A DNA stretch of 46,613 nucleotides from a virus. A model generated the notes under the pieces. It had not been told where the DNA came from. It worked only from the letters and a program-made list of their open reading frames with translations, and did no database searches. The stretch spans positions 1 through 46,613 of IMG/VR virus record IMGVR_UViG_3300045996_002799; one strand, given 5' to 3'. Within the stretch, counting starts at the first letter, position 1. The number at the start of each line of letters is the position of its first letter. The position numbers and the translations under genes are program-made. Below are positions 1-46,613 of the stretch, piece by piece.

Positions 1-1
1 C

Positions 2-3000
2 TGGTACCGGGCACAGGAACTGTTCACCGGCCGCATCGTCCCCCACATCAGCCTGATCAAGGGCTCGCCGATCTTCGACAACGCCCCGCAGGTCGGTGGC
101 CAGGGCGCCATCTTCTACCACGACATTACCGGCGGCACCTGGACTTGGCAGGGCCGGATCGGCCTGATGCAGGTGTCGCTCACGGGGCAGGACGGCGAAT
201 ACAACTCGGTCTTCACGTACCCGGTTCCCGACGACATCGGTGACACCACCCCCGTCGTCGGCATCCCCGTCCGCCCGCCGATCCGCACGATGGAGCCCGA
301 CTACCGCTGGCTCGAACAGCGGTACGCGACTGGCGATCTCGTGCACCGTGGCTGTGCCTTCTGGAAGGGTAACGGCGGCAGCTGCCAGTGCGACTACGCG
401 GCGAAGTACCCCACGGGGGTGTTCGGCCCCAAGCAGACCAAGACGGTGCCTGGGTTCGACGACAATGCCGCCTCCTACCAGGTGACCCTCGACTCGCCCG
501 CCGCCAGTACGGAGGAGGAGGTCGAGGTTCGGTTCGGCGAGTCCGCCTCGGGCCCGTGGCACAAGCCTGCGTCCGTGAACCGCACCGTGTCGATGGTGCT
601 CGGTCAGAATTCGATCACCGGCGTCACGATCACCCGCACTGCCCCCGCCGGAGTCGCCATCACGCACACCCGTGTCCGCGCCTTCAACAAGGAGCGGCCG
701 ATCCCGCACAAGTCCCTGTGCGCGTTTTACGACGAAGTCGCCGCCGACAAGAAGCAGGCCTACCGCGATGCCGCCACTGGGCAGGACATCCAGCCCTGCC
801 CCTTCTACACGCCCCAGGGCTCCCGCGTGGTCGCGACGTTCGAGTCCATCGCCACCAACGGCGCCGAGTGGGCGAACATGCAGCGGGGCCTCGCGCCCGG
901 CTACAAGAAGTCGCCGTACGAGACTGCGGCCGGCGTAACCTTTCTCGACGCATCGACCAGCATCGGCGTCGTTGGAGGCGGCGTCCCCGCAGTGATGGCC
1001 GGTGCCATGGGCGCCGCCATCCAGACGCCCGACCCGTACCGCGCGGGCCTGCCCAAGGAAGACACGTTCACGGTGGACGTCACCTTCGAGCCCGAGACGG
1101 TGCCGATCACCGGCAAGCAGACGTTCTACGACACGGCGGACGGCAGGCCCCGCGCCCGCGACCCCGAGACCGACCTCCAGGTCAAGAAGGGCACCGGCTG
1201 GCACGCCGTGGACTGGTACGAGAACTCGCCGGTCGCGAACGTGGACACCACGTTCTTCGGCATGGTCAACCAGATCAACTACCGGGCCATGCACGCCGTG
1301 CAGCACTGCTTCAGGGCCGACCGCTGCACGGAGATCATCAAGACCAGACACGTCGCTCCCGGCTGGCGTCGCGGCCAATACTCCGGCATCAACTTCACGA
1401 CCCACGCACTGCGGTTGCCGGGCTACCCCGCCGTCAACGGCTCGGACTCCCAGTGCCACTACGGCAACCACCGCTGCCCGTACACGAACCTTGACCGCAG
1501 GGCCGTCGAGTACGACGCGAACTACCGCGTCCTCCGCGACGAGATCCTCCTGCCGTTCCGCGCGGGCGGGATCGCCGCCTTCTCCGGACACTTGGTCGAA
1601 GCCTTCCTGTTCGACGGCAAGGTCAAGTTCTGGAGCCAGGCACAGTTCCTCGCCAACTCCACGGCGATGTGCGTGGCGGTCGCCCTCGCCGACGGAACCA
1701 ACCCGCCCGTGATCGGTCACTGGGGGCCCGTGGCGAAGGACGACTCGAACGTGGACTGGCGGGTGTTCTTCTTCTACGACCGCCCGTCGTGGGACGTCAA
1801 GCACCGCACATCCAAGGTGGCCGCACACATCGTCCAGTTCGACGACGACAACCAGGTGTGCTACGCGAAGATCACCGAGACGGCGGATCGCACCCAACTC
1901 GCCCAGATCTACGGCAACGCCGACCAGGTGCCGTGGCTGGTGGAACTGCTGGACGACTACGTCAAGCCGGTGGGCAACGTGATCCACGCCACCAACCCCA
2001 AGCCGTTCGCTGGGGGCCGCAATCCCGAGTACCGCGACCTGACCAAACGCGGCAACCAGATCATGTGCAACTTCGGCGGCATCGTGGACAACGAGGGCCG
2101 CGTTGGCGCCAACTCCAACCAGTTCGGCGGCGTCACCTGGAACAGGGCGGGTATCAGGAGCCAGAGCCGGATGGGCTACTGGACGGATCGCGATGGCCAC
2201 GCCGTCGTAGACCCCATCGCCATCCCCGACCCTGGTGCACAGCCCCCGCCGCTTGTCCCCGTGTCGGCACGCATCCGCAACAAGCCCTCGGTCTACGGCG
2301 GCGCCATCCCGATCGACGGCGAGCCCAGCATCAACTACCTCGACCCCGAGAATCCGGGCAGTGGCAAGCAGAGCGACTGGGCTGCGGTTGGGCACACCTA
2401 CTCCACCGACACCGCCGCCGTGATCGACTGGTTCAACGAGTTGGTGGGGCCCGGCGAGACGCGGTGGCAGTCCATGCTGCCCCCAGATCCGGACGACCCA
2501 GAGGGCGGCAAGATTCGCGTAGCAGCACCTCGGGCGGCCAAGGAGTATCTGCCGCTGGAGCGGAACTGGTTCGAGTGCACGGTCTGCAAGATTGACTACT
2601 CCGAGGAGGAGGTCAACTACTTCAAGACCAACGTAGCTGGCCTCGCCCCGCTCCCAGAGGGCGCGCCAGTCGGCACCCCGTGCGGTTGCCCGAGGCGGTG
2701 CGGCGGATACCTCGTCAACAAGGGGGCGTACACCCACCTCCTCGACACGCGGGCTCGCGGCGAGGTGAACGTGTGGGCGCCGCCCGGCTCCACGGTGCGT
2801 CGCGACGGCTTCTTCTGGAAGAACCCGACGAGCGTGAATCGCACGCACAAGGACACCATCAACCAGAAGCTGGGTTCCTACAACAAGGCGGGCGGCGGCT
2901 ACCTGATGGACCACCTGACCCCGGCCGCGAACACCATGGGTCGCCTGCCCGACTCGCTGTTCCGGTTCTACAACAATGGCCTGAGCAGACAGCTGCTCTC

Positions 3001-6000
3001 CCCGTGGGCCTCGGCGGGTGAGGCGGTCACCGCAATCAGGGCGAGGATCGCCCCCGTCTTCGCCATGGAGGCCACGGACAAGTTCACGATCCAGCGTCCT
3101 GCCACCGGCAGGGAGGAGCCCGTCACCGACGAGTCCATCCTCGTCGCCGCCGGAGACATCCTGAGCGTCAAGCGTGACGACGGCACCGGCCGCATGGTTC
3201 TGATCGGGGTGCCCGTCGTGGCGATCGAGGGCCCCGCCGCCGAGTTGCTGGAGGAGCAGATCGTCGAGGACGATCCGGCACGCCCGCTGCGGGCCAGCTA
3301 TCCGGACACCGAGCCGGGTCGCCGGCAGTTCGAGTCGGCCCTCCGCGACTGGCTGGTGAACTGCGTGCAGGGGAGCCTGTACAACTGGGCCACGAGTGCG
3401 AACTCGGGGATGCCCGCCAACGCCCTCGCACTCCAGATGGCGGCGGCGGGCTTCGACCCAGACCTGGGCCACGGACTCGACCCCGCCACCGGCGACAAGG
3501 TCACCGTGGACGAGCGGGTGATCGGGCCCTACGGGGAGACGGCTGGCGGCTCGCTGAAGATGTGCACCGTCAACGACCTGAAGAAGTTGAGGAACCAGGT
3601 CGTTCCCATGCTCGCGTACAGCCTGAACGATCCGGGCTACACGGCTGGCGGCGACTTCACCGATGCCCAGCAGGCTGGCCACACCAACCGGTTCGCCACC
3701 GTCGGCCGCAAGCTGCCCCTGAAGAAGTGGGGACAGGTCGCACCACAGGTGATGGCGGCGACCTCGACCGGAAAGGACTACTACGTCGAGTGGGACACCG
3801 ACGACGTCCTGGGCACCAAGGCTCGGGCCTACTACCCCGTGGGCTCCACCTGGTGGAGGATCAACCAGAAGGTCGGACAGATCAAACGCAAGGGCGGCAC
3901 CAACCCCCTGCACCTCGACGACGCGACCGAGTTGCACGGCATCCCCTACACCGGCGACGTGATCAAGAGCGTGTGCGCGTACTTCCTCCACGGCCGCATC
4001 CCGATGGACAAGGAACTGCTCAAGGCCTACGTGGTCTACAAGACCGAGGACGGGCCCCACGCCGCCGCGATCGGGTGCCAGGGCCTGTACACCGGAGACG
4101 TGGCGCCGCTGGTGCTCGGCCAGCCCGAGTGGAGCCTGAAGGAGTACAAGGGGCACGCGGGGTGCTTCTGGCAGCACTATCATGCCTGGACGCAGCCCCC
4201 GCAGCACGAGGCGGACATGGGCGGCTTCGGGGCGGGCGGCACCGTCGCTGGCTGGTTCGGCGCCAGCAGCGGGTACTGGGGCCGCAACAGCAAGGTGCAC
4301 GTCGAGACGTACGGCGACTGGAAGCCTCAGTACGAGGTGGGCGTCGCGGTGCAGTCCGACATCACCGAGGGCCCGATCTTCGTCCCGCAGGGCCCGTCGT
4401 TCGAGACCCTCGTCGAGGGAGAATACAAGCCCTGGCTGGACGAGCCCGAGGGGCCGACCTACACCGACCGCGTCAAGCAGATCCTCGACATGTCCTTCGC
4501 CGACACGAGCTACGGCTGGGACTTCGAGCAACCCTACATTGACAGCGGCGGATGGGACTGGGGCGAAGACCTCGTGCAGCTGAACACGGAGCACGAGATC
4601 TGGAAGGACCTGTCCTTCGCCCAGTACGAGGCGATCATGGCCCGCTGGCACGCGGTCGGCCGCGCCGCCGTGGGCGTCCACCAGCACACGTTCGACTACT
4701 TTGCCGCCGACTTCCGCGACAACGTCCACAGCCACGAGCACCAGGCCATCCCCGGCTGGATCAACTTCCGTCAGTACGACACGGCGGGGCGGTTCGGAAA
4801 GAGGATCGGGGTCGAGGCACCCAGCACCGACGCCGACTGGGCCAACGGCCCGCAGATCATCGTCCAGTCGTCGGAGACCGGCGGCAACGGCTCGTCGCAG
4901 GCGGGCGACGTGTACCGCGTGCTCGACGTCACCGAGAAGCTGAAGGACCTGTACAACGACCGGGTCACCCGCTTCTACGACTGCAAGCTGGGCTGGGGCT
5001 TCGACGACCTGGCGACCCAGATCCCCGCCCTCACCGACACGAACCTCGACAACAGCGTTGACCACCTCCACTCGGGGTGGGAAGACCCGCAATACTTCTG
5101 GAACTACCGCTACGTCTACCCGACGTTCGGGATGTGGCTGAACGACCCGTGGCACCACTCGCCGGTCGGCCCCAGCGACCAGGTGATTGGCGCCGACGCC
5201 GAAGGCAACCCCATCGGCCAGACGCAGGCCGACCGTGACGCGAGGATCTCTCTCGTCACCGAGTGGGACACGCAGGGCCTGCCCGACGCCGACCCAGAGC
5301 GGAACAAGTACCACCCCGTCTCCTTGTGCCGCGCGAACCTGACGTTCACGGAGGCCGACACGGCCGCGATGCCGCAGCCCTCGGAGGACGCCAACAGGTA
5401 CTGGCGCGCGGCCAGCGACAGGGATCAGCCCCAGTGGTTCGAGGTGGATCTCCGCTCCACGCCCATCGAACTGACGCGGCGGCCGTGGCGGCACAACCCG
5501 CCGCACATCGACTCGTCCAACGCCACCTGCTCCAACGTGGCACAGTGCTTCGTCGCCCAGCGAGGGTGGACGGTCGGCACGCTGCTGGAAAACGCGACTA
5601 CGACTTGGGGCGTGAACGTCATCCCGTCCACGCGCAGCGACAAGTGTGCCAACTGCGGCACCCAGCTGACGGGGGTGAACTACGTCTCGGGCGACGGCAT
5701 CACGACCGTGACCTACGACGAGCCCTTCGCCAGCGACCCGCTCGTCACCGCCATCGCCGCCAACGTCGTCTCGTCCGACGGCTGGCAACCCAACGCCAAG
5801 CACGGCTTCGTCGTCGAGTATTACAACACGTCCGCCCAGGTGTGGAGGGTGCTGTTCTCGGTGGACTACCTCTCGGGCACTAACGAGTGGCGGTACCGCG
5901 AGTGGGACGGCACCTCGTGGCAGACCGTCACCTCGCCCACGCTGCCCACCGAGTTCAAGGGCGCCGAGGCGGTGGGTGCGAGCTTCCGAGATCCCTCGGA

Positions 6001-7465
6001 GGCCGACGGTTGCCACTTCCTGGCGACCCCAGCGGCAAAGGTCAGGTACAAGGTGCTCTCGCCCGCCGTCGTGGCGGTGCAGGAGCCTGCGGGCGGGGGC
6101 TACGTGGCTTGCTCGCCCATCGTCGCCGGGTCCGCCGTGACGGTCTCCTCACTGAACGAGTCAGTGGAGAACTACCCGCACCGGCAGATCACGCTGAAGA
6201 AGCCCGACAACTCCACCCGCACGCTCACGATCGTCGAGGCCGTGGAGGTGAACCCGACCACGTTCAAGCTCATCCTGTCCGGCACCGTGGGGCCCACAGA
6301 GACGTCGTGCCGCATCAGCTGGACTTCGCACATCAGCCGCTGCTCCAAGTTCCGCGTATTCGGCTGGCCGTACCGCGAGGGCGACCTCACGATCACGCCG
6401 CCCCCGTTCGTGCAGAACATCCAGTTCGGAGCCGGCAACAACTACTTCCGGCTCAACACCTGGGCGACCCAGGTGCTGAAGGTCGAGACCTCGACGGGCC
6501 ACAAGCTCGGGATGATCCTGGAGAGAGTCGCGAACATCGACGGCAACTTCCTGTGGACGGTCGCCACCAGCACCGAGGGCGGGGCCACGCACCTCGAAGT
6601 CACCGGCGGCAAGTGGCACTTCGACCACCGCAACAACTCCGTCACGCTCCCCACCCAGTACATCGACCCGAGCGACAGCCAGCGGAAGTCGATCTGGGAA
6701 CTCAACGCCAACCTGTACAACGACCCCGAGTCCACGTTCAACCTCGACACCGTCCCCAGTCGGCTGGTGGTCGAATACTGGACGGGCACCGGCGCCTCCG
6801 TGGATGTCGCGATCGAGGCGATCGCCAATGGGCCGAGCTACCAGCTGGACCGCGAGTGCGTGCAGTTCATCGCGCGGCACAGCGACGACGACGAGGCCAT
6901 CCCCGCCAGCGTCGAGAGCGAGCCGTCGGTGGCCCTGCCGGGCATGGGCAATAGCGAGAAGCTCGCCACCAACGACGACAACCCCATCGCCCTGAAGTGG
7001 ATGGCCTACAACCACGAGCCGATCGTCTGGGACAACGACGGCAACAAGAACGTGGGATGGCTGGTGGGCGACGAACTGGGCGCCGGTCGCTGGGACGACG
7101 CGAGCGTGCTGGGCCTGTTCTCTGGGGGCAACGGCTCCGACATGACCGACACCGGAGGCGGGATCTTGCGGGGCAAGGCCACCGGCAAAGTGACGCTGTA
7201 CGGCATGCCTAACACAATCTTGTCGGGCAAGCTGGCCGTTTATGCCAAAGCCAAAACCGAGCGAACGTACAATCTGGCGGACGGGGCAACAGTCAAGATC
7301 GCCGAGCGGACGGGCGGCTACCGCAGCGGGGCATTCGTGTTCCACCTAGACATGGTGGATCAGGTCTCGCAGGGCCGCAAGGGGATCATGGCTTCTGTCC
7401 CCCAGGTACTGGTTTACTTGCGTGAGCGGAACGAGAACCCCGACCTCGACCCCGCCCCGCTCTAA
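2..7465 (+). CDS. Giant virion (tail/fibre) protein, 5'-truncated by window
   Basis: The frame is open from base 2, so the first methionine at 167 is internal and the gene begins outside the window; at least 2,487 residues are visible. No enzyme domain is recognised. The protein is rich in Trp, Tyr, Asp and Gly, as in beta-rich phage tail, baseplate or fibre proteins. It has Cys clusters that could bind metal: one near in-window residue 110 (C-x8-C-x-C type), one near 860-905 (CxxC followed by CxCxxxC) and one near 1,880 (CxxC). An HQH...HSHEH stretch lies near 1,560-1,580. The last 65 residues resemble a module of the 1,008-aa protein at 8606-11632. The extreme 3' end (about 7,200-7,440) has fewer G/C third positions than the rest. 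It leads a run of five structural-type genes. The virion role is inferred from size, composition and context. Confidence 0.75.
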   Translation, partial: WYRAQELFTGRIVPHISLIKGSPIFDNAPQVGGQGAIFYHDITGGTWTWQGRIGLMQVSLTGQDGEYNSVFTYPVPDDIGDTTPVVGIPVRPPIRTMEPDYRWLEQRYATGDLVHRGCAFWKGNGGSCQCDYAAKYPTGVFGPKQTKTVPGFDDNAASYQVTLDSPAASTEEEVEVRFGESASGPWHKPASVNRTVSMVLGQNSITGVTITRTAPAGVAITHTRVRAFNKERPIPHKSLCAFYDEVAADKKQAYRDAATGQDIQPCPFYTPQGSRVVATFESIATNGAEWANMQRGLAPGYKKSPYETAAGVTFLDASTSIGVVGGGVPAVMAGAMGAAIQTPDPYRAGLPKEDTFTVDVTFEPETVPITGKQTFYDTADGRPRARDPETDLQVKKGTGWHAVDWYENSPVANVDTTFFGMVNQINYRAMHAVQHCFRADRCTEIIKTRHVAPGWRRGQYSGINFTTHALRLPGYPAVNGSDSQCHYGNHRCPYTNLDRRAVEYDANYRVLRDEILLPFRAGGIAAFSGHLVEAFLFDGKVKFWSQAQFLANSTAMCVAVALADGTNPPVIGHWGPVAKDDSNVDWRVFFFYDRPSWDVKHRTSKVAAHIVQFDDDNQVCYAKITETADRTQLAQIYGNADQVPWLVELLDDYVKPVGNVIHATNPKPFAGGRNPEYRDLTKRGNQIMCNFGGIVDNEGRVGANSNQFGGVTWNRAGIRSQSRMGYWTDRDGHAVVDPIAIPDPGAQPPPLVPVSARIRNKPSVYGGAIPIDGEPSINYLDPENPGSGKQSDWAAVGHTYSTDTAAVIDWFNELVGPGETRWQSMLPPDPDDPEGGKIRVAAPRAAKEYLPLERNWFECTVCKIDYSEEEVNYFKTNVAGLAPLPEGAPVGTPCGCPRRCGGYLVNKGAYTHLLDTRARGEVNVWAPPGSTVRRDGFFWKNPTSVNRTHKDTINQKLGSYNKAGGGYLMDHLTPAANTMGRLPDSLFRFYNNGLSRQLLSPWASAGEAVTAIRARIAPVFAMEATDKFTIQRPATGREEPVTDESILVAAGDILSVKRDDGTGRMVLIGVPVVAIEGPAAELLEEQIVEDDPARPLRASYPDTEPGRRQFESALRDWLVNCVQGSLYNWATSANSGMPANALALQMAAAGFDPDLGHGLDPATGDKVTVDERVIGPYGETAGGSLKMCTVNDLKKLRNQVVPMLAYSLNDPGYTAGGDFTDAQQAGHTNRFATVGRKLPLKKWGQVAPQVMAATSTGKDYYVEWDTDDVLGTKARAYYPVGSTWWRINQKVGQIKRKGGTNPLHLDDATELHGIPYTGDVIKSVCAYFLHGRIPMDKELLKAYVVYKTEDGPHAAAIGCQGLYTGDVAPLVLGQPEWSLKEYKGHAGCFWQHYHAWTQPPQHEADMGGFGAGGTVAGWFGASSGYWGRNSKVHVETYGDWKPQYEVGVAVQSDITEGPIFVPQGPSFETLVEGEYKPWLDEPEGPTYTDRVKQILDMSFADTSYGWDFEQPYIDSGGWDWGEDLVQLNTEHEIWKDLSFAQYEAIMARWHAVGRAAVGVHQHTFDYFAADFRDNVHSHEHQAIPGWINFRQYDTAGRFGKRIGVEAPSTDADWANGPQIIVQSSETGGNGSSQAGDVYRVLDVTEKLKDLYNDRVTRFYDCKLGWGFDDLATQIPALTDTNLDNSVDHLHSGWEDPQYFWNYRYVYPTFGMWLNDPWHHSPVGPSDQVIGADAEGNPIGQTQADRDARISLVTEWDTQGLPDADPERNKYHPVSLCRANLTFTEADTAAMPQPSEDANRYWRAASDRDQPQWFEVDLRSTPIELTRRPWRHNPPHIDSSNATCSNVAQCFVAQRGWTVGTLLENATTTWGVNVIPSTRSDKCANCGTQLTGVNYVSGDGITTVTYDEPFASDPLVTAIAANVVSSDGWQPNAKHGFVVEYYNTSAQVWRVLFSVDYLSGTNEWRYREWDGTSWQTVTSPTLPTEFKGAEAVGASFRDPSEADGCHFLATPAAKVRYKVLSPAVVAVQEPAGGGYVACSPIVAGSAVTVSSLNESVENYPHRQITLKKPDNSTRTLTIVEAVEVNPTTFKLILSGTVGPTETSCRISWTSHISRCSKFRVFGWPYREGDLTITPPPFVQNIQFGAGNNYFRLNTWATQVLKVETSTGHKLGMILERVANIDGNFLWTVATSTEGGATHLEVTGGKWHFDHRNNSVTLPTQYIDPSDSQRKSIWELNANLYNDPESTFNLDTVPSRLVVEYWTGTGASVDVAIEAIANGPSYQLDRECVQFIARHSDDDEAIPASVESEPSVALPGMGNSEKLATNDDNPIALKWMAYNHEPIVWDNDGNKNVGWLVGDELGAGRWDDASVLGLFSGGNGSDMTDTGGGILRGKATGKVTLYGMPNTILSGKLAVYAKAKTERTYNLADGATVKIAERTGGYRSGAFVFHLDMVDQVSQGRKGIMASVPQVLVYLRERNENPDLDPAPL

Positions 7466-7482
7466 CGGATAAGGACACGGCC

Positions 7483-8592
7483 ATGCCCGCACCTCTGATC
7501 AAGATCTACCAGCTGCCCGAGGGGTACACCCAAGACTCGGACTCCGACGTCCAGTTCGCCACCTCCGACGAACTGATCCCCGTCGTCCCCAAGCTGTCCC
7601 TCCTGTCCGACGTCAAGCTCAAGACGCCCCTCACGCCCATCGTCCCCGTTGACCAGCAGGACATGCCGTGCTTCAACTTCGCGGGCGGCCGCCAGACTTT
7701 CGCCCTCGTGGTCAACCCCAGCCGCGCGGGGTACTACATCGCCACCGGCCAGACCTGGAACACGGACATTCTGTGGGAGCCCTTCGGTGTCCTGCAAGTG
7801 AAGGTGTTCGACGGCGCCACGGAACTGGTTAAGGACTTCGACTTCTTCGTCGATGAGTTCGGCATCCGCTTCGACGCGGGCGTCACCGGCACCACCTGTC
7901 AGGTCTACATGAAGGCCGCACTGGGAACACAGAACACGTTCGCCCTCGTCGGCGACACGCTGTATCGCGGCACCAACCCCGCCTGGAACCGACTGCTCCT
8001 CCAGAAGAACGGCGGCGCCTGGGAAGTCGGCACGCTGCCCGCAGACGGCGTCGGCTACATCACCGTCACCGGCGTCACCACCGGCCTGAAGGCCATCTAC
8101 GCCGCCACCAAGACCAAGGCCAAGAGCTTCGTCGGCCCCCACATCAACTGGGTCGGTGGCCACATCAACCAGTGGCCCGACGTTTTCGTGGGCCTGTACG
8201 ACTACCCCGGCGACTCCGGAGACGTCGGCGGCGTCCCCACCAACCCCGGCGAGATGCCCAAGTTCAGGGAGTGGGGCACCTACCAGCTGGACTTCCGCAC
8301 CGGCATGGTCACCTTCCCCGAGGAGATCAACTCCACGGCCACCCCCGTCCGCGCCAACTACGCCTACGCCAGCTTCATCTCCAACGTCACCGGCATGACG
8401 CTGGACCCCGTCTCGGGCTCGTCGAACCTCCGCTACAAGGCCGACACCGAGACGCTATTCACCGCCGCCCACAACAAGCGGTGGGTGATGCGGAACAACC
8501 AATATATGCCGCTCAACGTCTACGTGAACGGGGATCTCACCCCCGTGCCGACCAGCGTCGCCAACGAAGTGCTGACGGTCAAGACCAGCTAA
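7483..8592 (+). CDS. Virion structural protein, 369 aa
   Basis: No family is recognised. It starts 17 bp after the giant tail gene, with an AAGGA ribosome site 7 bases before the ATG. The composition (Thr, Val, Gly, Asp, aromatic residues, no long helices) suggests a beta-rich virion protein. Around residues 265-300 it has a phage-tail-type repeat of the form 'Y-x-L-D-F-x-T-G-x-V-x-F ... P-V-x-A-N-Y-x-Y', and similar strands occur in the neighbouring 1,008-aa protein. This suggests shared structural modules in one tail or baseplate assembly. The role is inferred from context. Confidence 0.7.
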   Translation: MPAPLIKIYQLPEGYTQDSDSDVQFATSDELIPVVPKLSLLSDVKLKTPLTPIVPVDQQDMPCFNFAGGRQTFALVVNPSRAGYYIATGQTWNTDILWEPFGVLQVKVFDGATELVKDFDFFVDEFGIRFDAGVTGTTCQVYMKAALGTQNTFALVGDTLYRGTNPAWNRLLLQKNGGAWEVGTLPADGVGYITVTGVTTGLKAIYAATKTKAKSFVGPHINWVGGHINQWPDVFVGLYDYPGDSGDVGGVPTNPGEMPKFREWGTYQLDFRTGMVTFPEEINSTATPVRANYAYASFISNVTGMTLDPVSGSSNLRYKADTETLFTAAHNKRWVMRNNQYMPLNVYVNGDLTPVPTSVANEVLTVKTS

Positions 8593-8605
8593 GGGGAATT
8601 GAAAG

Positions 8606-11600
8606 ATGGCCATCACTGTCTCCAACGTCAGCGTCGTCCAGGGCACCGGCACCTACGTCAACGAGCCCGTGGTCGAGGTCACGTACGACCTTGCAGCGAC
8701 AGGCGGCAACGTCGGCCACAACTTCGACGTCACCGCCGAGTTCAGCCTCACCACCGCCCACCCCGCGTGGGCCACCGCCCACGTCCACCCGTTCGAGAAC
8801 GCCACCGTCAAGCACACCAACATCCCCGTGGGCACGGGCCTGAAGCTGCTGGTCAAGGTGCCCCAGTCCCTGCTGGACGCTGGCATCGCCTCGCCATTCG
8901 CCAACTACGTGAGCGAACTCCTCGTGCGACTCAAGGCGACCGACCGCACAACGGCCGAGGTGTCGGCCACCGCACAGAACGCCGCCGCCGTGAATCTGAA
9001 GGCCAAGCGTCCCACTGTGGCCACCTCGCAGGTGCCCCACTACATCGGCGGCGTCGGCACGCCCAACCCCTACACCGGCTTCACGCTGACCCTCGCGGGA
9101 AGCGACGAGGCGGCGGCACCGGCCAACCCGACAAAGTACCGCATGAGCCAGTCCGTCACGGATCTCGCGGACGGCAGCGGCCTTGGCTTCACGGCGTGGG
9201 CCGCGAGCAGCAGCATCAGCTTCGGCGCCGGAGAGCCCGACGGCGAGAAGACCCTGTACATCAAGTTCTACGACAACTTCTTCAACTCCAGCGACATGGC
9301 CGAGGTGACCTACGACGGTGTCTCCGGCCACCGCCTCTGGCTCCAGAAGACGCCCCCGCAGAAGACCAGCCTGAAGATCGTCGGCTCCAGCGGCAGTGAC
9401 TCGTACACGGGCATCGCGATAGCGGCCGATGGCCAGTTCTCGGTTGACCGCGTGGCCTCCCTCTACATCGCCCAGACCAGCCCGATCCCCGTCACCATCC
9501 GCGTCCGCAACACCAGTAACGTCGAGGTGTCGTGGGTGCCGCCGGGCGAGACACTGACCAACATCGAGCGGGACATCACCTGGGCGACGGCCACCGCCAT
9601 CCAGAAGGTTAAGTTCACCACCAACCCCGGAAACCCCTCGGCCAACGACTTCGACACCGACGCCAACGTCACCGCCAACGTCCGGCTCACGGACGCCGCT
9701 GGCAACGTCGTCAACCTGTCCAAGACGACCCGGCTGAACACGCGACTTTACGTCGCCGCCCAAAAGCCGCTCCGTCCCGAGTCGGCCACCTATCGCCACG
9801 CACTGCACGAGGTGAACGGCGCCAACGTGGTCGAGATCCCGAAGAACCCGACGACCTCGACGGAAAAGGTCAGGGCCTGGGACGACATCTTCTACCCCGC
9901 CACCCACACCTACCCCACCCTGCCCGACGGCACGCTCGACGAGGCTGCGGCCATCCTCATGAACGAGGTGAGCGACGCCAACTACGACGCCGTCGCACTG
10001 AACGAGGAAGGCGACGAGGTGCTGTACGACGACCAGAACCGACCGATCACCACCGACTGGACGGACGACGGCACCAAGAACTACGGGCCCATGCTCTCCA
10101 GCAACTCGGCGAGCCTGACGTACTGGGTGCTCGACAACGAGTCGTACGGCGACTTCCAGCTGGACTTCGAGTGGTTCGACCTCGACCCCAACGCCTACGG
10201 TCCGCCGTTCAACGCCGCCGCCCCTTTCCGTGGCGACATCCTCGTGGCGTACGACGCCACCACGCCGGGCGCCCTGTCGGCCACCGCAGACCCGCTCACC
10301 GGCCGAACAAAGTGGACGCTGGCCGACTCGTCCAAGCTGAAGATGATCGCCGCCTTCACCGGCGGCGGCACCGACGTCGTCAACCTCGTCTCCGGACTCC
10401 GCGTGGGCTCCAACGCCCAGGGCGGGTTCAAGAGCGAGTGGATTCGCGGCGTGCCCCAGGTGCTGATCATGCTCTACACCGACGCCAGCGTCGGCGCCAG
10501 CGGCTTCAAGCTGCGTTCGAGCCCCGAGCACGACCAGGTGTGGACGAACTGGCACGCCGACGACAAGAACGGCTGGGTGTGGGTACACAAGCACCCGTCC
10601 ATGGGCGGCACCGCCGGCGAGGCGGGCACCACGACCAAGCGGTTCGTGTACGACTACCTCGACCGCAGCGTCACCATCGACTACGAGGACGGCGAGGTCG
10701 TGTTCGAGACCGACCCCGCTGGCACCGTCACCGTTGACTGCTCGTACTACGACGACAACGTGTGGCACGTCACCACGCTTATGTCCAGTCAGGACGACTA
10801 CGTCGGCTTCAAGGAGCCCTCGGCCTACGTCCTCCCAGCGGGGGACACTACCCTCACCGACGCCACCCGCGCCAAGGTGTGGGAGCAGGCGTTCGACGAT
10901 GGCCGCGTCACCACCGGCATCAGCTGGCTGAAGGACGACGGCATCATCAACTTCGGCTCCCTGGCCAATCTGCCCAACGGTCGCCGGATCGTCGCCGAAT
11001 ACTACCACCACACCTACAAGCGACTGAGCCGCGACGGGGTGACCAACGACGAGCAGGGCAACCTGACGTTCCGGGCGCCGGTGCTGGTGGCCGACACGAC
11101 CACCGCCTACCCGAGCTACACCTTCGCCGACGTGAAGGTGGTCAACGAGGGCGACGCCATGCTGGAGCAGGGCCTGATCCGGTTCGTCGCGCGCGGCTAC
11201 GACACCGACAACAACGGCGTCGTGCTGGAGCCAGACCCCAGCAACCCGCAGTACGACACGCCCGACAAGATCGTTGACCAGGTGCTCGACCCCAATCGCC
11301 CGTGGGACATCCAGCGCGGCACGGCCGACGAGACGTACGACCGCATGGCCGCCGCCGTCAACGCCAGCTACATCTGGAACCCACGCAGCTGCCCGCTGCT
11401 GGCGAGCGAGGTGGTGAGCGGCGATCCCAACGACCATGCCGCCACCGGCATCCTCAGCTACTGGAAGGCCAGGAACATCCCGCCGCTCGACAAGCGTGGG
11501 CACCTCTACGGCCGCGTGGTCTGGGTGCTCGGCGGCACGAGTGGCAATAGCTGGCCCACCGCACTCACCAGCGGCAAGAAGGCCTGCTCCGTCGAGGTCA

Positions 11601-11632
11601 GCGGGAAGTATTACACCGACAATCTCGTTTAG
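8606..11632 (+). CDS. Virion structural protein, 1,008 aa, Ig/FN3-like
   Basis: No enzyme motif is visible. The N-terminal half alternates Thr/Val/Asn-rich strands with short turns, like tandem Ig or fibronectin-III folds in tail fibres and baseplate adhesins. Residues about 572-625 (LADSSKLKM ... GVPQVLIML) resemble the C-terminal end of the giant protein that ends at 7465. Residues about 683-715 and 770-805 repeat the 'D-G-x-V-x-F ... V-x-Y-x-Y' strand pair also seen in the 369-aa neighbour. The start at 8606 has AGGGG nine bases upstream and follows the previous stop by 13 bp, so the genes are probably co-transcribed. A tail/baseplate or receptor-binding role is inferred. Confidence 0.7.
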   Translation: MAITVSNVSVVQGTGTYVNEPVVEVTYDLAATGGNVGHNFDVTAEFSLTTAHPAWATAHVHPFENATVKHTNIPVGTGLKLLVKVPQSLLDAGIASPFANYVSELLVRLKATDRTTAEVSATAQNAAAVNLKAKRPTVATSQVPHYIGGVGTPNPYTGFTLTLAGSDEAAAPANPTKYRMSQSVTDLADGSGLGFTAWAASSSISFGAGEPDGEKTLYIKFYDNFFNSSDMAEVTYDGVSGHRLWLQKTPPQKTSLKIVGSSGSDSYTGIAIAADGQFSVDRVASLYIAQTSPIPVTIRVRNTSNVEVSWVPPGETLTNIERDITWATATAIQKVKFTTNPGNPSANDFDTDANVTANVRLTDAAGNVVNLSKTTRLNTRLYVAAQKPLRPESATYRHALHEVNGANVVEIPKNPTTSTEKVRAWDDIFYPATHTYPTLPDGTLDEAAAILMNEVSDANYDAVALNEEGDEVLYDDQNRPITTDWTDDGTKNYGPMLSSNSASLTYWVLDNESYGDFQLDFEWFDLDPNAYGPPFNAAAPFRGDILVAYDATTPGALSATADPLTGRTKWTLADSSKLKMIAAFTGGGTDVVNLVSGLRVGSNAQGGFKSEWIRGVPQVLIMLYTDASVGASGFKLRSSPEHDQVWTNWHADDKNGWVWVHKHPSMGGTAGEAGTTTKRFVYDYLDRSVTIDYEDGEVVFETDPAGTVTVDCSYYDDNVWHVTTLMSSQDDYVGFKEPSAYVLPAGDTTLTDATRAKVWEQAFDDGRVTTGISWLKDDGIINFGSLANLPNGRRIVAEYYHHTYKRLSRDGVTNDEQGNLTFRAPVLVADTTTAYPSYTFADVKVVNEGDAMLEQGLIRFVARGYDTDNNGVVLEPDPSNPQYDTPDKIVDQVLDPNRPWDIQRGTADETYDRMAAAVNASYIWNPRSCPLLASEVVSGDPNDHAATGILSYWKARNIPPLDKRGHLYGRVVWVLGGTSGNSWPTALTSGKKACSVEVSGKYYTDNLV

Positions 11633-11663
11633 CGTCCCACACTCTAATCCCAAAGGGGGAACC

Positions 11664-12926
11664 GTGAAGTTCAAGATCGTTCTCGCACTCCTGTTGGCCC
11701 TGCTGTTCACGGGCACCGCCGAAGGCCAGACCACCGCACCGGCGACCCAGCCGGGCGACGCCTCCGTTCCGGCCACACCCACCGTCACGAAGATCACCCG
11801 CCGCTCCACGTCCAAGACGGTGCGGGTCATGTTCGACGCCAACCCGACGCCGATCCCCATGGTCAACCCCAACTACACGGGGAAGAACAACGAGGAGTAT
11901 GACGCCAAGGGCCAGGCCAAGTGGGTGAGGTGGACGGACTCCACCGAGTACATGCGTCAGATGGGCCTGACGCCGTCCTTCATGGTGTACGACGGCACTG
12001 AGAACCGGGCGCCGATGTGGTGCGACGAATGGGGCAATCTGCTGACACTGAAGCCGGCCGGCAACCGGTTCGACGTAGACTGGTCCCGCGAGGGCAACTT
12101 CTCCAGCCCCCTGTCTCCACGGGTGGCCCGCGCTGCCAGCCTGCTCGCCAAGAAGCCCAGCACCTACGGCGCCAAGCTGCCACCGTACATGGCCCTCATC
12201 CTCGACATCGAGGGCTCGCCCAACATATACAACGCGATCGGCCACGGACATTGGAACCAGAAGCCCAGCGGCCTGCTCAAGGTCATCAAGGCGTGGGAGG
12301 AGAGGTTCTGGGAGTACCGCAAGAACCTCGGCGACATCGAGCTTTACTGTTATATGCACGCGGGCTTCGCGGGCTTCCTCGATACCTGGAGCGACGGCCG
12401 CTGGGATCGCGAGGAGATCGCGGCCCGCAACGCCCTGAACAACGGGTGGAACCTGCCCGACGACCAGCGACAGGCACTGTACAAGGCGTGGCAGGATGCG
12501 TCCGCCGAGATCACGGCACTGGGCCAGATCAAGGAGGCCGACCAGAAGGCCATGCGGCTGCTCAGCGGATACAGTGCCTGTTTCTACAACTGGGACGTGA
12601 CGGTCGAGAACCCAGGCAAGTGGTTCTCGATTGTCGATCAGGCCGACTCCTCGATCGAGCGGCACTACCCCTACTTCAAGCACTCGAAGTGGGCGACGGT
12701 ATGTATCACCTACGACGTCTACTGGCCCGGCTCCCTCGTCAACCCCGCCAACGCGGCCAAGAACGGGAAGCTGGTGCCGCAGGATCTGTTCTCGGATCAG
12801 GTCAAGTACCTCGTGGAGCGGGGCTGGAACATCTACCTCTGGATTCCGTCCCACAGCCTCAAGAACTCGCGGTGGTACATCGACGAGGTGGCGAGGTATT
12901 CGCCCCGCACTCCGATCGCACAGTAG
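11664..12926 (+). CDS. Exported protein with possible glycoside-hydrolase-like fold, 420 aa
   Basis: The frame is open further upstream, but the likely start is the GTG at 11664: AAAGGGGGA lies just before it, and the resulting protein opens with a Sec signal peptide (VKFKIVLALLLALLFTG, cleavage likely after AEG near residue 21). A Thr/Pro/Ala-rich linker follows, then a domain rich in Trp and Tyr. Segments such as YMALILDIEGSP, IELYCYMHAGF and NIYLWIPSH look like TIM-barrel strands ending in acidic or aromatic residues, as in glycoside hydrolases. No named family is recognised. An exported protein inside a virion gene run is unusual: it may be cargo, a depolymerase, or a gene taken from the host. 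Signal peptide is confident; enzyme class is a guess. Confidence 0.7.
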   Translation: MKFKIVLALLLALLFTGTAEGQTTAPATQPGDASVPATPTVTKITRRSTSKTVRVMFDANPTPIPMVNPNYTGKNNEEYDAKGQAKWVRWTDSTEYMRQMGLTPSFMVYDGTENRAPMWCDEWGNLLTLKPAGNRFDVDWSREGNFSSPLSPRVARAASLLAKKPSTYGAKLPPYMALILDIEGSPNIYNAIGHGHWNQKPSGLLKVIKAWEERFWEYRKNLGDIELYCYMHAGFAGFLDTWSDGRWDREEIAARNALNNGWNLPDDQRQALYKAWQDASAEITALGQIKEADQKAMRLLSGYSACFYNWDVTVENPGKWFSIVDQADSSIERHYPYFKHSKWATVCITYDVYWPGSLVNPANAAKNGKLVPQDLFSDQVKYLVERGWNIYLWIPSHSLKNSRWYIDEVARYSPRTPIAQ

Positions 12927-12961
12927 GACGCCGCCCACGGAGCGGCCCGCGAGTCTGACGC

Positions 12962-15900
12962 ATGGCAACGGTACGGCCCGACATCATCATTCGACTCGGC
13001 CCGAACCCCAACCGCGTGTCCGGCTCGCGGGTCGCCACCGACGCGGCCCAGCCCTACGTCGAGTGGGATCTCCCAGCCGACATCACGCAGCGGCGAGTCT
13101 CCGTCAAGATCACCAACGTCGAGCCGCTCGGCTCGGGCTCCTTCGCCACCAGCGGCGACCAGCCCATGGCCGAGCGGCGTTGGCAGTTCCCGACCGGCGC
13201 CGGTATGGGCCCCGGCTTCGAGGGCCTGTGCACGGTGGAGGTGGCGGTCAGCGAGGGCCTGCTGGGCGAGTACGAGTACATCAGTGCCCCTCTCTATTTC
13301 GTCTACGACCCGTCCCTTGACCGCCTCTACAAGACGCAGCCGATCATCCTGACGTGGGAGCCCGACTCCTCCACGTCCCCCCGACACTTCCAAGTCCAGG
13401 TCTCGGCCGACCCGCAGTTCGCCACCGTCGCCTACGAGACCTTCATCAACGACGAGTTCAGCTTCCCCGTCTCGCACACCCTGCCCCCGTCGTTCGTGCC
13501 CACCAGCGGCCAGCCCTACTTCTGGCGGGTGCGGCAGGGAGACGTCCCAGGCGGCACCTTCAACCAGTGGCACCGCACCGAGGCATTCGTCCACTGGGAC
13601 AACGACAAGCCGACCATCACGATCGACGACGTCCGCGCACTGGTGAACGAGTTCGGCGACGTCGAGATCGACCTGACCCTGTTCGACGCCGAGGCCGACA
13701 CGCTCACCCTCATGCTGTCGTTCGACGGTGGCCCCGCCCAGTTCGGCGAGCAGCCCTGCTGCCTCCTGCAAGCCACCAACCAGATGCCGCCCGGCGTGCA
13801 CACGGTCACCTGGCGGACGATGCTGGACGACTTTCAGGCCAAGCTGTACACCGGCATCAACGTCCACGCCGTCGTGTCCGACCAGCTGCGGGACAGCGAC
13901 CCGCACCACGTCTTCGGCGCCGAGATCGACAACCGCTACACACAGAACACCGGCGGCACCACCGGCGACTACACGCTCCACTGGCGTGCCGACCTCGGAT
14001 ACGTTCACGAAATAGAAGACTACGACCTCGACGAGATCGTGCTAGGCGTGGACGGCAAGGTGTTCAACGACCGCTTGCCCGCGAGGCACAGAGTCGGCGT
14101 TGACCCCGCCCCCGTACTGCACAACTCAGTGCTGGCCTACTGCTCACTGGAGGCACGCAACTTCGGTGGTCTTCCTCTGAACCTCAACGTCAAGTACCCG
14201 AGCCCTCTCTACTACTGGACGGCACTGAACCCCGACGGCACCACGCACACCGACCAGTTGGCGCCAGTCGGCGCCGAGGTGTTCCTGTTCGACTCACCGC
14301 TCAACTACGCCCAGCACTCCGACGCCTGGCCCAAGCCGTACACGTCCCGAGAACTGTCCCGCCGCCCCTTCCTGCTCGGCTGGGAGGACGGCAACGGGAA
14401 CGTCTACGAGTACCCCGACGGATACGACTGGGACAACCGACCCGCCTCCCACGCCGCCAACGAGGTGTGGGCACTGGGTGATGCGTGGGTGCAGTGGCAG
14501 GAACTCCACTACACGGATCTGGTGAAGTGCACGACTTGCAACGGCAAGCACTGGGTGGCCAGCGAGGCAGGCCCGCCGTACACTCGCATCCCGTGCCCCA
14601 ACGCCTTCTGTGACGACGGGTGGGACACGCGGTACTTGGCCTTTCCCGCCGACGGGGTGAGCGACAAGAAGCCCACGATGTCCTACTACATCAAGCCCCG
14701 ATGGGTGCGGGCGTCGCGGATCGTGAACGGGACGGCCAGGTTGGATCAGGAGGTGTACGGCCTCAACGTCGATGGTGGCAAGATGACGGGTGTCACCCAG
14801 CACGTGTGGGGCCTGCACCCCTCACCCCTCGACGGCGTCTACACATGGCAGCTGATCAGCGGCTCCTGGTCGAAGGTGCTCCAGCACTACATGATCAACG
14901 GCCGCAAGCTGCCCAAGGAAATCCCAGCCCCACACGACTTGGAAGACTACCCCACCGCCACGGCCATAACGCGGCAGCCGGAGGGCTCTGGGGTGGACGG
15001 TCACATGATGGCCCGCAGCGCCCAGCTGCTGGACTCCACCGAGACCGGCAAGGTCGTCGGCGAGGTGACCGACGATTCGGAGTACACGGATCTGCGGAAC
15101 GTGGACGGGTACATCGCCCAGCCGTTCCGGCGGTTCTGGGCTGGCACCGACCCAGACTCCCACCCCATCGCCAAGGCAAGGCCGACCCCCACGCAGTTCG
15201 ACGGCATGAAGGTGGAGGGTCGCATCGGCCGCTACCGCGAGGTCACGACCCCGTCGTTCCTGTTTACGCCGCCGTGGTGGGACGCCTACAACACGATCCA
15301 CTGGAGGACGACCGTTTCAGACGAGGCGTACAGCGTTCTCGAAGTCAGGCGTAAGCCGCCCGCAGGGGAGTGGGAGGAGTGGAGCAATGTGCGTGGCGAC
15401 AACTGCATCTGGCTCTCGTCGATCGGAGCCTGGGCTGTGCCGCCCCTACAGACGCACATGTACCTCAACACCCGCAACCTAGACCAGTGGCCCAGGGGCT
15501 GGACGTACCAGCTGCGGCTGTTCGGATACGTCCCGCCTCCCGCCAACACGACGACGCCGTTCACGTTCAGCAGGGAGTTCCAGATCCTTGAGGACGTCAC
15601 CAACCCAGCCAGCATCCTGCTGACCGAGTACGAACCGTGGACGCGGGCCGTGACGATCCGCTTCCGCCTAGACGACAGCGAGTCGGACTTCTACACGATC
15701 ACTGGGTTCTGGTTCACGACCGACGACGGCGAGACCTGGCAACCCATCTCCGGCGGCGACGTGGTCGGCGAGGTGCAGCACCTCTCCAGCACCCTAGGCG
15801 AGAACGTCCATGAGGTGACGTGGATGACCAACAACTACGCCCTCTCGGCCGGAGACACGTACCGCGTCCGCATCGAGTGTGCCCCCGCCGACGAGGTGGG

Positions 15901-18271
15901 CAAGATCCAGCTGCCGTTCTTCAAGTGGCTGTCACCGATGAACCCCAGCCTCGACGCCGCCGAGGCCGAACTGGTGGAGATCCTCGGCCGCGTGGAAGAC
16001 CGCGTGTTCGACGAGGACACCGACGAGTGGGTGAAGCTGCCCACACCCCGCAAGGTGCCGGGCAGGCTGGCCGAACTGGAAGTCGAGTACGAGCAGATTC
16101 GCGAGCACCCCACGGTCGCCGCCTCGCAGGGCCTGTACTCCTTCATGGTGCCGCACGCTACCGGCGAGGTCGTCGGCAAGATCCACGACGAGATCACCGG
16201 CGCCCGGCGGTGGACGGTGACCAACGCGGCTGGCAGGGACGGCTGGCTGGCCGAGCGGTGGAACGCCAGCGAGACGCACTCGCAGGCCCTGTCCCGCGTG
16301 GCGTCGGAGATCAACTTCCTTGCCACCGTCCGACTGCCGGAACTGCGACGCATCATCACCGAGCAGGAGATCGCGATCAGGAAGAACCTGATGCGTCAGG
16401 GCTTCTTCGCCGAGGCCTACTTCAAGGACAACCTCGACGGCACCTACACCGAAACGTACACGCTGCCGCCGAGGATGAACGAGACGCCGGAGGACGCGGA
16501 ACGCACGGTCACGCGGTGGTGGAGGTTCCGTGTGCAGGGTGCGGCCGAGGGCCCTACCGGAGTCTTCGACCCCGTCACGGGCGACTACGCACCCGAGGAC
16601 GCCACGGATCTGGAGACCGTCTGGTACCGCTGGCAGATGGACTTCAAGCCCACGTTCGACTCGCAGGCGTTCTCGACGCCGCTGCGTGAGCGGGTGACCA
16701 ACTACGACGGCACGCGGCTCAGCGTGTCCGAGACGCAGGGGCCCGACGGCGAGCCCACCCACGTCGGCGGCGTCTATAAGCTGCCTCCCGCCGACCTCCC
16801 TGGGAAAGAGGGGGATGTGCTGGCGAGCGGCCAGACGAGCTTCGAGTCTTCGTACCGGTGGAGGGTGGCGGCCTACAACCCGATCTACCAGCCACCCACC
16901 GCCAAGTCCCGCCCCCGCATCACGTCGCGAGTCTGGAACGGTGACACGATCGACGTGGGGTACACGATCTCGGCCCACCCCATGATCACCGAGACGTCGA
17001 TGACGCACGTGCACGGCTTCGGCGAGACCATCTACGGCTTCTCGGTCGCCGTGGGCAACCTCTCCTCTCCGGAGTGGCAAGCAGACGCCTTCGTGCAGTT
17101 CCTGTCCGACCGGCGGGCCCCGCAGACCGACAACCCCAGCCGCCGCGTGAACTCGGTGTCGTGGTTCTGGGAGGGCACCAACCGCACCCGGCCCACGATC
17201 CAGTACGACGGCACCAACCACCGGTACTTCGGCTTCGCCGACAGGACAGACCCCGCCAACGCCCAGAGGGTCAGGCCCATGATGTTCTGGGGCATGGAGC
17301 GGGACAAGCTGTGCGACTTCGACGTCGTCCTCAACTCCGAGACGGCCCTCAAGGTCTCCGGCCCGAGCGTCATGTTGCCGATCGGCAGTTCGTCGTGGAA
17401 CTTGTTCGTCTCCGTGAAGGAGGACGCAGCCGCCACGCCGTACGTCGCCAGATCCGCGTCGGCCAATCCCGAGGTGTGGCCCGCACTCATGCCCACCAAC
17501 GTCACCAACGCCGAGAACCCGTGGGTCACCCACGCGGGCGGCGCCCTGATGACTATGTTCTTCCAGAGGACGGTCTCGGGCAAGCCTCAAATCTTCTCGT
17601 GCACCTCCACCGACGGCCTGACGTGGACGACGCCGTCGCAGATCACCGCAGAGGCGAACGGGGCGTCCTACCCCTCGGCCGTGCGGGTGAACAACCAGTG
17701 GGTGCTCTACTACTTCTGCAACGACGAGATTGTCTCCGTCGCCGGTGCCACCACCGGCAGCATGTCGGGTCGCCAGGTGGAGAGGCAGGCCACGGCCGTG
17801 GACGGCGACACCTGGACTCCCGTCGCACCGTGTGCCTTCGTTGATCTCTATCAGGGCAACGACGAACTGTTCCTGTACTACGCCGTCGATGGTCTGGCGT
17901 CCGGCAAGCGACGCATGAGGATCTGCCGGCTGGAGGACAAGGAATGGGGCCCCTCGTTCGGCAACACGGTGTCGGCCGACTCGGGGCACGCCACGCACGT
18001 AATTCCCACACGTACGGGCGTGGTCCGCACGCTCTCGATGGGCATGATGGACTACTACGCCTACGGGGTCGTGCAGGGTGTGACGCCCAAGATCCGGCTC
18101 GACTTCTCGGAGCACGGCCCCGCCAACGTGGAGTTCTACAGGCAGGGCGACTGGGTGGACGCCAACAACATGGCCTCGGTCGGCGCGGTGATGGAGCCCG
18201 CCAGCTGGACGTACAACGATATGCTCAACGCCTACCCGTACCTCGGTGCGGTGGACGCCACGGAGAACTAA
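12962..18271 (+). CDS. Giant fibre-like virion protein with C-terminal propeller-like region, 1,769 aa
   Basis: The N-terminal 400 residues look like tandem FN3/Ig domains (Pro-x-x-x-Trp and 'FxVQVSxDPxF' strands typical of extracellular FN3). A Cys4 site, CTTC ... CPNAFC, lies near residues 523-550 and resembles a DnaJ-type zinc knuckle. Charged helical stretches near 995-1,045 and 1,090-1,130 could form coiled coils. The last 310 residues look like a sialidase or GH43-type beta-propeller: short 'W-x-x-x-x-x-x-P-Y' and 'S-x-D-G-x-x-W' (Asp-box-like, near 1,546) repeats separated by 50-60 residues. The start follows the exported protein by 35 bp with only a weak ribosome site. A receptor-binding or glycan-binding fibre is inferred. 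Confidence 0.72.
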   Translation: MATVRPDIIIRLGPNPNRVSGSRVATDAAQPYVEWDLPADITQRRVSVKITNVEPLGSGSFATSGDQPMAERRWQFPTGAGMGPGFEGLCTVEVAVSEGLLGEYEYISAPLYFVYDPSLDRLYKTQPIILTWEPDSSTSPRHFQVQVSADPQFATVAYETFINDEFSFPVSHTLPPSFVPTSGQPYFWRVRQGDVPGGTFNQWHRTEAFVHWDNDKPTITIDDVRALVNEFGDVEIDLTLFDAEADTLTLMLSFDGGPAQFGEQPCCLLQATNQMPPGVHTVTWRTMLDDFQAKLYTGINVHAVVSDQLRDSDPHHVFGAEIDNRYTQNTGGTTGDYTLHWRADLGYVHEIEDYDLDEIVLGVDGKVFNDRLPARHRVGVDPAPVLHNSVLAYCSLEARNFGGLPLNLNVKYPSPLYYWTALNPDGTTHTDQLAPVGAEVFLFDSPLNYAQHSDAWPKPYTSRELSRRPFLLGWEDGNGNVYEYPDGYDWDNRPASHAANEVWALGDAWVQWQELHYTDLVKCTTCNGKHWVASEAGPPYTRIPCPNAFCDDGWDTRYLAFPADGVSDKKPTMSYYIKPRWVRASRIVNGTARLDQEVYGLNVDGGKMTGVTQHVWGLHPSPLDGVYTWQLISGSWSKVLQHYMINGRKLPKEIPAPHDLEDYPTATAITRQPEGSGVDGHMMARSAQLLDSTETGKVVGEVTDDSEYTDLRNVDGYIAQPFRRFWAGTDPDSHPIAKARPTPTQFDGMKVEGRIGRYREVTTPSFLFTPPWWDAYNTIHWRTTVSDEAYSVLEVRRKPPAGEWEEWSNVRGDNCIWLSSIGAWAVPPLQTHMYLNTRNLDQWPRGWTYQLRLFGYVPPPANTTTPFTFSREFQILEDVTNPASILLTEYEPWTRAVTIRFRLDDSESDFYTITGFWFTTDDGETWQPISGGDVVGEVQHLSSTLGENVHEVTWMTNNYALSAGDTYRVRIECAPADEVGKIQLPFFKWLSPMNPSLDAAEAELVEILGRVEDRVFDEDTDEWVKLPTPRKVPGRLAELEVEYEQIREHPTVAASQGLYSFMVPHATGEVVGKIHDEITGARRWTVTNAAGRDGWLAERWNASETHSQALSRVASEINFLATVRLPELRRIITEQEIAIRKNLMRQGFFAEAYFKDNLDGTYTETYTLPPRMNETPEDAERTVTRWWRFRVQGAAEGPTGVFDPVTGDYAPEDATDLETVWYRWQMDFKPTFDSQAFSTPLRERVTNYDGTRLSVSETQGPDGEPTHVGGVYKLPPADLPGKEGDVLASGQTSFESSYRWRVAAYNPIYQPPTAKSRPRITSRVWNGDTIDVGYTISAHPMITETSMTHVHGFGETIYGFSVAVGNLSSPEWQADAFVQFLSDRRAPQTDNPSRRVNSVSWFWEGTNRTRPTIQYDGTNHRYFGFADRTDPANAQRVRPMMFWGMERDKLCDFDVVLNSETALKVSGPSVMLPIGSSSWNLFVSVKEDAAATPYVARSASANPEVWPALMPTNVTNAENPWVTHAGGALMTMFFQRTVSGKPQIFSCTSTDGLTWTTPSQITAEANGASYPSAVRVNNQWVLYYFCNDEIVSVAGATTGSMSGRQVERQATAVDGDTWTPVAPCAFVDLYQGNDELFLYYAVDGLASGKRRMRICRLEDKEWGPSFGNTVSADSGHATHVIPTRTGVVRTLSMGMMDYYAYGVVQGVTPKIRLDFSEHGPANVEFYRQGDWVDANNMASVGAVMEPASWTYNDMLNAYPYLGAVDATEN

Positions 18272-18272
18272 C

Positions 18273-18668
18273 ATGGCAGAACTGAATGTGCTCGCCTTCG
18301 GAGTGAGTCCGATCTTCCCCATCACCGCTGAGGAGTTCAAACTCTGGCAGTCGCAGGCCGTGACCCGCGTGGACATCGACGGCGTGGAGCCGCCGACGCT
18401 GGGCGAGGGCGGCGGGCACTCTGCCGCGCACTCGCTGAAGAACAAGTGGTTCCCGTGGATCGACGAGAAGTTGGTCACGCCCAAGTACGACGGCGTCTCG
18501 CAGTTCCTCGGCACGCCCTCGAACCGGCCCACCCACATCCGAGACTATCACATGATCTCGCTCATGCGTGCCGTGGATTACATTCTCGACCCTCAGTACG
18601 TGGGGAACTTGGAGGCTCGCGTTGACAGTGTCTTGCCAGTGAGCCCGCCGATCCCCGAAAACCAGTAA
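18273..18668 (+). CDS. Small virion-operon protein, 131 aa
   Basis: No family is recognised. The frame is open upstream, but the ATG at 18273 is preferred: it follows the fibre gene's stop by one base and has GGAG within the end of that gene. The N-terminus (MAELNVLAFGVSP) is followed by a soluble, Pro-rich sequence without signal peptide or membrane segment. Its tight coupling to the 1,769-aa fibre gene suggests a partner such as a chaperone, collar or tip protein (inference). The 115-bp gap after it contains a hairpin but no clear terminator. Confidence 0.7.
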   Translation: MAELNVLAFGVSPIFPITAEEFKLWQSQAVTRVDIDGVEPPTLGEGGGHSAAHSLKNKWFPWIDEKLVTPKYDGVSQFLGTPSNRPTHIRDYHMISLMRAVDYILDPQYVGNLEARVDSVLPVSPPIPENQ

Positions 18669-18674
18669 CCAGCC

Positions 18675-18698
18675 GCGACAGTATGGCGTCTCTGTCGC
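18675..18698 (+). repeat. Hairpin without U-tract
   Basis: Perfect 7-bp inverted repeat GCGACAG / CTGTCGC with a 10-nt loop, 7 bp after the stop of the 131-aa gene. No T-run follows on either strand, so it is not called a terminator. It may be an mRNA processing or stability element. Confidence 0.4.
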
Positions 18699-18783
18699 AC
18701 CGAATCGGCGCAGATTCCCCCGCCACGACTTACCATCAGTAGAGGGAGAGAGTGGGTCATGCTCTAACCACACGGGGGTAGCA

Positions 18784-19482
18784 ATGGGCTGGTCGGCAGC
18801 ACTTCTTGGCGAGATCTTGGCACCTGCCATCAAGGCTGTGCTGCGTCCGATCATGCGTGTTCTGGGAAGATGGATGCGGAAGCACATCTCCCTGAAGCAG
18901 ACCCTCGAACTGAACCACGAGATCGACTCGAAGATGACCGAGCTTCGCGTCCGATCCGGCGCCCACCGGGTGTGCCTGTTCCAGTTTCACAACGGCGGCG
19001 TCTTCTCCAACAAGAAGCCCCAGTTCCGCGTCGTCTGCACGAACGAGATGTGCGGCCCCGGCGTCGGCACCCACCCCGCCCTCGACCACCCCATCATGGC
19101 GTCCCGGGTGATCGACCTGATCTCCCCACTGTTCGCCCTCCCCGAACTCCCCGACGGCGGTTGCTGTCCGTTCCGCTCGCACATCAACAGGGAAATCTAC
19201 ACGATCGAAGTGTCCAAGATGCGGCAGGGCTTCGCGCGTCATATGCTGGAGCGGGCCGGTGTGTCCTGGGCCATGATCGCCGCCATCCATGACGAGGTCG
19301 GCTCCGTGGTCGGGTACGTGAAGATGGACTACTGCAACTTCGGGGGAGACGACCCCGAGATCCGCAACTGCACCGAGAACCCCTCGATGCTGTGCGTGCC
19401 AGGCGACGGGTGCCACCGCGTGCAGGCGATCGACAGTGCCGCGCTGCACATTGAGAATCTGCTGAACGAAGCCAAGCCGTAA
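18784..19482 (+). CDS. GAF-like phage protein with N-terminal amphipathic segment, 232 aa
   Basis: Residues 3-33 form a hydrophobic/amphipathic segment with basic residues at its end, so the protein may touch the membrane. The rest resembles a GAF-like fold found in uncharacterised phage proteins, with a core strand containing LFQFHNGG (about residues 61-68), a Cys/His-rich middle (CCPFRSH) and a final beta strand VVGYVKMDY. Which ligand it binds, if any, is unknown. The start has CGGGGG shortly upstream. It lies between virion genes and is followed 43 bp later by another gene of the same direction. Other possible roles are lysis timing or membrane attachment. The family call is tentative. 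Confidence 0.6.
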   Translation: MGWSAALLGEILAPAIKAVLRPIMRVLGRWMRKHISLKQTLELNHEIDSKMTELRVRSGAHRVCLFQFHNGGVFSNKKPQFRVVCTNEMCGPGVGTHPALDHPIMASRVIDLISPLFALPELPDGGCCPFRSHINREIYTIEVSKMRQGFARHMLERAGVSWAMIAAIHDEVGSVVGYVKMDYCNFGGDDPEIRNCTENPSMLCVPGDGCHRVQAIDSAALHIENLLNEAKP

Positions 19483-19525
19483 CCGGAATCGCGGCTGGTC
19501 GCAGGGACGAGAACGGACAAGGACA

Positions 19526-20728
19526 ATGATCAAGGGAAGCGGCCTCAAATTCCATCCGCTCTACTGGTCGTTCCACGATCAGTGGATCTATTTCACGAAC
19601 ATCTTCATGTCCCACTGGTACCACCACTGGGGCCACCTCCACTTCTTCCTGCTGGGGTACGACTTCTCCAAGGCCAACCGCGACGCCTTCAGCGGCCAGC
19701 AGCGGTTCCAGTTCACGGCGACCGACCTGTGGGGGCCTCGCAGCCTCGACCCCAACCAGGCCCGCCAGTACACCGTCATCGGCACCCCCAAGTGGTACTT
19801 CAAGGTGACCGAGCTTTGGCGCCGCGTCTTCGTCCAGCCGTGGGATACGGTCACCGACACCGGTCGCCGCGTCGGCGTGAAGTGGGACGCGAGCCCGAGG
19901 GACAAGGTCAAGGGCCCGTTCCGCGAGGGCCGACTCCCCGACGGCCAGACGTTCTACGCCCCGTACTGGCTCGCTGGCGCCCGCTCACTGCCGATCGAAT
20001 ATTTCAGGGACGCCTCCAACTCCCAAGCCAACCGGGAGAACTACGTGGCCGATCGCGCACAGGCCCTGCTGGGCGACGACTACGTTGACGAGACCTACAA
20101 CCTCCAGCACGGGGCCTCCCTCGAACACACCGAGCCTCCCCATCCGGCCGCCAAGCCCCCGTTCTCGGACGCCCTCTACATCCACCCGATCATCGAGTAC
20201 CAGGCGGTGACGCAGCTGGATTGGGAGACGCTGCCGTGGCGTCCGGCCGACGTCGCTGACATCAAGGACGCGACCAACACCTACGGCGACGGGTGGAAGG
20301 TGGAAGTCACGGTGCCGTTCAAAGATCCGGCCACCGGCATCTACCGCAGCCCCTTCACCACCGTGCCCAACACCGTCCTGCCCTTCGGCCAGTACAACGA
20401 ACTGGTGCTGCCTGGGAGCCGCAAGCTGGTGCCCCTCGACAAGCGGCTGAAGCACCGTGAGGCGTCGTACGCGCCAGAAAATCCCGAGGGCCCGCTCGAT
20501 CTGCCCGAGGAGAAGTCCCAGCAGATCCTGACGGAATGGCACAACCCGTGGGGCGAGGCGGGCTCTGGGGGCCGCATCGTGCAGCAATGCCTCGGCGGCG
20601 TTGTGCAGGCGAGGGCCAAGGTCATCCTCGAACACAAGATGGGCGGGCGCCGACAGGTGACCGTCGAGAGCACCCAGTATCTGCCCACCACCGACTTCTC
20701 TGGCAGCGACCAGGATCAACCAGCATGA
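19526..20728 (+). CDS. Unknown protein, 400 aa, aromatic-rich N-terminus
   Basis: No family is recognised. The first 45 residues are unusually rich in Trp, Tyr, Phe and His (for example WSFHDQW, SHWYHHWGHLHFF), after which the sequence is soluble and Pro-rich. Clear ribosome site (GGACAAGGACA before the ATG). Its stop overlaps the start of the protease gene by 4 bp (ATGA), so the two are translationally coupled and may act together; it could be the protease's substrate, inhibitor or partner (inference). Probably a virion or assembly protein by position. Confidence 0.65.
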   Translation: MIKGSGLKFHPLYWSFHDQWIYFTNIFMSHWYHHWGHLHFFLLGYDFSKANRDAFSGQQRFQFTATDLWGPRSLDPNQARQYTVIGTPKWYFKVTELWRRVFVQPWDTVTDTGRRVGVKWDASPRDKVKGPFREGRLPDGQTFYAPYWLAGARSLPIEYFRDASNSQANRENYVADRAQALLGDDYVDETYNLQHGASLEHTEPPHPAAKPPFSDALYIHPIIEYQAVTQLDWETLPWRPADVADIKDATNTYGDGWKVEVTVPFKDPATGIYRSPFTTVPNTVLPFGQYNELVLPGSRKLVPLDKRLKHREASYAPENPEGPLDLPEEKSQQILTEWHNPWGEAGSGGRIVQQCLGGVVQARAKVILEHKMGGRRQVTVESTQYLPTTDFSGSDQDQPA

Positions 20729-21393
20729 TCGCCACGCTCAACAACCCCGTCGTGGAGCGGTGGCTCGCCACGCAGGGCGTGGGCGTCCGCGTGGTGGTGC
20801 TCGACTCCGGCTTCGCCAAGGGCACGCCCGGCGTCTACCCCGTGGAGATTCAGAACTTCACGAAGCCCACGGGGGGCACCGACCCGACCCACGGCACCCG
20901 CGTAGCCCAGGTGATCGGAAGCTCCCTGCCGTCCTGCCCAGGCGTGGCCCCACAATGCAACCTGTACCTCGGCACCGTCGTCGGGCAACTGGAAGCTGGC
21001 TGGAGATCGCTGCACGACGCCCTCGACTGGGCCATCAAGATCCGGGCGGATGTGCTGAACATGTCGTTCGCATGCGCCATGAGCGACCCCGTGGCCGAGG
21101 CGAAGCTGTTGAGGCTGGACGCGATGGGGTGCATCTGCGTGGCGAGCTACAACCCGCACCTTCACTGGCCGCACTCCAACCCGTTCGTCATCTCGGTTGG
21201 CGTGCTAGGCAAGCACCCTAGCACGGACTTGCAGGCGGTGGGAGCCAGCCCCGTGGCCATCCCCAACGGCACGGACATGTTCACGGGCACCTCGTCTGCG
21301 GCCGCCGTGGTGGCGGGAGTCGCCGCCTGCGCAAAAGCAAGCCGTCCGGTGATGTACCGGACGGCCTTTCTAAATGAGATCGCTGGGAAGTAG
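20725..21393 (+). CDS. Subtilisin-like serine protease (S8 family), 222 aa
   Basis: The three catalytic regions are in the usual order: Asp27 in VVVLDSGF, His56 in HGTRVAQV and Ser190 in FTGTSSAAAVVAG. Asn143 in VASYNP is a candidate oxyanion residue. The start at 20725 overlaps the previous stop (ATGA). Longer upstream starts would read through the previous gene. The protein is shorter than a typical subtilisin catalytic domain (about 270 aa), and has no signal peptide and no propeptide, so it probably acts inside the cell or in the particle. By position at the end of the virion operon it may mature virion proteins (inference); phage maturation proteases usually belong to other families. A hairpin with T-rich flanks lies inside its last codons. 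Confidence 0.85.
   Translation: MIATLNNPVVERWLATQGVGVRVVVLDSGFAKGTPGVYPVEIQNFTKPTGGTDPTHGTRVAQVIGSSLPSCPGVAPQCNLYLGTVVGQLEAGWRSLHDALDWAIKIRADVLNMSFACAMSDPVAEAKLLRLDAMGCICVASYNPHLHWPHSNPFVISVGVLGKHPSTDLQAVGASPVAIPNGTDMFTGTSSAAAVVAGVAACAKASRPVMYRTAFLNEIAGK
21335..21370. terminator. Bidirectional intrinsic terminator inside the protease 3' end
   Basis: Perfect 10-bp stem GCCGTCCGGT (21341-21350) / ACCGGACGGC (21356-21365) with a 5-nt loop. Rightward it is followed by CTTTCT; leftward by TTGCTTTT. It lies between convergent operons whose stop codons are 2 bp apart, but inside the rightward coding sequence, about 25 bp before the protease stop. It therefore fits best as the end of the leftward operon. 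Rightward termination here would give an mRNA without a stop codon. Confidence 0.8.
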
Positions 21394-21395
21394 GA

Positions 21396-21833
21396 CTACT
21401 CGTCCTCGTCTTCCTCCTCGTCCTCGTCGCCTTCTTCGAGGAATCCCTCGATGCCCTCGCCGACGACTTCATCCACCGTCGGCGCCGCCTCCTTTGCGGG
21501 GTCCCAATCCCTGATCGCCTTGAGGGCAACCAGTGCGAACGGGCACTCCTCGTTGGCACAACAGATCAGCACCTCCATGGCCAGCTGCTGAAAGTCCACG
21601 AAGTCGAATGCGTGGCGGACGATCTCGTCCCCCCCACCCAAACTGATGGTGATGAGGCCGACGGGGGCGCTGGCCGGTTCGCCGCTGTGCGTTTGGCCCG
21701 AGACCGTTCCGTTGGTGGCTTCGATGAACGTCGTCATCTTCGCCCGGACGCTGCTCTCGTCGTAGTTGAACTTGACGTCCTTCTCGGGACGCGGTTCGGG
21801 CGAGGGGGTGTAGTCGGTAACTTCTTTGGGCAT
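21396..21833 (-). CDS. Unknown acidic-tailed protein, 145 aa
   Basis: No family is recognised. Last gene of the leftward operon; its ATG overlaps the thyX stop by one base (TAATG), with AAGGAG four bases upstream. The last 16 residues are almost all Asp/Glu, giving a highly acidic tail. A pair of Cys (VLICCANEEC) sits near residues 88-96. Acidic tails of this kind can mimic DNA or regulate DNA-binding partners, but nothing in the rest of the sequence supports a specific role. Confidence 0.75.
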   Translation of the reverse strand: MPKEVTDYTPSPEPRPEKDVKFNYDESSVRAKMTTFIEATNGTVSGQTHSGEPASAPVGLITISLGGGDEIVRHAFDFVDFQQLAMEVLICCANEECPFALVALKAIRDWDPAKEAAPTVDEVVGEGIEGFLEEGDEDEEEDEDE

Positions 21834-22777
21834 TAGTCTCCTTCTCGTTTGGCACAGAGGAGCCCGAGGCGACCGAACTTCTCGTACGCCTCCTGCCGCT
21901 CCCGCTTGTTTTCTGACTTGATCACCGGCACCTCGAAGCTGCCCCAGCTATCGACGGTCGTTCGCTGGATGGCCTCGATCTCCAGTGCCGTGAGCCGCAT
22001 GCCACCCATGTGGTGGTGGTAGTCCATGAAGGCCTGGGCGGCCACGGGCACCATGGGCCTAATCAGGGCGTACATGGCGTCGGCGTAGTCGCGGATCTCC
22101 TGCTGGGCGTGCTCGTGCATCCGCAGGCCGAGGAAGTGAAAGAGGTTGTGCAGATCGATCTTCCAGTACCACTCTGTGTACATGTTCAGCGGGAGGCCGA
22201 CGCGGGCCTGCTCGCGGCCAACGCCGCGATCCAGGAATGTCGCGTAGTCCCGATACAGCTGGTCGCCCGACTCCTCGACCCAGTTGCAGAAATCCTCGGC
22301 AGTATGAGGGAGGACGTGGCCCTCGCTCACCTGCTTGTTCTTGTTCGACGCCGCGCGCACTTGGTCTGGCTTGGGCACCCACCGCAGATCCTTCATGACC
22401 GAGTACCTCGCCGAGGCCTCGTTCACATTGGCCGTACGATGCCTGATCCACTGCCTCGCGAGGAAGATCGGCATCTGGGCGTGAAACTTGAATTCCACCA
22501 TCTCCAGTGGCGTCGTGTGAATGTGCCGCATGAGGTAGCGGACCAGCCCCGCGTCCTCGTTCACCGTCTTGGTGCCGTCGCCGTACGACACCCTAGCCGC
22601 CTGCACGATCGCCGCGTCGGCGACCTGGCCTACCGGCAGGATTCGCGGCATCACATCAACGAGTGCCACGAACCCGTGCTGGCCATCGACGTCGATCTGG
22701 AGGCGTGAGTTGCCCCCCATAATGTCGTACGTCGGGTCGCCAAACGGGGTGGCGATGACCTTGCTGTTCATGTTCAT
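21833..22777 (-). CDS. thyX: Flavin-dependent thymidylate synthase ThyX, 314 aa
   Basis: Converts dUMP to dTMP using methylene-tetrahydrofolate, FAD and NADPH. The ThyX signature RHRTANVNEASAR is at residues 112-124 (pattern RHRx4NExSxR). The surrounding core also fits the family: YLMRHIHTTPLEMVEF before it, and LPLNMYTEWYWKIDLHNLFHFL after it. The start at 22777 (MNMNSKV) is chosen because GAAGGAAGAAG lies just upstream and it overlaps the previous stop by 4 bp; the frame stays open about 65 codons further upstream but that part overlaps the previous gene and lacks family similarity. ThyX is usually 220-250 aa, so this copy is somewhat long. It works with the NrdJ and dCMP deaminase genes in the same leftward region. 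Confidence 0.95.
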   Translation of the reverse strand: MNMNSKVIATPFGDPTYDIMGGNSRLQIDVDGQHGFVALVDVMPRILPVGQVADAAIVQAARVSYGDGTKTVNEDAGLVRYLMRHIHTTPLEMVEFKFHAQMPIFLARQWIRHRTANVNEASARYSVMKDLRWVPKPDQVRAASNKNKQVSEGHVLPHTAEDFCNWVEESGDQLYRDYATFLDRGVGREQARVGLPLNMYTEWYWKIDLHNLFHFLGLRMHEHAQQEIRDYADAMYALIRPMVPVAAQAFMDYHHHMGGMRLTALEIEAIQRTTVDSWGSFEVPVIKSENKRERQEAYEKFGRLGLLCAKREGD

Positions 22778-22959
22778 GTCGTCTTCTTCCTTCTTCGCCG
22801 CTTGGGTTGCCGGCGTGCTCGCTCGATGCAGTCGCGGATGACGTACGTCAGCACCGCTAGTTCGGGTCGGGAGAACTGATTGTGGACACCGACCTGGTTC
22901 TGATAGCGGCGGATGGCGGTCTCCGCAGCTTCCCAGGCACGTTGGCGTGAGTTCTTCAT
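22774..22959 (-). CDS. Small basic protein, 61 aa
   Basis: No family is recognised. Starts at 22959 (MKNSRQRAWEAAETA), overlapping the RdgC-like gene's stop by 4 bp, and ends overlapping the thyX start by 4 bp, so it is translationally coupled on both sides. It is mostly helical, with a strongly basic C-terminus (eight Arg/Lys in the last dozen residues), suggesting nucleic-acid binding. A longer upstream start is possible but would overlap the previous gene. Confidence 0.65.
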   Translation of the reverse strand: MKNSRQRAWEAAETAIRRYQNQVGVHNQFSRPELAVLTYVIRDCIERARRQPKRRRRKKTT

Positions 22960-24107
22960 GACTTGATCCAGCCAAAGATGTCCTTGATGACTTGGGGCCA
23001 CCCGTCGCTCGTCCGCAGGGCCACGAAGGTATCGAAGGCGTCGGTCATGCCCTTGATGAAGTCACGCAGGAGGCCGATCCGCTCCTCGAACAGGACGCGG
23101 GGCGACTCGGCGTCTTCGACGTCGGGCAGCTTCAAGCCACCGAAGGCGAAGCTCTCGGCGTCGAACGTGAACTCGTAGGCCGAGCCCGAGATCACCGACA
23201 TCATGCCCGCCTTGCGCGGCACCTTGCCGCTGGCCAAGGCCCGCCGCGTCTCGGGCAACCGGTCGGGGCCCGTGCCGGTGATGATGTGCTTGCCGGTCAT
23301 CCCGAACACGCATTCGAGGGACAGCCGCTTGTCGAACATGAGGGCAACCGTGTTGCCCATGAGCGTCTTGACCTCGTCGTCGATCGTGTGCGTGCGGGCG
23401 ATCGCCCACAGCAGGAACTCGTTGCCGAGGAACGCGCGGGAGTCAACGCTGGTGGCGACCCATGGGTACGCGGCCTGCTGGGCCTCACCCTCGGGGCCGT
23501 CCACGAACTTGGTGCCCCTCAGGTCGTCCCAGTCCTTGGATCGCCCCACGCGATCGAGGTACTGGCCGGCGACCTCGCCCGACGAGATCGGTCGCAGCGT
23601 CAGCGAGAACGTACGCTCGAAGATCTCGGCCAGCTTCTCGAACGTCTTGCCGTTGGCGTTGGCGTACACGCGGCCCTCCCGCAGATCCCACAGGACGGGG
23701 ACGACGCGGGAGCGGCGGTACTTGCCGGTCTTCCGCTCCTCCTCGACGAACTGGCGGACCTGATCCTTGATCTCCCGCTTCTGGGTCTTGGACAGGAAGC
23801 CGGACGGGTTCTGCGCCGCGGTGGCCGTCTCCAGCGTCACCTGGTGGCTCTTGCGGACGTCGGCGGGAACCTTGTTGGTGTCGATCCGCAGCCCGAAGTG
23901 GAGTGCGTCGGCGTACACGACGTTCTCGAAGGAGAACTCCTTGTCGGCGTGGTGGCGGGGGCCGACCCAGCCGTAGTTAACCTCCTCGTTGTCCTCGCAG
24001 ATGGCGTGCGAGTCGAGGCGGGACATCATGTCCTCGGTGGCCTCCTTGGGGGCCTGGCCACTGATGTCGAACTGGCGGAATGAAAACGAACCGTTTGTGA
24101 AAGGCAT
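22956..24107 (-). CDS. RdgC-like recombination-associated protein, 383 aa
   Basis: RdgC forms a ring around double-stranded DNA and restrains RecA in bacteria. Here the layout agrees with the family: an early GWVGP segment (residues 45-49), then a 'LSKTQKREIKDQVRQF' helix like the RdgC 'KKTEKDSLKDEV' helix, an Arg-rich strand, and the 'GRVYANANGKTFEKLAEIFERTF' block that matches the '[24 protein letters not shown]' region. The remainder diverges. Start at 24107 has AGGAG five bases upstream. It sits in one leftward operon with RecD2 helicase; the phage RecA is encoded in the rightward operon. A role in tuning recombination or protecting phage ends is inferred. Identity is by pattern recognition, not alignment. 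Confidence 0.7.
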   Translation of the reverse strand: MPFTNGSFSFRQFDISGQAPKEATEDMMSRLDSHAICEDNEEVNYGWVGPRHHADKEFSFENVVYADALHFGLRIDTNKVPADVRKSHQVTLETATAAQNPSGFLSKTQKREIKDQVRQFVEEERKTGKYRRSRVVPVLWDLREGRVYANANGKTFEKLAEIFERTFSLTLRPISSGEVAGQYLDRVGRSKDWDDLRGTKFVDGPEGEAQQAAYPWVATSVDSRAFLGNEFLLWAIARTHTIDDEVKTLMGNTVALMFDKRLSLECVFGMTGKHIITGTGPDRLPETRRALASGKVPRKAGMMSVISGSAYEFTFDAESFAFGGLKLPDVEDAESPRVLFEERIGLLRDFIKGMTDAFDTFVALRTSDGWPQVIKDIFGWIKS

Positions 24108-24115
24108 CGGATCTC

Positions 24116-24367
24116 CTAGATGACGCCCGGCGGCGCCGGGATTGGCTTGGGCGGATCGACGCGGACGCCGTCCACCGGCTTGGGGTATTTCTGAGTGAAG
24201 CGAGCCGAGAACGCATCGGGAGCGTAGAGCAGTGGAAGCGAATCCTCTACTGCCTCCACGACCCAGTCGCCCTTCTCGCCGACGTTGCCCGAGGGGTACT
24301 TCACCTCGGTGTCCAGCTGGTGGGCGTCCACCTCGGCACCGTCCGTGTTGTCGATGTACGTTGCCAT
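24116..24367 (-). CDS. Small phage protein with GDWVV-type domain, 83 aa
   Basis: Start at 24367 overlaps the upstream stop by one base (TAATG). The middle reads G-x-x-x-G-D-W-V-V-x9-Y-A-P-D-A-F-S-A-R-F-x-x-x-Y, the pattern of a small domain common in phages and often seen near replication genes, usually annotated as hypothetical. Function is unknown. Pro-rich C-terminus. Confidence 0.65.
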   Translation of the reverse strand: MATYIDNTDGAEVDAHQLDTEVKYPSGNVGEKGDWVVEAVEDSLPLLYAPDAFSARFTQKYPKPVDGVRVDPPKPIPAPPGVI

Positions 24368-24558
24368 TATCCTACTAGCTCCAAGACAGTGACCTTCTGA
24401 ACGGGGTTGATGTCCATCTTGAACCCGCGAATGATCGTGTAGGCCCACGTCGGGTTCTTGTTAATGAACTCTGTCACTTGGCTGGCGTCGGTGAACTCCT
24501 CCATGCCCGTGATCACCTCGTGCGGCTCATTCATGTCCCAGAAGACGTAGTATTTCAT
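24367..24558 (-). CDS. Unknown small protein, 63 aa
   Basis: No family is recognised. Start at 24558 has AGGAG six bases upstream. It begins MKYYVFWDMNEPHEV and has no signal peptide or membrane segment. One of a run of five short co-oriented genes downstream of recD2, typical of phage early accessory genes. Confidence 0.65.
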   Translation of the reverse strand: MKYYVFWDMNEPHEVITGMEEFTDASQVTEFINKNPTWAYTIIRGFKMDINPVQKVTVLELVG

Positions 24559-24567
24559 GTTCGACTC

Positions 24568-24774
24568 CTACTGCATCTGTGGTTCGAGTACGGCACGCTT
24601 CACCGCCGTCTCCATGCGACGGAGGCGACCGTAGTCCTTGCCCAGCAAGCGGAGCAGATTGCCGACCTCTTTCTTCCAGCAGATGATGGTGTCGGGCAGA
24701 TTCACGTCGTCCAGTTCGGCGGCCAGCTGATCCAGCTTGGCCAGCGTATTGTCGTCGGGTCGGATGCTACGCAT
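24568..24774 (-). CDS. Unknown small helical protein, 68 aa
   Basis: No family is recognised. Predicted mostly helical from its heptad-like Leu spacing (LAKLDQLAAELDDV, NLLRLLGKDYGRLRRM). Overlaps the previous gene by 8 bp; GAGG seven bases before the ATG. Confidence 0.65.
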   Translation of the reverse strand: MRSIRPDDNTLAKLDQLAAELDDVNLPDTIICWKKEVGNLLRLLGKDYGRLRRMETAVKRAVLEPQMQ

Positions 24775-25087
24775 CGGGCAACCTCGGGTTGACGGTCATG
24801 GCGGCGGTCTGCTTCACGGTGATGGCGGTCTCCAGTGCGGCCTTCACGCCGTCGTTGGAGTAGTCCAGCCCCTCGCGGTGGATGTCGGCGATGTAGGCGT
24901 CGAGCCCCGCCCAGGCGTACTGGTCCTTCATGTTGAGCACGAAGAAGATGTCGCCGATGCTCTTGCCGCTGTCCCGCCGACCGGCCGCGATCGTACGGAG
25001 GATGCCGATCAGCTGGTCCTTCTGTTCGGGCGAGAGGAACTGGTGCGCGTCCGCGTTCTTGAAGACGATGTACTTGTCCTGGGCCAT
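24767..25087 (-). CDS. Unknown protein, 106 aa
   Basis: No family is recognised. Start at 25087 (MAQDKYIVFKNADAH) overlaps the upstream stop by one base, with GGAG five bases before it. The frame is open farther upstream, but that would overlap the 114-aa gene. Soluble, mixed helix/strand sequence. Confidence 0.65.
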   Translation of the reverse strand: MAQDKYIVFKNADAHQFLSPEQKDQLIGILRTIAAGRRDSGKSIGDIFFVLNMKDQYAWAGLDAYIADIHREGLDYSNDGVKAALETAITVKQTAAMTVNPRLPDA

Positions 25088-25431
25088 TAGAACTCCACCT
25101 TCAGCAGGGACTTGGTGTTGATCATTCCGATGGACACCCACTCGTCATGCTTCTCGTCGTACTGGAGCATGAACATGGCGTCCGTGTCTCCGATCTCGGC
25201 AGAGGCACTTCCCCTAGCGTTGTCGATGCTGGTGATCTCGGTGAGATACCACCCGCCGAGCCCAGCACAGTGGATCTTGTCACCCAGCTTCAGGGAGTCG
25301 CGGCCCTTCATGGGTGCAGGCTCAGGGCTGACGTTCATGACGCCGATCCCGATCCTCTCGTAGGCAATGATGCCTACCTTCCACTCCTGCCCCTCGGCCA
25401 CCTCAGGCTTGACCATTGTCGGCTGTGACAT
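25087..25431 (-). CDS. Unknown protein, 114 aa
   Basis: No family is recognised. It overlaps the 3' end of recD2 by 29 bp. The first ATG at 25431 is preferred because GGAGAGGG lies three to nine bases upstream inside recD2; a second ATG at 25416 has no such site. The sequence appears beta-rich (LKLGDKIHCAGLGGWYLTEI), like a small barrel. Confidence 0.65.
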   Translation of the reverse strand: MSQPTMVKPEVAEGQEWKVGIIAYERIGIGVMNVSPEPAPMKGRDSLKLGDKIHCAGLGGWYLTEITSIDNARGSASAEIGDTDAMFMLQYDEKHDEWVSIGMINTKSLLKVEF

Positions 25432-27664
25432 TGACCCTCTCCGCTAGTCTGGTGTTCCGCTTCGAGACCTTGTTGTTCCGCACTGCCATTGAGATCGCCC
25501 CCGCGTGGCCGATCAGTACGACCAGTCGCCGCGTACGGGTAACCCCCGTGAACAGGAGGTTCCTCTGGAGCAGCTTGAAGTGCCCCGTGTGCAGGCAGAT
25601 GATGATCATGGGCGACTCGGAGCCCTGACTCTTGTGGATGGACATGGCGTAGCTCAGGCCCACGTCGATCCAGTCCTGCTTCTCGACCCTCACGTCGAGC
25701 CCGTCGAAGGAGGCGACGAACGCGGTGGCGTCTCCGTCCTTGTCCTTGATAAACTCGCGGATGATCCCCTGGTCGCCGTTGTACAGGCCGATGTCGTAGT
25801 TGTTGCGGCGGTACATGATCCGGTCGCCGGTGCCCCACCGCTCCCCGTTGAAGCGGGTGATCGAGTCGGAGGGGTTGGGGTTGATCACCGCCTGGATGTC
25901 GCGGTTCAGGGCCTCGACCCCAGCGTCGCCCTTCTTCATGGGCGACAGCACCTGGACGTCTTCCTTGGGGCTGAACCCCAGCTTCGTCGCGAGGAAGGAC
26001 GCGCACCACCGTGCCACGGCGTTCTGCTCGTGCTGTTCGTTCTTCTCGATGAACAGGAAGTCGGTGTTGGGCCAGCCCCGCGCGAGGACGATCTCGCGGC
26101 TGAACCGCTGCATCTCGGGGACGTGGCCGAGGTTGATCGTGTGGGCGTGCTTGATGATGTCGCTGTTGGCGGCCTGGCGGTGGATCTCGGTGAGGCGGAT
26201 GGAGCCGACGTCGTTCATCCGCAGCAGATCCCGCAGCACGGCGCCGGGGCCGATGCTGGGCAGCTGGTCTTGGTCACCTACGAACACGACGACAGCACTG
26301 GGCTTGATGAGGGACAGCAGCCAGTTCAGCATCTTGACGTCCACCATGGACGCCTCGTCCACGATGACGACGCCGTCCAGCATGACCTCCTCGATCTCGG
26401 CCAGCCCCTCCCTGACCATCTTGGTGATGGCGTGCAGCTTGCGGTGGACTGTCACGGCCTGGTAGCCCACGACCTTGGTCATCCGCTTGGAGGCACTGCC
26501 CGTCGGCGCCATGAGGTGCACCTCGACGCCAGCCGAGACGTAGCCGTTGACGATGGCCTTGGTGATGGTCGTCTTGCCGGTGCCGGGCCCGCCGGTCAGC
26601 ACGGCGAGCTTGGACTTCATGATCAAGGTGACGGCTTGCTTCTGGGTGTCGTCGAGGGCCACGTCGGCAGACTCAATGGCGGCCTCGATCAGCTTGGCCA
26701 TGTTGTCGCCGGACAACTTGCTGGGCATCGGAGTGTCGATGATCGTCCGGAGGCGGCGGGCCGCGCGGCACTCGACCTCGTACATCTCGGGGGAGTAGAG
26801 CTTGCCCTCGTCGTCGGTGATGATGCCCTGCGCGATCGCCTGGTCGGTGGCCGCGTTGACGAGGGCGTGGTCGATCTGCTTGTGTTCGAGGAACCTGATG
26901 GCCTCGCTCACGAGATCGCCACGGTAGACGAAGCAGTCTCCGTCCCCGTCTTGGTGCTCGTCCATCAGGTGCCGCAGGGCGCCGATGATCCGGATGATGC
27001 TGGTCTGCTCCACGCCCATGCCCTGGGCGACCTCGTCGGCACTCTTGAAGCCGACGCCGTGGATGTCGCGGGCGAGGCGGTAGGGGTCTTCGCGGATCAT
27101 GGAGACCGCGTCGGCACCGTACTTGTTGAAGATCTTGGCGACGAAGGCGGGGCCGATGCCGACCTGTCCGGCGAACACCAGCAGATCACGCAGGGCCCGC
27201 TTCTCCTTCCACTCGGCCTTGATCCCCTCGACGCAGGTCTTGCCCAGCCCATCGACCTCGTACAGGCGGTCTGGTTCCTCGTCCAAGATCCGCAGGGTGT
27301 CCATGCCGAACTTGGCGATGATCTTCTGGGCTCGCACCTCCTTGACGAACTTGACGTTCTTGACGAGGTACCTGAGAACCTCGCTCACGGTCTGCGGCTC
27401 CAGTAGTGTGAAGTGGGCCACCTTGACCTGGGGGCCGAACTTGGGGTTGAACTCCTGCTCGCCAGAGATGCTCACCCGCTGGCCCTCGCCGATGTCCGCG
27501 AGCGAGCCCACGAGCGTCATCCGCCTGTCGTTGCGGATGCCGGGGACGAAGATCCCCTCGTCCACCTTCATCTTCAGGATGCCGTACCCGCTCTCGGCAC
27601 TCTTGAACGTGACACGCTCAATGACCCCCGACAGGTTGATCTGGTTTTGAAGGGAGGGAAGCAT
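25403..27664 (-). CDS. recD2: RecD2-type superfamily 1 DNA helicase, 753 aa
   Basis: 5'-3' DNA helicase of the RecD2 (RecBC-independent) type, acting in recombination or repair. It has the family layout: an N-terminal OB-like region (residues 8-95), a helix-hairpin-helix region (about 100-220), then the motor. Walker A GGPGTGKTT is near residue 355, Walker B VIVDEASM near 425, the Q-loop region VFVGDQDQLPSIG near 455, motif V YAMSIHKSQGSE and motif VI GVTRTRRLVVLIG near 680-720. Length is normal for the family. The ATG at 27664 lies only 8 bp after the -10-like box of a repeated promoter motif and has no clear Shine-Dalgarno, so the message may be leaderless. Leads the set of small genes running to thyX. 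Confidence 0.93.
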   Translation of the reverse strand: MLPSLQNQINLSGVIERVTFKSAESGYGILKMKVDEGIFVPGIRNDRRMTLVGSLADIGEGQRVSISGEQEFNPKFGPQVKVAHFTLLEPQTVSEVLRYLVKNVKFVKEVRAQKIIAKFGMDTLRILDEEPDRLYEVDGLGKTCVEGIKAEWKEKRALRDLLVFAGQVGIGPAFVAKIFNKYGADAVSMIREDPYRLARDIHGVGFKSADEVAQGMGVEQTSIIRIIGALRHLMDEHQDGDGDCFVYRGDLVSEAIRFLEHKQIDHALVNAATDQAIAQGIITDDEGKLYSPEMYEVECRAARRLRTIIDTPMPSKLSGDNMAKLIEAAIESADVALDDTQKQAVTLIMKSKLAVLTGGPGTGKTTITKAIVNGYVSAGVEVHLMAPTGSASKRMTKVVGYQAVTVHRKLHAITKMVREGLAEIEEVMLDGVVIVDEASMVDVKMLNWLLSLIKPSAVVVFVGDQDQLPSIGPGAVLRDLLRMNDVGSIRLTEIHRQAANSDIIKHAHTINLGHVPEMQRFSREIVLARGWPNTDFLFIEKNEQHEQNAVARWCASFLATKLGFSPKEDVQVLSPMKKGDAGVEALNRDIQAVINPNPSDSITRFNGERWGTGDRIMYRRNNYDIGLYNGDQGIIREFIKDKDGDATAFVASFDGLDVRVEKQDWIDVGLSYAMSIHKSQGSESPMIIICLHTGHFKLLQRNLLFTGVTRTRRLVVLIGHAGAISMAVRNNKVSKRNTRLAERVNVTADNGQA

Positions 27665-27671
27665 CGGCCCG

Positions 27672-27701
27672 TTGATCGGCCAATTCCCCCCGCCTACCCA
27701 A
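27672..27701 (-). promoter_or_regulatory. Repeated promoter-like motif, copy 1 (recD2)
   Basis: Leftward TTGGGTA (27695-27701), 17 bases, GATCAA (27672-27677), 8 bp before the recD2 ATG. The box is extended as GGCCGATCAAC. Same spacing as four other copies. Confidence 0.6.
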
Positions 27702-27710
27702 TCGCAGACA

Positions 27711-27744
27711 AAATAAAAGCGGGCACCATGTCACTGGTGCCCGC
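27711..27744 (-). terminator. Intrinsic terminator after the PEP-CTERM gene
   Basis: Perfect 10-bp stem GCGGGCACCA / TGGTGCCCGC (27719-27744) with a 6-nt loop, followed leftward by TTTTATTTTG. It ends the PEP-CTERM unit about 30 bp after its stop and lies just upstream of the recD2 promoter motif, so the two units are separated. Confidence 0.9.
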
Positions 27745-27776
27745 CGACCTAAAGAGAAAACGCGAACCGGTTTATT

Positions 27777-29273
27777 CTACCGCCGCCTGCGACATAGGCA
27801 ACACCCCACGGCGATGGCGGCGAGGCCGCTGGGCTCGGGGACGCTGTTGGGGATCAGGCTCGTCACCGCGTCCCACTTCACGCTGGAGGTCTTGTTGACG
27901 TCGTCGAACAGGCCCCACTGGCCCCACTCCGTCTCGGGGCTCACGAGGCCGAAGACGTTCCACACCCCGCCGCCCGAACGCCTGTCCCACTCGGTGATCA
28001 GGTACTTCTCCAGTTCGCCCAGCCTCGGGTCGTCCTGCATGGCGATGTGGGTCGCGAGGTTTCTCTGGCCGTAGAAGGAGCCGACGGCGGCCTCGTAGCT
28101 GTCCAGGGTCAGGCCGTAGTAGTCGGCCATGTTCTTGCTGCGATCCACCCACGTCAGCAGGCTCTTGTCGATGAAGCTGCGCAGCTTGGAGAAGATCACG
28201 TCGGCCGAGTCTCCGCTCAACTCGCCGAGGTCGTTCTCGGAACCCGGAGCGTAGGGCGCCACGGCGACGTGCCACTTCTGGCCGGTCTTCTCGCCGCGAA
28301 GGTCAACGCCCTTGGCCTTGAGCCTCTCGGCCATCCAGTACGTCCAGTATTCGTTGGCGATGAACCCACCCAACACCGGAACGACCCGCTTGGGGTCGTT
28401 GAACTCGCTGTTGAAGATGGTGACGGCACGCAGATGCTGGTCGGCGCTCCGCTGGGCCATGCGGGCCGTGTCGCTGGACTCGGTGAGGGTCGGGTCGTTG
28501 CGGGCCTGCTGGAGGTTCCAGGTGCCGTTGGCCTGGTCGCCGCCGTTCCATAGTTCATTGCCGTACTCGATGTGCACGCGGAGGGTTGGCTTGAGGTTGG
28601 CCTTCAGGTAGCGTGCGAACTGCCGGATGTAGTCGTCGCTGGCCTTGACAGGGATGTTCACCCATGCGTCGGCGTGCGCGTGGTTGGAGAGGGCGACGAT
28701 GTTCTCGTAGGGCACACCTTGGTGCCGCGTGTAGTAGAAGTCCTGCGGGCGGTCGGCCCACTCCACGACGCCGACGGGCGTCCCGCTGCCGGTGGTGCCC
28801 ATCCAGTCCATGTACCGCACGACCGAGTTGCGTCCCGTCAGTGCGCGGTCCACCTTGTCGAGGAATGCTTTGCGGAACGGGGTGCCTTGCACCGCATCCG
28901 CCGCCAGCACCTGGATGTTGTTGGCGCCATTACGCTGGAGCGTCCAGATGCCTCCCCCGCCCGGATCGGATCTCTTGTGGAAGATGCCCTGACCGGCGCC
29001 GGTGACTTCGAGGTAGGAGTTGCCGCCGCCCGTGATGGTGGGGGCGGGGCCACTCCACGTCGCCTTGAAGTCCCCGTCCGGATACCCGTTCAGGTAGGAC
29101 AGGTTGTTCTGGGGGTCGAAGTTCCCCGCCATGTTCGAGAAGAAGGCCGAGTTGTAGTAGTACGACTGGCCATCGAAGTTGAAGCCGATCTTCGGCGCGG
29201 CGCCAGCTGCACAGGCCATGGCGAACAGTGCGACCAGAACCACCAACGTGAACAGAATCTTCAGTGCTTTCAT
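27777..29273 (-). CDS. Exported PEP-CTERM surface protein, GH-A-like, 498 aa
   Basis: N-terminal Sec signal peptide (MKALKILFTLVVLVALFAMACA). C-terminal PEP-CTERM sorting signal: VPEP at about 478-481, a hydrophobic stretch, then RRRR at the very end. In bacteria this tripartite tail is cut by a membrane exosortase of the host. The middle resembles secreted carbohydrate-active proteins of clan GH-A type; EYGNELWN near residue 236 looks like the Asn-Glu acid/base strand, and LITEWDRR near 440 could supply a second acid (inference). Start at 29273 is chosen for the spacing to AAAGGGG; the adjacent ATG at 29276 is possible. Flanked by terminators and preceded by its own promoter motif, so it is an independent cargo gene. 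Function may be surface modification, phage exclusion or matrix binding; it is unproven. Confidence 0.85.
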   Translation of the reverse strand: MKALKILFTLVVLVALFAMACAAGAAPKIGFNFDGQSYYYNSAFFSNMAGNFDPQNNLSYLNGYPDGDFKATWSGPAPTITGGGNSYLEVTGAGQGIFHKRSDPGGGGIWTLQRNGANNIQVLAADAVQGTPFRKAFLDKVDRALTGRNSVVRYMDWMGTTGSGTPVGVVEWADRPQDFYYTRHQGVPYENIVALSNHAHADAWVNIPVKASDDYIRQFARYLKANLKPTLRVHIEYGNELWNGGDQANGTWNLQQARNDPTLTESSDTARMAQRSADQHLRAVTIFNSEFNDPKRVVPVLGGFIANEYWTYWMAERLKAKGVDLRGEKTGQKWHVAVAPYAPGSENDLGELSGDSADVIFSKLRSFIDKSLLTWVDRSKNMADYYGLTLDSYEAAVGSFYGQRNLATHIAMQDDPRLGELEKYLITEWDRRSGGGVWNVFGLVSPETEWGQWGLFDDVNKTSSVKWDAVTSLIPNSVPEPSGLAAIAVGCCLCRRRR

Positions 29274-29283
29274 CATATCCCCT

Positions 29284-29313
29284 TTGATCGTCAGATATTG
29301 CCCAAGTACCCAA
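29284..29313 (-). promoter_or_regulatory. Repeated promoter-like motif, copy 2 (PEP-CTERM gene)
   Basis: Leftward TTGGGTA (29307-29313), 17 bases, GATCAA (29284-29289). The base before is again A, giving ATTGGGTA as in the recD2 copy. The box ends 7-10 bp before the start codon, overlapping the ribosome site. Confidence 0.6.
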
Positions 29314-29323
29314 TCAACCGGAT

Positions 29324-29362
29324 AAAAAACCAAGGCCCAGTGAACGAGTCACTGAGCCAGGG
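29324..29362 (-). terminator. Intrinsic terminator after the phosphoesterase gene
   Basis: 9-bp stem with one G-U pair (leftward GGCTCAGTG / CACTGGGCC), 7-nt loop, then a TTTTTT run after a short spacer. It lies 22 bp after the stop of the phosphoesterase gene and directly before the PEP-CTERM promoter motif. Confidence 0.88.
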
Positions 29363-29383
29363 CTCCCACCGGTACATTTTCGT

Positions 29384-30787
29384 CTAGTTCACATTCAGCA
29401 GGGCGTCGTACTGGTTGAACGACAGATGCCCCGCGTACCCGTTGCTCCGGCTCCACAAGTAGCACTCGGCCGCCCTTTGACCCTTCACGTAGCCCTTCTT
29501 CGCGTGCCAGGCATCGGTCGCCGACAGGCTCGGGAGGATGCGGGTGACGACTCCGTGATTGGTGTCGCCGGCGGTGAAGCGGTGCTCCTTCCGCTTGTGA
29601 AGGTGACCGAGGTGCCACTCGCGGTGGATCGTCTCGGCCCACAGCTGCGGCTGCTCGACGGCCATGAGGGCTGGCAGATCATTCACCTTCTCCTCGTTGC
29701 CGTGCGAGAAGCCCAGAAGGTTCACGCCGTACTTGACGTACTTGCGAAGCGGGGGCGAGTTGTCGATCTCGACCTCGGCACAGTTGTGGTACCAGGACTC
29801 CAGCGTGTCGCCGAGGTAGAAGCACCGCGTACGATCGTGGTTGCCCGGCACGATGACGACCCGCACATTGGCCCGACCTCGGAGCCGGTCGATCGCCTCG
29901 ACTAGGATCTTCTTGCCCTTGAGGTACATCTTCTGCCAGCGGCTGTCGGCGTCCTGGCGGGTGCCGTTGGCGGTCTCGTTCAACTCGTTGTCGGTGTGGA
30001 GGAAGTCGTTGCCGATGGGGAACAGGATCTCGTCGATATTGAGGCCAGAGGTGCACCGGAGGAAGTGCTCGATGGCACCGTGGAACGACTGGATGCAGAT
30101 CTTGGAGTCGTAGTTGGTGCCGGTCTCCCGCTCCCACGCCAGCTTGCCGAGGTGGAGGTCGGGACAGGACATCTCGACCATAAACCGGTCGCCTTCGTCG
30201 TTGGGGAGCCGCACGAGGGGCTCGTATCGCGGTGCGTGGGCCTTCATCATCTCGATGATGTCCAGACCCTCCTCACGCGCGCTCGGTCCCTTCTTGCGTT
30301 CGAGCCACAGCTTGACCGACCACATGGCGACGACGGTGGCCGTCCTCACCCAGTGCGACTTCTTCGCTTCGGGGTCTTTGGGGTAGGACGAGTCGCGGAA
30401 GAAGCCCTCGTACCGCTTCACCTCCGTGCGGTTGATCTCCCACAGCTTGGTGTCGATCTGGGCTTCCTCGATGGCGGCTGCGAGGGCGCCCTCCTGGGTG
30501 TCGGCACGGACGCAGGTGACGCTGGCGTACTGCTTGTCGCCAGACGTGTTGTAGACCACCTTCGGCTTATCGGACACCTCGGCCTCAGGTTCACTGGCGG
30601 GCGAGTCAGCGGCCTTGCACTGGTCGGTCAGTCGCTTCTGCAATCGGAGGTACCGGTTCCTCACTGCGTTCCTGCTGAGGCCATCGAGATGTCTTCCGAT
30701 CTCACTGAACGTCATCTTGTTGACGTTCTCAAGCAGGAAGGCGTCATCCTTCCCAGTCCAACTGTGGTCGCCGTTTTCTCGTCCCAT
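29384..30787 (-). CDS. Calcineurin-like metallophosphoesterase with N-terminal HTH, 467 aa
   Basis: Residues 8-52 form a SANT/Myb- or HTH-like motif (W-x-G-K-D-D ... FSEIGRHLDGLSRNAVRNRYLRL), suggesting DNA or protein binding. From about residue 205 the metallophosphoesterase motifs appear in order: DLH (SCPDLHLGK), GND (near 248), GNHD (VPGNHD, near 315), SHG and GHLH (near 395). These bind two metal ions to cleave phosphoester bonds. Such proteins are frequent in phages and may act on nucleic acids or nucleotides; the exact substrate is unknown. It has its own transcription boundaries: an nrdJ terminator before it and a terminator after it. A GATCAA box lies 23 bp upstream but lacks a matching TTGGG half. 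Confidence 0.85.
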   Translation of the reverse strand: MGRENGDHSWTGKDDAFLLENVNKMTFSEIGRHLDGLSRNAVRNRYLRLQKRLTDQCKAADSPASEPEAEVSDKPKVVYNTSGDKQYASVTCVRADTQEGALAAAIEEAQIDTKLWEINRTEVKRYEGFFRDSSYPKDPEAKKSHWVRTATVVAMWSVKLWLERKKGPSAREEGLDIIEMMKAHAPRYEPLVRLPNDEGDRFMVEMSCPDLHLGKLAWERETGTNYDSKICIQSFHGAIEHFLRCTSGLNIDEILFPIGNDFLHTDNELNETANGTRQDADSRWQKMYLKGKKILVEAIDRLRGRANVRVVIVPGNHDRTRCFYLGDTLESWYHNCAEVEIDNSPPLRKYVKYGVNLLGFSHGNEEKVNDLPALMAVEQPQLWAETIHREWHLGHLHKRKEHRFTAGDTNHGVVTRILPSLSATDAWHAKKGYVKGQRAAECYLWSRSNGYAGHLSFNQYDALLNVN

Positions 30788-30825
30788 TGCTGCCCTCGTA
30801 AAGGTGTGATTGATCAGTGGTTAGG

Positions 30826-30868
30826 CAAAGAGGGGTGCCCCGTCACCAGATGCTACGACGGGACACCC
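30826..30868 (-). terminator. Intrinsic terminator after nrdJ
   Basis: 12-bp stem with one G-U pair (leftward GGGTGTCCCGTC / GACGGGGCACCC), 12-nt loop, then CTCTTT. Lies 9 bp after the nrdJ stop. The T-run is short, so strength is uncertain. Confidence 0.7.
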
Positions 30869-30877
30869 ATCAAGCTG

Positions 30878-33800
30878 CTACCCGCAGCCGGGACTGTGGC
30901 CGCAATCTAGACACTTGTGACAGGTGGCGCCGCTCCTGACCCACTTGTCTGAGCCGCACTCGGGGCAGAGGGCTTTGCCATCGGTTGTCATGGCGACGGT
31001 TGCGGTGGCCGTGGCCGGTATGGTGATTGGATGAACGAGCACCCCAGATGACGGAGGGGCAGTGAACTCGTAGCCCTTGGCCTCGGGCTTCTTGTTGCAG
31101 ACGCTGTGGTCGTTCAGTTCGTGATACGACAGCAGCTTCGCCGCGAGGTCGAGGATCGACTGGTAGCTCTTGATGTAGGGGTGGTCGGTGCTGACGCCGG
31201 CCGGATCGAACTTGGCGTTGCGGATCGTCTTGATGACGACCTCCAGCGGCACCCCGTACTGGAGCGACACGTTGGCCAGCTTGCACAGGTGGTCGAGGAA
31301 GGGCTGGATGCGGTGGTCGCCGCTGTAGGTGATCCAGATCTCGCCCACCTGACCATCCTCGTAGCGGCTGGTCTTGACGTAGAGGTGTCCCTCGCCGCAC
31401 TTCACGCCGACGTCCGTGCCTGGGCGGCGGATCGGCGGCAACTTCATGCGGTCCTTCTTGGTCAGGAGGCGGGGGCTGACGGGCGGGGCCTGCTGGACAA
31501 CGTTCGCATCGGCCGGATCTGCGTACTTACTCAGGGGCGTCGGATAAGAAACCGGCTCGGTCGCCGCGAAGGCCCAGTTGATGGTGTCCACCGTCAACTT
31601 CTTCGGCTCGGCAATCTTCTCGGCGACCTCGCTGGCAACCTTCTCGACGTGCTTCTGCTGGTCGTCCTTGACCTGGACGGTCAGGGGTTGGCTCAGCTTG
31701 CAGTTGTCACGGTACAGGGCGACGGCCTTGCAGCCGGTGCCGTGCCCGAGTCGGTAGGCCAGACGCACATCTTCGACCGTGCTCTCGCGGGGCATGTTGA
31801 TGGTCTTGGAGATGGCCCCGCTAATAAACGACTGCGCCGAAGCCATCATGTAAATGTGGTGCTCCCAGCTGATCGCGGGGATGGAACTCTGGGATTGGAG
31901 GGCGGTGGCGAAGACGGCGAGGTGTTGCTCCTCCACGAAGAACGGGTTCTCGGTCGGCCGGATCGGCAACCTCTTGTGCTTGCCGAAGTATTCCGTGATC
32001 GACTCCACGGCTTCGTTTCCGTAGTTCAGGGACCTAAGGGCCCTAGGCACAGACGCCACCGGCGAGAATTGCATCTTCGAGCCGCCGACCAGCTTCTTCA
32101 TCGTGTCGAGGCTGAACACCGGCTCGACGCCAGTGGTGTCACAGTCCATGGCAATACCGATGGTGCCGGTCGGCGCCAGCACTGAGACCTGTGCGTTGCG
32201 GAAGCCATCTGCCTTGCCATACTCCTCGGCGTAGTCCCAAGCACTGTGAATCGCATTGAGGAGGGACCCCGCCTCCAACTCGCCGATTCCCCTCGCGAGG
32301 TCGTCGTGATTCAGGTCTAGTGGCCTTACCGTCAAGCTGTCGAACAAGAGATGTGGGAATAGGTTGGTCGCCGCCATGTGGTTGCGGATGACCCGCATAT
32401 GGGGCTCGCGGTTGGCTTCGTAGCGGGGGTAGGCCCCGAGGGCCTTGGCCATCTCACCACTCGTCTGCCAGGCCACGCCCTGCATCAGGGCAGTGACTGC
32501 ACCGCAGAACGCCTGACCTTCTTCGCTGCCGTACGGAATGCCGTAGGCCATCAGCATGGCGCCCAGATCCGCGTACCCGAGGCCGACGTTGCGATACAGG
32601 TACGTGTTGATGGCCGTCATGCGGTCGGGCAGGGCCGCCATCGAGTTGGTGATGTCGAGCAGGATGGTCCAGAGGCGGACGGCGTGGGCGTAGTTGGCCG
32701 GCGAGAATCGCCCATCCTTGCGGAGGAACTGGGTGAGTCGGTTGCTGGCGAGGTTGCACGCCGTGTCATCGGAGAACATGTACTCCGAGCACGGGTTGGA
32801 CGCGGTGATCGGGGCGTCGTTGGGGCAGGTGTGCCACTCGTTGATGGTGGTCTCGTACTGCACGCCAGGGTCGGCCGAGAACCAGGCGGCGTAGGCGATG
32901 GAGTCTTCCAGCAGGCGGGCCTTCATGGTATGGGCCACCTCGCCGGAGGTGCGGTAGATGAAGTTCCAGTCGGCATCCAACTCCACGGCCTGATAGAACA
33001 GGGACGGCACGCGGACGGAGTGGTTGGCGTTCTGGAACGGGACGATCTGGTACGCGCGGCCTTCGTAGTCTGAGTCGAAAGTGATGTCAGGCCACTGCTT
33101 TCCCTCCTGACCCAGCTGGATCGCGGCCTGAACGTAATTCTCGGGGACACCCAAACTACGGGCGAGATGAATGCAGGTCTCGTCGCCGGCGGCGATCCTC
33201 TTGCAGTTCCCATTGATGATTGACGATCCAGCCACCATCGAGGCGACCGCGATCTCCGACTCCACCTTGCACTGGACGAACTTCAGGACGTCGGGGTGGT
33301 CGAGGTCGAGGCAGATCATCTTGGCCGCGCGGCGGGTGGTGCCGCCGGACTTGATGGCCCCCGCACTGCGGTCGGCGATCTCGATCCAGGACATCATGCC
33401 GGACGACTTGCCGCCGACCGACAGGGGCTCGCCCTCGGCCCTCAGCTTGGACACGTTGGCGCCGGAGCCGGAACCGTACTTGAAGATGCGGGCCTCACGC
33501 TCGACCCAGTCGTAGATCCCGGCCTCGCCCATCATCGTGTCTTCGATGTTCAGGATGTAGCAGGCGTGGGCCTGCACCCGCTCGTAGCTGGAGGTGGCCT
33601 GCTTGGCCATGTTGCCAATGTAGTCCTGGGCAGAGCGAAGATCCCCATCGGCGACGAGGGGATGCTGCGGGACGTATCCAGACCAGGAGGGCAGATCTAC
33701 GTACCAGTGGCCGCTCGGGTTGCCCTTGAGGCCGTAGGCCCAGTACAGGCCCGTGTTGAACCACTGCGGGCTGTTGGGGGCACCCATCTGGTTCAGCATC

Positions 33801-34312
33801 ATGTAGACGACTTCGTCGTAGAACGCGCGGGCGTTGTCGTTTCGGCACTGTGAAATGCGAGCATCAATGGATGCCTGGAGGGGCTCACCGACGTTCAGAC
33901 GAGCAGATGCCTCGCGAGACTTTATCTCGTTCATCTGCTGCTCGCTCGGCTCGAAGTACCCCTCCCGGAACCCCGTATACGTCAGGTGGCCGACGATGCG
34001 GTTGATCACCTGGCGTATGTCTTTCTCGGGGCCGTACGAAGTATTCTCGCGGGGCACCTCTCTTTGCAGCCAACCAGGTACTCCATCCTCGAAGGCGGCG
34101 ATGGTCGCAAATGGGATCGCGGCCTTGCGGAAGTATTTGTCGATGACCGTGTCGCGGGCGTTGATCGACCACTGCTTCGGCACCGTGCAGCTGGGCAGAT
34201 CCAGCTTCACCTTGCCGGTCTTGTGGTTGACGATCTTGCAGTCGTAGGACTCGTACTCGAACATCGAGAACGGGTCGGTTCCTTCCTTGACGAATCGACG
34301 ATTGATTTGCAT
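30878..34312 (-). CDS. nrdJ: B12-dependent class II ribonucleotide reductase NrdJ, 1,144 aa
   Basis: Reduces ribonucleotides to deoxyribonucleotides with adenosylcobalamin as radical source. Family marks: QWFNTGLYWAYG near 190, the active-site loop N-P-C-S-E-Y near 505, DTACNLAS after it, and the phosphate-binding APTGTIGIAMDCDTTGVEP near 730. A long C-terminal extension ends in a zinc ribbon (CPECG ... CHKCLDCG), which in this family carries the redox cysteines. No separate R2 or NrdD activase is needed. The ATG at 34312 (MQINRRF) is chosen because GAAGGAG lies upstream; a GTG at 34351 would add 13 residues. It has its own promoter motif, a 5'-leader hairpin and a terminator. With dCMP deaminase and ThyX it feeds dTTP synthesis. 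Confidence 0.97.
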   Translation of the reverse strand: MQINRRFVKEGTDPFSMFEYESYDCKIVNHKTGKVKLDLPSCTVPKQWSINARDTVIDKYFRKAAIPFATIAAFEDGVPGWLQREVPRENTSYGPEKDIRQVINRIVGHLTYTGFREGYFEPSEQQMNEIKSREASARLNVGEPLQASIDARISQCRNDNARAFYDEVVYMMLNQMGAPNSPQWFNTGLYWAYGLKGNPSGHWYVDLPSWSGYVPQHPLVADGDLRSAQDYIGNMAKQATSSYERVQAHACYILNIEDTMMGEAGIYDWVEREARIFKYGSGSGANVSKLRAEGEPLSVGGKSSGMMSWIEIADRSAGAIKSGGTTRRAAKMICLDLDHPDVLKFVQCKVESEIAVASMVAGSSIINGNCKRIAAGDETCIHLARSLGVPENYVQAAIQLGQEGKQWPDITFDSDYEGRAYQIVPFQNANHSVRVPSLFYQAVELDADWNFIYRTSGEVAHTMKARLLEDSIAYAAWFSADPGVQYETTINEWHTCPNDAPITASNPCSEYMFSDDTACNLASNRLTQFLRKDGRFSPANYAHAVRLWTILLDITNSMAALPDRMTAINTYLYRNVGLGYADLGAMLMAYGIPYGSEEGQAFCGAVTALMQGVAWQTSGEMAKALGAYPRYEANREPHMRVIRNHMAATNLFPHLLFDSLTVRPLDLNHDDLARGIGELEAGSLLNAIHSAWDYAEEYGKADGFRNAQVSVLAPTGTIGIAMDCDTTGVEPVFSLDTMKKLVGGSKMQFSPVASVPRALRSLNYGNEAVESITEYFGKHKRLPIRPTENPFFVEEQHLAVFATALQSQSSIPAISWEHHIYMMASAQSFISGAISKTINMPRESTVEDVRLAYRLGHGTGCKAVALYRDNCKLSQPLTVQVKDDQQKHVEKVASEVAEKIAEPKKLTVDTINWAFAATEPVSYPTPLSKYADPADANVVQQAPPVSPRLLTKKDRMKLPPIRRPGTDVGVKCGEGHLYVKTSRYEDGQVGEIWITYSGDHRIQPFLDHLCKLANVSLQYGVPLEVVIKTIRNAKFDPAGVSTDHPYIKSYQSILDLAAKLLSYHELNDHSVCNKKPEAKGYEFTAPPSSGVLVHPITIPATATATVAMTTDGKALCPECGSDKWVRSGATCHKCLDCGHSPGCG

Positions 34313-34342
34313 CTGTAGTAGGGCTCCTTCGCGCGAGAACGA

Positions 34343-34364
34343 GGGCCACACACAACGGTGGCCC
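34343..34364 (-). other. 5'-leader hairpin of nrdJ
   Basis: Perfect 7-bp inverted repeat GGGCCAC / GTGGCCC with an 8-nt loop, just downstream of the promoter motif and about 30 bp before the ATG. If the motif is the promoter, the mRNA would start at or near this stem, which could protect the 5' end. No U-tract follows. Confidence 0.45.
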
Positions 34365-34373
34365 CTGCACCAG

Positions 34374-34403
34374 TTGATCGGCCAATTACCGGCCTGTTCC
34401 CAC
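34374..34403 (-). promoter_or_regulatory. Repeated promoter-like motif, copy 3 (nrdJ)
   Basis: Leftward GTGGGAA (34397-34403), 17 bases, GATCAA (34374-34379) in the context GGCCGATCAACTGG. The -35-like half is the weakest of the five; the -10-like half is identical to copy 1. It lies between the sigma-like gene and nrdJ, about 60 bp before the nrdJ ATG. Confidence 0.55.
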
Positions 34404-34417
34404 GGAGGTGGAAGGAA

Positions 34418-35119
34418 TTATTCGCGGGACAAAACCTTGGGCATGCCGAGGCTCTCGCGGAACCGCTGGATGACGGTCTGGTAGACGTACCGCACGTGCT
34501 TGGGCTTCTGGCCGAGGTGGGTGGCAATGTCCACGAGGGACATGTCGGACTTGAGCCGCAGTTCGCAGATCACCCGCTCATCGCCTTCCAGCTTGCCGAC
34601 GAGGCAGTCGTACAGGTCACCCTGCTCGGCCTGCACGCTGGGCTCGGGGTTGCGGTGGTCAGCCACATTCAGGGCGTTGTTCTTGTGGGGGGCGTTGGAC
34701 TTGACGAGGACGTCGGTGAAGCTGTGGGGGAAGATGGCGGCGCCGCTGGGCTTGCCCTTGGCCCCGCGAGACCTCATGGTGACGCCGGCCTTTCGCATGT
34801 CATCGAGGGCCCGGTAGTAGCCCTTCACGAGGATGTACTTGGCGAGGTAGTTGTCGGGGTCGTCGATCGAGCCTGGGATGGAGGAGGCCTTGAACTCCTG
34901 GCGGGCCTTCATCATGCCGACGCGCGCCCAGCCAATGAGTTCCGTGGGGTGGCGGTCGATCTTGGCGGCGACCTGGGGGTGGAGGCGGCGGGCAATCGAG
35001 TGAGCCATCAGGAAGCTCGACCGGTCGTTCGCCAACATCTCGTCGAGCCGCCCCTCCCAGTCGAACGAGTCCTTGGTGTTGGATGTGATCACATCATCGG
35101 TGACGCTCAGCGTGGACAT
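34418..35119 (-). CDS. Phage sigma-70-family sigma factor, 233 aa
   Basis: Two blocks fit a minimal sigma factor. Residues about 30-110 contain a region 2-like helix set (LIGWARVGMMKARQEF ... LVKGYYRALDDMRKAG), the part that binds RNA polymerase and the -10 box. Residues about 175-225 contain a region 4 helix-turn-helix (DERVICELRLKSDMSLVDIATHLGQKPKHVRYVYQTVIQRFRESL, split here by domain), which contacts the -35 box. Region 1 is absent. Start at 35119 (MSTLSV) has GGAG five bases upstream; a methionine 11 codons earlier lacks one. A perfect ACGACCC/GGGTCGT repeat precedes it. It could read the repeated motif found in this window (inference). An alternative is a generic HTH regulator. Confidence 0.78.
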   Translation of the reverse strand: MSTLSVTDDVITSNTKDSFDWEGRLDEMLANDRSSFLMAHSIARRLHPQVAAKIDRHPTELIGWARVGMMKARQEFKASSIPGSIDDPDNYLAKYILVKGYYRALDDMRKAGVTMRSRGAKGKPSGAAIFPHSFTDVLVKSNAPHKNNALNVADHRNPEPSVQAEQGDLYDCLVGKLEGDERVICELRLKSDMSLVDIATHLGQKPKHVRYVYQTVIQRFRESLGMPKVLSRE

Positions 35120-35131
35120 AGAATCTCCGTG

Positions 35132-35148
35132 ACGACCCGGCGGGTCGT
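35132..35148 (-). repeat. Inverted repeat before the sigma-like gene
   Basis: Perfect 7-bp repeat ACGACCC-GGC-GGGTCGT, 13 bp before the start codon and just upstream of its ribosome site. No T-run follows, so it is more likely an operator or leader structure than a terminator. The half-site ACGACCC also occurs in the palindrome at 37866-37877. Confidence 0.45.
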
Positions 35149-35224
35149 TCAATCTTGCTAACTAGGGGCGTCAAGGAGGTGTGGGGCGGGAGAGGCGTTC
35201 AGCGTGTCTGAGTAGGGCTCTAGG

Positions 35225-35485
35225 TCACTTCAGACCTTGGAGCACCTTCAGAGTCTCGTTGAGCGTATCAAGCACCTTCGCCTGCGTGTCGTATCCCTCG
35301 GCTTCAAGGGTGGCCGCGCCCTTCTCGTCGATTCCGGCACGCAGTTTGTCTACCTTCGTGTCGAAACCAAACTTCTCAACCCGCACCTCATTGCCTTTCG
35401 CGTCGCGGTAGCTGTAACGGGCACACGCGGTGAGCGAAAGCACTGAGGCGGCGGATAACACAATAATCTTCAAGGAATTCTTCAC
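35225..35485 (-). CDS. Small lipoprotein, 86 aa
   Basis: The GTG at 35485 is chosen: GAGGTG lies five bases upstream and it gives a clean lipoprotein signal (VKNSLKIIVLSAASVLSLTAC) with lipobox LTAC, Cys at residue 21. The frame stays open upstream but runs into the deaminase gene. The mature part is charged and helical (DTLNETLKVLQGL). It should be lipid-anchored in the host envelope. Phage lipoproteins of this size often act in lysis (spanin-like) or superinfection exclusion; neither can be chosen from sequence. Confidence 0.8.
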   Translation of the reverse strand: MKNSLKIIVLSAASVLSLTACARYSYRDAKGNEVRVEKFGFDTKVDKLRAGIDEKGAATLEAEGYDTQAKVLDTLNETLKVLQGLK

Positions 35486-35501
35486 TGTGGCACCTCGATT
35501 G

Positions 35502-36155
35502 CTAGGAGGACTTCCTGTCCTTGTTGGCAGACAGGTTGGCGTAGGACTTGGTCGAGCCCTTGGACAGGGTCTCGCCGAATGTGGTGGTGATGGCCGCATA
35601 CATCGCAGCCTCCAGCAGAACCTTCGAGGGATGCTGCCCCTCGTACTGTGTCATGCTGATGTGGGGGAGGTGCCTGAGAAGTCTCTCAGTCTCGGGGTAG
35701 TGACGATATTCCAAGTAACAGATCCGACGAACGTTAATCCGCCGGAGCCGGAGTTGATTCAAAGTCGAGAGGCACACCTCGCACGGCGGGATGATCGTGT
35801 AGACCACCGCGTCGTCGCTCATGCCCTGACACTGCGCAGCTGCGTTCGCCTCGGAGTGAGTCATGCAGAAATACTTGTCGGGTCGAGTGATCGGCAGATC
35901 ACAGCGAGTCCACTCACTGCCATACGAGACCGAGCCGCTGGGGTGGCCGTTGTAGCCACCCCCCATCTGGGACTTCGTCTGCCAGTCCACGATCTTGCTC
36001 CCGACCTTGGTCTCCTGGTCGGGGCTCCGCATGGCCACGGAGAACACCTGGGACATGAAATACTCATCCCAGGTGGGCCGCTGGTACTCGGCGATCCACT
36101 TCGCGGGATCGGCGGGCAGGAAGGCGGCAAGAAGTTGTGGCACTTCGCCGATCAT
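35502..36155 (-). CDS. dCMP deaminase family protein, 217 aa
   Basis: Zinc-dependent deaminase that converts dCMP to dUMP, the ThyX substrate. Zinc site: His100-Ser-Glu102 (HSE, where most members have HAE) and PPC-E-V-C at 124-128 (Cys125, Cys128). The N-terminal WDEYFMSQVFSVAMRS ... TKVGSKIVD matches the deoxycytidylate deaminase start. The family is usually 150-190 aa; the extra length is at both ends. Starts overlapping the upstream stop by one base (TAATG). A ComE-like or cytidine deaminase is less likely given the 'TKVG' and 'PPCEVC' blocks. Confidence 0.9.
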   Translation of the reverse strand: MIGEVPQLLAAFLPADPAKWIAEYQRPTWDEYFMSQVFSVAMRSPDQETKVGSKIVDWQTKSQMGGGYNGHPSGSVSYGSEWTRCDLPITRPDKYFCMTHSEANAAAQCQGMSDDAVVYTIIPPCEVCLSTLNQLRLRRINVRRICYLEYRHYPETERLLRHLPHISMTQYEGQHPSKVLLEAAMYAAITTTFGETLSKGSTKSYANLSANKDRKSS

Positions 36156-36418
36156 TAGACCTTCGAGATCTCCCCACCCCTGACGTCGATGACCTGGATC
36201 TCAATCGCGTGGTTCCACGCGAAGACGGGGATGTTGATCCCAGCGTCGCGGAGCCCCTTGGCGAAGACCGCCTTGGCGTGATCCATTGCGACCTGATCTT
36301 GGCAGGGGAAGTGGTCGTTGCCGAGCTTGAGCAGCAGGAACTTCCCGTCGCCCTTGACTTCAGCCAGCCCCACGCCGAGGTCGTACTCGATGCCTTCGAT
36401 GATGATCTTCTGTGACAT
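36155..36418 (-). CDS. Unknown small protein, 87 aa
   Basis: No family is recognised. Begins MSQKIIIEGIEYDLGV, alternating strand and helix, no export signal. Sits between the 170-aa gene and dCMP deaminase in one tight operon (9-bp gap upstream, 1-bp overlap downstream). Confidence 0.65.
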   Translation of the reverse strand: MSQKIIIEGIEYDLGVGLAEVKGDGKFLLLKLGNDHFPCQDQVAMDHAKAVFAKGLRDAGINIPVFAWNHAIEIQVIDVRGGEISKV

Positions 36419-36427
36419 GGTGCTCCG

Positions 36428-36940
36428 TTAGGGGATGATGATGCCGCCGACCGCGCCGTCCGCCTTCGCGGTCTCGTTGCGGGTCACGTTGTCCTTGATC
36501 TTCTCGGCCTCCAGCCGCGCGGTGGCGCCGGAGACGGCGTCACGCTGCTGGGCCCTGGCCGCATCGATGTTGGCCTTGGCGATGAGTTCCATCAGGGTCT
36601 TGATCCGCGTGCTGTCCAGCGGATTGCTGAGGGGGCACACGACACGGGCGACCACCGGCTCCTGTTGCCCGTTCTCGTGGGTCTTGATGGCAGGGTAGAA
36701 GTAGGACGACACGCCCTGGAAAGCCTGCTGGATCGTTTCGAGGCCCAGCCGCACTGCGGTCTGGACGATGTGGTCGGGGATGCCGGAGGGCACCACGAAG
36801 GTCACCTGCTTGACGACGGGGGCGCCGTTTTCGTCCACGGGAATCCCCTGAACAACGGGCGGGTTCTCGACGGCCCCAGCTGGGTCGTCGTGCTTGACCT
36901 CGTCGGTGACGAGCGTTCCTTGTTCGGTGTCGAGGTTCAT
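36428..36940 (-). CDS. Unknown protein, 170 aa
   Basis: No family is recognised. Start at 36940 (MNLDTEQGTL) has GAAAGG five bases upstream; an earlier methionine in the same frame overlaps the previous gene. N-terminal third is acidic and Pro-rich; the middle has an amphipathic helix (IPDHIVQTAVRLGLETIQQAF), and the end is Ala/Lys/Glu-rich helix that could coil. Confidence 0.65.
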   Translation of the reverse strand: MNLDTEQGTLVTDEVKHDDPAGAVENPPVVQGIPVDENGAPVVKQVTFVVPSGIPDHIVQTAVRLGLETIQQAFQGVSSYFYPAIKTHENGQQEPVVARVVCPLSNPLDSTRIKTLMELIAKANIDAARAQQRDAVSGATARLEAEKIKDNVTRNETAKADGAVGGIIIP

Positions 36941-36953
36941 GAAAGCCTTTCGG

Positions 36954-37286
36954 TTACCAGGCAAAGAACCGGACGCAGAAGGCGCGGCCGAGGAGTTCTT
37001 CGCGTTCACAGGACAATGCTTGGGAGGCGGCGTCAAGGATCTGGGAGACGTCGTCGGGAACTGGGTCGCCCGGCTTCTCGATGGCCAGTGCGGAGGCGAA
37101 GGACTCCACCATCACGCGGGGCGAGATGCCCTGCTGCTGGATCTCCATGGTGGGGGCCCGGTTGCAGGAGATGATGTCGCAGAGTTCGGCCAGAACTAGC
37201 CGATCCGTCTCACGCTCCGCGAGCATGATGATGGTCTCACAGGGCGGGTCGGTCTTCGGGGCGTTGGGCCATTGCCAGGTCTTCAT
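36954..37286 (-). CDS. Unknown protein, 110 aa
   Basis: No family is recognised. Start at 37286 has AAGGAG seven bases upstream. Five Cys (near residues 16, 36, 41, 93 and 104) are spread through an otherwise helical, soluble sequence. Separated from the lipoprotein gene upstream by 98 bp that contain a hairpin. Confidence 0.65.
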   Translation of the reverse strand: MKTWQWPNAPKTDPPCETIIMLAERETDRLVLAELCDIISCNRAPTMEIQQQGISPRVMVESFASALAIEKPGDPVPDDVSQILDAASQALSCEREELLGRAFCVRFFAW

Positions 37287-37331
37287 CTCGCTGCTCCTTG
37301 GTTGCCGCGTTTACGTCTGCGGCCCTGCAAT

Positions 37332-37363
37332 CCGGTCCACACCTTGACGAGGGGTGTGGCCGG
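37332..37363 (-). repeat. Hairpin between lipoprotein and 110-aa gene
   Basis: Inverted repeat CCGG-CCACACC / GGTGTGG-CCGG with one bulged base and a 9-nt loop, in the 98-bp gap 37287-37384. No T-run on either side, so attenuation or RNA processing is possible but not shown. Nothing else is seen in this gap. Confidence 0.4.
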
Positions 37364-37384
37364 GTAGTGAGGAAGGGACGTTTG

Positions 37385-37843
37385 TTACTCGGGCCAGGGC
37401 GAGGTGGCCTCGATGGTGCCGTAGGCGGCGGCGACGATGAATGACCTCTGCTCGTCGGTTAGCGGCACATCCAGCTTCAAGTCGTCACCGACGGCGGGGA
37501 GGCCGAGCCGGACGCGGAGTTCGGTGAGGAGGAGGTGCATGGCGATCAGCTGGCGTGACGACAGTCCCAGCCCCTGCAACTGCTTCACGACCTGGTCAGT
37601 GAGGCCGCGAACAGTGATCGCCTCGATCTTGGTGACCCTGATTACCTCCGTGGCGACGGCACGGATGCCACGGGCCAGTTGGTGGGCGGCGTCGTCACTG
37701 GGGCTGGCGACGAGGGCGAGGCGGGTGGTTGTGGCGGCCGTGAGTTGGACGTCCTGTTCGCTGGTCAGGGGAGCGGTGGCGGACGAGCAGCCGACGGTGG
37801 ACACGAGGACGAGCGAGGCGATGAGGGCGGCGATCAGCTTCAT
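37385..37843 (-). CDS. Probable lipoprotein, 152 aa
   Basis: Start at 37843 (MKLIAALIASLVLVSTVGCSS) has AAGGAG five bases upstream. The N-terminus is a short signal peptide followed by a lipobox-like TVGC with Cys at residue 19; Thr at -3 is less usual than Leu. The mature part is helical with no recognised domain. First gene of the leftward region and the first product of the promoter motif at 37881-37910, so probably expressed early and placed in the host envelope. Candidate roles are host-surface change or exclusion (inference). Confidence 0.78.
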   Translation of the reverse strand: MKLIAALIASLVLVSTVGCSSATAPLTSEQDVQLTAATTTRLALVASPSDDAAHQLARGIRAVATEVIRVTKIEAITVRGLTDQVVKQLQGLGLSSRQLIAMHLLLTELRVRLGLPAVGDDLKLDVPLTDEQRSFIVAAAYGTIEATSPWPE

Positions 37844-37865
37844 GGATTCTCCTTGGGGGAACGAA

Positions 37866-37877
37866 GGTCGTACGACC
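37866..37877. repeat. 12-bp perfect palindrome, candidate operator
   Basis: GGTCGTACGACC, lying 4-15 bp after the -10-like box at 37881 and 23 bp before the lipoprotein ATG, about where transcription would begin. The position suits a repressor site. Its half-site ACGACC(C) recurs in the repeat before the sigma-like gene. Confidence 0.45.
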
Positions 37878-37880
37878 CAG

Positions 37881-37910
37881 TTCATCGGCCACTTGTCGCC
37901 GCGTGCCCAA
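37881..37910 (-). promoter_or_regulatory. Repeated promoter-like motif, copy 4 (leftward operon)
   Basis: Leftward TTGGGCA (37904-37910), 17 bases, GATGAA (37881-37886) in the context GGCCGATGAACTGG. About 38 bp before the first leftward ATG, with a good ribosome site in between: a normal promoter geometry. Confidence 0.65.
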
Positions 37911-38099
37911 CCCAGTTAAAATAAATTCTTCAAATCGGTTCAGTTGCCCATTGACACGGACGCGACAGTAACCGACCCAGAAACTGAAACAAGGGGTGAC
38001 TCCAAAATTCCGCAGAGGATAATCACCTATCCACATCGCCCTCGTGTGGTTCCCTAGTGGTGCCACTATTAGGATCTTGCGACACCCCCAAACAGTATC

Positions 38100-38257
38100 T
38101 AAGGAACGCGCACGCACCCGCGTGTGCTCGCACCCGTGCGCGCCCAACTAATCTCTTTCTAGATCAATACTAGCTACATGTATTTCAATATAAGTATTTC
38201 TAGAGAGATGGGCCCCCGAAGGGGGCCCAAGACGCGCGCGGGTGCGCGTGTTCCTTA
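38100..38257. repeat. Nested inverted repeats around an AT-rich core
   Basis: Outer arms begin TAAGGAAC at 38100 and end GTTCCTTA at 38257, each continuing into alternating GC/GT and an ACCCGCG or CGCGGGT block. Inner arms ATCTCT-TT-CTAGA-TC-AATACT (38151-38171) and AGTATTTCTAGAGAGAT (38193-38209) pair except for four extra bases. The central loop is AT-rich. The arms could form a large cruciform. Confidence 0.7.
38210..38228. repeat. Perfect GC hairpin
   Basis: 8-bp perfect stem GGGCCCCC / GGGGGCCC with a GAA loop, directly beside the AT-rich core. No T-run follows, so it is not a normal terminator. It may act as a single-strand origin, a protein site or a transcription block. Confidence 0.7.
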
Positions 38258-38305
38258 TTAAGCGCTCCACGACCAATGAACGGCGCAAGAATTTTCGAGA
38301 ACGTT

Positions 38306-38335
38306 TTGGGCACTGAGCCGATTTTGTCCGAGCAA
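38306..38335 (+). promoter_or_regulatory. Repeated promoter-like motif, copy 5 (rightward operon)
   Basis: Rightward TTGGGCA (38306-38312), 17 bases, GAGCAA (38330-38335) followed by TGGGG. Same spacing as the four leftward copies. About 75 bp before the ATG at 38410. Confidence 0.6.
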
Positions 38336-38409
38336 TGGGGGAGACGAGTGTCAGTTCGCTGAGATGGCGAAGGCACTGCAAGACGTTCGTAAATTCCTGA
38401 GGCAGGGAC

Positions 38410-39378
38410 ATGAGCGAAAACCTAACCACCACGTCAGAGCCCACCGATCAGCAGGTCAAGCAACTCGCCATCTGGCTCTCCCTCGATTCCCACCTCGAAC
38501 AGGGTCAGCGCAAGCTCAGTTCCACTGCGAAGGAACTGTTCCGCTTCGCGGTCTTCATGGGGCCCTCAGGCCTCTGGCCCCAGCCTGGCTTCGTGATCGC
38601 CGCCGTCGGCGGCAAGACCGCTGACGCCGTGATCAAGGCGCAGAAGCAACTCCAGGCTGCGGGGCTGGTTCAGTTCTCTCCCGACCCCTCGAACCCCGAG
38701 TTGTACGCCGTCATGCTGCGCGAGTCTGATCGGGACGCGCAACTCCGGGCCATGGTCGCCCTCAAGCGGAGCGAGGCCGCACAGCAATCCATCGCGGCCG
38801 AGCCCAAGAAGTCACCGCACGCGAGCAAGGTCACCAGCGAGATGATTCCCTGGTTCGTGGCTTCGCCCGAGAACATGGACGTCTACCTCCGCTTCGGCGC
38901 CCCCGGCTACGGCAAGACCGTCGCGCAGTGCGAGGCCGAGGGGCTGCGGTCGTCGGCCACGGATTGGCTGGCCTTCGGCCCCGAGAACCCCAAGCTCCCG
39001 TACAGCGATCGGTGGACCGGCGCCTCGTTCATGGGCTACTTCTGGCAGGGCGCCATGCGGTGGAGGGCCCAGAACAACGTGCCCCTCACGATGCCCGCCT
39101 TCGGCAGGTTCGCTGGCGCCGTCAAGTCCCTGATCGAGACCTCCGGCCCAGCGCAGGCCTACTCGATGATCTTCACCATCATCCACCACTTCGACCTGAT
39201 CCGGTTCTACACGGGCAACATTGGCCAGGGCCTGATCATGGACGAGGGAACACTGGCCCACGGGCTGGTCAAGCAGAACGCCCTCCAGATCGCCATGAAC
39301 GGCTCTGGTGAGGGGGGTCGGGAGTGGCTCCAAGAAGCCTACGCCCGCATGGATTCCGCCACGCAGTTCAACGGATAA
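38410..39378 (+). CDS. Winged-helix-like protein next to candidate origin, 322 aa
   Basis: First gene of the replication operon. The N-terminal 100 residues look like a winged helix (STAKELFRFAVFM ... IAAVGGKTADAVIKAQKQLQAAGLVQF). The rest is helical and aromatic with no recognised domain. It could be an initiator, helicase loader or regulator; position beside the inverted repeats and upstream of recA favours a replication role (inference). Start at 38410 has AGGCAGGG just upstream. Confidence 0.65.
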   Translation: MSENLTTTSEPTDQQVKQLAIWLSLDSHLEQGQRKLSSTAKELFRFAVFMGPSGLWPQPGFVIAAVGGKTADAVIKAQKQLQAAGLVQFSPDPSNPELYAVMLRESDRDAQLRAMVALKRSEAAQQSIAAEPKKSPHASKVTSEMIPWFVASPENMDVYLRFGAPGYGKTVAQCEAEGLRSSATDWLAFGPENPKLPYSDRWTGASFMGYFWQGAMRWRAQNNVPLTMPAFGRFAGAVKSLIETSGPAQAYSMIFTIIHHFDLIRFYTGNIGQGLIMDEGTLAHGLVKQNALQIAMNGSGEGGREWLQEAYARMDSATQFNG

Positions 39379-39398
39379 ACCACCAACGGAGCAACGAC

Positions 39399-40673
39399 AT
39401 GGCCAAGAAGGAAACCAAGGCGAAGAAGGGCAAGAAGGGCGAGGCAGCGGCGTCAGACTCGGTCGAGGAGCAGCGGCTCGCCCTCGTGCTCAAGTCCCTT
39501 GAGGGCAAGTTCGGCAGCGGCATCCTCCAGACCATCGAGGGTGGCGTGCCCAGCATGCCCCGCTTCGAGACGCAGTTGCCCTCGGGCTCGATCGGCCTCG
39601 ACCAGGCCCTCGGCATCTACCGCCGCGCGGAGACCGGCCACTGGCTCTCCGGGTACGCCCCCGGCCGCATCGTCGAGATCTTCGGCAACGAGGGCTCGGG
39701 TAAGAGCACCATGTGCCTCCAGCTGGTGGCCAACGCCCAAGCCAAGGGCATCCGGTGTGCGTACCTCGACATGGAGCACTCCATCGACACGAGCTACGCT
39801 CAGGCCCTCGGCGTCCAACTCGACAAGCTGCAATTCTCCCAGCCCTCCTCGGGTCAGCAGTGCCTCGACATCGCGGCCACCCTGCTCAAGAGCGGACTGT
39901 TCGGCCTGATCGTCATCGACTCGGCCGCCGCCCTCGTGCCCGACTCCGAACTGGAGGGCGAGACCGGCGAGTCCACCATCGGCGCCCAGGCCCGTCTGAT
40001 CTCCACGTCCCTTCGCCAGATGAACGGGACGCTCGGCAAGTGCCTGCTGGTCTTCACCAACCAGCTGCGCAGCACCATCGGCCCCGGCTCCGGCAAGACC
40101 ACGCCGGGCGGGCGGGCCCTGAAGTTCTACGCCTCCACCCGCATCGAGATCTACCACCTGGGCAAGCTCAAGTCCGGCGATGACGTCTACGGCCAGGAGG
40201 TCGGCGCCACGGTGGTCAAGAACAAGAACGCACCCCCGTTCAAGAAGTGTAAGTTCGACCTCGTGTACGGCAAGGGTATCGACTTCGTGGCCGAACTGTT
40301 CGACCAGGCCGTCGCCCGCAAGCTGATCACCGCCAACAGTTCCTGGTACGGCTTCCCCGAAGACTTCCCCGTGGAAGTGTTTCGTAAACAGCCACTCGGC
40401 CAGGGCCGAGTGAGTTGCACCAACATCCTCCGCAGGCCCGAGAACGCCGCCCTCGCCTACTTCCTCTACGACCATGTGATGTCGGCCGGCCTCGCCGAGC
40501 GCGGTTACTACCCCGACGGCAACCCCATGCCCGAGATGGTTCAACAACTCAAAGACACCAAGCCACAACTTACCACGTTCGTCCCCTCCCCGAACCCCAT
40601 TGCCCCTCTGTCGGGTGACGAGGACGACGACTACGACCCCGCGAAAGAAGAAGACCCAGAACCCACAACTTAA
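39399..40673 (+). CDS. recA: RecA recombinase, 424 aa
   Basis: ATP-dependent strand-exchange protein. Walker A GNEGSGKST near residues 98-106; VIDSAAALVP, the EGETGESTIGAQARLIS block, the L2-side FTNQLRSTIG and the TTPGGRALKFYASTRIEI block all follow bacterial RecA order and are closer to RecA than to T4 UvsX. Longer than E. coli RecA (353 aa), with a basic N-terminus (MAKKETKAKKGKK) and an acidic C-terminal tail (DEDDDYD). Start at 39399 has GGAG eight bases upstream; an earlier in-frame methionine overlaps the previous gene. Partners in this genome likely include RecD2 and the RdgC-like protein. Confidence 0.95.
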   Translation: MAKKETKAKKGKKGEAAASDSVEEQRLALVLKSLEGKFGSGILQTIEGGVPSMPRFETQLPSGSIGLDQALGIYRRAETGHWLSGYAPGRIVEIFGNEGSGKSTMCLQLVANAQAKGIRCAYLDMEHSIDTSYAQALGVQLDKLQFSQPSSGQQCLDIAATLLKSGLFGLIVIDSAAALVPDSELEGETGESTIGAQARLISTSLRQMNGTLGKCLLVFTNQLRSTIGPGSGKTTPGGRALKFYASTRIEIYHLGKLKSGDDVYGQEVGATVVKNKNAPPFKKCKFDLVYGKGIDFVAELFDQAVARKLITANSSWYGFPEDFPVEVFRKQPLGQGRVSCTNILRRPENAALAYFLYDHVMSAGLAERGYYPDGNPMPEMVQQLKDTKPQLTTFVPSPNPIAPLSGDEDDDYDPAKEEDPEPTT

Positions 40674-40771
40674 CGGCTGACCGTCGGCCCGGCTCTGACT
40701 TTATTCGCTCGGCAACCGACCCTCTGACTCCAGCCACATTCACCCACTTTACTGCTTTTACTTTTATCACC

Positions 40772-42433
40772 ATGATCAGATACGGCACGACATGTTCGGG
40801 AATCGAGTCGCCCACGCAGGGATGGGAGATCCTTGGGTGGGAGCCCGTGTTCTTCTCGGAGATCGAGGAGTATGCGTCGGAGGTGCTGGCCCAGCGGTAC
40901 CCCGAGATCCCCAACCTAGGTGACATGACGGCCGAAGACTTCCTCGAACGGATCAACGCACTGGGCGGCGTTGACGTTTTCGCCGGAGGCACGCCGTGCC
41001 AGGGCTTCTCCCTCGCTGGCCTGCGTGGCTCCCTTTCCGACGACCGCTCCAACCTGTGCCTGCGGTTCGTCCAACTCGTGCACGGGATCAAGTCAGATGA
41101 AAAGCAAGGCGTCAAAATCGCAGTCTGGGAGAACGTCGCTGGGTGCCTGTCCACCGCCGACAACGCTTTCGGCTGCATGCTCGCTGGACTGGTGGGAGAA
41201 GAACGACCGCTCATTCCATGTGACAAGGACACCGCCGACCGAAAGCTCGTTAAGCGGTACTGGAGCCTCGACAAGAAAACCGGAGAGTGGCGTTGCCGCT
41301 GGCCCGACGCGGGTATGGTTATTGGACCCAAACGTTCCGCCGCCTGGCGGATCATCGACAGCCAAGGCGTCGTGCCCCAAAGACGAGAGCGCGTTTTTCT
41401 CGTCAGTTTCCGCACTGAAGACGGGATCAATCCCTCTGCCGTGCTTCACGAGCCCGAAGCCGACCCTCTCGCGTATCTTGCTGGACTCGGTGGACGATCG
41501 TTATTTCCTGTCCCCAAAGGCGTGCCAGGGGATTCTGAACAGGGCGAAGCGTCGCGGGAGACAGTTGCCGCCCTTACTGCAAACGGCGTTGGAGCGAGCG
41601 GCCCAGACGACAACCAGGCCCAAGCCGGCCACCTGATCGCCGACCGCAAGGGCTTCCGCATGGTGGCCTTCGGCGAGTACGCCGACGACGACACGGCCTC
41701 CACCATGAAGGCCCGCGACTACAAGGACGTCACCGACATCGTCGTGGCCCCAGTCGCGGTGGATGTGCGTCACGGCAAGATCGACGGCCAGACGACGCAG
41801 ACCCTCCAGTCCAAGAAGGACGGCGGGTACGCCCTGAACTCCCAGCCGCTGGTGCTCCAGCACAAGCCCATTGGGTTCGACTGCAAGGCTACCGCGTGTA
41901 CCCCGCACGAGGAACTCGCACCCACCATGCGGGCGATGGGCTTCGACGCCTCCCACGCCAACGGCGGCGGACAGCTGGCCATAGCAGTGGACGTCCGCAA
42001 CGGCCTGATCACCGGCGATCGCACGCCCCCACTCATGGCTGGCGCCGGGGATGGGCGGGGCATCAGCTACAACTGCGTCCCCCTCGCCGTCGTCGAGCGG
42101 ACGCGCAACGGGGAGAAGCAGGCCGAGTGGCAAGAGGACCTGTCCTACTGCCTCACCAACCCCGGTGACGGGAGCCGCAATGACTCCCGCACAGTGTGCA
42201 CCACGGACATGATCGTCCGAAGACTCACGCCCACGGAATGTGAGCGTTTGATGGGGTTTCCCGACGACTTCACCCAGATCCTCTGGAAGGGCAAGACGCT
42301 GGAGAACTGCCCCGACAACGGCCGCTACAAGTGCCTCGGGAACTCGATGGTGACCTGGGTGATGCACTGGGTGGGTGTCCGGATCGAGATGGTCCGCCGC
42401 TTCCACTGGAACCTCTGGAGGGCCGATGAGTAA
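40772..42433 (+). CDS. C5-cytosine DNA methyltransferase, 553 aa
   Basis: Phage Dcm-type enzyme. Motif I TTCSGIESPTQGWEILGWEP at residues 6-25; catalytic Cys75 in GGTPCQGFS; ENV at 119-121; QRRERVF near 200; final motifs RRLTPTECERLMGFP and RYKCLGNSM near 480-525. The long part between about 215 and 480 is target recognition region with loosely repeated AF-x-G/TL elements, as in multi-specific phage methylases. The 98 bp upstream are pyrimidine/AT-rich and no Shine-Dalgarno is visible. Codon use is less GC-biased at 41,080-41,600 than in neighbours, suggesting a mosaic gene. It probably guards phage DNA from host restriction; its stop overlaps the nuclease start. Confidence 0.93.
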   Translation: MIRYGTTCSGIESPTQGWEILGWEPVFFSEIEEYASEVLAQRYPEIPNLGDMTAEDFLERINALGGVDVFAGGTPCQGFSLAGLRGSLSDDRSNLCLRFVQLVHGIKSDEKQGVKIAVWENVAGCLSTADNAFGCMLAGLVGEERPLIPCDKDTADRKLVKRYWSLDKKTGEWRCRWPDAGMVIGPKRSAAWRIIDSQGVVPQRRERVFLVSFRTEDGINPSAVLHEPEADPLAYLAGLGGRSLFPVPKGVPGDSEQGEASRETVAALTANGVGASGPDDNQAQAGHLIADRKGFRMVAFGEYADDDTASTMKARDYKDVTDIVVAPVAVDVRHGKIDGQTTQTLQSKKDGGYALNSQPLVLQHKPIGFDCKATACTPHEELAPTMRAMGFDASHANGGGQLAIAVDVRNGLITGDRTPPLMAGAGDGRGISYNCVPLAVVERTRNGEKQAEWQEDLSYCLTNPGDGSRNDSRTVCTTDMIVRRLTPTECERLMGFPDDFTQILWKGKTLENCPDNGRYKCLGNSMVTWVMHWVGVRIEMVRRFHWNLWRADE

Positions 42434-42848
42434 GCACCGCACCACGAACCTGAACCAGTCCGGCCTGACCAACGCCTCGGCACTGCACCGCACGGTCTAC
42501 GCCCTCGTCCGCAAGATCTTCCCGCACTACACGCTGCTGGAGAACAAGCCCATCAAGGTGAGCCTCTCCGGCCGAGACCAGACGCTGTACGTGGACATCG
42601 TCATCAAGGAACTGAACGTCGCGATCGAGTGCCACGGTCGCCAGCACTTCGACTTCGTGGGTCACTTCCACGGCACGCGGAGCAAGTTCTCCCAGGCCGT
42701 CGAGCGAGACCAGGCCAAGGCACTGGCCCTGCACCACGCCGGCTACGCCTACGTGATGGTGCCCCACACGCAGCAGGACTCACTGAACGAGTCCGACCTA
42801 ATGAGCATGATCTTTGAAGCCCTTCAGAACAAGGACCGCCTCCTATGA
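42426..42848 (+). CDS. PD-(D/E)XK / Vsr-like endonuclease, 140 aa
   Basis: Start at 42426 (MSKHRTTNL) overlaps the methyltransferase end by 8 bp. The core YVDIVIKELNVAIECHGRQH carries the Asp ... Glu-x5-His pattern of small single-domain nucleases related to Vsr and EDxHD homing enzymes; a downstream 'ERDQAKALALHHAGYAYVMVP' matches the next helix and strand of that fold. The overlap mirrors the dcm-vsr arrangement of enteric bacteria, so mismatch repair at methylated sites is one option; a restriction or homing nuclease is another. Stop overlaps the next start by 4 bp. Confidence 0.75.
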   Translation: MSKHRTTNLNQSGLTNASALHRTVYALVRKIFPHYTLLENKPIKVSLSGRDQTLYVDIVIKELNVAIECHGRQHFDFVGHFHGTRSKFSQAVERDQAKALALHHAGYAYVMVPHTQQDSLNESDLMSMIFEALQNKDRLL

Positions 42849-43921
42849 GCATTGACCACACCGAAATCGACCGCATGGTCGCCCTGATGGGCGGCGGCAA
42901 CATTAAGCCCGCTCCGTCCGCAGCCCCCGCGACTCCGGCTCTGATCCCGCAGACGGCACCACCTGTGGCACAGACACAGAACATCAACAATCTCCCCGTC
43001 GGCGAGCCCGAAGGCGACGAGGACTACCTGTCAGTCGTCGAGGACGGCGGCGTTGGCGATCAGGGCCAGACCTACACCAACAGCGCGCCCGTGAACATCG
43101 CCCTGCCCTTGCCCATCGAGCGGTCAAGCGACGGCGGGCCGTTGGGGCAACAGGCCAAGGCCCCCGTGTTCCAGGCCCCGCAGAACACCGTCACTGCTCC
43201 TGCACCCGCCCCCACTGGCACCTTCACGCCACCGGCCACGAACTTCATGGCCGCCATGGCTCCCGCGCAGCCCATGGCCCAGCCCATGCCTCCGAAGCCC
43301 AGCCCCAAGCCATCGGCCCCCGCCACTGCACCCCAGCCCCAGCCCCAGTCGGCGCCGCCGCCCCAGAGCGTCGCCCCCAAGCCGACCAGCGACAACGGCG
43401 ACATGGCCATGTGGCAGCAGATCCAGGCCGAGGTTACGAGGATGAAGCACCTCCTCGGCATCTGTGCCATCGAGTCGCCTGAGAAGGCCGACAAGAGCAA
43501 CATCGTCCATGAGGCGATCTACTTCATGCGGCACAATCCGCAGGAACTCGTCCAGAAGTCCCCCGAGCAGCTGAACATCTACGAGGCCGCCCTGTCCGCC
43601 CACCAGGTCTACGTCCAGACGGTGGAGAACGAGTGGAAGATGAAGTTCACCTACATCTCCCGCGAGCGTGACCGTGCGCTGCGTGCCCGTCGCGGCAACT
43701 ACAAGGGCGACACCGAGAAGGCCCGCGAGGACGCGGCCATCATCAGCGACCCATCCCTCAAGAAGATCCACTTCTACTTCCTCATGGCGCAGGCGATCTC
43801 CACCCTGCTGGACAGCCTCGGCGAGCGGTTCGCCCAGCTGGAGGACGGACTGAAGCGGACGATCTCGATGCGTCAGGACGAGATGCGGCGGACGGCGATG
43901 CAGGCGAAGTACCAGGCCTAA
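42845..43921 (+). CDS. Proline/alanine-rich protein upstream of DnaB, 358 aa
   Basis: No family is recognised. Residues 1-25 begin with a short helix, then about 160 residues of Pro/Ala/Gln/Met-rich, low-complexity linker, then from about 185 a helical, charged domain (MWQQIQAEVTRMKHLLG ... ERFAQLEDGLKRTISMRQDEMRRT) likely to coil. ATGA overlap with the nuclease gene. Between methylase/nuclease and DnaB it could be a replisome linker or helicase-associated factor, but no motif proves this. Confidence 0.7.
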   Translation: MSIDHTEIDRMVALMGGGNIKPAPSAAPATPALIPQTAPPVAQTQNINNLPVGEPEGDEDYLSVVEDGGVGDQGQTYTNSAPVNIALPLPIERSSDGGPLGQQAKAPVFQAPQNTVTAPAPAPTGTFTPPATNFMAAMAPAQPMAQPMPPKPSPKPSAPATAPQPQPQSAPPPQSVAPKPTSDNGDMAMWQQIQAEVTRMKHLLGICAIESPEKADKSNIVHEAIYFMRHNPQELVQKSPEQLNIYEAALSAHQVYVQTVENEWKMKFTYISRERDRALRARRGNYKGDTEKAREDAAIISDPSLKKIHFYFLMAQAISTLLDSLGERFAQLEDGLKRTISMRQDEMRRTAMQAKYQA

Positions 43922-43939
43922 GCGGCTCGGCGGGACGAA

Positions 43940-45583
43940 ATGCAACAACAGTCAACGCAGCAGAAGACGAGCCTCCCGCTCGCCGTCGGTCAGGATTCGC
44001 TCCGCACAGAGGAGGCCTACCTGTACGACCCCGGCGTCGAGCGGGGGGTGCTGGCCTGCATCATGGCTCACCCAGACCTCCTCGTGGAGGCCAAGCGGAC
44101 GGTGAAGCCCGAGCACTTCTTTTACCCCATGCACCAGTACACCTACCGGTGCATGTTGTTCGTCGCTGAGTCGGCGGCGAGGAACGGCTGGCCGATCAGC
44201 TTCGACCTGACCACCGTCGAGTGCGTGGCCAAGCAGGCGGGGCCCGAGTTCTTCAACAACTTCGTCCAGCGGACCGAGGGCATGGCGAAGTGGCGGGAGA
44301 TTCAGGAGTTCGGCAACTATGTGGACGGCAACGGCTTTCAGCGGTACGTCGCGGCCCTGCGCGATCGCGCGGCCCGCGTGGCCATTTACCGCAAGGCCCG
44401 ACTGATGCAGATCGCCGCCATCGACCTAGCCCAGCACCCGTCGGCTTCCGAGGTGGCGGCCCAGTTCGGCGCCGACCTCCGATGGATCTCGCACCAGGTG
44501 TCGAACCGCCCCGACCCCAACCTGACCGACGTCTTCAGGGACGTGATGGCCTACTCCGACCTGGTGGCGAGGTACCCGTTCCTGGCCGGCCTTCGCATCC
44601 CCGCCATCCCCGCCATCAATCACGCCCTCGACGGCCCCATTCCGCAGAACGCATGCGTCCTGCTGGCGGGCACCGCCAAGGGCGGCAAGAGCACCCTGCT
44701 CAACATAGCTGCCACCGACCTCGCCGAGAACGGGGTGCCCATCCTGTTCCTCGACGTCGAGATGACCGAGCGGGAGTTCGTCTCCCGCCTCACGTCGCGA
44801 CTGTCTGGGGTTCCCGAGAAGGCGATCCGCAACGGCGACCTGACGGTTGATCAGCGGGCCAGCATCAGGGAGATCGAGCCCCGCATCGCCAAGATCCAGC
44901 AGAACTTCAAGCTGGTCAACGTAGCGGGCAAGTCGTGCGACGAGATCATCTCCCACGTCCGCCAGTTCGCCATGGAAAAGGTGGGCACCCAGGTCATCGA
45001 ACGACCCGACGGCACGCCCATGACGGTTACCAACCCTGGGCTGGTGGTCTACGACTACGTGAAGATGCCCGAGACGACCGGCAACCAGTCCGAGTACCAG
45101 GTCGTCGGCCATCTGATCAACGAGTTGAAGCTGGCGTCCAACGACACCAATGTGCCGGTGTTCGCGGGCATCCAGATGAGCCAAGCCTCGATCGGTGCCC
45201 TTCCCATCGACGTCGCCACTCGCGGCGAGTCCATGATCGGAAACGGCATGAAGCCCATCCAGAACTCCTCGGCCCTGCTGGTGATCTGCGGACTGAACGA
45301 GGAAATGCAGGAGGCCATCGGGCACCAAGCCAACGTCACCCTCCACTGCCTCCTGAACCGGAACGGCGCCCCGCTGCGTGAGGGTCAGCCGATCACCATC
45401 AAACGTGAGACGTTCTCGGTCGCCGACGTTCCGGAGCCGCAGCAGCTGATGAAGGCCATCGCTGCGGAGTCCAAGCGTCAGCGGCGGGCACAGGCTGGCA
45501 TGCGTGGCTCGGGCTCCCCCAAGGCCACGCTGCCCCCGAGGGAGCCCATGGCGGCACCAACGCTCCCAGCGAAGGGGGCGTGA
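43940..45583 (+). CDS. dnaB: DnaB-type replicative helicase, 547 aa
   Basis: Hexameric 5'-3' fork helicase. N-terminal DnaB domain (about 30-165): DPGVERGVLACIMAHPDLL and FFYPMHQYTYRCML. RecA-like core from about 215: Walker A AGTAKGGKST (243-252), Walker B-like ILFLDVEM, and a later FAGIQMSQASI/ESMIGNGMKPIQNSSALLVI block in place of the usual 'SQLNR...GS-I-Q-D-A-D' motif. Extra basic, Ala-rich C-terminal tail of about 50 residues. Immediately followed by the primase gene, one base after its stop. Confidence 0.92.
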   Translation: MQQQSTQQKTSLPLAVGQDSLRTEEAYLYDPGVERGVLACIMAHPDLLVEAKRTVKPEHFFYPMHQYTYRCMLFVAESAARNGWPISFDLTTVECVAKQAGPEFFNNFVQRTEGMAKWREIQEFGNYVDGNGFQRYVAALRDRAARVAIYRKARLMQIAAIDLAQHPSASEVAAQFGADLRWISHQVSNRPDPNLTDVFRDVMAYSDLVARYPFLAGLRIPAIPAINHALDGPIPQNACVLLAGTAKGGKSTLLNIAATDLAENGVPILFLDVEMTEREFVSRLTSRLSGVPEKAIRNGDLTVDQRASIREIEPRIAKIQQNFKLVNVAGKSCDEIISHVRQFAMEKVGTQVIERPDGTPMTVTNPGLVVYDYVKMPETTGNQSEYQVVGHLINELKLASNDTNVPVFAGIQMSQASIGALPIDVATRGESMIGNGMKPIQNSSALLVICGLNEEMQEAIGHQANVTLHCLLNRNGAPLREGQPITIKRETFSVADVPEPQQLMKAIAAESKRQRRAQAGMRGSGSPKATLPPREPMAAPTLPAKGA

Positions 45584-45584
45584 G

Positions 45585-46613
45585 GTGAGAGTCGGATACG
45601 ACCCATGGAGAGTGGTCTCTGAGCAGGTGCAGCGGTACTACGTCGCGCACCCCGAGGTGATTGAGCAGCTGCTCATGCGGCTCGGTGGCCAGGAGGTGAA
45701 GCGGCACGGGGACAAGAGGTTCTCTTGCACCTGCCCCATCCACATGGGGGACAACCCGCAGGCCTTCGCCGTCTGGACTGACAAGGGCTTCGTGGCGTGG
45801 AGGTGCCACACGCGGTGCGCGTGCAACGGCAATCTCTCCACGATGGTCATGAAGAAGTACCGGTGCCGGTTCGCTGACGCCGTCACCTGGCTGGCGCGGT
45901 TCGCCGGCCTAGCATTCGACGGCGCCAGCCTGAGGATTGAGCCAGGCCGGGTGACGGAGGAGACACTTGAATCGATCGTCACCCGCTTCCGCATCGCTGG
46001 CGACGACACCCCCAACTACTTCGGCGAGTCGTGGGTCGAGCAGTCGCTGCAACTCCAGCACCCCCACTTCTACGAACGGGGGTATCCCGCCGAGATCCTC
46101 AGGAAGTTCGAGGTGGGGTTCGTGCCAGCAGGGCGGTGGGTCGTTCCCGACCCCGAGAAGCCTGACAAGAAGAACGGCTGGTTCGAGGACCGCATCTCCG
46201 TGCCCATCAGGGACAGGGAGGGCCGTTGTATCGGCTTCTCCGGTCGCCGCACTGACGGGGTCAAGCACCAGAAGTACAAGATCTTCCCCGGTACACGCAA
46301 GGGGCTCGTGTGGTACGGGCTACATCACAAAGAGACTCAGGCAGCGATCGCCCGCACCCGCCATGTCATCGTGGTCGAGGGGTTCGCCGACGTGTGGCGG
46401 GGCTGGCAGCACGGGGTCACCAACATCATCTCCCCCATGGGGACGATCGTCACCCCGCACCAGATCAAGATCCTCAAGACCACCATGGCAATCGAGGGCC
46501 TGACAATTTTCTTGGATTGTGACGAGGCGGGATTGGGTGCTTCGCTGGAAATGGCCGATCAACTGGGAGACGTCGCGAAGATTCGGCTGGCCTACCCGCC
46601 GGTGGCTGACCAA
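45585..46613 (+). CDS. dnaG: DnaG-type primase, 3' truncated by window end
   Basis: Makes RNA primers for replication. Starts at GTG 45585, one base after the dnaB stop, with GAAGGGGGCG upstream inside dnaB; no ATG fits. Visible: 343 codons. CHC2-type zinc finger at residues 48-80 (Cys48/Cys50, His53, Cys74, Cys78/Cys80; an extra Cys pair compared with bacterial DnaG). RNA-polymerase-type basic domain with FEDRISVPI and CIGFSGRR near 205-225. Toprim with VVEGFADV near 263-270 and FLDCDEAG near 308-315. The end lies outside the window. Confidence 0.93.
   Translation, partial: MRVGYDPWRVVSEQVQRYYVAHPEVIEQLLMRLGGQEVKRHGDKRFSCTCPIHMGDNPQAFAVWTDKGFVAWRCHTRCACNGNLSTMVMKKYRCRFADAVTWLARFAGLAFDGASLRIEPGRVTEETLESIVTRFRIAGDDTPNYFGESWVEQSLQLQHPHFYERGYPAEILRKFEVGFVPAGRWVVPDPEKPDKKNGWFEDRISVPIRDREGRCIGFSGRRTDGVKHQKYKIFPGTRKGLVWYGLHHKETQAAIARTRHVIVVEGFADVWRGWQHGVTNIISPMGTIVTPHQIKILKTTMAIEGLTIFLDCDEAGLGASLEMADQLGDVAKIRLAYPPVADQ

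Follow-up and report, generated by a model that had tools for sequence, protein, structure and literature searches.

A separately bounded phage cargo gene for a GH-A-type protein with a borderline PEP-CTERM tail

Introduction

Does a phage carry, as cargo, a glycosidase-like protein addressed to the surface-sorting machinery of its host? The question is raised by one gene in the IMG/VR virus record IMGVR_UViG_3300045996_002799, classed as linear, which we analysed over its whole length of 46,613 bases (henceforth the window). An initial annotation had described this gene from its sequence. We confirm the observation on the gene. The interpretation then given is supported in part, namely in its reading of the gene as cargo that is separately bounded and encodes a GH-A-type protein addressed to the surface. 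Our best explanation, to which we give an even chance, is that the product is an exosortase-sorted hydrolase of clan GH-A that remodels host exopolysaccharide (EPS) at the cell surface.

Results

The cargo gene fills a site that is empty in related phages

The cargo open reading frame runs on the minus strand from 29276 to 27777 and comprises 499 codons. It begins with ATGATG, giving a product of 499 aa, or of 498 aa from the second ATG, as first proposed. The gene and its two neighbours are as follows.

27777..29276, minus strand: cargo gene, predicted secreted GH-A-type protein with a C-terminal PEP-CTERM-like tail (open reading frame and translation, fold, family)
29384..30787, minus strand: DNA repair exonuclease (phrog_704), phage core gene, upstream neighbour of the cargo gene (PHROGs match)
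25403..27664, minus strand: RecD-like helicase / exonuclease V (phrog_4412), phage core gene, downstream neighbour of the cargo gene (PHROGs match)

Besides these two neighbours, PHROGs matches in the window identify a class II ribonucleotide reductase and a DnaB-like helicase; the RecA-like, ThyX-like and DNA methyltransferase genes were assigned by sequence reading alone. The largest proteins of the window had no match in the PHROGs search, and no tRNAs were found in the window or in its relatives. The structural module occupies positions 167-21393, and the cargo gene stands apart from it, alone among replication genes. A subtilisin-like (S8) protease gene at 20536-21393 (plus strand), which overlaps the preceding gene and is conserved across the phage group, ends the structural module.

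Single-protein scans with the neighbours of the cargo gene found nothing, and sister phages were reached with a ribonucleotide reductase alignment, which gave 79 viral loci. Four of these, on three distinct phages (L100/L175, L142 and L152), keep 13-14 window genes in window order; with longer contig stretches, nearly the entire window is syntenic with these phages at ~25-56% identity. In all three, the exonuclease gene directly neighbours the RecD-like gene; the aligned ends lie 127-179 bp apart and enclose no gene, and the same interval in the window measures ~1.7 kb and is filled by the cargo gene. The comparison supports the description of the cargo gene as an insertion between two conserved phage genes, and hence as the self-contained, moron-type cargo that the initial annotation had taken it to be.

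A DNA methyltransferase-like gene at 40772-42433 (plus strand) separates the RecA-like gene from the gene that follows. Those two are adjacent in the three sister phages, which points to a second insertion.

The gene was also said to have its own copy of a repeated promoter motif and terminators on both sides. The following elements were found.

29284..29313, minus strand: promoter-like motif TTGGGT-N17-CGATCAA of the cargo gene (three window copies)
27672..27701, minus strand: the same motif before the RecD-like gene, at a distance from the start codon equal to that of the cargo copy (motif count)
46533-46562, plus strand: third copy of the motif, near the right end of the window, which presumably precedes a gene beyond the window
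27718..27745, minus strand: terminator-like hairpin directly 3' of the cargo gene, 11 pairs, near-perfect (hairpin scan)
29334..29358, minus strand: terminator-like hairpin after the upstream exonuclease gene, 10 pairs (hairpin scan)

The three copies of the motif are each exactly 30 nt long, against 0.01 copies expected. The TGGCCGATCAAC half of the motif recurs before the ribonucleotide reductase gene (34373-34384). The two hairpins (27745-27718 and 29358-29334) are the strongest minus-strand candidates between 21300 and 39000, although the number of terminator-like sites in general is only modestly above chance (16 seen, 11.3 expected). Hairpins with T-runs, judged by eye, also stand in the gap between the exonuclease and the RecD-like gene in L100 and L152, so the one that follows the exonuclease gene here may be an ancestral terminator. 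The cargo gene thus has a putative promoter and putative terminators of its own. As first claimed, it could be expressed independently of the phage early genes as far as these predicted transcriptional bounds go; its motif is nevertheless identical to that of the RecD-like gene, with which the cargo gene is probably co-regulated. Its position between two copies of the phage leader suggests recombination at the leader as the route of entry. Among 15 genes, the cargo gene ranks third in closeness of codon usage to the remaining phage genes, and its GC3 equals that of the phage core, which argues against recent acquisition from a host of different composition.

The product has a signal peptide and a tail that is PEP-CTERM by layout and borderline by score

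Two sorting elements were located at the ends of the product.

29193..29276, minus strand: predicted Sec-type signal peptide MMKALKILFTLVVLVALFAMACAAGAAP, ~residues 1-28 (hydrophobicity against all window genes and sequence; cleavage site set by eye)
27780..27842, minus strand: candidate PEP-CTERM tail VPEPSGLAAIAVGCCLCRRRR, residues 479-499 (PF07589, TIGR02595 and pattern position)

The N-terminal hydrophobic stretch ranks first among 30 window genes (12-residue mean 3.25), in agreement with the secretion proposed earlier. In the predicted model the body appears soluble, and transmembrane segments other than the signal peptide are absent. The signal peptide contains a lipobox-like AMAC, by which lipoprotein processing is possible. 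A strong N-terminal hydrophobic segment is otherwise present in one window gene only, at 37385-37885 (minus strand), which encodes a small predicted lipoprotein with a lipobox-like VSTVGC and has a weak homolog in L100.

The last 21 residues have the layout VPEP-SGLAAIAVGCCLC-RRRR, in which a PEP motif, a hydrophobic segment and a basic cluster follow one another to the extreme C-terminus; the hydrophobic part is short, at 13 residues. On the whole protein PF07589 scored 14.0 bits (E 0.055 over 24,736 models) and did not reach its gathering score of 20.7, and TIGR02595 reached 16.5 bits, against a cut-off of 16, only when the last 27 residues were scanned alone. These E-values are counted over 18,950-24,736 models, so the single-model probability for the tail is ~1e-6. 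Genome-wide family searches that included PF07589 did not list the cargo protein. At E<=10, PF07589 matches one of the 61 aligned members of the body family, the cargo protein itself. The tail had been called complete; this holds for its layout, and its profile score leaves it a borderline PEP-CTERM sequence.

The protein is otherwise similar to the known substrates of the PEP-CTERM/exosortase system (EpsH, XrtA; TIGR02595/PF07589), with which it shares a signal peptide, the C-terminal Pro-Glu-Pro, hydrophobic stretch and basic cluster, and a Cys-poor body (PMC1569441). There is no Cys in the 450 mature residues, against 1.19% across the other phage genes, and Haft et al. described PEP-CTERM proteins as Cys-poor (PMC1569441). 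It differs from those substrates in being phage-borne and in its borderline score.

PEP-CTERM proteins are present in other phages

A look for relatives in other phages had been named as a check; PF07589 detected two further phage-borne proteins.

L417:9827-10378 (genome ~139826-140377), minus strand: 183-aa PEP-CTERM protein of G009, IMG/VR 3300005512_000002 (PF07589 27.7 bits)
L411:7219-7950, plus strand: 243-aa PEP-CTERM protein of G692, IMG/VR 3300022753_002174 (PF07589 25.4 bits; TIGR02595 18.6)

G009 is a sister phage of the window. Its protein carries a signal peptide, starts MRTLIIAIVLAAASSLSG, ends VVPEPASLVMFVLGLGLLVAGLRPGQARLSKSSDP and scores above the Pfam cut-off; the gene lies downstream of terminase-like genes and adjoins a ParA-like gene. 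A search of 246 planctomycete genomes gave no match to this protein. G692 is unrelated to the window phage. Its PEP-CTERM gene is divergently oriented between tape-measure-like and tail-fibre genes, and portal- and Clp-protease-like genes lie on the same contig. The portal is nearest to those of Verrucomicrobia phage P8625 and of Akkermansia phage Moulinsart; in addition, a 42-nt stretch of the contig exactly matches the end region of the record for Moulinsart. Like the cargo protein, both proteins combine a signal peptide with a PEP-CTERM tail on a phage contig; unlike it, they are short, with bodies unlike that of the cargo protein, to which both are unrelated, and occupy other genome positions.

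A pattern scan of IMG/VR for PEP...RRRR ends gave 62 DNA matches, of which five were in frame and two hydrophobic, and both hydrophobic ends, one of them that of the G692 protein, belong to open reading frames with an N-terminal hydrophobic, signal-like segment. With a second such scan included, two of 17 in-frame PEP...RRRR ends are hydrophobic among the matches listed. A scan for the CCGGAGCC-type tail returned only hydrophilic or weakly hydrophobic in-frame ends among the matches listed. In G693 (IMG/VR 3300015259_000005), an open reading frame at L256:3136-3681 (minus strand) has a signal-peptide-like N-terminus, a hydrophobic LPEP...SRRRR end and a Cys-rich body; the PF07589 search did not list it.

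These data bear on one alternative, that the cargo product is an ordinary secreted glycosidase whose tail is a chance hydrophobic and basic inner-membrane end, or that it is a lipoprotein. The sub-threshold Pfam score, the shortness of the hydrophobic part and the AMAC motif would all fit such a protein, and the homologs that we examined manage without a PEP-CTERM tail. We nevertheless consider this account unlikely, because PEP, hydrophobic stretch, RRRR and signal peptide co-occur on a body without Cys, because hydrophobic PEP...RRRR ends are as rare as the scans indicate and both come with a signal-like N-terminus, and because an unambiguous PEP-CTERM protein is encoded by a related phage (G009).

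The proteins of G009 and G692 indicate that the window is not alone among phages in encoding a PEP-CTERM protein, and use of the exosortase route appears to be recurrent. One reading, which we judge evenly poised between right and wrong, is that exosortase substrates are a recurrent cargo class in several phage lineages infecting exosortase-bearing bacteria, where they would act during infection to remodel the surface or matrix of the host; three instances would then come from the window, G009 and G692, with differing bodies each fitted with a host PEP-CTERM address tag.

The body is a predicted clan GH-A barrel with both catalytic glutamates

The body of the cargo protein fell into none of the Pfam, NCBIfam or PHROG families, and sequence comparison with the PDB gave nothing significant. 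An AlphaFold2 model built from a 61-row alignment (pLDDT 86, pTM 0.87) has the strand order of a (beta/alpha)8 barrel, with a predicted beta-rich insert between beta-1 and beta-2. The best PDB matches in Foldseek were GH51 arabinofuranosidases (6zt7, 2vrq and 6d25; E 4.5e-9, TM ~0.45), followed mainly by GH5, GH1, GH39 (4zn2) and GH10, which are members of clan GH-A. Model and structure search therefore agree with the GH-A-type fold proposed from the sequence. The resemblance to GH51 is at the level of fold, with 12-14% identity and no Pfam or NCBIfam GH match; the missing family assignment, this low identity and TM, and the insert distinguish the protein from known clan members.

In clan GH-A the acid/base Glu follows beta-4, preceded by Asn, and the nucleophile Glu lies in beta-7. 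Counterparts of both were located from the alignment and the model.

28554..28556, minus strand: codon of Glu241, predicted acid/base (Asn240-Glu241 after beta-4; strand 234-238)
28092..28094, minus strand: codon of Glu395, predicted nucleophile (beta-7; strand 390-398)

Both glutamates are unchanged in 61 of 61 aligned sequences, and we regard it as likely, not certain, that the enzyme is active. The cargo protein departs from the family at positions that are >90% conserved (N162 to T, G397 to A), and the QH that follows the YEGG motif (GGQH after the nucleophile) is absent from it. With several family-conserved positions changed, activity could be altered or lost.

This divergence near the active site would suit a second alternative, in which sorting proceeds as we propose and the protein, with little or no catalytic activity, binds glycans at the surface, masks or alters receptors and so excludes superinfecting phages. 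Surface-exposed exclusion proteins are known as phage cargo, an example being the Ltp lipoprotein of Streptococcus thermophilus phages (PMC3952083). The retention of the barrel and of both catalytic glutamates argues against a mere binder, and we hold this account to be improbable.

The body is a member of a large, unnamed family of bacterial proteins

The body falls in an unnamed bacterial family of GH-A-like proteins with >550 genome loci, to which it is homologous at 25-37% identity (for example WP_306035508 from Shinella and the cyanobacterial WP_013334405). Hosts of the family include Planctomycetota, Verrucomicrobiota, Armatimonadota, Cyanobacteriota, Pseudomonadota, Bacteroidota and others. 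A look for relatives in planctomycete and verrucomicrobial genomes had been advised, and for the body they were found; none of the homologs checked (the best 80 genome loci and the planctomycete set) ends in a PEP-CTERM tail. Some members use other C-terminal sorting signals instead (T9SS in 5/61, RTX repeats in 1/61). Inheritance of the tail from a PEP-CTERM-bearing branch of the family was considered and rejected, because no such branch occurs among the same 80 loci or in the planctomycete set. In the family tree the cargo protein forms a divergent, long, unplaced branch. The Shinella member is plasmid-borne and flanked by O-antigen ligase and polysaccharide-export genes, which points to exopolysaccharide as the setting of the family, and family genes are located in exopolysaccharide clusters in some cases.

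Among viruses, INPHARED gave no close relative of the cargo protein and IMG/VR only distant ones; distant viral homologs exist that have neither signal peptide nor PEP tail, some of them within long multi-domain proteins. One distant homolog, also without either signal, is found in the sister phage G008, at 92702-94714 and thus at another genome position. The idea that the cargo gene moved from this homolog within the group was unsupported, since the two share ~30% identity and are not sisters in the tree, where the window row is a long branch. The homolog lies in a cargo region of G008 (L184:14703-19787 and L185:2-3986) that also encodes an M14 carboxypeptidase carrying a signal peptide, a Cys-rich precursor in which a TGTGG motif resembles a leader, and a fusion of C39 peptidase with DUF1573. 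The host-like genes of G008 (C39 peptidase/DUF1573) had only weak planctomycete matches.

The multi-domain viral homologs and the displaced G008 copy might suggest a virion or lysis component, such as a tail-associated depolymerase, in place of cargo acting from the infected cell, which we think very unlikely given the signal peptide, the isolated position among replication genes away from the structural module, and the empty site in related phages.

Discussion

Proposed role of the cargo protein

We infer, as the best explanation of these observations, a host exosortase, cleavage of the tail, release at the surface, activity on EPS and a benefit to the phage. Following the PEP-CTERM/exosortase model (PMC1569441), the product would be exported through Sec and stay anchored in the inner membrane through the C-terminal tail until an exosortase, presumably supplied by the host, removes the tail. 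A GH-A glycoside hydrolase would thereby be delivered to the cell surface or the EPS layer, where, to judge from the family of the body, it would most likely trim or cut host EPS during infection. Progeny could then be freed from the matrix, and would neither re-adsorb to nor share a cell already taken. The phage most likely benefits through EPS trimming, which would either free its progeny from the matrix or leave the infected cell a poor target for other phages.

Envelope-acting phage cargo is already known. What makes this gene notable is that such cargo would here take an exosortase route, one that appears to recur. Surface-acting morons such as the superinfection-exclusion lipoprotein Ltp are likewise extra genes with products exported to the host envelope (PMC3952083); the cargo protein differs from them in its exosortase-type C-terminal tag and its glycosidase body. 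Searching open PubMed Central by title and abstract, we found no report of phages that use the exosortase pathway or of phage-borne PEP-CTERM proteins, and the word phage is absent from the original PEP-CTERM paper (PMC1569441).

If the proposed role is correct, phages draw on a surface-sorting system found widely in Planctomycetota and Verrucomicrobiota, one whose own function is poorly understood, and the cargo would offer a handle on what exosortase substrates do. It would also point to candidate EPS-active enzymes in a large family without a Pfam name. A PEP-CTERM cargo would, moreover, imply an exosortase-bearing host and so give a clue to host range.

Host and exosortase

A conserved structural-module protein that marks the phage group (alignment A5) had no match among 392 Planctomycetota and 289 Verrucomicrobiota genomes, in a search run without a positive control. 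Akkermansia muciniphila encodes an exosortase along with 21 PEP-CTERM proteins (PMC3048395). We found exosortase in 39 of 99 Planctomycetota and 64 of 96 Verrucomicrobiota genomes; it is thus common in both phyla, which makes an exosortase-bearing host plausible and goes no further.
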